Below, one piece after another: positions 1 through 64,000 of a stretch of 64,000 bases of DNA. The notes under the pieces were generated by a model. It was not told the DNA's origin, made no database searches, and saw only the letters and a program-made list of their open reading frames with translations. Position numbers and translations under genes: made by a program. Every line of letters begins with the position of its first letter. Positions within the stretch are counted from its first letter, which is position 1. This DNA comes from Selaginella tamariscina (Eukaryota > Streptophyta > Lycopodiopsida > Selaginellales > Selaginellaceae), in assembly GCA_003024785.1 (NCBI GenBank), contig PUQB01000531.1, positions 62,001 to 126,000 on the forward strand, written 5' to 3'.

Positions 1-497
1 TGAGGAACCATATCAAGTGTTGTAACATAAGTTTATAAAGTTTAACACAACATTCAACCTGATCCTCAAGAGATCATGCATGTGCAACACTTGAAGACTT
101 AAAAACAAGTTGTGCAGTATATGGATTCACCCATGCCTCCCCTTAATGTTCCTCCATAGTCAAGTCCATATAGTAGAAGAACCATAACCACCTTTTATCC
201 TTCTTTATAGAAGGGATGATGTAAGGTCGAATTGCATATATTAATAAGATTTTAATAACCGTTGGATTGGTTTTAATTTGAACCATTACCTTTTATAATA
301 TAATACAGGGTTATAACACATTCCTATACTCCGAGGCTTTCACAAATATATTCATTCTTTGTTCCGAACTCTCACAAATAAAGATGAATAGTTATTTAAA
401 CGCATGTCTTATATTACTTAAATTATAAACGCTAAAGAAAGGGTTTGAGCCTCCGACCTTTGTTAATTTTACACTGTTTAACTTTCTAGATAGGTCT
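1..497. repeat. Inverted fragment of the SDR upstream flank
   Basis: This stretch is the reverse complement of the flank that follows each SDR gene, matching roughly 8254-8806. It reads back from the integrase side towards the SDR promoter side and stops abruptly near 497, where it joins sequence equal to about 8940. The repeat unit to the left of the window is therefore in the opposite orientation, or the edge of the array is rearranged. No gene is seen here. Confidence 0.75.
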
Positions 498-1250
498 TGT
501 CGCCCAAGTGTTTTGTAAACTCCATTTGGACCATGGAAGAATGCTCTTCAAATACCTATCCCAGCAGCAGCTCATGGCAAGTACAAAGGTAGGCCCAACT
601 TCATCGATAACACTGGGGTTTAACCATATAAGAGCTTATATGGTGAAGTACAAATGGAACTATGTACTTTAGTGACATAAACATACTGGAGAGACGTCAA
701 ATAACCATCCCAATTCAAATGTTAAAAGTTTACATACTTCACGATTAAAGTTTCGATGAGTTGCACCAAACCATTTGTTTAAGGATGATAAGCATTTGTA
801 AAAGTGTGACGTATCCCCAGTCGAAACATTAAGACATGAAATGCCTAAGCCGTAAATGCAGGACCATTAAATCCATATGCTGGAACACTATCCAATTCAG
901 GAGGAAGTGGCCAACAATAGAAGCAACCGCACTAGCAAGAGCACAAATTTCTATTCAACAAGTTAGGTATCAAATGCAATAATAATGTACTTGTTGCTAA
1001 TAGTTGACTATGGAAAGGTTCCATTAAATCAAATGCCATCAACTCAAATAAAGGAGAAACTGCAATTGACCCCAACAGTCCTTCTAAAGTATAAGGGGGT
1101 ATTGCGAGTTTGGTACCACACACAACTATGCACATACTGAATTACATCTCCTCGTAATTCTGGCCAATAAAAAAATGTGTAACTTCTCAATCACACAATG
1201 ATGTCCCATGTGCCCACCAAGAACATGAGATTCATGGTAAATGTGGAGGA
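498..1250 (-). mobile_element. Ty3/gypsy integrase fragment (fossil, second family)
   Basis: Minus-strand translation gives pieces of a gypsy integrase: a zinc-finger-like H..H..C..C segment and, in better copies, the phrase SPYKLLYGYNP typical of the integrase core end. It is broken in many places. It belongs to a different gypsy family from the longer body that follows, and the same fragment recurs in every unit. Confidence 0.65.
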
Positions 1251-4190
1251 TAGCTAATGTATGCAATGGGATGATGTTGACCAAGCACACTCATACTCTC
1301 TTAAATCAACATGCACATTCTCGGCCATTCCCTTAGCCGTCAACCCCACAATATATGTGACCTCGCTCTCTATTGCGGTCAGCTTCTGCTTCAGGGTGGC
1401 GATGGTTGCATCCCTTAACGTGGTCACTCTCCGTAGCCTCGCCTCAAACCCTGCATGTTGCTCTTGAATTGCTTAAGCTAGACCTCTAGCTCCTGAGTCC
1501 GCTCTTGCGAGCATTGCAACTCCTATTCCCTTACTGCGAGGAGTTGTGCTGTAGTTGGGTGTGCACTTCTAACTCCATGGTGGTCTGTGGTGAGCCTTGC
1601 AGGGCCTCGACCGGCCGGCATTCCTCGAAGTGGCTGAAGTGGCCTCTGATGTGGGTTTCGTCGAGGTGACGTAAGAGTAGCTTTGAGCTAGCTGGTGGAC
1701 CGGTACAGCTCTTCTTTGGTCGTTGCCAGCTCTTGTGGACCAATACAGCTCTTCTTTGGTCGTTGCCAACTCTTGGTGGACCTTCGTGAGCTTTGCCTCA
1801 CGTCGCTCGAGTTCGAAGCCAAGCTCGAAAACTTGCCATTCTCTTTCCGTTGTGGCTTGCTCATGGTCTCGTTCGAGTTGATTGTGGAGCCTCTGGAGGC
1901 TGTCGTACTTGCTCTGTAGTTGGTCTAAGCGGTTGGTTATCTGTTGGCATGCTTCTTTTGCTTGCTTCCTCCCGGTCTCCGCAACCTCCCATAGTCGAAC
2001 CCCCTTGAGAAGCTGTTTCGAATCCTTTTTGAGCTGTCTAGCGGGTTGTGAGCTCTGTTACTATAGCTTCATGTTCTACGGACACTTCATGGAGGTCCAC
2101 GTCGTTGTATACTACTACTGCCTTCTTGATTCGATCAAAGGCCTTGGATAGTTTGAGATGCGCTGTGGTGGCCCATTGCCCCTTGGCATTGTAGTGCCGA
2201 TAAGCTCCACCCAGCACGTTGCTTGTATCTCCCTTGCTACTCGGGTTGGCGGCCTGTGATGGACCGTTGGACACTCTCCGGGCTCTACGGCCCTTGTGCC
2301 AATGGTATTCTGGAGGCTTTTGAAACTACCGGTGTGGCCTCCATGGCTGGGCCTTTGATCCTTTCCCCGTGGTTCCTTTCCCCCAGCCTGCTCTGGTGGG
2401 GAGTCTTCTTTGCCTGCTTCCGTGATGACTCGAGGCTTGTCTATAAGCTGGGTATGGTGAACTCCCATGGCATGATGGCCTCTAGGCCATAGGCTAGATG
2501 GAAGGGTTGCTCTTGTTGTGGTTTTGAATGTCGTCCGGTATGCCCATAATACCGATGGTAGCATTTCCTCCCATTGCCTGGGCAGAGCTTCTTCAAGATG
2601 GTGACCAGTATCTTGTTTGTAGATTTGGCCTGTCCATTTCCCTGCGGGTAGTAGGTTGTTGACGTGCGATGCTTGATGATGAATGTGCTGACCAATTCCC
2701 AAACAGTCTCATTGATGAAGTGGCTCCCCTGGTCTAATACCAACTCCAGTGGGTAGCCTAACCTTGTTAGGATGTTTGTATAGATAAACCTTATTGTTTG
2801 CAATGTGTTGCCTCTCTGAGTGCCTTCGCCTCTACTCACTTTGTGGCATAGTTTGTTGTCCATATGATGTACCTGAAGTGTGTCGTGTGGGCCCTTGGGT
2901 TGATTGGCCCCACAAAGTCCAAGCCCCACTTCTCAAACGCCACCATTCATGTTGAGGGGTGGTACTCTATGCCTTGGCCTACCATGGATTTGCCTATCCG
3001 CTGATAGTCAATGCAGCTTCTTGCTACCTTGGTGGCATCCTGGAAGATCGTTGGCCACCAAAGGATTTTTCTGGCCATTTTGTCCCCCCTAGGTGTCCTG
3101 TCCTCAGTCCTGCATGAGTTTTGTTGACAGTCTCGGGGATTTCCCATGCCAGGGGCATTTATGGAGTATCGTCTCTTCCCAGCTTGTATAGCTGATCCTC
3201 GATTAGTTGGAACAGTAAGCACCTATGGGCGAGGCTTTGTCTATGTGTTGCTAATGTTCTTGGGGGTCTGCTTAACGATGAGGTAGCGTTGTATTGGCTG
3301 CTACCATGTTGGATGTCTACGCCGGCTGCCGACTAGGTGGTTTGTGGTGAGGTGCCTTGTTCGACAGTTGCTTCGAAGAGGTCAGTGTCGAGTATGTCGA
3401 GCAAGGTCGCGGCTTCGGGTGGTTGACCGCTCGGTATTCGGGAGAGGAGATCCAGTGATACATGCAGCTTACCTGCTTTATGGACCACAGTGAACTTGAA
3501 ACCCTGTAGGAGAAGTATCCACCGAGCCAGCTGCCCAGTGAGCTGTGGTTTGTTTACAAGGTAGAGTAATGCATGATGATCCACGATCAATATGAAGTGG
3601 TTACCTAGGAGGTAGTGGCAGAACTTAGATACTCCGTAGATGACCAGGCATTCTTTGTCAGTCACCGAGAAGTTGCATTCGGCTGGCGTCATGAGTCAGC
3701 TCCCGTATGCTATGGGTCGGAGCATCTTCCTGTCATCCTCATGGGACATGACTATACCTGCTGCCACGTGGAGCCATCTATATGCAAGTGGAACTGTCGA
3801 TTCCAATTTAGTGGGATGAAGATCACTTGATGTCCTCGAATACTGCATGTCGGTTGGTAGTCCATTCATATAGCGTTTCCTTACTGATTAATTTTGTCAT
3901 TGACTGGGCCCTATCGGCATATTGTCGGAATGTGGTCGTTGGGGACTCCGCAAGTTAGATGTGGTGCTTCTTAGGAAGCCTCGGTGGTCGCCTGGATGCT
4001 GTGGATAGCGTCCAACTCCGGGGGTCCAACCGGCAAGCCGATCTTACCTGGGGAGTACTGGAAGGTGCTGAATGGCCTTTACCCGCCCGAGGGTCCGTGT
4101 ACAGGGTGGGGAAGTTCTCGTAGGGTCTCGCTGTGGTGGTTGGCAGAGTGTGTTGCTCAGCCTAGGAGTGGGACAAGCGGGGAATCATCG
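1251..4190 (-). mobile_element. Ty3/gypsy retroelement body, unit 1 (fossil)
   Basis: Read on the minus strand this holds the end of a reverse transcriptase, an RNase H region (about 3333-3830, with LIVDHHALLYLVN-type core), an integrase (about 2440-3230) and, beyond it, a coiled-coil or gag-like region rich in K, E and Q (about 1260-2400). The order RT, RNase H, integrase marks Ty3/gypsy. The element is heavily broken and cannot encode a working polyprotein. The identity of the coiled-coil region after the integrase is unclear; it may be an extra 3' reading frame of the family or a separate element. Confidence 0.75.
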
Positions 4191-4629
4191 ATAAGAAGGT
4201 GAATAGAAGGAGTATGCATATATATATATTTATAATGCCTGCCTGAGTACAAACTATCTCCGACAGGGGAGCAAGATACAAGACACAAAGTTGACTCCAA
4301 AAAGGCCCCGACCCACTACCAGCCTTCCTGCTTATATAGTGGGTCACCTAGCGCTAGACCCTAGGTACAGGTGGTGCTTTCTTACTGGTTGCCACCCTTT
4401 GACAGAGTCCTGTCTGTCTCATTTATGCGCCTCCCTCACGCGTGCTGTCCTGCGTACCCTGGTAGTTGGTCTGGATGATTGGATCTAGCTCGGTTATGGT
4501 GCTGCCTGACATCTGTCGTCATCAGTCCGTACTTGCGATACCTTCCTTATCCAGCGCTTCGTCCCGTCGCTTGTTCGCGCCGGCTGGTAGAGCGTGAGAT
4601 GAGAGCCAGCAAACTGCTACTATTCTGTC
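4191..4629 (-). repeat. LTR-like segment of the minus-strand gypsy element
   Basis: A non-coding, higher-GC segment with a TATATAAG-type box (minus strand, near 4335) lies directly upstream of the remaining pol of the minus-strand element. Position and composition suggest part of its 5' LTR. The call rests on context only, since no matching partner LTR was found in the unit. Confidence 0.35.
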
Positions 4630-5360
4630 AATGGTGGTGGATGAATTCCAACGTCTTCAAGAGGAGAATGAGCAACTCAGGAAGGAGACGCAGGCGTTTT
4701 GTCTGCAAGTCGCAATGGTGTAGGAATTGGACAAGGAAAAGGCCGAGTTTCAGAAGTATAAGGATCAGGAAGAGGTGGAATATCAGGAGGATACTCAGGA
4801 CGTGTTGCTGTGAGGACACAGCAACGAATAAGGAGGGGGCAGTGTTAAAGGTAAAATATTAGGAGCATAGGACATCCTACTGTGGAGAGAATAAGGGTAG
4901 GAAGGTCTATAGTAAGTATGGAAGGAGGAAAATCCTTACCGAGAGAAAAAGGAAAAAGGAAAAAGTGAGTAAGGAAAAGGAGAAGGAAAAGGAAATTTCG
5001 GAAAGGAAAAGGATGACGTGGCGAGAGGAAGGGTAGTTAAGGAGTAGTTAGGGCAAGGGAGAGGGGTCTCCACAAGAAGTTCCAACAGGAGAGAGAGAGT
5101 CTTCACACTTTGTCTCTTGTATTCATGTTAGTAATGAAGGTGTGAGTGTGTGTTATGTATACTCTCAATGAATGGATCTAACAAGGCAATAGCCAAAATC
5201 CGTTCTTGCCCTTGACTTCGAAGACCAGTCATTGTGGCATTAAGAAAGGTGTTTTAATATATACCTTATGGAGAGTTTGGGTGTATCCTTTCTTAAAGGT
5301 TAGGAGAAAGGAAACCGATTAAACAGGAAAATGTGGGGTTTCCGATTTTCCTGTTTAACA
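4630..5360 (+). mobile_element. Coiled-coil tail, polypurine tract and LTR (plus-oriented element)
   Basis: On the plus strand a short coiled-coil coding tail (QRLQEENEQLRKE-type heptads, about 4630-4813) is followed by a polypurine tract, AAGGAGGGGGCAG, and then by an LTR-like block at 4843-5360. The block begins TGTTAAA and ends TTTAACA, a perfect inverted terminal pair as expected for an LTR. Its far end abuts a minus-strand gag piece, so it seems nested in an older element. Only one such LTR is present per unit. The LTR assignment is inferred from the termini and the adjacent purine tract. Confidence 0.6.
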
Positions 5361-5785
5361 GTAGCCATGAATCCTTCAAAGTCTTCCATTAATGGGTCGT
5401 CACGCTTCAGCAAAGGGGCAACCCAAGCCCGTGGAGATCCAACTAGTAGGGATGCCAAAAGGCCAACCTTTTATGCATCCGTCGAGTAGCGGCGTGGTTG
5501 CATGCGGATCAAAAGCCTGATCTGATTCAGGAAACCTTGAAAATCGGCGTGATTGCCACTGAACTTTTTCGGCATGTTGATATTCGGCTTTGAAGAAGAG
5601 TTCAATGGAGAGGAAATCATGGATGTTTAAGAGAGAGCATGTGTAGCAGCCTTGGAAGATGCATCAACAGCTGCATGCGTCGCGTTGGTGGAACCTTGTA
5701 GATCTGTGACCACTTGGCACAAAGTGGCCAGTTCATGAAGCAAAATTTGGTGCTCACATTGAAATTGCTCAAAATCGGCTATGAT
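5361..5785 (-). mobile_element. Gag-like fragment, unit 1 (fossil)
   Basis: The minus strand encodes a retrotransposon gag core (pattern LLVGSPQAWVAPLLE..DDPLMEDFE) after an N-terminal region with a short heptad stretch. It is cut at its 3' side by the plus-oriented LTR. The best preserved copy is in unit 5. Confidence 0.7.
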
Positions 5786-6574
5786 TTATGAAAGAAAGAA
5801 AAAGGAGGAAAACGAAGGAGAAGAACCAAGAAAAAAAGTAACTGAAAATCAGAGAGTTATGAAAGGAGTTACTATCAAACTGTCAAGTCACAATCCAAGA
5901 ACAAGGAGGCTTGACTCAGAAGCAAGACAAGAACTAAGAACAAGACAGGAGCAGGACAAGAATCAGGAGCAAGACAGGAGCAAGACAGGAATCAAGCACG
6001 ACAGGAATCAGGAGCACAGGAGCACGACAGGAATCAGGAGCAAGACAGGAGCAGGACAGAACCAAGAGCAAGACAAGAACTAGGAGCAAGATAAGGAAAG
6101 AACATTAAGCAAGGAGCAAGACAAGAACAAGACAAGATTAATCATAGAAAGACTGGTGTTAATAGTAACTAATTATACAACAATTAGGTTGGAGCTTTTA
6201 TGTTCACAACTCCAAGAGCTAATCTTGTCATGAGCCTAATCTAGTCATGTGCTAAAAATGGTGACCCTTATCCTGTAGGTATATCCTGTAGTATATCTTA
6301 TAAGCATATCTTGTAGGTATATCTTATAAGCATATCTTATAGGTATATCCTATAGGCATATCCTGTATTCTGTATCTGGAATCTTGCATCCTGTATCAGA
6401 TCATGACAATATCCACATGTACAACTGCATGTGCACATATTATTATTATTATTAGCATAGTGGATTTTGATACCTGCAGAATTGATTTTAATATGGACCA
6501 CTGGAGGGTTGTATATAAGTTAGAATTTTTGGTTAATATAATATACACATTTCTATAATCCGAACTCTCACAAC
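5786..6574. repeat. Leader with purine-rich and minisatellite repeats
   Basis: This stretch holds a purine-rich tract, a minisatellite built on CAGGAGCAAGACAGGAAT (about 5930-6085), a second repeat of TATCYTRTAGGTATATC type (about 6255-6365) and an ATT microsatellite. It ends in CTCTCACA at 6567-6574, which may be the edge of an old LTR because the reverse, TGTGAGAG, starts the block on the far side of the SDR gene at 8434. The long open frame through the minisatellite is not considered a gene. Confidence 0.5.
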
Positions 6575-6612
6575 ATTAAAATAAAAACAAATGCACAAAT
6601 TTATGTAGATTA

Positions 6613-7885
<1,273 letters not shown>

Positions 7886-8342
7886 CGATCTAATACATTC
7901 ACACATCACACATGAATTTAAGTTAAAAGTCCACTAAAACTGGTCAACGGTCAACCACAGTCAACAATTAATTAACATGTATAGCTACATAAGTTAAACT
8001 ATCTTATGCTTCTTTCACAGCTATTTCTACAAACTAATATATATATATAATATTTATTTATTTATTTATTTATAATTTTTAAAGTAAATCAGAATAGAAA
8101 TCATTATTAAAATGATATAACGATTCTGAAATCTAATACGGAGTTCTATATATATGATATATATAAGGAAAATAAATAGCTTGCCTTAGCTGAATCCTCA
8201 CGATAACCGAGCAACTAGTGTAAATCTGTCGATACACAAACAGAATGACGATACCTATCTAGAAAGTTAAACAGTGTAAAATTAACAAAGGTCGGAGGCT
8301 CAAACCCTTTCTTTAGCGTTTATAATTTAAGTAATATAAGAT
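7886..8342. promoter_or_regulatory. SDR copy 1 upstream region
   Basis: AT-rich DNA directly 5' of the SDR start. It is well kept among all five units, including a GGTCAACGGTCAACCACAG stretch (TTGAC/GTCAA W-box-like cores) about 50-80 bases upstream of the ATG. No clear TATA box could be singled out among many AT runs. The promoter role is inferred from position. Confidence 0.4.
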
Positions 8343-8394
8343 GTAAGGTAACCTACGTATTTACCGTAGTTATAAATACGTAGGTTACATTACA
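8343..8394. mobile_element. 52-bp hairpin insertion (mini-MITE) with AAGAT duplication
   Basis: Two 21-base arms (GTAAGGTAACCTACGTATTTA and its reverse complement, one mismatch in this copy) surround a short loop. AAGAT lies on both sides, and B-type units have a single AAGAT with no hairpin (near 16690 and 34935). This is a clean insertion with target duplication. The same hairpin is at 26594-26645 and 58863-58914. Confidence 0.8.
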
Positions 8395-8880
8395 AAGATA
8401 TATGCGTTTAAATAACTATTCATTCTTTATTTGTGAGAGTTCGGAACAAAGAATGAATATATTTGTGAAAGCTCGGAGTACAGTGTGTATAACTCTATAT
8501 TATATATAAAAGTTAATGGTCCAAATTAAAACCAATCCTACCGTTATTAAAATCTTATTAATATATGCAATTGGACCTTACACCATCCTTCTCATAGAAG
8601 AATAAAAGGTGGTTATCTACTATATGGACTTGAATATGGAGGAACATTAAGGGATGCATGGTGAATCCATATGCTGCACAACTTGTTTTTAAGTCCATTG
8701 TACGAAATGATTCAAGTGGTGCACATGCACAATCTCTTGAGGATCAGGTTGAATGTTGTTATTGAACTTTATAAATTTGTGCTGCAACACTTAATATGGT
8801 TCCTTCCATTGAGCAAAAAGACTGTTGGTCACATCACATATTGTAATCTTAGTAAAATGAATCAACACTAAATCATCCAC
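8395..8880. repeat. A-type flank with the invertible 240-bp segment
   Basis: It starts with a TGTGAGAG edge at 8434 that mirrors the CTCTCACA edge at 6574 on the other side of the SDR gene, so two old LTR ends may bracket the gene. The segment 8508-8744 lies in the opposite direction in B-type units (16797-17032 and about 35045-35278). No gene is seen. Confidence 0.6.
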
Positions 8881-9715
8881 ATTGTATTTTATAGATGAAT
8901 GTTATAAAGATTGTAGCGTTGTTGTTGTCCACTTGTATGTGGCCCAAGTGTTTTGTAAACTCCATTTGGACCATGAAAGAATGCTCTTCAAATACCTATC
9001 CCAGCAGCAGCTCATGGCAAGTACAAAGGGGCCCAACTTCATCAATAACACTGGGGTTATAACCATATAAGAGCTTATATGGTGAACTATGTACTTTAGT
9101 GACATAACATACTGGAGAAACGTCAAATAACCATCTCAATTCAAATGTTAAAAGTTTACATACTTCACAATTAAAGTTTCGATGAGTTGCACCAAACCAT
9201 TTGTTTAAGGATGATAAGCATTTATAAAAGTGTGACGTATCCCCAGCCGAAACGTTAAGACATGAAATGCCTAAGCCATAAATGCAGGACCATTAAATTC
9301 ATATGCTGGAACACTATCCAATTCAGGAGGAAGTGGCCAACAATAAAAGCAACTGCACTAGCAAGAGCACAAATTTCTATTCACAAGTTAGGTATCAAAT
9401 GCAATAATAATGTACTTGTTGCTAATAGTTGACTATGGAAAAGGTTCCATTAAATCAAATGCCATCAACTCAAATAAAGGAGAAACTGCAATTGACCCCA
9501 ACAGTCTTCTAAAGTATAAGGGGGTATTGCGAGTTTGGTACCACACACAACTATGATACTGAATTACATCTCCTCGTAATCTGGCCAATAAAAAAATGTG
9601 TAACTTCTCAATCACACAATGATGTCCCATGTGCCCACCAAGAACATGAGATTCTGGTAAATGTGGAGGATAGCTAATGTATGCAATGGGATGATGTTGA
9701 CCAAGCACACTCATA
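8881..9715 (-). mobile_element. Ty3/gypsy integrase fragment, unit 2 (fossil)
   Basis: Same second-family integrase remnant as at 498-1250. The zinc-finger part is recognisable near 9450-9660 (minus strand). Broken. Confidence 0.65.
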
Positions 9716-12700
9716 CTCTCTTAAATCAACATGCACATTCTCGGGCCATTCCCTTAGCCGTCAACCCCACAGTATATGTGACCTCGCTCTCTATTGCGGT
9801 CAGCTTCTGCTTCAGGGCGGCGATGGTCGCATCCCTTAACATGGTCACTCTCCGTAGCCTCGCCTCAAACCCTGCATGTTGCTCTTGAATCTGCTTAAGC
9901 TAGACCTCTAGCTCCTGAGTCCGCTCTTGTGAGCATTGCAACTCCTATTCCCTTACTGCGAGGAGTTGTGCCTATAGTTGGGTGTGCACTTCTAACTCCA
10001 CGATGGTCTGTGGTGAGCCTTGCAGGGCCTCGACCGGCCGGCATTCCTCGAGTGGCTGAAGTGGCCTCTGATGTGGGTTTCGTCGAGGTGGACGTAAGAG
10101 TAGCTTCGAGCTAGCTGGTGGACCGGTACAGCTCTTCTTTGGTCGTGCCAGCTCTTGGTGGACCAATACAGCTCTTCTTTGGTCGTTGCCAACTCTTGGT
10201 GGACCTTCGTGAGCTTTGCCTCGTCGCTCGAGTTTGAAGCCAAGCTCAAAAACTTGCCATTCTCTTTCCGTTGTGGCTTGCTCATGGTCTCGTTCGAGTT
10301 GATCGTGGAGCCTCTGGAGGCTGTCGTACTTGCTCTGTAGTTGGTCTAAGCGGTTGGTTATCTGTTGGCATGCTTCTTTTGCTTGCTTCCTCCCGGTCTC
10401 CGATAGTCGAACCCCCTTGAGAAGCTGTTTCGAATCCTTTTGAGCTGTCTAGCAGCGGTTGTGAGCTCTGTTACTATAGCTTCATGTTCTGCAGACACTT
10501 CATGGAGGTCCAAGTCGTTGTATACTACTACTGCCTTCTTGATTCGATCAAAGGCCTTGGATAGTTTGAGATGCGCTGTGGTGGCCCATTGCCCCTTGGC
10601 ATTGTAGTGCCGATAAGCTCCACCCAGCACGTTGCCTGTATCTCCCTTGCTACTCGGGTTGGCGGCCTGTGATGGACCGGTTGGACACTCTCTTGGGCTC
10701 TACGGCCCTTGTACCAATGGTATTCTGGAGGCTTTCGAAACTACCGGTGTGGCCTCCATGGCTGGGCCTTTGATCCTTTCCCCGTGGTTCCTTTCCCCAG
10801 CCTGCTCTGGTGGGGAGTCTTCTTTTGCCTGCTTCCGTGATGACTCTGGCACGGCCGGTTGCTTTCCTTTGTTGGTTCGATTGATGTCTGCTTGCTCTCC
10901 TCTTCCCAAGCCTCCGTGGTGTCCAAATAAATTGCGTCGGTAGGGGAATCGGGGTTCGGCTAATGATCCAGGCGAGCATCACGTTAAGGTGGCCAGTCAT
11001 GGTGAGCCTCCATTCTGTTCCCTTTGGATCCCATTTATGCCTCGAGTTAGGGTCGGGATCATATAGTGCCTGAGGCAATTCGTCTAGTCCATGACGACTC
11101 CTTCCTAGGCACTGCACAAGGCATTCGCCAGTCACATGGCGACGCGCTTCTCCATTCTTTCGTGAATATGAAAGTTGTGAGTGCTAGGAACTCGTCCACG
11201 TTGTCCCCTTCTTGTATGGAGAATTTGGACATTGCTATCTCGTCCCGGTTAGCGGAGAATCACTGGCATTTGTTGGGCTCCTCTAACTCTTCCAGGGGTA
11301 CACCGTTCTCTGGTAGACTGAACATGGCAGCCAACTGGTTCAGGTTAATGCAGAAGTACGCCGAGCCACCCAATCTAAATTGTAGATCTGCTCGCTTGGT
11401 TTTCCTTCAATTGTACCATCTGGATGAATTGATTGGCTCGCTCGATGAATTCGGGCTTCTCCACTTCTCCCCACAGGGCCTCATAGAGTCTGAGTAGCTG
11501 CATCTGTTTTCGAACCCTTTGGACATCAAATCGATTGATCAATTCCCTAAACCTGGAGAACCTGGGAGACACGAGTTCCTTGATCCTATCCTGGCCCTCG
11601 TACAACACCTGAACCTGCTAGATGGCCACCAACTTGTTCTGCTTGGTCCACTCCATCCTCTTGATGCTGGGGAGTAGTCAGACTATCCTACGGGGGTGAG
11701 CGTGTCCTCGTTCACCCATGTTGTCCCTATTAGGATGGTGCGAACGTGGTGGCCTACCTCATCTGATACAAAATGCGTCTACCCATGCGCCATAACAAGG
11801 TATTAATGGTGCCGCCTACCATTATTACCCAGTTTTACATGCTCACGTGTGTGGTCCACCCAGGTGGATCATGTGACCTTGTGAGTTGGCCACACATGCA
11901 AACTAGGATACTGGCTCCCCCATTGGGTGCCCCTTCCTTCCTCTTTAACGCCGCTACTTTGGTCGCTCCTTTTCCCCGATGGGCCGTGGGGTTCACCTTC
12001 TTTACACGATTCTCTTGAGCGGGAATTTTGCCGGGTGGATGTACGGCTTGAAGTGATTGCCGTTAACCTTCGGTTGTAACGGCTGCCTGTTGGCCCAGTT
12101 GAACTGTACCATTGTTGAAGATTTCCAGTACCTCATATGGTCCTTTGAACTTGCCCTTTCAGAATATTTACGGCTTCTTGTACCACCATACCCACTAGCT
12201 TGGTGCATAATCTTAAAGTTTCTTTTTTTGTTCTTTGCTTGTTTGGTCTACTATTGGCGGTTCTTTCTCGTCAGCTACGCCAAGAATTGCACCTCGTCCA
12301 GTTGTTCCGGTTGCTCCAGTCTTTTCCGTGTATCCATCAGTTCGTCCGTGATCCTGTGGTCTAGGCTTGTCTATAAGCTGGGTATGGTGAACTCCCATGG
12401 CATGATGGCCTCTAGGCCATAGGCTAGATGGAAGGGTGTTGCTCCTGTTGTGGTTTTGAATGTCGTCCGGTATGCCCATAATACCGATGGTAGCATTTCT
12501 CCCATTGCCTGGCAGAGCTTCTTCAAGATGGTGACCAGTATCTTGTTTGTAGATTCGGCCTGTCCATTTCCCTACGGGTAGTAGGTTGTTGATGTGCGAT
12601 GCTTGATGATGAATGTGCTGACCAATTCCCAAACAGTCTCATTGATGAAGTGGCTCCCCTGGTCTAATACCAACTCCAGTGGGTAGCCGAACCTTGTTAG

Positions 12701-12973
12701 GATGTTTGTATAGATAAACCTTGTTGTTTGCAATGCCGTTGCCTCTCTGAGTGCCTTCGCCTCTACTCACTTTGTGGCATAGTTTGTTGTCCATATGATG
12801 TACCTGAAGTGTGTCGTGTGGGCCCTTGGGTTGATTGGCCCCACAAAGTCCAAGCCCCACTTCTCAAACCACCATTCATGTTGAGGGGTGGTACTCTATG
12901 CCTTGGCCTACCATGGATTTGCCTATCCGCTGATAGTCAATGCAGCTTCTTGCTACCTTGGTGGCATCCTGGA
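9716..12973 (-). mobile_element. Ty3/gypsy retroelement body, unit 2 (fossil, short form)
   Basis: Minus-strand remains of integrase (about 12440-12930) with its C-terminal GTVQL/VNGNHFKPY-type end (about 12000-12150), then a long coiled-coil and gag-like region (about 9750-11690). This is the shorter of the two body forms. It follows SDR copies of A type and is broken in many places. Confidence 0.7.
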
Positions 12974-13731
12974 AGATGGTGGTGGACGAATTCCAGCGTC
13001 TTCAAGAGGAGAATGAGCAACTCAGGAAGGAGATGCAGGCGTTTCGTCTGCAAGTCGCAATGGTGCAGCAGGAATTGGACAAGGAAAAGGCCGAGTTTCA
13101 GAAGTATAAGGATCAGGAAGAGGTGGATATCAGGAGGATACTCAGGACGTGTTGCTGTGAGGACACAGCAACGAATAAGGAGGGGGCAGTGTTAAAGGTA
13201 AAATATTAGGAGCATAGGACATCTTACTGTGGAGAGAATAAGGGTAGGAAGGTCTGTAGTAAGTATGGAAGGAGGAAAATCCTTACCGAGAGAAAAAGGA
13301 AAAGGAAAAGATGAGTAAGGAAAAGGAGAAGGAAAAGGAAATTTTGGAAAGGAAAAGGATGACATGGCGAGAGGAAGGGTAGTTAAGAAGTAGTTAAGGC
13401 AAAGGAGAGGGTCTCCACAAGAAGTTCCAGCAGGAGAGAGAGAGTCTTAACACTTTGTCTCTTGTATTCATGTTAGTAATGAAGGTGCATATTATAAGAT
13501 CTTGAGTGTGTGTTATGTATACTCTCAATGAATGGATCTAACAAGGCAATAGCCAAAATCCGTTCTTGCCCTTGACTTCGAAGACCAGTCATTGTGGCAT
13601 TAAGAAAGGTGTTTTAATATATACCTTATGGAGAGTTGATGTAAAGATTGGGTGTATCCTTTCTTAAAGGTTAGGAGAAAGGAAACCGATTAAATAGGAA
13701 AAGGTGGGGTTTCCGATTTTCCTGTTTAATA
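12974..13731 (+). mobile_element. Coiled-coil tail, polypurine tract and LTR, unit 2
   Basis: The tail at about 12974-13159 has a well-kept heptad pattern (LQEENEQLRKEMQAFRLQ). The purine tract follows, then the LTR-like block from 13190. Termini match those of unit 1 apart from the last bases. Confidence 0.6.
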
Positions 13732-14944
13732 GTAGCCATGAATCCTTCAAAGTCTTCCATTAATGGGTCGTCACGCTTCAGCAAAGGGGCAACCCAAGCC
13801 CGTGGAGATCCAACTAGTAGGGATGCCAAAAGGCCAACCTTTTATGCATCCGTCGAGTAGCGGCGTGGTTGCATGCGGATCAAAAGCCTAATCTGATTCA
13901 GGAAACCTTGAAAATCAATGCGATTGCCACTGAACTTTTTCGGCATGTTGATATTCGGCTTTGAAGAAGAGTTCAATGGAGAGGAAATCATGGATGCTTA
14001 AGAGAGAGCCTGCGCAGCAGCCTTGGAGGATGCATCAACAGCTGCATGCGTCGCGTTGGTGGAACCTTGTAGATCTATGACCACTTGGCACAAGTGGCCA
14101 GTTCATGAAGCAAAATTTGGTGCTCACATTGAAATTGCTCAAAATCGGCTATGATTTATGAAAGAAAGAAAAAGGAGGAAAACGAAGGAGAAGAACCAAG
14201 AAAAAAAGTAACTGAAAATCAGAGAGTTATGAAAGGAGTTACTATCAAACTGTCAAGTCACAATCCAAGAACAAAGAGGCTTGACTCAAAAGCAAGACAG
14301 GAGCAGGATAGGAATCAGGAGCAAGACAGGAATCAGGAGCAGGACAGGAACCAGGAGCAAGACAGGAATCAGGAGCATGACAGGAACCAGGAGCAAGACA
14401 AAAGCAAGACAAGAACTAGGAGCAAGATAAGGAAAGAACATGAAGTAAGGAACAAGACAAAAACAAGACAACATTGATCGTAAAAAGACTGGTGTTAATA
14501 ATAACTAATTGTACAACAATTAGGTCGGAGCTTTTATATTCACAACTCCAAGAGCTAATCTTGTCATGAGCCTAATCTAGTTATGTGTTAAAAATGGTGA
14601 CCCTTATCCTGTAGGTATATCCTATACTATATCTTATAAGCATATCTTGTAGGTATATATTATAAGCATATCTTATAGGTATATCCTATAGGCATATCTT
14701 GTATTCTGTATCTAAATCTTGCATCCTGTATCAGATCGTGACAATATCCACATGTACAAGTGCATGTGCACATATTATTATTATTAACATAGTGGATTTT
14801 GATACCTGCAGAATTGATTTTAATATGGACCACTGGAGGGTTGTATATAAGTTAGAATTTTTGGTTAATATAATATACACATTTCTATAATCCGAACTCT
14901 CACAACATTAAAATAAAAACAAATGCACAAATTTATGTAGATTA
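13732..14944. mobile_element. Gag fragment and minisatellite leader, unit 2
   Basis: Minus-strand gag remnant (about 13732-14155), then the purine-rich tract and the CAGGAGCAAGACAGGAAT minisatellite (about 14290-14400), then the TATCC-type repeat and the ATT repeat up to the SDR 3' end. Confidence 0.6.
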
Positions 14945-16232
<1,288 letters not shown>

Positions 16233-17158
16233 CGATCTAATACATTCACACATCACACATGAATTTAAGTTACACTAAAACTGGTCAACGGTCAACCACA
16301 GTCAACAATTAATTAACATGTATAGCTACATAAGTTAAACTATCTTATGCTTCTTTCACAGCTATTTCTACAAACTAATATATATATATATATATTTATT
16401 TATAATTTTTAAAAGTAAATCAGAATAGAAATCATTATTAAAAAGAAAATATGAAATAGAATGTTTTGATATAACGATTCTGAAATCTAATACGGAGTTC
16501 TATATATATGATATATATAAGGAAAATAAATAGCTTGCCTTAGCTGAATCCTCACGATAACCGAGCAACTAGTGTAAATCTGTCGATACACAAACAGAAT
16601 GACGATACCTATCTAGAAAGTTAAACAGTGTAAAATTAACAAAGGTCGGAGCTCAAACCCTTTCTTTAGCGTTTATAATTTAAGTAATATAAGATATATG
16701 CGTTTAAATAACTATTCATTCTTTATTTGTGAGAGTTCGGAACAAAGAATGAATATATTTGTGAAAGCTCGGAGTACAGTGTGTATAACCCTATATATCC
16801 TCAAGACATTGTGCATGTGCAACACTTGAATCATTTCGTACAACGACTTAAAAACAAGTTGTGCAGCATCTGGATTCACCCATGCATCCCCTTAATGTTC
16901 CTCCATATCAAGTCCATATAGTAGATAACCACCTTTTATTCTTCTATAGAGAAGGATGGTGTAAGGTCCAATTGCATATATTAATAAGATTTTAATAACC
17001 GTAGGATTGTTTTAATTTGGACCATTAACTTTGTATTCAACTTTATAAATTTGTGCTGCAACACTTAATATGGTTCCTTCCATTGAGCAAAAAGACTGGT
17101 CACATCACATATTGTAATCTTAGTAAAATGAATCAACACTAGATCATCCATATTGTAT
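16233..17158. repeat. B-type SDR upstream flank
   Basis: Matches the flank of copy 1 but lacks the 52-bp hairpin, and carries the 240-bp segment (16797-17032) in reverse orientation. No gene is seen. Confidence 0.7.
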
Positions 17159-20100
17159 TTTATAGATGAATGATTATAAGAGTTGTAGCGTTGTTGTTGT
17201 CCACTTGTATGTGGCCCAAGTGTTTTGTAAACTCCATTTGGACCATGGAATGCTCTTCAAATACCTATCCCAACACAGCTCATGACAAGTACAAAGGTAG
17301 GCCCAACTTCATCGATAACACTGGGTTATAACCATATAAGAGCTTATATGGTGAAGTACAAATGGAACTATGTACTTTAGTGACATAAACTATTGGAGAG
17401 ACGTCAAATAACCATCTCAATTCAAATGTTAAAGTTTACATACTTCACAATTAAAGTTTCGATGAGTTGCACCAAATCATTTGTTTAAGGATGATAAGCA
17501 CTTGTAAAAGTGTGACGTATCCCCAGCCGAGCGTCAAGACATGAAATGCCTAAGCCGTAAATGCAGGACCATTGAATCCGTATGCTGGAACACTCAATTC
17601 AGGAGGAAGTGGCCAACAATAGAAGCAACTGCACTAGCAAGAGCACCAATTTTTTCAACAAGTTAGGTATCAAATGCAATAATAATGTACTTGTTGCTAA
17701 TAGTTGACCATGGAAAAGTTCCATTAAGTCAAATGCCATCAACTCAAATAAAGGAGAAACTGCAATTGATCTCATAGTCCTTCTAAAGTATAAGGGAGAG
17801 TATTGCGAGTTTGGTACCACACACAACTATGCACATACTGGATTACATCTCCTTCGTAATTCTGGCCAATAAAAAAATATGTGTAACTTCTCAATCACAC
17901 AATGATGTCCCATGTGCCCACCAAGAACATGAAATTCATGGTAAATGTGGAGGACGGCTAATGTATGCAATGGGATGATGTTGACCAAGCACACTCATAC
18001 TCTCTTAAATCAACATGCACATTCTCGGGCCATTCCCTTAGCCGTCAACCCACAGTATATGGTGACCTCGCTCTCTATTGCGGTCAGCTTTGCTTCAGGG
18101 CGGCGATGGTCGCATCCCTTAACGTGGTCACTCTCCGTAGCCTCGCCTCAAACCCTGCATGTTGCTCCTGAATCTGCTTAAGCTAGACCTCTAGCTCCTG
18201 AGTCCGCTCTTGCAGCATTGCAACTCCTATTCCCTTACTGCGAGGAGTTGTGCATGTAGTTGGGTGTGCACTTCTAACTCCACGGTGGTCTGTGGTGAGC
18301 CTTGCGGGGCTCGACCGGCCGATTCCTCGAGTGGCTGAAGTGGCCTTTGATGTGGGTTTCGTCGAGGTGGACGTAAGAGTAGCTTCGAGCTAGTGGTGGA
18401 CTTCTTTGGTCGTTGCCAGCTCTTGGTGGACCAATACAGCTCTTCTTTGGTCGTTGCCAACTCTTGGTGGACCTTCGTGAGCTTTGCCTCACGTCGCTCG
18501 AGTTCGAAGCCAAGCTCAAAAACTTGCCATTCTCTTTCCGTTGTGGCTTGCTCATGGTCTCGTTCGAGTTGATCGTGGAGCCTCTGGAGGCTGTCGTACT
18601 TGCTCTGTAGTTGGTCTAAGCGGTTGGTTATCTGTTGGCATGCTTCTTTTGCTTGCTTCCTCCGGTCTCCGATAGTCGAACCCCCTTGAGAAGCTGTTTC
18701 GAATCCTTTTGAGCTGTCTAGCAGCGGTTGTGAGCTCTGTTACTATAGCTTCATGTTCTGCAGACACTTCATGGAGGTCCAAGTCGTTGTATACTACTAC
18801 TGCCTTCTTGATTCGATCAAAGGCCTTGGATAGTTTGAGATGCGCTGTGGTGGCCCATTGCCCTTGGCATTGTAGTGCCGATAAGCTCCACCCAGCACGT
18901 TGCCTGTATCTCCCTTGCTGCTCGGGTTGGCGGCCTGTGATGGACCGGTTGGACACTCTCTTGGGCTCTACGGCCCTTGTACCAATGGTATTCTAGGAGG
19001 CTTTCGAACTACCGGTGTGGCCTCCATGGCTGGGCCTTCGATCCTTTCCCCGTGGTTCCTTTCCCCCAGCCTGCTCTGTGGGGAGTCTTCTTTTGCCTGC
19101 TTCTGATGACTCTAGCACGGCCGATTGCTTTCCTTTGTTGGTTCGATTGATGTCTGCTTGCTCTCCTCTTCCCAAGCCTCCGGTGGTGTCCAAATAGAAT
19201 TGCGTCGGTAGGGGAATCGGGTTCGGCTAATGATCCAGGCGAGCATCACGCTAAGGTGGCCAGTCATGGTGAGCCTCCATTCTGTCCCTTTTGGATCCCA
19301 TTTATGCCTCGAGTTAGGGTCGGGATCATATAGTGCCTGAGGCAATTCGTCTAGTCCATGACGACTCCTTCCTAGGCACTGCACAAGGCATTCGCCAGTC
19401 ACATGGCGACGCGCTTCTCCATTCTTTTGGTGAATATGAAAGTTGTGAGTGCTAGGAACTCGTCCACGTTGTCCCCTTCTTGTATGGAGAATTTGGACAT
19501 TGCTATCTCGTCCCGGTTAGCGGAGAATCACTGGCATTTGGGCTCCTCTAACTCTTCCAGGGGTACACCGTTCTCTGGTAGACTGAACATGGCAGCCAAC
19601 TGGTTCAGGTTAATGCAGAAGTACGCCGAGCCACCCAATCTAAATTGTAGATCTGCTCGCTTGGTTTTCCTTCAATTGTACCATCTGGATGAATTGATTG
19701 GCTCGCTCGGTGAATTCGGGCTTCCCCACTTCTCCCACAGGGCCTCATAGAGTCTGAGTAGCTGCATCTGTTTTTGAACCCTTTGGACATCGAATTGATT
19801 GATCAATTCCCTAAACCTGGAGAACCTGGGAGACACGAGTTCCTTGATCCTATCCTGGCCCTCGTACAACACCCGAACCTGCTAGATGGCCACCAACTTG
19901 TTCTGCTTGGTCCACTCCATCCTCTTGATGCTGAGGAGTAGTCAGACTATCTTACGGGGGGTGAGCGTGTCCTCGTTCACCCATGTTGTCCCTATTAGGA
20001 TGGTGCGAACGTGGTGGCCTACCTCATCTGATACAACTAATGCGTCTACCCATGCGCCATAACAGGTATTAATGGTGCCGCCTGCCATTATTACCCAGTT

Positions 20101-22400
20101 TTACATGCTCACGTGTGTGGTCCACCCAGGTGGATCATGTGACCTTGTGAGCTGGCCACACATGCGAAACTAGGATACTGGCTCCCCCATTGGGTGCCCC
20201 TTCCTTCCGCTCTTAATGCCGCTACTTTGGTCGCTCCTTTTCCCCGATGGGCCGTGGGGTTCACCTTCTTTACACGATTCTCTTGAGCGGGAATTTTGCC
20301 GGGTGGATGTACGGCTTGAAGTGATTGCCGTTAACCTTCTATTGTAACGCTGCTTGTTGGCTCCCAATTGAACCGTACCATTGTTGAAGATTTCCAGTAC
20401 CTCATATGGTCCTTTCCATCCTAGCTAGAACTTGCCCTTTCAGAATATTTACGGCTTCTTGTACCACCATACCCACTAGCTTGGTGCATAATCTTAAAGT
20501 TTCTTTTTTCTTTTCTTTGCTTGTTTGGTCTACTATTGGCGGTTCTTTCTCGTCAGCTACGCCAAGAATTGCACCTCGTCCAGTTGTTCCGGTTGCTCCA
20601 GTCTTTTCCGTGTATCCATCAGTTTGTCCGTGATCCTGTGGTCTAGGCTTGTCTATAAGCTGGTATGGTGAACTCCCATGGCATGATGGCCTCTAGGCCA
20701 TAGGCTAGATGGAAGGGTGTTGCTCCTGTTGTGGTTTTGAATGTCGTCCGGTATGCCCATAATACCGATGGTAGCATTTCCTCCCATTGCCTGGGCAGAG
20801 CTTCTTCAAGATGGTGACCAGTATCTTGTTTGTAGATTCGGCCTGTCCATTTCCCTGTGAGTAGTAGGTTGTTGACGTGCGATGCTTGATGATGAATGTG
20901 CTGACCAATTCCCAAACAGTCTCATTGATGAAGTGGCTCCCCTGGTCTAATACCAACTCCAGTGGGTAGCCGAACCTTGTTAGGATGTTTGTATAGATAA
21001 ACCTTGTTGTTTGCAATGCCGTTGCCTCTCTGAGTGCCTTCGCCTCTACTCACTTTGTGGCATAGTTTGTTGTCCATATTGTACCTGAAGTGTGTCGTGT
21101 GGGCCCTTGGGTTGATTGGCCCCACAAAGTCCAAGCCCCACTTCTCAAACGCCACCATTCATGTTGAGGGGTGACTCTATGCCTTGGCCTACCATGGATT
21201 TGCCTATCCACTGACAGTCAATGCAGCTTCTTGCTACTTTGGTGGCATCCTGGAAGATTGTTGGCCACCAAAGGATTTTTCTGGCCGTTTTGTCCCCCCT
21301 GAGGTGTCTTGTCCTCAGTCCTGCATGAGTTTTGTTGACAGTCTCGGGGATTTCCCATGCCAGGGGGCATTTATGGAGTATGTCGTCTCTTCCCAGCTTG
21401 TATAGCTGATCCTTGATCAGCTAGAACGGTAAGCACCTATGGGCGAGGCTTTGTCTATGTGTTGCTAATGTTCTTGGGGGTCTGCTTAACTCATCGATGA
21501 GGTAGCGTTATATTGGCTGCTACCATGCTGGGATGTCTGCGCCGGCTGCCGACTAGGTGGTTTGTGGTGAGGTGCCTTGTTCGACAATTGCTTTGAAGAG
21601 GTCAATGTCAAGTATGTTGAGCAAGGTCGGCTTCGGGTGGTTGACCGCTCGGTATTCGGGAGAGGAGATCCAGTGATACATGCAGCTTACCTGCTTTATG
21701 GACCTCAGTGAACTTGAAACCCTGTAGGAGAAGTATCCACCGAGCCAGCTGCCCAGTGAGCTGTGGTTTGTTTACAAGGTAGAGTAATGCATGATGATCC
21801 ACGATCAATATGAAGTGGTTACCTAGGAGGTAGTGGCAGAACTTAGATACTCTGTAGATGACCGCCAGGCATTCTTTGTCAGTCACCGAGAAGTTGCATT
21901 TGGCTGGCATCATGAGTCAGCTCCCGTATGCTATGGGTCGGAGCATCTTCCTGTCGTCCTCATGGGACATGACTATACCTGCTGCCACGCTGGAGCCATC
22001 TATCTGCAAGTGGAACTGTCGATTCCAATTTAGTGGGATGAAGATCACTTGATGTCCTCGAATACTGCATGTCGGTTGGTAGTCCATTCATACAGCGTTT
22101 CCTTACTGATTAATTTCGTCATTGACTGGGCCCTATCGGCATATTGTCGGATGTGGTCGTTGGGGACTCCGCAAGTTAGATGTGGTGCTTCTTAGGAAGC
22201 CTCGGTGGTCGCCTGGATGCTGTGGATAGCGTCCAACTCCGGGGGTCCGAACTGGCAAGCCGATCTTACCTGGGGAGTACTGGAAGGTGCTGAATGGCCT
22301 TTACCGGACGCCGCGAGGGTCCATGTACAGGGGTGGGGAAGTTCTCCTAGGTCTCGCTGTGGTGGTTGGCAGAGTGCATTGCTCAGCCTAGGAGTGGGAC
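17159..22400 (-). mobile_element. Gypsy integrase fragment plus long-form gypsy body, unit 3 (fossil)
   Basis: Second-family integrase remnant (about 17159-17985), then the long body: coiled-coil and gag-like region (about 17990-19960), integrase C-terminus and core (about 20280-21420), RNase H (about 21610-22050) and the end of RT (to about 22400), all minus strand. This long form follows B-type SDR copies. Broken in many places. Confidence 0.75.
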
Positions 22401-23581
22401 AAGCGGGGAATCATCGATAAGAAGGTGAATAGAAGGAGTATGCATATATATATATTTATAATGTGCCTGAGTACAAACTATCTCCGACAGGGGAGCAAGA
22501 TACAAGACACAAAGTTGACTCCAAAAAGGCCCCGACCCACTACCAGCCTTCCTGCTTATATAGTGGGTCACCTAGCGCTAGACCCTAGGTACAGGTGGTG
22601 CTTTCTTACTGGTCTGCCACCCTTTGACAAGTCCTGTCTGTCTCATTTATGCGCCTCCCTCACGCGTGCTGTCCTGCGTACCCTGGTAGTTGGTCTGGAT
22701 GATTGGATCTACGCTCGGTTATGGTGCTGCCTGACATCTGTCGTCATCAGTCCGTACTTGCGATACCTTCCTTATCCAGCGCTTCGTCCCGTCGCTTGTT
22801 CGCGCCGGCTGGTAGAGCGTGAGATGAGAGCCAGCAAACTGCTACTATTCTGTCAATGGTGGTGGACGAATTCCAGTGTCTTCAAGAGGAGAATGAGCAA
22901 CTCAGGAAGGAGACGCAGGCGTTTCGTCTGCAAGTCGCAATGGTGTGTAGGAATTGGACAAGGAAAAGGCCGAGTTTCAGAAGTATAAGGATCAGGAAGA
23001 GGTGGAATATCAGGAGGATACTCAGGACGTGTTGCTGTGAGGACACAGCAACGAATAAGGAGGGGGCAGTGTTAAAGGTAAAATATTAGGAGCATAGGAC
23101 ATCCTACTGTGGAGAGAATAAGGGTAGGAAGGTCTGTAGTAAGTATGGAAGGAGGAAAATCCTTACCGAGAGAAAAAGAAAAAGGAAAAGTGAGTAAGGA
23201 AAAGGAGAAGGAAAAGGAAATTTCGGAAAGGAAAAGGATGACGTGGCGAGAGGAAGGGTAGTTAAGGAGTAGTTAGGGCAAGGGAGAGGGTCTCCACAAG
23301 AAGTTCCAACAGGAGAGAGAGAGTCTTCACACTTTGTCTCTTGTATTCATGTTAGTAATGAAGGTGTGATGTGTGTTATGTATACTCTCAATGAATGGAT
23401 CTAACAAGGCAATAGCCAAAATCCGTTCTTGCCCTTGACTTCGAAGACCAGTCATTGTGGCATTAAGAAGGTGTTTTAATATATACTTATGGAGAGTTTG
23501 GGTGTATCCTTTCTTAAAGGTTAGGAGAAAGGAAACCGATTAAACAGGAAAATGTGGGGTTTCCGATTTTCCTGTTTAACA
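22401..23581. mobile_element. LTR-like segment, coiled-coil tail and LTR, unit 3
   Basis: LTR-like segment with TATA box (about 22401-22855), plus-strand coiled-coil tail (about 22856-23040), polypurine tract, then the LTR-like block 23070-23581 with TGTTAAA and TTTAACA ends. Confidence 0.6.
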
Positions 23582-24836
23582 GTAGCCATGAATCCTTCAA
23601 AGTCTTCCATTAATGGGTCGTCACGCTTCAGCAAAGGGGCAACCCAAGCCCGTGGAGATCCAACTAGTAGGGATGCCAAAAGGCCAACCTTTTATGCATC
23701 CGTCGAGTAGCGGCGTGGTTGCATGCGGATCAAAAGCCTGATCTGATTCAGGAAACCTTGAAAATCGGCGTGATTGCCACTGAACTTTTTCGGCATGTTG
23801 ATATTCGGCTTTGAAGAAGAGTTCAATGGAGAGGAAATCATGGATGTTTAAGAGAGAGCATGTGTAGCAGCCTTGGAAGATGCATCAACAGCTGCATGCG
23901 TCGCGTTGGTGGAACCTTGTAGATCTGTGACCACTTGGCGCAAAGTGGCCAGTTCATGAAGCAAAATTTGGTGCTCACATTGAAATTGCTCAAAATCGGC
24001 TATGATTTATGAAAGAAAGAAAAAGGAGGAAAACGAAGGAGAAGAACCAAGAAAAAAAGTAACTGAAAATCAGAGAGTTATGAAAGGAGTTACTATCAAA
24101 CTGTCAAGTCACAATCCAAGAACAAGGAGGCTTGACTCAGAAGCAAGACAAGAACTAAGAACAAGACAGGAGCAGGACAAGAATCAGGAGCAAGACAGGA
24201 GCAAGACAGGAATCAGGAGCAGACAGGAATCAGGAGCAAGACAGGAGCACGACAGGAATCAGGAGCAAGACAGGAGCAGGACAGGAACCAAGAGCAAGAC
24301 AAGAACTAGGAGCAAGATAAGGAAAGAACATTAAGCAAGGAGCAAGACAAGAACAAGACAAGATTAATCATAGAAAGACTGGTGTTAATAGTAACTAATT
24401 ATACAACAATTAGGTTGGAGCTTTTATGTTCACAACTCCAAGAGCTAATCTTGTCATGAGCCTAATCTAGTCATGTGCTAAAAATGGTGACCCTTATCCT
24501 GTAGGTATATCCTGTAGTATATCTTATAAGCATATCTTGTAGGTATATCTTATAAGCATATCTTATAGATATATCCTATAGGCATATCCTGTATTCTGTA
24601 TCTGAATCTTGCATCCTGTATCAGATCGTGACAATATCCACATGTACAACTGCATGTGCACATATTATTATTATTATTAGCATAGTGGATTTTGATACCT
24701 GCAGAATTGATTTTAATATGGACCACTGGAGGGTTGTATATAAGTTAGAATTTTGGTTAATATAATATACACATTTCTATAATCCGAACTCTCACAACAT
24801 TAAAATAAAAACAAATGCACAAATTTATGTAGATTA
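23582..24836. mobile_element. Gag fragment and minisatellite leader, unit 3
   Basis: Minus-strand gag remnant (about 23582-24005), purine-rich tract, CAGGAGCAAGACAGGAAT minisatellite (about 24160-24300), then the TATCC-type and ATT repeats. Confidence 0.6.
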
Positions 24837-26117
<1,281 letters not shown>

Positions 26118-27124
26118 CGATCTAATACATTCACACATCACACATGAATTTAAGTTAAAAGTCCACTAAAACTGGTCAACGGTCAACCACAGTCAACAAT
26201 TAATTAACATGTATAGCTACATAAGTTAAACTATCTTATGCTTCTTTCACAGCTATTTCTACAAACTAATATATATAATATATTAATATATATTTATATA
26301 TATTATATTATATTTATTTATTTATAATTTTTAAAGTAAATCAGAATAGAAATCATTATTAAAATGATATAACGATTCTGAAATCTAATACGGAGTTCTA
26401 TATATATGATATATTAAGGAAAATAAATAGCTTGCCTTAGCTGAATCCTCACGATAACCGAGCAACTAGTGTAAATCTGTCGATACACAAACAGAATGAC
26501 GATACCTATCTAGAAAGTTAAACAGTGTAAAATTAACAAAGGTCGGAGGCTCAAACCCTTTCTTTAGCGTTTATAATTTAAGTAATATAAGATGTAAGGT
26601 AACCTACGTATTTACCGTAGTTATAAATACGTAGGTTACCTTACAAAGATATATGCGTTTAAATAACTATTCATTCTTTATTTGTGAGAGTTCGGAACAA
26701 AGAATGAATATATTTGTGAAAGCTCGGAGTACAGTGTGTATAACTCTATATTATATATAAAAGTTAATGGTCCAAATTAAAACCAATCCTACCGTTATTA
26801 AAATCTTATTAATATATGCAATTGGACCTTACACCATCCTTCTCTATAGAAGAATAAAAGGTGGTTATCTACTATATGGACTTGAATATGGAGGAACATT
26901 AAGGGGATGCATGGGTGAATCCATATGCTGCACAACTTGTTTTTAAGTCCATTGTACGAAATGATTCAAGTGGTGCACATGCACAATCTCTTGAGGATCA
27001 GGTTGAATGTTGTATTGAACTTTATAAATTTGTGCTGCAACACTTAATATGGTTCCTTCCATTGAGCAAAAAGACTGTTGGTCACATCACATATTGTAAT
27101 CTTAGTAAAATGAATCAACACTAA
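26118..27124. repeat. A-type SDR upstream flank with hairpin
   Basis: Holds the GTCAA-rich upstream block, an expanded TATA tract (about 26270-26325), the 52-bp hairpin (26594-26645, arms perfect here) and the 240-bp segment in A orientation. The short open frame at 26915-27124 overlaps this repeat and is not taken as a gene. Confidence 0.7.
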
Positions 27125-30100
27125 ATCATCCACATTGTATTTTATAGATGAATGATTATAAGAGTTGTAGCGTTGTTGTTGTCCACTTGTATGTGGCCCA
27201 AGTGTTTTGTAAACTCCATTTGGACCATGGAAGAATGCTCTTCAAATACCTATCCCAGCAGCAGCTCATGGCAAGTACAAAGGTAGGCCCAACTTCATCA
27301 ATAACACTGGGGTTATAACCATATAAGAGCTTATATGGTGAAGTACAAATGGAACTATGTACTTTAGTGACATAAACATACTGGAGAGACGTCAAATAAC
27401 CATCTCAATTCAAATGTTAAAAGTTTACATACTTCACAATTAAAGTTTCGATGAGTTGCACCAAATCATTTGTTTAAGGATGATAAGCATTGTAAAAGTG
27501 TGACGTATCCCCAGCCGACGTTAAGACATGAAATGCCTAAGCCGTAAATGCAGGACCATTGAATCCGTATGCTGGAACACTATCTAATTCAGGAGGAAGT
27601 GGCCAACAATAGAAGCAACTGCACTAGCAAGAGCACAATTTCTATTCAACAAGTTAGGTATCAAATGCAATAATAATGTACTTGTTGCTAATAGTTGACT
27701 ATGGAAAAGGTTCCATTAAGTCAAATGCCATCAACTCAAATAAAGGAGAAACTGCAATTGACCAAGTCCTTCTAAAGTATAAGGGAGAGTATTGCGAGTT
27801 TGGTACCACACACAACTATGCACATACTGGATTACATCTCTTCGTAATTCTGGCCAATAAAAAAATATGTGTAACTTCTCAATCACACAATGATGTCCCA
27901 TGTGCCCACCAAGAACATGAGATTCATGGTAAATGTGGAGGACGGCTAATGTATGCAATGGGATGATGTTGACCAAGCACACTCATACTCTCTTAAATCA
28001 ACATGCACATTCTCGGGCCATTCCCTTAGCCGTCAACCCCACGTATATGGTGACCTCGCTCTCTATTGCGGTCAGCTTTGCTTCAGGGCGGCGATGGTCG
28101 CATCCCTTAACGTGGTCACTCTCCGTAGCCTCGCCTCAAACCCTGCATGTTGCTCCTGAATCTGCTTAAGCTAGACCTCTAGCTCTTGAGTCCGCTCTTG
28201 CAGCATTGCAACTCCTATTCCCTTACTGCGAGGAGTTGTGCATGTAGTTGGGTGCACTTCTAACTCCATGGTGGTATGTGGTGAGCCTTGCGGGCCTCGA
28301 CCGGCTGACATTCCTCGAGTGGCTGAAGTGGCCTTTGATGTGGGTTTCGCCGAGGTGGATAAGAGTAGCTTCGAGCTAGTTGGTGGACTTCTTTGGTCGT
28401 TGCCAGCTCTTGGTGGACCAATACAGCTCTTCTTTGGTCGTTGCCAACTCTTGGTGGACCTTCGTGAGCTTTGCCTCACGTCGCTCGAGTTCGAGCCAAG
28501 CTCAAAAACTTGCCATTCTCTTTCCGTTGTGGCTTGCTCATGGTCTCGTTCGAGTTGATCGTGGAGCCTCTGGAGGCTGTCGTACTTGCTCTGTAGTTGG
28601 TCTAAGCGGTTGGTTATCTGTTGGCATGCTTCTTTTGCTTGCTTCCTCCCGGTCTCCGATAGTCGAACCCCCTTGAGAAGCTGTTTCGAATCCTTTTGAG
28701 CTGTCTAGCAGCAGGTTGTGAGCTCTGTTACTATAGCATTATGTTCTGCAGACACTTCATGGAGGTCCAAGTCGTTGTATACTACTACTGCCTTCTTGAT
28801 TCGATCAAAGGCCTTGGATAGTTTGAGATGCGCTGTGGTGGCCCATTGCCCCTTGGCATTGTAGTGCCGATAAGCTCCACCCAGCACGTTGCCTGTATCT
28901 CCCTTGCTGCTCGGGTTGGCGGCCTGTGATGGACCGGTTGGACACTCTCTTGGGCTCTACGGCCCTTGTACCAGTGGTATTCTGAGGCTTTCGAAACTAT
29001 CGGTGTGGCCTCCATGGCTGGGCCTTCGATCCTTTCCCCGTGGTTCCTTTCCCCAGCCTGCTCTGGTGGGGAGTCTTCTTTTGCCTGCTTCCGTGATGAC
29101 TCTAGCACGGCCGATTGCTTTCCTTTGTTGGTTCGATTGATGTCTGCTTGCTCTCCTCTTCCCAAGCCTCCGGTGGTGTCCAAATAGAATTGCGCGGTAG
29201 GGGAATCAGGGTTCGGCTAATGATCCAGGCGAGCATCACGCTAAGGTGGCTAGTCATGGTGAGCCTCCATTCTGTTCCCTTTTGGATCCCATTTATGCCT
29301 CGAGTTAGGGTCGGGATCATATAGTGCCTGAGGCAATTCGTCTAGTCCATGACGACTCCTTCCTAGGCACTGCACAAGGCATTCGCCAGTCACATGGCGA
29401 CGCGCTTCTCCATTCTTTGGTGAATATGAAAGTTGTGAGTGCTAGGAACTCGTCCACGTTGTCCCCTTCTTGTATGGAGAATTTGGACATTGCTATCTCG
29501 TCCCGGTTAGCGGAGAATCACTGGCATTTGGGCTCCTCTAACTCTTCCAGGGGTACACCGTTCTCTGGTAGACTGAACATGGCAGCCAACTGGTTCAGGT
29601 TAATGCAGAAGTATGCCGAGCCACCCAATCTAAATTGTAGATCTGCTCGCTTGGTTTTCCTTCAATTGTACCATCTGGATGAATTGATTGGCTCGCTCGG
29701 TGAATTCGGGCTTCCCACTTCTCCCCACAGGGCTTCATAGAGTCTGAGTAGCTGCATCTGTTTTTGAACCCTTTGGACATCGAATTGATTGATCAATTCC
29801 CTAAACCTGGAGAACCTGGGAACACGAGTTCCTATCCTATCCTGGCCCTCGTACAACACCCGAACCTGCTAGATGGCCACCAACTTGTTCTGCTTGGTCC
29901 ACTCCATCCTCTTGATGCTGAGGAGTAGTCAGACTATCTTACGGGGGTGAGCGTGTCCTCGTTCACCCATGTTGTCCCTATTAGGATGGTGCGAACGTGG
30001 TGGCCTACCTCATCTGATACAATTAATGCGTCTACCCATGCGCCATAACAAGGTATTAATGGTGCCGCCTACCATTATTACCAGTTTTACATGCTCACGT

Positions 30101-31234
30101 GTGTGGTCCACCCAGGTGGATCATGTGACCTTGTGAGTGGCCACACATGCAAAACTAGGATACTGGCTCCCCCATTGGGTGCCCCTTCCTTCCTCTCTTA
30201 ACGCCGCTACTTTGGTCGCTCCTTTTCCCCGATGGGCCGTGGGGTTCACCTTCTTTACACGATTCTCTTGAGCGGGAATTTTGCCGGGTGGATGTACGGC
30301 TTGAAGTGATTGCCGTTAACCTTCGGTTGTAACGGCTGCCTGTTGGGTCCCAGTTGAACTGTACCATTGTTGAAGATTTCCAGTACCTCATATGGTCCTT
30401 TGAACTTGCCCTTTCAGAATATTTACGGCTTCTTGTACCACCATACCCACTAGCTTGGTGCATAATCTTAAAGTTTCTTTTTCTTGTTCTTTGCTTGTTT
30501 GGTCTACTATTGACGGTTCTTTCTCGTCAGCTACGCCAAGAATTGCACCTCGTCCAGTTGTTCCGGTTGCTCCAGTCTTTTCCGTGTATCCATCAGTTCG
30601 TCCGTGATCCTGTGGTCTAGGCTTGTCTATAAGCTGGGTATGGTGAACTCCCATGGCATGATGGCCTCTAGGCCATAGGCTAGATGGAAGGGTGTTGCTC
30701 TTGTTGTGGTTTTGAATGTCGTCCGGTATGCCCATAATACCGATGGTAGCATTTTCTCCCATTGCCTGGGCAGAGCTTCTTCAAGATGGTGACCAGTATC
30801 TTGTTTGTAGATTCGGCCTGTCCATTTCCCTACGGGTAGTAGGTTGTTGATGTGCGATGCTTGATGATGAATGTGCTGACCAATTCCCAAACAGTCTCAT
30901 TGATGAAGTGGCTCCCCTGGTCTAATACCAACTCCAGTGGGTAGCCGAACCTTGTTAGGATGTTTGTATAGATAAACCTTGTTGTTTGCAATGCCGTTGC
31001 CTCTCTGAGTGCCTTCGCCTCTACTCACTTTGTGGCATAGTTTGTTGTCCATATGATGTACCTGAAGTGTGTCGTGTGGGCCCTTGGGTTGATTGGCCCC
31101 ACAAAGTCCAAGCCCCACTTCTCAAACACCACCATTCATGTTGAGGGTGGTACTCTATGCCTTGGCCTACCATGGATTTGCCTATCCGCTGATAGTCAAT
31201 GCAGCTTCTTGCTACCTTGGTGGCATCCTGGAAG
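27125..31234 (-). mobile_element. Gypsy integrase fragment plus short-form gypsy body, unit 4 (fossil)
   Basis: The second-family integrase remnant (about 27125-27980) is the clearest copy, with SPYKLLYGYNP and an H..H..C zinc-finger-like segment. It is followed by the coiled-coil and gag-like region (about 27980-29990) and the integrase (about 30290-31150), minus strand. Same short form as unit 2. Broken in many places. Confidence 0.72.
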
Positions 31235-31991
31235 ATGGTGGTGGACGAATTCCAGCGTCTTCAAGAGGAGAATGAGCAACTCAGGAAGGAGATGCAGGCG
31301 TTTCGTCTGCAAGTCGCAATGGTGCAGCAGGAATTGGACAAGGAAAAGGCCGAGTTTCAGAAGTATAAGGATCAGGAAGAGGTGGAATATCAGGAGGATA
31401 CTCAGGACGTGTTGCTGTGAGGACACAGCAACGAATAAGGAGGGGGCAGTGTTAAAGGTAAAATATTAGGAGCATAGGACATCTTACTGTGGAGAGAATA
31501 AGGGTAGGAAGGTCTGTAGTAAGTATGGAAGGAGGAAAATCCTTACCGAGAGAAAAAGGAAAAGGAAAAGATGAGTAAGGAAAAGGAGAAGGAAAAGGAA
31601 ATTTTGGAAAGGAAAAGGATGACATGGCGAGAGGAAGGGTAGTTAAGAAGTAGTTAAGGCAAAGGAGAGGGGTCTCCACAAGAAGTTCCAGCAGGAGAGA
31701 GAGAGTCTTAACACTTTGTCTCTTGTATTCATGTTAGTAATGAAGGTGCATATTATAAGATCTTGAGTGTGTGTTATGTATACTCTCAATGAATGGATCT
31801 AACAAGGCAATAGCCAAAATCCGTTCTTGCCCTTGACTTCGAAGACCAGTCATTGTGGCATTAAGAAAAGGTGTTTTAATATATACCTTATGGAGAGTTG
31901 ATGTAAAGATTGGGTGTATCCTTTCTTAAAGGTTAGGAGAAAGGAAACCGATTAAATAGGAAAAGGTGGGGTTTCCGATTTTTGTTTAATA
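31235..31991 (+). mobile_element. Coiled-coil tail, polypurine tract and LTR, unit 4
   Basis: The tail reads FQRLQEENEQLRKEMQAF onward with a stop near 31420. The purine tract precedes the LTR-like block at 31450-31991. Confidence 0.6.
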
Positions 31992-33198
31992 GTAGCCATG
32001 AATCCTTCAAAGTCTTCCATTAATGGGTCGTCACGCTTCAGCAAAGGGGCAACCCAAGCCCGTGGAGATCCAACTAGTAGGGATGCCAAAAGGCCAACCT
32101 TTTATGCATCCGTCGAGTAGCGGCGTGGTTGCATGCGGATCAAAAGCCTATCTGATTCAGGAAACCTTGAAAATCAATGCGATTGCCACTGAACTTTTTC
32201 GGCATGTTGATATTCGGCTTTGAAGAAGAGTTCAATGGAGAGGAAATCATGGATGCTTAAGAGAGAGCCTGCGCAGCAGCCTTGGAGGATGCATCAACAG
32301 CTGCATGCGTCGCGTTGGTGGAACCTTGTAGATCTACCACTTGGCAAAGTGGCCAGTTCATGAAGCAAAATTTGGTGCTCACATTGAAATTGCTCAAAAT
32401 CGGCTATGATTTATGAAAGAAAAAAAGGAGGAAAACGAAGGAGAAGAACCAAGAAAAAAAGTAACTGAAAATCAGAGAGTTATGAAAGGAGTTACTATCA
32501 AACTGTCAAGTCACAATCCAAGAACAAAGAGGCTTGACTCAAAAGCAAGACAGGAGCAGGATAGGAATCAGGAGCAAGACAGGAATCAGGAGCAGGACAG
32601 GAACCAGGAGCAAGACAGGAATCAGGAGCATGACAGGAACCAGGAGCAAGACAAAAGCAAGACAAGAACTAGGAGCAAGATAAGGAAAGAACATGAAGTA
32701 AGGAACAAGACAAAAACAAGACAACATTGATCGTAAAAAGACTGGTGTTAATAATAACTAATTGTACAACAATTAGGTCGGAGCTTTTATATTCACAACT
32801 CCAAGAGCTAATCTTGTCATGAGCCTAATCTAGTTATGTGTTAAAAATGGTGACCCTTATCCTGTAGGTATATCCTATACTATATCTTATAAGCATATCT
32901 TGTAGGTATATATTATAAGCATATCTTATAGGTATATCCTATAGGCATATCTGTATTCTGTATCTAAATCTTGCATCCTGTATCAGATCGTGACAATATC
33001 CACATGTACAAGTGCATGTGCACATATTATTATTATTAGCACATAGTGGATTTTGATACCTGCAGAATTGATTTTAATATGGACCACTGGAGGGTTGTAT
33101 ATAAGTTAGAATTTTTGGTTAATATAATATACACATTTCTATAATCCGAACTCTCACAACATTAAAATAAAAACAAATGCACAAATTTATGTAGATTA
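31992..33198. mobile_element. Gag fragment and minisatellite leader, unit 4
   Basis: Gag remnant on minus (about 31992-32410), purine tract, minisatellite nearly identical to that of unit 2 (about 32540-32650), then the TATCC-type and ATT repeats. Confidence 0.6.
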
Positions 33199-34476
<1,278 letters not shown>

Positions 34477-35400
34477 CGATCTAATACATTCACACATCAC
34501 ACATGAATTTAAGTTACACTAAAACTGGTCAACGGTCAACCACAGTCAACAATTAATTAACATGTATAGCTACATAAGTTAAACTATCTTATGCTTCTTT
34601 CACAGCTATTTCTACAAACTAATATATATATATATATATTTATTTTATAATTTTAAAAGTAAATCAGAATAGAAATCATTATTAAAAAAAAATATGAAAT
34701 AGAATGTTTTGATATAACGATTCTGAAATCTAATACGGAGTTCTATATATATGATATATATAAGGAAAATAAATAGCTTGCCTTAGCTGAATCCTCACGA
34801 TAACCGAGCAACTAGTGTAAATCTGTCGATACACAAACAGAATGACGATACCTATCTAGAAAGTTAAACAGTGTAAAATTAACAAAGGTCGGAGGCTCAA
34901 ACCTTTCTTTAGCGTTTATAATTTAAGTAATATAAGATATATGCGTTTAAATAACTATTCATTCTTTATTTGTGAGAGTTCGGAACAAAGAATGAATATA
35001 TTTGTGAAAGCTCGGAGTACAGTGTGTATAACCCTATATTATATCCTCAAGAGATTGTGCATGTGCAACACTTGAATCATTTCGTACAACACTTAAAAAC
35101 AAGTTGTGCAGCATCTGGATTCACCCATGCATCCCCTTAATGTTCCTCCGTATTCAAGTCCATATAGTAGATAACCACCTTTTATTCTTCTATAGAGAAG
35201 GATGGTGTAAGGTCCAATTGCATATATTAATAAGATTTTAATAACCGTAGGATTGTTTTAATTTGGACCATTAACTTTGTATTCAACTTTATAAATTTGT
35301 GCTGCAACACTTAATATGGTTCCTTCCATTGAGCAAAAAGACTGTTGGTCACATCACATATTGTAATCTTAGTAAAATGAATCAACACTAGATCATCCAT
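34477..35400. repeat. B-type SDR upstream flank
   Basis: Lacks the hairpin and carries the 240-bp segment in B orientation (about 35045-35278), as after copy 2. No gene is seen. Confidence 0.7.
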
Positions 35401-38400
35401 ATTGTATTTTATAGATGAATGATTATAAGAGTTGTAGCGTTGTTGTTGTCCACTTGTATGTGGCCCAAGTGTTTTGTAAACTCCATTTGGACCATGGAAG
35501 AATGCTCTTCAAATACCTATCCCAACAGCAGCTCATGACAAGTACAAAGGTAGGCCCAACTTCATCATAACACTGGGGTTATAACCATATAAGAGCTTAT
35601 ATGGTGAAGTACAAATGGAACTATGTACTTTAGTGACATAAACATATGGAGAGACGTCAAATAACCATCTCAATTCAAATGTTAAAAGTTTACATACTTC
35701 ACATTAAAGTTTCGATGAGTTGCACCAAACATTTGTTTAAGGATGATAAGCATTGTAAAAGTGTGACGTATCCCCAGCCGAACGTTAAGACATGAAATGC
35801 CTAAGCCGTAAATGCAGGACCATTGAATCCGTATGCTGGAACACTATCCAATTCAGGAGGAAGTGGCCAACAATAGAAGCAACTGCACTAGCAAGAGCAC
35901 GAATTTCTATTCAACAAGTTAGGTATCAAATGCAATAATAATGTACTTGTTGCTAATAGTTGACCATGGAAAAGGTTCCATTAAATCAAATGCCATCAAC
36001 TCAAATAAAGGAGAAACTGCAATTGACCAACAGTCCTTCTAAAGTATAAGGGAGAGTATTGCGAGTTTGGTACCACACACAACTATGCACATACTGGATT
36101 ACATCTCCTTCGTAATTCTGGCCAATAAAAAATGTGTAACTTCTCAATCACACAATGATGTCCCATGTGCCCACCAAGAACATGAGATTCATGGTAAATG
36201 TGGAGGACGCTAATGTATGCAATGGGATGATGTTGACCAAGCACACTCATACTCTCTTAAATCAACATGCACATTCTCGGGCCATTCCCTTAGCCGTCAA
36301 CCCCACGTATATGGTGACCTCGCTCTCTATTGCGGTCAGCTTTGCTTCAGGGCGGCGATGGTCGCATCCCTTAACGTGGTCACTCTCCGTAGCCTCGCCT
36401 CAAACCCTGCATGTTGCTCCTGAATCTGCTTAAGCTAGACCTCTAGCTCTGAGTCCGCTCTTGCGAGCATTGCAACTCCTATTCCCTTACTGCGAGGAGT
36501 TGTGCATGTAGTTGGGTGTGCACTTCTAACTCCATGGTGGTCTGTGGTGAGCCTTGCGGGGCTCGACCGGCGACATTCCTCGAGTGGCTGAAGTGGCCTT
36601 TGATGTGGGTTTCGCGAGGTGGATGCAAGAGTAGCTTCGAGCTAGTGGTGGACTTCTTTGGTCGTTGCCAGCTCTTGGTGGACCAATACAGCTCTTCTTT
36701 GGTCGTTGCCAACTCTTGGTGGACCTTCGTGAGCTTTGCCTCACGTCGCTCGAGTTCGAGCCAAGCTCAAAAACTTGCCATTCTCTTTCCGTTGTGGCTT
36801 GCTCATGGTCTCGTTCGAGTTGATCGTGGAGCCTCTGGAGGCTGTCGTACTTGCTATGTAGTTGGTCTAAGCGGTTGGTTATCTGTTGGCATGCTTCTTT
36901 TGCTTGCTTCCTCCCGGTCTCCGATAGTCGAACCCCCTTGAGAAGCTGTTTCGAATCCTTTTGAGCTGTCTAGCAGCAGGTTGTGAGCTCTGTTACTATA
37001 GCTTATGTTCTGCAGACACTTCATGGAGGTCCAAGTCGTTGTATACTACTACTGCCTTCTTGATTCGATCAAAGGCCTTGGATAGTTTGAGATGCGCTGT
37101 GGTGGCCCATTGCCCCTTGGCATTGTAGTGCCGATAAGCTCCACCCAGCACGTTGCCTGTATCTCCCTTGCTGCTCGGGTTGGCGGCCTGTGATGGACCG
37201 GTTGGACACTCTCTTGGGCTCTACGGCCCTTGTACCAGTGGTATTCTAGAGGCTTTCGGAACTACGGTGTGGCCTCCATGGCTGGGCCTTCGATCCTTTC
37301 CCCGTGGTTCCTTTCCCCTAGCCTGCTCTGGTGGGGAGTCTTCTTTTGCCTGCTTCCGTGATGACTCTAGCACGGCCGATTGCTTTCCTTTGTTGGTTCG
37401 ATTGATGTCTGCTTGCTCTCCTCTTCCCAAGCCTCCGGTGGTGTCCAAATAGAATTGCGCCGGTAGGGGAATCAGGGTTCGGCTAATGATCCAGGCGAGC
37501 ATCACGCTAAGGTGGCTAGTCGTGGTGAGCCTCCATTCTGTCCCTTTTGGATCCCATTTATGCCTCGAGTTAGGGTCGGGATCATATAGTGCCTGAGGCA
37601 ATTCGTCTAGTCCATGACGACTCCTTCCTAGGCACTGCACAAGGCATTCGCCAGTCACATGGCGACGCGCTTCTCCATTCTTTTGGTGAATATGAAAGTT
37701 GTGAGTGCTAGGAACTCGTCCACGTTGTCCCCTTCTTGTATGGAGAATTTGGACATTGCTATCTCGTCCCGGTTAGCGGAGAATCACTGGCATTTGGGCT
37801 CCTCTAACTCTTCCAGGGGTACACCGTTCTCTGGTAGACTGAACATGGCAGCCAACTGGTTCAGGTTAATGCAGAAGTACGCCGAGCCACCCAATCTAAA
37901 TTGTAGATCTGCTCGCTTGGTTTTCCTTCAATTGTACCATCTGGATGAATTGATTGGCTCGCTCGGTGAATTCGGGCTTCCCCACTTCTCCCCACAGGGC
38001 CTCATAGAGTCTGAGTAGCTGCATCTGTTTTTGAACCCTTTGGACATCGAATTGATTGATCAATTCCCTAAACCTGGAGAACCTGGGAGACACGAGTTCC
38101 TTGATCCTATCCTGGCCCTCGTACAACACCCGAACCTGCTAGATGGCCACCAACTTGTTCTGCTTGGTCCACTCCATCCTCTTGATGCTGAGGAGTAGTC
38201 AGACTATCTTACGGGGGGTGAGCGTGTCCTCGTTCACCCATGTTGTCCCTATTAGGATGGTGCCAACGTGGTGGCCTACCTCATCTGATACAACTAATGC
38301 GTCTACCCATGCGCCATAACAGGGTATTAATGGTGCCGCCTGCCATTATTACCCAGTTTTACATGCTCACGTGTGTGGTCCACCCAGGTGGATCATGTGA

Positions 38401-40680
38401 CCTTGTGAGCTGGCCACACATGCGAAACTAGGATACTGGCTCCCCCATTGGGTGCCCCTTCCTTCCGCTCTTAATGCCGCTACTTTGGTCGCTCCTTTTC
38501 CCCGATGGGCCGTGGGGTTCACCTTCTTTACACGATTCTCTTGAGCGGGAATTTTGCCGGGTGGATGTACGGCTTGAAGTGATTGCCGTTAACCTTCTAT
38601 TGTAACGGCTGCCTTGTTGGCTCCCAATTGAACCGTACCATTGTTGAAGATTTCCAATACCTCATATGGTCCTTTCCATCCTAGCAGAACTTGCCCTTTC
38701 GAATATTTACGGCTTCTTGTACCACCATACCCACTAGCTTGGTGCATAATCTTAAAGTTTCTTTTTCTGTTCTTTGCTTGTTTGGTCTACTATTGGCGGT
38801 TCTTTCTCGTCAGCTACGCCAAGAATTGCACCTCGTCCAGTTGTTCCGGTTGCTCCAGTCTTTTCCGTGTATCCATCAGTTTGTCCGTGATCCTGTGGTC
38901 TAGGCTTGTCTATAAGCTGGTATGGTGAACTCCCATGGCATGATGGCCTCTAGGCCATAGGCTAGATGGAAGGGTGTTGCTCCTATTGTGGTTTTGAATG
39001 TCGTCCGGTATGCCCATAATATCGATGGTAGCATTTCCTCCCATTGCTTGGGCAGAGCTTTTTCAAGATGGTGACCAGTGTCTTGTTTGTAGATTCGGCC
39101 TGTCCATTTCCCTGCGGGTAGTAGGTTGTTGACGTGCGATGCTTGATGATGAATGTGCTGACCACTTCCCAAACAGTCTCATTGATGAAGTGGCTCCCCT
39201 GGTCTAATACCAGCTCTAGTGGGTAGCCGAACCTTGTCAGGATGTTTGTATAGATAAACCTTGTTGTTTGCCATGCCGTTGCCTCTCTGAGTGCCTTCGC
39301 CTCTACTCACTTTGTGGCATAGTTTGTTGTCCATATGATGTACCTGAAGTGTGTCGTGTGGGCCCTTGGGTTGATTGGCCCCACAAAGTCCAGGCCCCAC
39401 TTCTCAAACGCCACCATTCATGTTGAGGGGTGGTACTCTATGCCTTGGCCTACCATGGATTTGCCTATCCACTGACAGTCAATGCAGCTTCTTGCTACTT
39501 TGGTGGCATCCTGGAAGATTGTTGGCCACCAAAGGATTTTTCTGGCCGTTTTGTCCCCCCTGATCTTGTCCTCAGTCCTGCATGAGTTTTGTTGACAGTC
39601 TCGGGGATTTCCCATGCCAGGGGGCATTTATGGAGTATGTCGTCTCTTCCCAGCTTGTATAGCTGATCCTTGATCAGCTAGAACGGTAAGCACCTATGGG
39701 CGAGGCTTTGTCTATGTGTTGCTAATGTTCTTGGGGGTCCGCTTAACTCATCGATGAGGTAGCGTTATATTGGCTGCTACCATGCTGGGATGTCTGCGCC
39801 GGCTGCCGACTAGGTGGTTTGTGGTGAGGTGCCTTGTTCGACAATTGCTTTGAAGAGGTCAATGTCAAGTATGTTGAGCAAGGTCGCGGCTTCGGGTGGT
39901 TGACCGCTCGGTATTCGGGAGAGGAGATCCAGTGATACATGCAGCTTACCTGCTTTATGGACCACAGTGAACTTGAAACCTTGTAGGAGAAGTATCCACC
40001 GAGCCAGCTGCCCAGTGAGCTGTGGTTTGTTTACAAGGTAGAGTAATGCATGATGATCCACGATCAGTATGAAGTGGTTACCTAGGAGGTAGTGGCAGAA
40101 CTTAGATACTCTGTAGATGACCGCTAGGCATTCTTTGTCAGTCACTGAGAAGTTGCATTCGACTGGCATCATGAGTCAGCTCCCGTATGCTATGGGTCGG
40201 AGCATCTTCCTGTCATCCTCATGGGACATGACTATACCTGCTGCCACGCTGGAGCCATCTATCTGCAAGTGGAACTGTTGATTCCAATTTAGTGGGATGA
40301 AGATAGGTGCTTCCACTAGTTGGCACTTGATGTCCTCGAATACTGCATGTCGGTTGGTAGTCCATTCATACAGCGTTTCCTTATTGATTAACATTATTGA
40401 TTGGGCCCTATCGGCATATTGTCGGATGTGGTCGTTGGGGACTCCGCAGGTTAGATGTGGTGCTTCTTAGGAAGCCTCGGTGGTCGCCTGATGTTCTGAA
40501 TAGCGTCCAACTCCGGGGGTCCGAACCGCAAGCCGATCTTACCTGGGGAGTACTGGAAAGTGCTGAATGGTCTTTACCCGAACGCTGCGAGGGTCCGTGT
40601 ACAGGGGTGGGAAGTTCTCCTAGGGTCTCGCTGTGGTGGTTGGCAGAGTGCGTTGCTCAGCCTAGGAGCGGGACAAGCGG
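35401..40680 (-). mobile_element. Gypsy integrase fragment plus long-form gypsy body, unit 5 (fossil)
   Basis: Parts as in unit 3: integrase remnant (about 35401-36240), coiled-coil and gag-like region (about 36240-38220), integrase (about 38560-39690), RNase H (39810-40394, the best kept copy, starting with the F.LQIDGSS stretch) and the RT end. Minus strand. Broken in many places. Confidence 0.75.
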
Positions 40681-41768
40681 GGAATCACCGATAAGAAGGT
40701 GAATAGAAGGAGTATGCATATATATATATTTATAATGCCTGCCTGAGTACAAACTATCTCCGACAGGGGAGCAAGATACAAGACCCAGACTTGACTCCAA
40801 AAAGGCCCCGACCCACTACCAGCCTTCCTGCTTATATAGTGGGTCACCTAGCGCTAGACCCTAGGTATAGGTGGTGCTTTCTTACTGGTCTGCCACCCTG
40901 TGACAGAGTCCTATCTGTCTCATTTATGCGCCTCCCTCACGCGTGCTATCCTGCGTACCCTGGTAGTTGGTCTGGATGATCGGATCTACGCTCGGTTATG
41001 GTGCTGCCTGACATCTATCGTCATCAGTCCGTACTTACGGTACCTTCCTTATCCAGTGCTTCATCCCATTGCGCTCGTCCGTGCCGGCTGGCAGAGCGTG
41101 AGATGAGAGCCAGCAAACTGCTACTATTCTGTCAATGGTGGTGGACGAATTCAGCGTCTTCAAGAGGAGAATGAGCAACTCAGGAAGGAGACGCATGCGT
41201 TTCGTCTGCAAGTCGCAATGGTGCAGCAGGAACTGGACAAGGAAAAGGCCGAGTTTCAAAGTATAAGGATCAGGAAGAGGTGGAATATCAGGAGGATACT
41301 TAGGACGTGTTGCCGTGAGGACACAACAACGAATAAGGAGGGGGCAGTGTTAAAAGTAAAATATTAAGAACATAGGACATCTTACTGTGAAGAGAATAAG
41401 GGTAGGAAGGTCTGTAGTAAATATGGAAGGAAGGAAGGAGGAAAATCCTTACTGAGAGGAAAAGGAAAAGAAAAGGTGAGTAAGGAAAAGGAAAAGGTAA
41501 GTAAGGAAAAGGAAAAGGAAAAGAATGATGTGGCGAGAGGAAGGGTAGTTAAGGAGTAGTTAGGCAAGGGAGAGGGGTCTCCACAAGAAGTTCTAGCAGG
41601 AGAGAGAGAGTCTTCACACTTTGTCTCTTGTATTCATGTTAGTAATGAAGGTGCATATTATAAGATCTTAAGTGTGTGTTATGTATACTCTCAATGAATG
41701 GATCTAACAAGGCAATAGCCAAAATCTGTTTTTGCCCTTGACTTCGGAGACCAATCATTGTGGCATTA
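40681..41768. mobile_element. LTR-like segment, coiled-coil tail and left part of the LTR, unit 5
   Basis: LTR-like segment (about 40681-41134), plus-strand coiled-coil tail (about 41135-41315), polypurine tract, then the LTR from 41348. The LTR is interrupted after ATTA at 41765-41768 by the 14-kb DNA transposon and resumes at 55915. Confidence 0.65.
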
Positions 41769-41795
41769 ATGCACGTTGTAACTAAAGTGGGCATG
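41769..41795 (+). repeat. Left terminal inverted repeat
   Basis: Twenty-seven bases, starting ATGCACGTTG and ending GTGGGCATG, match the right end with two mismatches. Confidence 0.85.
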
Positions 41796-42250
41796 ATACG
41801 TGAAAATGGGAATATAAAATAAATTACTAATTAATACTTAAGTTTTAATTATTAATTAATCATTTAATTAATATGTAATTAAGCCTTAAATATTAATTAA
41901 TTAATTAATCCTTCAATAACCTTACTTAGTAAGGAATATTCCTAAAATATCTTAGAATATTCATATTATTCTAAAAATAGTTTACAATAATGAAGAAATA
42001 CTATCAAACATAATTACAAATGAAATCATTTTCTTATCAACATGTTAATTTTTTTATAAATACTTTCTTTCTATCATACAAAGAAATCTTTTCATTTTGT
42101 CTAAATCATCACTCTCCGGATTAATCAAATCATTTTGGTCAATATCTTGATGTTGTTGCCACCACTTAACACTCTCACGAATGCAATTGGGAGTTGCCAT
42201 CCTTGTTAATACATAAGATGTGATAAGAGAAGGTCTGCATAAAGGCTCAT
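41796..42250. other. AT-rich left subterminal region
   Basis: Very AT-rich, with runs of ATTAATTA and two GGAATATTC/GAATATTC motifs (about 41933-41965) that recur near the right end. No gene is seen. Such subterminal motifs are often transposase-binding sites; that role is only inferred here. Confidence 0.5.
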
Positions 42251-43305
42251 CTAAAAACTGACGTTCCTTAAGAATAATATATAAAGCGCCCGGTTGCTAT
42301 CCTTCATTTTATAAAATTCAATATCACGAGAAAGAAAAGCTTCAGGAAATGTATGATACGGTGGATACTGCTCACAAAAATTTTCGAGATTCTTCTTTCT
42401 GAGGCACGTATCCAAGTAGTTCACTAGCTCATCCATGATATCGGTATCAGAATATGGATCGAAAGTGATTGGATGAATACAAGCAATGTTTTGGTTGAGC
42501 ATAGCCTTCTGAGGAGAGTCGTCTACTACTAAGATCTGTGCATTCTTCATTATCCTTAAGCGACTGATCTCCCCATGAGTCCCAATTATTCTTTCATTCT
42601 TGAAGAAGTATGGCTTGCTTTCCTTTCTTATATTGTGAAATTCGAGAGGTTTATGACACATTCGCTGGTCAAAAATCCAATCTTTACGAATCACCTCTTC
42701 TGCAACACTACAATGTTTCTTAAGTAAATTCAACAGCGGTGTTAAGTTATGAATCTGCATGCATGACCAAATCCCCACAAGCGCACCCATCTCCTTAAGC
42801 TTTTGAAAGAGACGATCCAACCCTGGACGAAAAATAATATCATATCGAAATTTACCATGACAAGGAATGAAATCTCCTTGTTTGATTTCTTTTTTTATCC
42901 TGGGCCTTTGTCGATGAAGCAGAACACCATTGACATCCAACAACACAATATGGCCATGAGTAACATGAGATAGCGTTGCCTCTTGAATACTTTGCAAATC
43001 ACTTGTTTGCTCCCTTTCACATTTATCCGTTGCCACTATCTCGTTGCCTATCCCTTCATCATTTAATTGTACATCATCCTTACAAGATTCAGATATTGCA
43101 TGCGCTGAAGAAATTGATTTCGGAATGAAGCCAATAAAAATGATGATGAAGTGGCCCCCATGGTAACGATGTTTTGAGCTGCATTATTATCCATTTCCTG
43201 CATGAACTCTGTCATTCTGACATGTGGCACAAGAAATTGTCGCCAAACCCCTCTCTTACCTCATGGCAATGCTGAAAATCCATGTTCTCAATTATTTCAT
43301 TACAT
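42251..43305 (-). CDS. HAD-family NIF/FCP1-like phosphatase domain protein (transposon passenger)
   Basis: The main exon (42251 to about 43140) encodes an FCP1-homology phosphatase fold. Counting from a GTG-initiated frame at 43036: motif I VLLDVNGVLL at about 31-40, FRPGL at 69-73, motif II IWSC at 89-92, a KP pair at 129-130 and VDDSP at 171-175. The second Asp of the usual DxD is Asn, as in plant members that read DLNG. Upstream the frame stays open to about 43120, and an extra exon is likely at 43260-43305, between a TTTGCAG acceptor and a GAG|GTAAG donor. A second frame near 43080-43200 also looks protein-like, so a frame change or unseen splice lies there. The family removes phosphate from proteins such as RNA polymerase II tails; the substrate here is unknown. 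Confidence 0.75.
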
Positions 43306-43487
43306 CTGCAAAATGATAATTAGCTGACCTTAAAATTATCAAGGTATATTATTTACCTTGTTAATGTGTGACCCATGTTTGAACTAAAAGCTTCATTAAT
43401 CCTTGAGAATTTATTTTCTGTACAAATATAAAAGAAATATACAAAAATGCCTTATGTTACACTCATTTACAACTATTCATCACTCTA

Positions 43488-46400
43488 TCAATCATTCATT
43501 ATCAATTCTTCTTCGCTATTACCTTCTGAGTGAGGCGAAGAAGGTCTAAGCCGCTTGTGAGATGGTTCAAGATCTTCTGCATCTTCTATTGATGTTTCCA
43601 TGGGTCCTGGAGTGTGCGAATGTTCTGTACTCCTCGAGATAACTTCCGGTCTAATATCTGATTGAAGTTCGTTCTCAGACTCCGAGATTGAACCAGATTC
43701 ACCTTCAGAGCTATCGCACTTATCTGGAGGGAACTTTCTCAAATACGCCTTTATGGAATCGTTGGGGTACTCAGTTGAGACCCAATCTATCCACTTGTTC
43801 AGGTCCTCAACCATGGTCTTATCCTTTTCAACGGCAAACACACATGTATGCCGAAGGTAACACTCCTTCAAGACGGACCCCCTAGTGCAGTAGTCAAAAA
43901 CCCACGCATCACTGTGAGGACCCCTGATCAAGTTGACGATGCTCCGTGCCGCTTGACTTGTAATGTTTGGATAACGTACATTGCCGAATACGTCACTCAT
44001 ACCTATCGGTGTATCGGATGGAGGTTCAGGGCCGTTGGAGTGCAAACAGATGCCTGGCCAGTCATTTGGAAGCTTGAAATTGTTTGGCGCATTCCTAACA
44101 ACCAAGTGAACAACGTATCAATGCACTTGGGATTAGCATCGTTCATATAAAATCCTGTCCAACGATGTCTATTCTTCTTGGCGAAGGCGAAGGCAAAAGT
44201 ATCGGTGACATGAGCAAGAATCAAGAAATAAATACCTGAAAAAGTAGGTATCAGTGAAGAGCGCAAGCATGAATTCAATAATAAATACCTTCTATGTATA
44301 TGCTTGCACGGCTAAGTTTCTCCACCAGATCCTCTAGTGCCCTATCTGTCGAAAGATTTTTTGACACCCGCCGATCCATCACGAACAATTGAAACGGTTT
44401 CCTACAAGCAGTGATGTTACCCCATAAAGTCTCCGAATCTAACAACAAACATCTGTAGGGCTTGTCGTGATTCGTAGCATCCTCCTTTATAAGGTTCAAT
44501 TCGGTTCTCCGCTGCTGAAGGACTGCCATAAGAGAAGGCGTCATCCCAATGTTCTCCTTTTTGGCGTTGGCGTGCAATAGATTCTTGCCTAGATCTTCCG
44601 ATTGGTTCACCCATTCGACAAGCATATCATCGTTCGTCACATGCAAATATTTGCTGACCTCTTCATATGTTGAAGTCGAGGTCCAACCCAGTTTGTGGCA
44701 GTGTATTCCCAACCACTCCTTGAAATGCCTGACCGTCTTCAACTCCATTGCCTTGAGATGAAAAGGAGAGGTTGGGCTGCTGTTATTAATTTGTAGTTTG
44801 CCATCGATCACCAAATCAGCCAAGACTTCCATCTCCTCCATCGTTGTTCCATTTAAAGGCTTCAACCATGTGAGCTTGAAATCGTTGTCTACATCCTTTG
44901 TAGATTGAACAGACTTAGCCTTCGGCGTCTTACTGGGTTTCTTTGCAGACTTTTCTGAGGGCTCCCCTTCACTTGTCTGCTTCTTCTTCAGTGTTCCTTT
45001 TGAAAAGGATTCCATAATCCCCAACCATTTGGCAAAGATCCTATCTTCGGGGCAAGAAATCAACATCATCAGAAAGGATGTTTCCTTCCCGCCCACCTGG
45101 GCAAAATCAACTGCTGCAATTTCTTCAACTCTCTGAGGAAAAAGACAGATTAATATACCGGCGAGATAAATCCCGCCCAAACAATTTGCTTACCCGGTAT
45201 TCCGCAGATTGTGTATTCCCTGCGGTAGCTCTTTGTGGTCGCTGAAGAGATTCCCACACGGCTCGCGTGTGTTTAAACTTCTCCCATATTTTGCTGTTGT
45301 AGTGGTTGGTGTCGGCAGCGTCCCATTCCGCCGATAACTTATGGTACTGCTCGATTGTGAGATTCGGCTTAGCTAAAAACGCCGATCTTTTTGTCAGCTT
45401 CTCACGGGTATGCTCGGAAAGTTTTGTTGCCATCGTTCCTTTGTTGTGTTCATCGAGAAGTCGTTGGGCTGCCGTTATTGTGTGCTGGCCACTAATGATG
45501 TAGTACTTGATAGATTTTTATTCTCCGTCTGAATCTTCATGAGTTGTTCTGGTGTTGTGATCCAGACTTTGTCAGCGCCCTTCCTTCTTTCATAGTATGG
45601 ACACAAAACAGCATTATGTGGAACGGTATAAGAATTGTCGTCCTTCATCTTCTCCATGAGCTCAGCTACACGTTCCTGGTTGAGTGGCCTGTAATTGAAG
45701 TTTGGGTTGACGCTGCAATATTTAACCCTACAAGGATAAATCTTATCATCCAACATCATTTCCTTGTGACTTATTGCAGCATGAGATGCCACAGGTGCAG
45801 CTGACAAAACGATTGATGATTTTCTTTTGCGATCCGAATCAACATGTGTGATCCCCGACTGCAGCTGTTCTAGTGTTCTCGGCACACTCTTCCAGCTCCC
45901 AAAGCTTCCTAAGCAAATTGAACGTGATCTGTAGAGAACCTGAGACCGAGCCACCCTCTCAATCTCCTTATGATGTCGCTGTGTTCTTCTTCAATGTGAA
46001 GAGGGAAGATTGCTCCACTTGCTGATTTTCTGTATTGTGAAGCAATATCTCCTGACAATACACCTACTCGATGAGTCTGAAGATCTTCGAAGTAGACATC
46101 CAGATGGATCCCCTCCATAGATGGGCTTTCGTTGAGTTGAAGAAGAACTCCAAGGTCAACATCATTAGTGAACACGTGAACGTCATTATCCACAAGTCGA
46201 CAAAACCACCCGAAATTAATGTTGTAACTGACGACCTCTGGATCCGAGAACGTGACATTGGATGGAACAAGGCATATGTGTCGAGCATCGTCCAATCTGG
46301 GTTCGCAGCCTGCTTTCGGGTGCTTGACTAGCGAATCTACTTTCCATTGTTTTGCTTGTCCATGAGATGTGACAGAGGTTAATTTGACAGCAACCATGGT

Positions 46401-46632
46401 TGCTCCAATGCGCTTCCCATTTATCTTAAAATATGGCCAAGTTGATTCCAGAATCCCCCTGCCCATCTCTTCTCCTGCTCTTGTCTTTAATGTCACCTCA
46501 ATTCCACATCTGAATACAAAAATGATTAGTTCAAGTATCCGAGTATAACAGATTTTATTTTAATTCTTACCCAGAATTTGACGACGACTCCATACTAATG
46601 ACTCGATCTCCTTGTTTGATCAAATCGTCCTT
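43488..46632 (-). CDS. ParB-like plus DNA-methyltransferase-like multi-exon gene (transposon passenger)
   Basis: Exons read 46571-46632, 46509 down to 45194 (its first base completes a Gly codon), 45132 to 44289 and 44235 to 43488. The introns (46510-46570, 45133-45193, 44236-44288) are 53-61 bases with GT-AG ends. The N-terminal part is unrecognised. Near 45.45-45.75 kb it reads NYRPLNQERVAELMEKM and later YYIISGQHTITAAQ, the pattern of ParB/Srx-like domains (R-x-L start and a G-x-H-x4-A box). Near 43.87 kb it reads VFDYCTRGSVLKECYL and AVEKD, like motif I of beta-class DNA N4/N6 methylases, though one motif glycine is replaced. The C-terminus is acidic, then basic and Ser-rich. Three apparent one-base frame changes (near 45.99, 45.51 and 44.11 kb) suggest decay or consensus error. 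A start codon was not settled. Confidence 0.5.
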
Positions 46633-46733
46633 CTGCAAAATAATACACTATAATAAAATTATATAAAAACGCACACACACTTGTATAAACCCGAATATAC
46701 AAAAATAATACACAGAGAGAAGTAGACGTAATT

Positions 46734-46820
46734 AACTGTCCGAAGCTCACATTTGTGTTAGTGCAAAAGAAAGATAACATTTCGTTTTAGAACCACCACA
46801 AATGTGAGCTCTGGACAGTT
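46734..46820. repeat. 24-bp inverted repeat (hairpin) upstream of the minus-strand gene
   Basis: The arm at 46734-46757 (AACTGTCCGAAGCTCACATT and four more bases) pairs with 46797-46820, with two mismatches and a loop of about 39 bases. It lies about 100 bases 5' of the first recognised exon of the ParB/methyltransferase-like gene. The role is unknown. Confidence 0.7.
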
Positions 46821-46934
46821 TTACATAGATTCCTAGCTTTTACTCGAAATATTATGATAAGATGATAAAAGTAAATAAAATGAGATATGCAACTTATATA
46901 TACTAATACACATATATATTCACATGGAAGGTGC

Positions 46935-48427
46935 GGCGGGATTAATCTCGCCACCCCTTCAATGCCTCCTGAAAGAGTGGGCGGGATTAATCTCGCCACC
47001 TTTCTGGAGGCCTTGAACGGGAGTGCGGAATTAATCTTGCCACCCTTCTCGGTCTCAGAGAGAACTGGGCAGGATTTATTTCTCACACCCCTTCAGTGAC
47101 TCCAGAAAGGAGGCGGGATTAATCTCGCCCACCATGTAAGGGATGGTTAAATGAATTCCCCACCCTTCCCAGTCCTCCATTGGTATGTTGTAAACCTTCT
47201 ACGTTGGTTCCAACTCACCAATGGAGAAAAAAGGGAAGGGTGGCGGGATTCATTCTCCAACAGGCATTGAAGACTCGGCGGGATTAATCCCGCCGCCCAG
47301 GGCCTTCACTCGGTCCCTATGCGGCGGGATTAATCCCGCCGGACGCCAATTCCCTGCGCGGAATCGGGCGGGATTAATCCCGCCGCCTAGGCACTTCAGG
47401 CAGGCCAATGGCGGCGGGATAAATCCCGCCCGATTTCGCGAGGGAATTGGCGTCCGGCGGGATTAATCCCGCCGAACGCAATGCCCTGTGCGAAATCTTG
47501 CGGGATTAATCTTGCCGCCTAGGCCCTTCAGGCAGGCCAATGGCGGCGAGATAAATCCCGCCCGATTTCGCGCAGGGAATTGCGTCCGGCGGGATTAATC
47601 CCGCCGAACGGCAATGCCCTGTGCGAAATCTTGCGGGATTAATCTCGCCGCCTAGGCCCTTCAGGCAGGCCAATGGCGGCGGGATAAATCCCGCCCGATT
47701 CCGTGCAGGGCATGCGTACGCGGCGGGATTAATCCCGCCTACCATGTAAGGGATGGTGAAATTAATCCCACCACCCTTCTCAATTCCCTCCATTGGTATT
47801 TTGTAAACCTTCTCCGTCTCAGCAGAGTTAGTCGGGATTGATTCAACATACCAATGGAGGAAAAAAAGAAGGGTGGCGGGATTAATCCCGCCACCGGGTA
47901 ATGAAGGTTCGAGAGACTAATCCCGCCGCCCTCTCGTAAATCATGCGCTCACACATATATTTGCTGCGGCATTTTGAACAGGGATGGGTGGGGGCGGGAT
48001 TAATCCCGCCGCCCTCGCGAAGGGCATGAGCGTGGCCGGATTAATCCCGCCGTTCATGTCCTGCGTGAATTCCCTGGGCGGCGGGATTAATCCCGCCGCC
48101 TTACGCGCAAACATGTCATGCAGGCTCTTCGGTTAGCCTTCCGTGCAGGATCTTTCATGCATGCTCTTCAGTTAGCTTCATGAGCGGCGGGATTAATCCC
48201 GCCGCCCATCCCCTGTAAATGCCCTGCGCGGAATCCAGCGGGATTAATTCCGCCCATTAGGGCCTTCACACAGGCCATTGCCGGCGAGATAAATCCCGCC
48301 GCATTCCGCGCAGGGCATGGGTGAGTGGCGGGATTAATCCCGCCGCCATGGCCCCAACCATATAGCGGCGGGATTAATCCCGCCGCCGAGGCCATAAACC
48401 TATAGCGGCGGGATTAATCCCGCCGCT
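46935..48427. repeat. Palindrome array 1: about 28 copies of GGCGGGATTAATCCCGCC
   Basis: An 18-bp perfect palindrome recurs every 35-60 bases. About half of the copies are perfect. Variants mostly change one half (GATAAATC, AATCTCGCC, GCGAGATT). Spacers also repeat: a block of about 130 bases containing three palindromes is repeated near 47390-47720, and a block with ACCATGTAAGGGATGGT occurs at 47128 and 47738. Because the palindrome reads G-G-I-N-P-A with no stop, long open frames appear on both strands; these are by-products. The array lies on the 5' side of the minus-strand gene. Confidence 0.95.
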
Positions 48428-49214
48428 CGAGGGGCTTAGCGTGTGTGCGAGAGATAAAATTAATAAATAAAAATTATACAGATAAAAACACACACATATA
48501 TATATGTGTGTGTGTATATATATATATATGTGTGTGTGTGTATATATATATATATATGTATGTATGTATGTATGTATAGGAGTGTACGTGTGTGTGCAAG
48601 AGATAGATAAATAAATAAAATTATACAGTATTGGTACACATAATATATGTGTGTACATAGGTATATATATGTGTGTATATGTATATCGTGTGTATGCGTG
48701 TGAGCGAAACAAATAAAATCATATAGATAAACAAACACACACACACACATATATATACACAGGAGTGTGCGTGTGTGTGCGAAAGATAAAACTAATAAAT
48801 AAATAAAATTATACAGATAAACACACACATATATATGTGTGTGTATAGATATATAATCCATAGAGAAAGAGAGAGAGTCTGTGAATATATAAGCATATAT
48901 ATAACTAGTGTTGTATGTATGTATATATGTATATAGGTATATATATATTGTGTATATGTATATTGTGTGTATGCGTGTGTGAGCGAAACAAATAAAATCA
49001 TACAGATAAACAAACAAACACACACACACACATATACATACACAGGAGTGTGCGTGTGTGTGCGAGAGATAAAACTAATAAATAAATAAAATTATACAGA
49101 TAAACACACACACATATATATGTGTGTATATAGATATATAACCCATATGAATATATAAGCATATATATAAACTAGTGTTGTATACTATTTGTTAATATGC
49201 ATTGATTATATATA

Positions 49215-49246
<32 letters not shown>

Positions 49247-49517
49247 AAAGCAGTGTGCGTGTGTGTGGGAGAGATAGATCAATAAAAAAAATTTACAGAT
49301 ACTGGTACACATAATATATGTATGTATATATGTATATAGGTATATATATATATGTGTATATGTATATCGTGTGTATGCGTGTGTGAGCGAAACAAATAAA
49401 ATCATACAGATAAACAAACACACACCCACACACACATATACATACACAGGAGTGTGCGTGTGTGTGCGAGAGATAAAACTAATAAATAAATTTATACGCA
49501 CACTCCTATACATATAT

Positions 49518-49552
<35 letters not shown>

Positions 49553-49555
49553 TCT
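48428..49555. repeat. TG/AC and TA microsatellite tract
   Basis: Long runs of TGTGTG/ACACAC and TATATA with a repeated block of about 250-300 bases (GTGTGCGAGAGATAAAACTAATAAATAAATAAAATTATACAG type) occurring several times. Open frames on the minus strand consist of Y, I, T, H and C repeats and are not genes. Confidence 0.9.
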
Positions 49556-49660
49556 CACCTGTGTGCACAGCCGCCGCCGCCAATTTCACAGCCGCCGCCT
49601 CTTGAAACCCTAAGAATATACCTAAACCCTAAAGGAATTAAATATATATATTAACCCTAA
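49556..49660 (-). other. Possible 5' UTR exon with teloboxes
   Basis: On the minus strand a GCC/GGC-rich stretch ends in CACACAG|GTGAGA, a good splice donor. It is preceded by AAACCCTAA (telobox) motifs, which in plants are frequent near transcription starts. If transcribed leftwards it could be the first, non-coding exon of the ParB/methyltransferase-like gene, placing palindrome array 1 inside intron 1. No start codon is seen in it. Confidence 0.3.
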
Positions 49661-50520
49661 TAGAATATTCCTTCTGAGAATATACTTAAACCCTAAAAAG
49701 AATAAATATAGATTCGCCCTAAACGAATATTCTTTCATTATATTATTAGCGCGTGCGTGTGCGTGGGTGTATCACATACACCCCAAAATATATAAATCAT
49801 GCAGGGATTTAACATGTGTGTCCATGAGAGTGTTAAAGTTTCATGTGTATCAATACATACATAACACATATATTAATACACATAATATATACATACACAC
49901 GTTATACACACAGACATACATACATATTACATGGGTTTAGGGTTTAGGGTTTAGGGTTTTGGATTTAGGATGGATCATGCATGGTGGTGTAAGAAAGAGA
50001 GAGTGTTGAAAAATTATTTTTGTACACATTGCATATATTAGTACACATATATACTTACACATATTATACACAGATATACATACATAGTATATGAGAGAAG
50101 AGAGACAGTACATATTATGGATCATGCATGGTGTGTATTATACACACAGACATACATACATATTAATACATAATATTAGAAAGACCGAGTACATATTATA
50201 GATCATGCATGGTGTGTATGTTTGAGAGAAGAGAGACAGTACATATTAACATGGATCAATGCATGGTGTGTATGTATGAGAGAAGACAGAAAGTACACAT
50301 ATATACATACAGAGTACACATATATAATACACACGTGTATACACACAGACATACATACATATTACATGAGTAAATTCATTGTGTTACATATTAGGGTTTA
50401 GGGTTTAGGATGGATCATGCATGGTGTGAAGAAAGAGTGTTGAAAAATTATTTTTGTACACACATGTATACATAGGGTTTAGGGTTTAGGGTTTAGGGTT
50501 TGCTCCCAACAAGCTTAATA
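49661..50520. repeat. Interstitial telomere-like repeats and short microsatellites
   Basis: TTTAGGG runs at about 49934-49965, 50393-50410 and 50467-50500, within AC/TA-rich DNA that contains repeated GGATCATGCATGGTG blocks (near 49973, 50108, 50201, 50250 and 50411). TTTAGGG is the plant telomere unit. No gene is seen. Confidence 0.8.
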
Positions 50521-51853
50521 TAAATATTACACATGTAAATTCAATGTGTTACATACACACAGATTGAGTAACATATATCATACATGCGTTGAACATGATG
50601 TTTTCAATAAAGAAGCAACATATTTCTTCAGTTTGGTTTAGGGTTGTGCATGTGTGTGCATATGTGTTTTTGTAAGTTCTTGTAATGCGTGTGTAAATTT
50701 ATGATTGTGTTTATATTGTGTGCAAAACAACATCGAATAATTAAGAAAATAATATTAATAAACACACTATGAACATATTTTAAATTATACATAATAATAT
50801 ATGATTTTATCTAATATATAGCCATATATAGTTTTAATAATATATATTAATTTAATATTGATAAAAAGGTTTAACATTGAAATATTCTTGAAATAATAAG
50901 AAATTAATTGAGAAAATCCCATTAATATATACAAATGTAAATTAAGTACTCAAATAATTAACTAAATAATTATCATAATCATATTTAATATTGGAATATT
51001 CTTGGAATAATAAGAATATAATAAAGAATATCCATTAATATAAAGAAGATTAATTACTCAGTAATTAAGGAAATGATATATATATATATTATTAAAACTA
51101 TATATGACTATATATTAGATAAAATGATGTATTATTATGTATAATTTAAAATATGTTCATAGTGTGTATTAATTTAATATTGATAATAAGGTTTAACACA
51201 TGAATATTCTTGAAATAATAAACAAATTAATTGAGAAAATCCCATTAATATATACAAATGTAGAATAATTACTACAATAATTAAGAACAAGACTAATTTA
51301 ATTATGATAATCAGGTTTAATATTAAAATATTCTTCAAATATTAATAAAATATAAAGAATATCCCATTTATAAAAAAAACTAAATACTCGAGTAATTAAG
51401 AAATAATAATAATAAACAGACTATGAATATATTTTAAATGATACATAATAATATATCAATTTATTTATTGTATAAGTATATATTATATATATATAATATA
51501 TATAATATAAATATACTGAATACTAAGAATGTAGATAGTCTAAAATTTCGTAATATTAACAGCTTGAATCACTTGAATAACATTAATGTAATTTTAAAAT
51601 ACTCATTGGAACTGGAGAGTATATATGTCAGAGTGTCGGATATTTGTGTCAACTCATCTTAAATTTTATTTTCTGTTCTTTTTAAAAGATTTGAATTTCT
51701 GACATATGTATTGTCGGTCTGACATGTAAATTTGAAAATGCATTTAATTTCCCACTCAAATTCAGATCTGGTTCTTTCTCCGGTAAAGGTTTCTTCATTT
51801 CTGTATTTTTCACTCTTTAGATCTTCTTTTTTCTTCATAGTGATCATCTCAGG
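50521..51853. repeat. AT-rich region with a fold-back repeat
   Basis: Arms of about 92 bases at 50756-50848 and 51075-51166 are inverted copies (starting AACACACTATGAACATATTT). Each is followed by, or embedded in, a direct repeat of about 90 bases (50855-50943 and 51172-51262). A third partial copy starts near 51412. This resembles a nested AT-rich MITE family. No coding sequence is seen. Confidence 0.7.
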
Positions 51854-52177
51854 AGCGAGATTAATCCCGCCGGCTCTTCCTTGTCGGAGGGAGTCCAAGG
51901 CGAGATTAATCCCGCCGACTCTCTCCGAAGGGGTTGAGTCGGTGGCGGGATTAATCCCGCCGACCGTTCCTCGTCGGAGAGAGTCGCGGATTAATCCGCC
52001 GGACTCCCCCCGAGGGGAAGAGGCGGCGGGATTAATCCCGCCGGCTCTTCCTTGTCGGAGGGAGTCCAAGGCGGGATTAATCCCGCCGACTCTCTCCGAA
52101 GGGGTTGAGTCGGCGGCGGGATTAATCCCGCCGACTGTTCCTCGTCGGAGGATTCGTGGGCGGATTAATCCCGCCCA
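51854..52177. repeat. Palindrome array 2: about 8 copies of the same 18-bp palindrome
   Basis: Eight palindromes lie 36-42 bases apart and are arranged as a four-copy block of about 160 bases present twice. Spacers differ from those of array 1 and contain CTCTCCGAAGGGG and TTCCTTGTCGGAGG. It lies about 140 bases upstream of the first exon of the transposase-like gene on the plus strand. Confidence 0.95.
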
Positions 52178-52314
52178 TCAGTTGTATTAATCAAACATGA
52201 GATATTATCTCTAAACATAATTATGTATTATTGCATATGCAGTAACAGTAATTCAGATTTCTTAGAAATATTGCATAAACAGATATTATAAATAATACAA
52301 TTATTTATGTGCAG

Positions 52315-55300
52315 GACAATATGTTTAATACTGGAGATAAAGTATGTCTTCTTCGGAACAACGAGATAGTTGGCACTGGAACTGTGGAAGTTCGAGATAA
52401 TAATGCATCATGTCACAATATTGCCCAAGGATCTTGTGTGTACGTATGGGTGAACACCATTTACAAGCATGTTGAGGTTCTGGGAATGGATTTGAGGAGG
52501 GTTCTCCTGTATTGTGGAATTTGGATGAAGTCAAGGCTGACACAGAATATGCAGAGTCACAAACAAATAGTAGCACGAGTTTACCAGATGATGGCTTGCC
52601 TGCTGTGATGGATGAGGTGATTCTCTTTCTTCGTGAGATTGAAGTCGGAAGAGCATCATCACAGCTATAAATCCAATGGAAGCAGTGTCAGAAGAGAAAC
52701 TAGGGTCCGACTTCGTGGGTGTAGTTGTGACAGAGGTTTCACCTAATGGCACATTGTATCTTGGATCCCTCGTGAGGTGGCGAACATCTGAATTAAGACG
52801 GCAAGATGGTTCAACATATTCTGGGTTGGATTTCAATAATAACAACCCGGAAGAACAACTCAATATTTGAAGAGGTTCCTTGCATTGGTCCTATTGTAAG
52901 AAAAAGGCGATTCATGGGTTGTAGATCTTCCCCTGTAAGTTTCAGCAAGAGGGTAAAGATGGATCCTACATCTTCCGAAAGTATTACGAGCATTTCCACG
53001 ATTGACTGTTGCAAGAAGAAGTGTTATCAGATGGCAGACCGGAATGAAATTACCCAATGTAGACATGTCTTTCGTATGCCTCACCCAAAAGCAAAGGCAT
53101 GAGTTTGTATATGCTGCACTAACTGGGTGTATTGATGGAATGGCCTCGGACACAGGTTATCAAAGTACATCCATGGTATTAATAAGGTGGCCATCTGCTT
53201 CAAAGCTTGGTACAGTATATACGGGATCCCAAAGACCACGTCTACCGTCGGAGGGATGAGTGGCTAGATGGAGCGCGAACCTCAGTTCATGGGAACACTC
53301 GCTTGGTCAAAACCCACTCTCACATCATGGCAGCCATAGAGATACTCAAGGCTTTTGTGGAAGCAAATGCAGACAGGATGCCTCACAAATGCCGAACCAC
53401 AAATGCAGGGGTCAGGGAAAATCTCAAGGTTTTTGCCTTCAATCTACACTCAATTGAAACTGTGTGAACATGTGAACAAGTGCCTCAGTTTGATGGGGCT
53501 CCAAGCAATCTGCACTGGTACCTTCAACAACATATGGAATACTCATTTTAAGGATGTGGAGATTGCAAAACACTCTAGCTTTTCTAAGTGTGACACTTGT
53601 ACATCATTGAAGGCTGCAGAGGCTTGTGCAGAACCTTGGTGGAGATCACTACCATTCAAAGGAAGATGGAGGCCCACATGATTGCACAACAAACTTGCCG
53701 GTCTCAGTACTATGCACACCGCATGCTTTCTGTGTCACGCCCATCAGAGTACCTGTGCTTGATCCATGACAAGATGGATCATTCAAAGACCAGCATTCCA
53801 AAGCTCTTTGCAACACCAAAGTGCCTTGGAAATGTCATGAAACTTCCGATTTCATTGACAGGTGTGCTAACACATGGACACGGTTGTGAGTCTAGCGACT
53901 CCAATTTCACTATTGGGTCGTTAGCCATGTGTTTCAGAAACCTTGAAGCCCACTCACAGACAAGTCCTATCAGTGATCTCAAAGTGAAGAAATAACACCT
54001 TCAACCTTTACATAATGCTCTCATGAACACATCTGCACTTGAGGCTACTTGGGAATATGAGAGGCATTGTCAGCAACCTGCACAAAAAACAGATGGCCCT
54101 GTTGAGAGTTCTGGTTCAGTGGAGGGATCTAGCTCAAATAGTGTACATGTGTCCTCAACATCAAATAAGCTTCCTCGTCATTTGCTTTTACAGATGGATA
54201 ATTGTGCAGGCGAGAACAAAAATAGGTAAATCATTTTACTTAAGGGTTTCTCAAGCTCATACTTACTTTTATTTTCTAGATATGTGCTAGCATACTTGTC
54301 AATGCTTGTTGCCAAAGGTGTGTTTGAAACAATCACACTCAGTTTCCTTATGGTTGGTCACACTCATGAAGATATTGATGCGTTCTTCAGCAAGGTCTCC
54401 AACTCTACAAAAAGGACAAGTGCACTTACCTTACCGCATATGATGAATCTTTTTGAAAATTGCATCTCCAAAAAAAGTTGTGCTTTGCTTGTGACTGAGG
54501 TGCTAGACTTCAAAAAATTTCTCAAGGAGTAATATAAAAGAAGGGAGTGATTCTTTAGTTGGTCACCTTGTGCCGCTACAATTCTTTTTCTCCATACGAG
54601 ATGGTATACCTATTATGCAGTACAAGTTACGGCCATCAGAGCAGGAGTGGTTACCGAAAGAGGGCTTAATGCTCTTCAAAAGTGGAGAGAATGGAAAGCC
54701 ACTTCTCCCAGAAGAACAACCAGACCCTATTCCATTGAGTGCCCAGCTCAAGGAACAAGAGGTTATTATTGATGGCATTAAAAAATATGTGGCATGGGTT
54801 CAAAAATCGATGCCAAAGAATTCTGATAAGGCAACTGGTTACTCAGAACTATATAAGCATGTGGTCAACTATTGGGAGACTGTTGTTCGAGAGTTGGAAG
54901 GGCCTACTGTCACAAGTACAGAATTGCAACACCCTTTCTGGCCTAAAATAAGGTGGCGAGAGGAGATTGAAATGACATCACTGAGCATAGACGACATAAA
55001 AGCCAGTAGTGATGTGGAAGTGCAAACTCCACACTTTGTTGGACAAAGGAACCAAAAACCTAAAGCATACTTTGATTGCTGCAAGGATCTTCAAAAACTA
55101 ATGATGGTTCTCATTACTCCAGATGCGTCATATAATCAGCCTATTTGGATGGGTCAAATTATCGACACACCTGAAGTAATCACAAAAAATAGTATTGTTA
55201 AGGTTGCATGGTTCAAACCACAAAAAAGGCGACACGAGAAGGAGAGCGAAAGATATAATGGATGCCTAGAGAAAACATGGTCTCCCAATCAAAAAGACCT

Positions 55301-55409
55301 AGCATGTTTTATAAATGTTAAATCCATTCGATATGGGTGGATGTCAAGAAGCGTTGATAAAGTCACGATTAACAAAACTGCAAGGGAATGTATGCTTTCT
55401 GAAGCTTAA
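52315..55409 (+). CDS. DUF7869-like protein, probable transposase (decayed or multi-exon)
   Basis: A plus-strand coding series starts after an acceptor-like GTGCAG, with ATG at 52321. Parts in order: N-terminal region (GDKVCLLRN..GTGTVEV), a Cys-rich patch (CCKKKCYQM, near 53.01 kb), a region like DUF7869 N-termini (CFKAWYSIYGIPKT, near 53.19 kb), FSKCDTCTSL (53.58 kb), LCLIHDKMDHSKTSIPK (53.76 kb), LLLQMDNCAGENKNR (54.19 kb), FLMVGHTHEDIDAFF (54.34 kb) and a basic, Trp-rich C-terminus to 55409. A 54-base intron, 54226-54279, joins NKNR to YVLAYL. The Asp, Asp and Glu/Asp in the three conserved phrases could form an RNase-H-type DDE centre; that is inference. Several frame changes (for example near 52.48, 53.10 and 54.53 kb) indicate decay or unseen introns. 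Its place inside the TIR element supports a transposase role. Confidence 0.6.
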
Positions 55410-55887
55410 AGCAATTACAAAATTATAAAAATCATATATTTAATATTCATAATTATTATAAACTCTTTAATAATAGTACCAAATTGTATACTTAACTATA
55501 TAAATTTAAAAAATGATATGGAAGATTGACTATATTATTATAGGATTTTATATATATATTATTACTACTACAAATTTTTAATTAATAATGTTATATTTAA
55601 ATATTAATATTTTAATAACAACATCAATATTTATATAATGTACCTCTTATGCTCTTCCTTAATTGTTATATTAGGCAATATATTATATAATTTAATACAT
55701 TCTACTTTTATAATGTTATTAATTTTTGTTCAATGAATGCTATAATTTATTAAAGGGTAAATACAAAATAGAATATTCTAAAGAATATTCTCTTTTCAAA
55801 CATATATTCTAAAGAATATTCCTTTAATATTAGAAAATGCTAATTAAATAGCTAAAATTGTTAATTATTAGGAAATGGGACTATAGC
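55410..55887. other. AT-rich right subterminal region
   Basis: Non-coding, very AT-rich. It contains three GAATATTC palindromes (about 55777-55825), mirroring those near the left end. No gene is seen. Confidence 0.5.
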
Positions 55888-55914
55888 CATGCCCATTTTA
55901 GTTACAACTTGCAT
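55888..55914 (-). repeat. Right terminal inverted repeat
   Basis: Read inward from 55914 it begins ATGCAAGTTGTAACTAAA and continues ATGGGCATG, pairing with the left end at 25 of 27 bases. ATTA follows at 55915-55918. Confidence 0.85.
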
Positions 55915-57138
55915 ATTAAGAGAAGGTGTTTTAATATATACCTTATGGAGAGTTGATGTAAAGATTGGGTGTAACCGATTAAACAGGAAAAGGTGGGGTT
56001 CCAGTTTTCCTGTCTAATAGCAGCCACGAATCCTTCAAAGTCTTCCATTAATGGGTCGTCACGCTCCAGCAAAGGGGCAACCCAAGCCTGTGGAGATCCA
56101 ACTAGTAGGGATGCCAAAAGGCCAACCTTTTTGCATCCGTCGAGTAGCGGCATAGTTGCATGCGGATCAAAAGCCTGATTTGATTCAGGAAACCTTAAAA
56201 ACGGCGCGATTGCCACTGAACTTTTTTGGCATATTGATCTTCGGCTTTGAAAAAGAGTTCAATGGAGAGGAAATCATGGATGCTTAAGAGAGAGCATGCA
56301 GAGTAGCCTTGGAGGATGCATCAACAGCTGCATGCGTCGCATTGGTAGAACCTTGCAGATTTGTGACCACTTGGCGCAAAGTGGCCAGTTCATGAAGCAA
56401 AATTTGGTGCTCACATTGAAATTGCTCAGAATCGGCCATGATCTATGAAAGAAAGAAAAAGGAGGAAAACGAAGGAAAAGAACCAAGAAAAAAAGTAACT
56501 GAAAATCGGAGAGTTATGAAAGGAGTTATTATCAAACTATCAAGTCACAATCTAAGAACAAGGAGGCTTGACTCAGAAGCAAGACAAGAACTAGGAACAA
56601 GACATGAACCAGGAACAAGACATGAACAGGACAAGAACTAGGAGTAAGATAAGGAAAGAACATGAAGCAAGGAACAAGACAAGAACAAGACAATTGATCG
56701 TAGAAAGATTGGTGTTAATAATAAATAATTGTACAATAATTAGGTCGGAGCTTTTATTTTAACAACTCCAAGAACTAATCTTGTCATAAGCCTAATCTAG
56801 TCATGTGCTAAAAATGGTGACCCTTATCTTGTAGGTATATCTTGTAGTATATTCCATAGGCATATCCTATAGGTATATTTATAGGCATATCCTATATTCT
56901 GTATCTGGAATCTTGCATCCTGTATCGGATCGTGACAAGATCCACATATACAATTGCATGTGCACATATTATTATTATTAGCATAATGAATTTTAATACC
57001 TACCGAATTGATTTTAATATGGACCACTGGAGGGTTGTATATAAGTTAAGATTTTTGGTTAATATAATATACACATTTCTATAATCCAAACTCTCACAAC
57101 ATTAAAATAAAAACAAATGCACAAATTTATGTAGATTA
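55915..57138. mobile_element. Right part of the interrupted LTR, gag fragment and leader, unit 5
   Basis: The LTR continues to about 56019. The minus-strand gag remnant (about 56020-56443) is the best kept of the five, with a clear N-terminal heptad region and the LLVGSPQAWVAPLLE core. Purine tract, a short minisatellite (about 56575-56640) and the TATCC-type and ATT repeats follow. Confidence 0.65.
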
Positions 57139-58406
<1,268 letters not shown>

Positions 58407-59400
58407 CGATCTAATACATTCACACATCACACATGAATTTAAGTTAAAAGTCCACTAAAACTGGTCAACGGTCAACCACAGTCAACAATTAATTAACATG
58501 TATAGCTACATAAGTTAAACTATCTTATGCTTCTTTCACAGCTATTTCTACAAACTAATATATATATATATAATTTATTTATTTATTTATTTATTTATAA
58601 TTTTTAAAGTAAATCAGAATAGAAATCATTATTAAAATGATATAACGATTCTGAAATCTAATACGGAGTTCTATATATATGATATATTAAGGAAAATAAA
58701 TAGCTTGCCTTAGCTGAATCTCACGATAACCGAGCAACTAGTGTAATCTGTCGATACACAAACAGAATGACGATACCTATCTAAAAAGTTAACAGTGTAA
58801 AATTAACAAAGGTCGGAGGCTCAAACCCTTTCTTTAGCGTTTATAATTTAAGTAAATAAGATGTAAGGTAACCTACGTATTTACCGTAGTTATAAATACG
58901 TAGGTTACCTTACAAAGATATATGCGTTTAAATAACTATTCATTCTTTATTTGTGAGAGTTCGGAAAAAAGAATGAATATATTTGTGAAAGCTCGGAGTA
59001 CAGTGTGTATAACTCTATATTATATATAAAGTTAATGGTCCAAATTAAAACCAATCCTACCGTTATTAAATATATGCAATTGGACCTTACACCATCCTTC
59101 TCTATAGAAGAATAAAAGGTGGTTATCTACTATATGGACTTGAATATGGAGGAACATTAAGGGGATGCATGGGTGAATCCATATGCTGCACAACTTGTTT
59201 TTAAGTCCATTTGTACGAAATGATTCAAGTGGTGCACATGCACAATCTCTTGAGGATCAGGTTGAATGTTGTATTGAACTTTATAAATTTGTGCTGCAAC
59301 ACTTAATATGGTTCCTTCCATTGAGCAAAAAGACTGTTGGTCACATCACATATTGTAATCTTAGTAAAATGAATCAACACTAAATCATCCACATTGTATT
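58407..59400. repeat. A-type SDR upstream flank with hairpin, unit 5
   Basis: Carries the 52-bp hairpin (58863-58914) and the 240-bp segment in A orientation. No gene is seen. Confidence 0.7.
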
Positions 59401-61060
59401 TTATAAATGAATGATTATAAGAGTTGTAGCGTTGTTGTTGTCCACTTGTATGTGGCCCAAGTGGTTTTGTAAACTCCATTTGGACCATGAAAGAATGCTC
59501 TTCAAATACCTATCCAGCAGCAGCTCATGGCAAGTACAAAGGTAGGCCCAACTTCATCAATAACACTGGGGTTATAACCATATAAGAGCTTATATGGTGA
59601 AGTAAAAATGGAACTATGTACTTTAATGACATAAACATACTGGAGAGATGTCAAATAACCATTCCAATTCAAATGTTAAAAGATTACGTACTTCACGATT
59701 AAAATTTCGATGAGTTGCACCAAATCATTTGTTTAAGGATGATAAGCACTTGTAAAAGTGTGATGTATAGCTACATAAGTTAAACTATCTTATGCTTCTT
59801 TCACAGCTATTTCTACAAACTAATATATATATATATATTTATTTATTTATTTATTTATAATTTTAAAGTAAATCAGAATAGAAATCATTATTAAAATGAT
59901 ATAACGATTCTGAAATCTAATACGGAGTTCTATATATATGATATATATAAGGAAAATAAATAGCCAGAACTTGCCCTTTCGAATTTACGGCTTCTTGTAC
60001 CACCAATACCACTAGCTTGTGTGCATAATCTTAAAGTTTCTTTTTCTTGTTCTTTGCTTGTTTGGTCTGCTATTGGCGGTTCTTTCTCGTCAGCTACGCC
60101 AAGAATTGCACCTCGTCCAGTTGTTCCAGTTGCTCCAGTCTTTTCCGTGTATCCATCAGTTCGTCCGTGATCATGTGGTCTAGGCTGTCTATAAAGCTGG
60201 GTATGGTGAACTCCCATGGCATGCTAGCCTCTAAGCCATAGCTAGATGGAAGGGTGTTGCTCCTGTTGTGGTTTTGAATGTCGTCCGATATGCCCATAAT
60301 ACCGATGGTAGCATTTCCTCCCATTGCCTAGGCAGAGCTTCTTCAAGATGGTGACCAGTATCTTGTTTGTAGATTCGGCCTGTCGCGGGTAGTAGGTTGT
60401 TAACGTGCGATGCTTGATGATGAATGTTTGACCAATTCCCAAATAGTCTCATTGATGAAGTGGCTCCCCTGGTCTAATACTAGCTCCAGTAGGCAGCTGA
60501 ACCTTGTCAGGATGTTTGTATAGATAAACCTTGTTGTTTACCATGCCGTTGCCTCTCTAAGTGCCTTCGCCTCTACTCACTTTATGGCATAGTTCGTTGT
60601 CCATAGATGTACCTGAAGTGTGTCGTGTGGGCCCTTGGGTTGATTGGCCCCACAAAGTCCAGGCCCCACTTCTCAAACGCCACCATTCATGTTGAGGGGT
60701 GGTACTCTATGCCTTGGCCTACCATGGATTTGCCTATCCACTAACAGTCAATGCAGCTTCTTGCTACCTTGGTGGCATCTTGGAAGATCGTTGGCCACCA
60801 AAGGATTTTTCTGGCCGTTTTGTCCCCCTGAGGTATCATGTCCTTAGTCCTGCATGAGTTTTGTTGACAGTCTCGGGGATTTCCCATGCCAGGGGGCATT
60901 TCTGGAGTATGTCGATTTTTCTGGCCGTTTTGTCCCCCTTGAGGTATCCTGTCATCAGTCCTGCATGAGTTTTGTTGACAGTCTCGAAGATTTCCCATGC
61001 CAGGGGGCATTTCTGGAGTATGTCGTCTCTTCCCCGCTTGTATAGCTGATCTCTCGATCA
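59401..61060 (-). mobile_element. Truncated, scrambled gypsy remains at the right edge of the array
   Basis: A short integrase remnant (to about 59760) is followed by a second copy of SDR upstream sequence (59763-59963, matching about 58498-58700). Then come minus-strand gypsy integrase pieces (about 59964-60900), part of which is locally duplicated (around 60800-61040). Broken and rearranged. Confidence 0.65.
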
Positions 61061-61975
61061 TCTGGAATAGTAAGCACCTATGGGCGAGGCTTTGTCTATG
61101 TGTTGCTAATGTTCTTGGGGTCCGGGGCGAGGCTTTGTCTATGTGTTGCTAATGTTCTTGGGCATTTCTGGAGTATGTCGTCTCTTCCCCGCTTGTATAG
61201 CTAATCCTTGATCAGCTGGAATAGTAAGCACCTATGGGCGAGGCTTTATCTATGTGTTGCTAATGTTCTTGGGGCATTTCTAGAGTATGTCGTCTCTTCC
61301 CGCTTGTATAGCTGATCCTTGATCAGCTGGAATAGTAGCACCTATGGCGAGGCTTTATCTATGTGTTGCTAATGTTCTTGGGGGTTCGCTTAACTCATCA
61401 ATGAGGTAGTGTTGTATTGGCTGCTACCATGTTGGGATGGGCGAGGCTTTATCTATGTGTTGCTAATGTTCTTGGGGGTCCGGCGAGGCTTTGTCTATGT
61501 GTTGCTAGTAAGCACCTATGGGCGAGGCTTTGTCTATGTGTTGCTAATGTTCTTGGGGGTCCGGGGCGAGGCTTTGTCTATGTGTTGCTAGTAAGCACCT
61601 ATGGGCGAGGCTTTGTCTATGTGTTGCTAATGTTCTTGGGGGTCCGGGGCGAGGCTTTGTCTATGTGTTGCTAATGTTCTTGGGGTCCACTTAAACTCAT
61701 CAATGTATTGGCTGCTACCATGCTGGGATGTCTGCAACTCATCAATGTATTGGCTGCTACCATGCTGGGATGTCTGCAACTCATCAATGTATTGGCTGGC
61801 TGCTACCATGCTGGGATGTCTGCAACTCATCAATGTATTGGCTGGCTGCTACCATGCTGGGATGTCTGCAACTCATCAATGTATTGGCTGGCTGCTACCA
61901 TGCTGGGATGTCTGCAACTCATCAATGTATTGGCTGGCTGCTAGGTAGCAGCCGGTATGTCTGCACCGGCTACCG
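61061..61975. repeat. Minisatellites derived from the gypsy element
   Basis: Several copies of a unit of about 44-80 bases around GGGCGAGGCTTTGTCTATGT (61083-61690), then at least five copies of a 42-46-base unit containing GCTACCATGCTGGGATGTCT (61700-61945). Both units exist as single copies in the intact gypsy bodies (for example near 39700-39800), so they were amplified here. The open frames through them are by-products. Confidence 0.85.
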
Positions 61976-62876
61976 AGTGTAAGGATCATGGGTCATTTTT
62001 TGCCTTCACCGGAAAATGTAAAAAAACAAAGCAAAAAAACTATGCCTAATTTTATAAATACTAGGGTAAAAATTTTTTACTAACATACTAAGGGAAGTAC
62101 TAAGGGTCCAAGAACAAGGGTTGGTTTTTGGTTTGTAACATTATAAAATTATATTTAATTCGTTAAAATATAGTGAAAAACATTTTATTTATTTTCTCAT
62201 TTAGATTATGTTTTTATTTCACCATGGTAGTTTGATAATAAGTTAAATTAGGAATAATTTTCTACTTTGTAAATAAGGATAGAAAGAAAAATTATATTTA
62301 ATTTAATATATCATAATAAAATATATTTAGTTTTGAATTATATTAGAAATGCACACCTGTATATTATATTATACACACACATACATCCTCTATGTAAACT
62401 CGACAATTATGGCTTAACAAAAGATATTTCATTTTGAATTATATAATGTTTAACCTATGTGGTATGTGTGTGAGAGAGACAAAAGAGGAGAGATGCATTA
62501 TACATTCCACGATCGATTGAAATGGTGTGCCTATGAATGTTTTAATTCTATATATGTGCGCGTGTGTGCTCATGGATGTGTATATGAGGTGCCCATGTTG
62601 GTTTTTGTCTCTGAGTTTTAATGTAGTTTAATGGTTTGACATGAGCATGTGTTGAAAGTATATAAGTATGTGTGCATGCATAAATTCATCTCTCTTTGTC
62701 CCTCTCACACACATATATAAATAATGTCTATAAGATGTATAGACTCACATATTTAAATTATAATAGATATAATAGATATTGTGAAACTCTTAATATATAC
62801 ATACATTATACTTATATAAAAATTACATGTAATACACGTAAGCTAACCTAAACAGGGATCCTAGAATATGCTTTAG
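61976..62876. other. Single-copy AT-rich DNA, no gene seen
   Basis: The tandem array ends here. AT-rich sequence with short TG/CA runs; no convincing coding region, repeat or RNA gene is recognised on either strand. Confidence 0.5.
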
Positions 62877-63016
62877 GGTTCTTCTGTGAAGCGGCGACGC
62901 TCCGTTGCTGTAGATTCATGGTCCGTGCACAGCGAATACGGCAGCGTCTCGGATGCGGATGAACTCGTTCGCCAGGCCGAGGCCATGATTGAGACCGCCT
63001 CTGTCCAGGATTTCAG
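62877..63016 (+). CDS. Probable internal coding exon of an unrecognised gene
   Basis: A 140-base open stretch lies between a CTTTAG acceptor and a TTTCAG|GTATC donor. It encodes GSSVKRRRSVAVDSWSVHSE, then a polar, acidic DADELVRQAEAMIE stretch. Its GC content and codon pattern contrast with the AT-rich surroundings. The product is not recognised. A following exon may lie beyond the GAGA tract, around 63170-63281 (up to a GGAG|GTATAC donor-like site). Confidence 0.4.
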
Positions 63017-63029
63017 GTATCTGGCTGTG

Positions 63030-63170
63030 TCAATCTGAGAGAGAGAGAGAGAAGGGAGGGAGGGAGAGAGAGAGAGAAGGGAGAGAAGGGAGAGAGAGAG
63101 GAAGGGAGAGAAGGGAGAGAGAGGGGAGAGAGAAGGAAGAGAGAGAGAGAGAAGGGAGGGAGAGAGAGAA
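63030..63170. repeat. GAGA/GAAGGGA microsatellite
   Basis: Purine-only run of GAGAGA and GAAGGGAGG units. Reverse-strand Ser/Leu-rich open frames across it are by-products. If the flanking exon is real, this lies in its intron. Confidence 0.9.
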
Positions 63171-64000
63171 CACCATCCGTATCTTCTTGGTTTATGCCAG
63201 AATCTTTCTCGTCCAGATCCTGCAAGGCAGGGTTTGCTAATGCTCCCTCTCTCTGCCATCTCTTTGCCATTTCTGGAGGTATACTGTCACCCGAGTGCTT
63301 CCCCATATATGTCAGCTACAATAAAGTAACATTTAATTAATACTACACAATAGAAGCATACAAAATGCGTTTACACACACACACACACACACATATTATA
63401 TAATATGGAGGAGAGAGAGAAGTCAATCGTACATCATTTCTTTATAAATATATGCACATCCACACATATGTATGTATTTCTATGTAATTCAGTACACATG
63501 TATGTGTGAATCTGTGCGTTAATTCTACATAAAATGGTGAAAATGATTTAAATCAATGCGATAGTAATCTAATTTTGTATATAATTTCACATACCTTTAT
63601 TGAAAATCGGAGAAGGAGGGAGAGAGAGAGAGAAGGAGAGGGAGAGTGAATACTACATAAAGTGAAATATTATATATTGACACAATCTTCTGAACGTAAA
63701 TTGATAAACAATTAACTCTTATCTAATGCTACCAATAAATGTTAAAAATATTTCTAGAAAGTTTATAAAATTAAATAGTAGTTTATTACTCATTTGAATA
63801 TTATACATCTCTAGTTATATCTGTTTATTACATATTAAACTGTTAATACAAAGTTGTTTTTACTTAACGCAAGAACTGTGTTATATATATACTTAATGAT
63901 TAGTCGTGTACAGGGATAATTGTTGTATACTATAGTTGCATACCCACTTAAATCGTTAAGCATGTGTATGTTGTCTTACATCAGAGTCTATGTACGCGTT
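63171..64000. other. AT-rich single-copy DNA with AC and GAGA tracts
   Basis: Contains AC (about 63374-63395) and GAGA (about 63613-63650) runs. Apart from a possible exon near 63170-63281 nothing can be supported. Confidence 0.4.

Follow-up and report, generated by a model that had tools for sequence, protein, structure and literature searches.

Sola transposons are in general characterized by a DDD transposase, 4-bp duplications and inverted repeats of 11-1124 bp; they occur in the moss Physcomitrella, are not common in flowering plants, and mostly measure 2-9 kb with some exceeding 15 kb, according to the accessible part of one survey (PMC10741241). Sola1-1_Ec32, a 21.5-kb Sola-1 transposon of the brown alga Ectocarpus, has a transposase that lies opposite a ~1,000-residue protein called ParB-like plus DNA methyltransferase (PMC12477816). 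The same source, as far as its excerpt extends, counts 1,989 Ectocarpus Sola-1 copies, two of them intact, amounting to 0.17% of the genome, and suggests that the ParB/methyltransferase passengers of giant transposons possibly bind and modify their own transposon, with the binding sites left unnamed in that text (PMC12477816). In addition, Sola2 elements of social amoebae that carry Fanzor1 are reported in the available excerpt to have AT-rich, AWWT 4-bp duplications, namely ATAT, AAAT and ATTT (PMC3627910).

Here we analysed a 64,000-nucleotide stretch of the Selaginella tamariscina genome (the window), which harbors an insertion of 14,146 bp at positions 41769-55914, bounded by 27-bp inverted ends and flanked by ATTA on either side. 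The left end, ATGCACGTTGTAACTAAAGTGGGCATG, and the reverse complement of positions 55888-55914, ATGCAAGTTGTAACTAAAATGGGCATG, are identical at 25 of 27 positions. The borders are organized as follows:

41765..41768, no strand: target-site duplication ATTA, left
41769..41795, plus strand: left 27-bp terminal inverted repeat, C at position 6
55888..55914, minus strand: right 27-bp terminal inverted repeat, A at position 6
55915..55918, no strand: target-site duplication ATTA, right

The element was removed in a script, and the flanks were joined with one ATTA kept and aligned to the window. The joined flanks gave single alignments across the junction in four LTR copies (4866-5661, 13213-14032, 23093-23882 and 31473-32291), with identities of 87.6-88.7%, and the empty site is therefore real. 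Together with the 27-bp ends and ATTA, these four empty copies confirm the large DNA transposon with firm borders proposed in the earlier note. The LTR copies lie at window positions 4866, 13213, 23093, 31473 and 41369/55915, in steps of ~8.35, 9.88, 8.38 and 9.90 kb; this spacing resembles a tandem LTR-internal-LTR array, with the transposon inside the fifth copy.

A search of 300.7 Mb of genome found the exact end pattern at 2,725 places (1397+1328 by strand), compared to 0 for a reversed control. Among the first 100 ends listed are 27 neighbouring plus/minus pairs, 16 of which span 13.8-15.4 kb; no short non-autonomous derivative (MITE) below 10 kb was found among these 27 pairs. Ten end pairs were fetched whole, of which nine were compared together with the window copy (the ten copies), and the tenth (L011/L012) was read separately. 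The compared copies are 13.9-15.3 kb long; over the first 5.7 kb and the last 2 kb they share 93-99% identity with the window copy (n=9). Judged by this identity of the end regions, the copies are young and the family is recently amplified. One copy, L027/L028, is clearly more diverged than most of the ten.

Internal markers gave numbers of the same kind, with 1,661 exact places in the genome for the transposase splice junction, 1,474 for the HAD gene, 1,441 for the ParB-like region and 687 for a 44-mer located between the HAD gene and the long minus-strand gene. The HAD figure comes from a replacement marker, as a different one tried first had only 6 exact places. On contigs C1-C102, among the matches listed, 48 of 81 transposase markers have an HAD marker in the expected orientation at 9.2-18.1 kb, and 44 of these 48 pairs are separated by 9-13 kb; therefore nearly complete copies account for about six in ten of those sampled, in contrast to the two intact copies given for Ectocarpus Sola-1 in the accessible text (PMC12477816). 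Taking ~14.5 kb per copy, the marker counts lead to an estimate that roughly 5-8% of the searched sequence belongs to the family. The 2,725 ends and the fetched copies rule out that the insertion lacks a second copy or is a misassembly, the two possibilities that the earlier note had held against itself.

Perfect 4-bp duplications flank 10 of the 18 end pairs read (binomial P about 4e-20), namely 5 of 10 pairs in the batch that includes the window, 5 of 7 complete pairs in a second batch, and 0 of 1 for L011/L012. The second batch comprised 10 requested pairs, three of which were incomplete and left out of the 18. The duplications (ATTA, TAGA, CCTT, CGTT, ATAG, TTCT, ATAA, AAGT, ATGT and ATAG) have no fixed sequence. 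The eight pairs lacking a perfect duplication might reflect recombination between copies or assembly joins.

The frame breaks differ among otherwise very similar copies (L009-L028). Decay need not explain all of them: a few that were inspected sit in single-base runs, so some may have arisen in assembly. Locus L031 (1-3342) is a derivative with an internal deletion, its HAD gene region directly adjoining the transposase, and in L030 1,186 of 3,360 bases are N within a transposase copy. The label "autonomous" given previously may apply to the family; as for the window copy, its frames are broken and ~10 transposase residues present in its siblings are missing.

The right-hand gene consists of two exons and encodes a protein with a Pfam match to DUF7869:

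52321..54225, plus strand: DUF7869 transposase exon 1, with the first two catalytic-type Asp motifs
54226..54279, plus strand: putative transposase intron, GT..AG; the 32-mer over its start is exact in 1,661 places
54280..55409, plus strand: transposase exon 2, with the third motif GHTHEDID and the C-terminal region (BAH-like fold in a homologue)

Three Asp motifs are nearly invariant across the DUF7869 protein family and lie on a core predicted to be RNase H-like, and the modelled structure of a homologue makes the protein look like an RNase H-fold DDD transposase. In this homologue (P0003), residues 28-108 are predicted to form a KOW/Tudor-like barrel and residues 929-1031 a BAH-like or similar barrel; these end domains might serve in the targeting of chromatin states. 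A structural similarity search using Foldseek with the transposase model returned no PDB entry at an E value of 0.001 or lower. DUF7869 relatives occur in mosses, a liverwort, molluscs, a coral and Chromera, and within the collection of literature searched we found no paper containing the word DUF7869.

CACTA/EnSpm elements have CACTA ends and 3-bp duplications, and the present element, with ATGCA ends and 4-bp duplications, differs on both counts. The size and the several genes might also suggest a viral or Polinton-like element that does not move by cut-and-paste, which we regard as extremely improbable: the ten reading frames scanned contain DUF7869 instead of any polymerase, capsid, protease or ATPase domain, and the duplications are 4 bp, not 6 bp as in Polinton-like elements. 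By comparison with the published descriptions, though not with a Sola sequence, the element most likely belongs to the Sola superfamily, as it combines a DDD transposase and 4-bp duplications (10/18 pairs) with terminal inverted repeats that, at 27 bp with 2 mismatches, fall within the range of 11-1124 bp. The earlier statement that the superfamily could not be named was thus too strong, since the 4-bp duplications and the DDD motifs fit Sola as described. Passenger genes and internal operator-like arrays are both present here and lie outside the general description of Sola in its accessible part (PMC10741241). The Fanzor-carrying Sola2 elements are likewise Sola elements with a passenger gene and 4-bp duplications, but the passenger there is Fanzor1, and CCTT and CGTT duplications occur here as well, going by the excerpt of their description (PMC3627910).

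These CCTT and CGTT duplications, free of an AT-only preference, compared to AWWT or AT-rich ones in the Sola2 excerpt (PMC3627910), are one reason to consider placing the DUF7869 transposases outside Sola, in a separate superfamily; DUF7869 is moreover not named in the literature searched, and Sola is known here by description alone. We think such a separate superfamily possible but unlikely, given that the 4-bp duplications, the DDD motifs, the moss relatives and the ParB/methyltransferase-like companion fit Sola or Sola-1 as the available texts describe them (PMC10741241, PMC12477816). We thus retain the assignment to Sola as the most likely one.

The left half of the element is dominated by a long minus-strand gene (46593-43488) that encodes ~975 residues in four exons:

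46571..46593, minus strand: putative exon 1 (start codon), splice sites read by eye
45194..46509, minus strand: exon 2, N-terminal domain and ParB-like region
44289..45132, minus strand: exon 3; an exact intron word at each of two boundaries in 7/10 copies
43488..44235, minus strand: exon 4, methyltransferase-like region by motif reading

A ParB-like motif, YRPLN...ISGQHT..AA, was read by eye in the protein. Searches against Pfam, NCBIfam and PHROGs, with E values allowed up to 10 for ParB, matched neither a ParB nor a methyltransferase profile, and the weak matches (E 0.04-0.12) were to unrelated or unnamed families only. No homologue was found among 5.8 billion proteins by a search that needs shared five-residue words; PDB searches by sequence with methyltransferase-like, ParB-like, HAD and DUF7869-profile queries returned nothing of use, and the predicted fold of the ParB-like half was unusable. 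A ParA-like domain is absent from the ten reading frames scanned. Regarding the gene labels of the earlier note, DUF7869 and HAD/NIF are confirmed by Pfam and the large minus-strand gene stands, whereas ParB and methyltransferase are labels from motifs alone, with no profile match.

The catalytic motif IV of N4/N6 DNA methyltransferases is (D/N/S)PP(Y/F/W). At the corresponding place, positioned by eye, the protein reads DSET in nine of ten copies and DSES in one, with PP in none; because the position lacks PP, no methyltransferase activity is expected, and the methyltransferase-like tail looks catalytically dead from its sequence. Nevertheless, the gene is under purifying selection (shared variants 47/41, dN/dS ~0.37, p 4e-6). 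The single-copy variants are depleted too (65/54), which is not fully explained. A comparison of the N-terminal domains of the minus-strand protein and the transposase gave a hhalign E of 0.033 at 1.5% probability, and with a 32-relative profile the first 250 residues scored 6.7 bits versus at most 5.8 in 500 shuffles, compared to only 4.2 for the whole protein. These values are only a hint that an N-terminal domain may be common to both proteins.

The third gene, adjacent to the left end, encodes an HAD/NIF-like protein of 388 aa in the intact sibling L067:

42054..43215, minus strand: HAD/NIF-like gene, frame broken in the window copy

Its PF03031 scores are 44.7 bits in the window frame and 47.5 in the intact sibling, above the curated cut-off of 21.8. 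The catalytic motif of HAD, NIF/FCP1-like phosphatases is DxDx(T/V); both the window frame and L067 read DVNGV, in which the second catalytic Asp is replaced by Asn and the motif is thus not matched. Shared variants number 19/11 in 22 loci and 18/11 in 21 loci after L006 was dropped as the same copy as L010, with p 0.02-0.12 depending on transition bias, a weak sign that the HAD gene is under selection.

Compared by description only, the element resembles Sola1-1_Ec32 in being giant and in having its transposase opposite a ParB/methyltransferase-like gene, but it has an extra HAD gene and has apparently lost methyltransferase motif IV (PMC12477816). As a published Ectocarpus Sola-1 already carries an opposite-strand ParB/methyltransferase gene in the accessible account, this kind of element is not new (PMC12477816).

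The most unusual feature, absent from the earlier note and new here, is a pair of palindrome arrays found in each of the ten copies, one ahead of each of the two divergent genes. Their repeated word, GGCGGGATTAATCCCGCC, is a perfect 18-bp palindrome:

46935..48424, no strand: palindrome array A, 24 sites of GGCGGGATTAATCCCGCC with at most 3 mismatches
51854..52175, no strand: palindrome array B, 7 sites

The window contains 32 sites with at most 3 mismatches, 17 of them exact, all within the element, compared to 0.01 in shuffles. One of the 32, a degenerate site at 45160-45177, falls within the minus-strand gene, in its intron between exons 2 and 3. Across the ten copies, array A has 18-28 sites and array B 7-19, together 30-46. 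Genome-wide, the exact palindrome occurs at 27,128 places, versus 0 for the control, and the places listed on the first contig, checked by eye, cluster like the arrays of the element. Such palindrome arrays are not mentioned in the available description of Sola1-1_Ec32 (PMC12477816).

Nine copies have the start of array A 340-352 bp upstream of the minus-strand start codon. From the end of array B to the transposase start codon that follows it, the distance is 146-155 bp in the five copies with the landmark word. Neighbouring sites less than 100 bp apart are spaced by 43-46 bp, about four turns of DNA, in 204 of 315 cases in the ten copies. The flanking spacers share little information and the 18 core columns are conserved in a profile of four copies, for which inner columns had been used to select the sites. 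The gap between exact outer halves was therefore counted separately; it is 6 bp in 217 of 222 cases, reading ATTAAT in 202 of the 217 and ATAAAT in 15. Between the ten copies, core bases differ by 1.4% and spacers by 6.3% of aligned bases, in pairwise counts that are not independent, with sites chosen by core likeness and with misaligned units raising the spacer figure. Because the 6-bp gap is nearly fixed and the core is conserved against variable spacers, we read the 18-mer as a putative dimer binding site kept by selection.

A neutral origin, in which the palindromes are cores of minisatellites that bind nothing and owe their sameness to recent tandem duplication, would suit the varying number of sites between copies and the 45/90-bp tandem repeat of array B. 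We judge it improbable, as the widely differing spacers around 18 conserved core columns in the four profiled copies argue against it, and so does the core/spacer difference over the ten copies, a difference that site choice and misalignment favour.

The halves of the palindrome, GGCGGGA/TCCCGCC, are similar to the core of the plant E2F site, and arrays ~150 and ~340 bp ahead of two start codons are placed as promoter elements would be. Host E2F/DP-type factors might accordingly bind the palindromes and confer S-phase expression, with the ParB-like protein doing something else. This is the main rival, which we hold to be unlikely: canonical plant E2F words are rare in three copies checked (2, 1 and 1), lone halves outside palindromes are few in the same copies (3/51, 6/72 and 2/79), and the nearly fixed 6-bp middle is that of one dimer site rather than of independent E2F sites. 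As our first choice, we propose that the palindromes are candidate operators for the ParB-like protein of the element itself.

There are precedents for such an arrangement. In maize En/Spm, the element-encoded protein TNPA binds to numerous short repeats within the element; these sites are subterminal and are not long perfect palindromes, whereas the arrays here lie between two genes, and the ends and duplications of the two elements differ. Bacterial ParB-parS similarly combines a ParB-like protein with palindromic sites on one mobile DNA, a likeness that holds if our motif reading is right, but the present element has tens of sites at ~44-bp steps and a eukaryotic host.

Between and beyond the arrays, further repeated sequences were observed:

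48425..51853, no strand: central stretch of mostly low-complexity sequence that includes microsatellites and two short (TTTAGGG)n runs
41934..41962, no strand: two subterminal GAATATTC words, left end (41934, 41955)
55771..55821, no strand: three subterminal GAATATTC words, right end (55771, 55783, 55814)

The (TTTAGGG)n runs, of the plant-type telomere repeat, are at 49936-49956 and 50478-50498, and at least one run of three or more units is present in 7 of 10 copies. These runs, together with several bryophytes among the DUF7869 relatives, are consistent with a seedless land plant as host. The word GAATATTC occurs twice in the left 300 bp of nine copies and once in one copy, and two to three times in the right 300 bp of each of the ten copies, compared to an expectation of ~0.012 at either end. 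It resembles a heat-shock element; a transposase site is another possibility. Scans of the element region for Rfam families and tRNAs found neither.

Altogether, we consider it reasonably probable that these features represent a young 14-15 kb cut-and-paste family, likely Sola, with a DUF7869 transposase, a minus-strand protein that binds the palindromes and controls promoters, and mobility in trans. The transposase would cut at the inverted ends and join with a 4-bp stagger, while its KOW/Tudor-like and BAH-like end domains may read chromatin. The minus-strand protein, ParB-like by motif, would bind the palindromes as a dimer and, once bound, mark the element and set the output level of the two promoters. 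For copies whose transposase is broken, movement would be in trans. A more elaborate and rather doubtful version is a ParB/parS-like self-recognition, in which a non-methylating descendant of a ParB-methyltransferase would bind palindromes about four helical turns apart, spread along or bridge copies, control both promoters, and perhaps cluster or shield the copies.

As a selected passenger protein and tens of perfect palindromes are found in one element, the idea that such passengers bind their own transposon is now a simple bench test. The jumping gene is real and very abundant, and its transposase is probably of a named but little-studied kind. Through this family DUF7869, which Pfam lists without a known function, is connected with recent large-scale transposition, possibly by a protein whose end domains resemble chromatin readers, and the palindrome arrays upstream of the two main genes may reveal the way in which the element recognises and controls itself.
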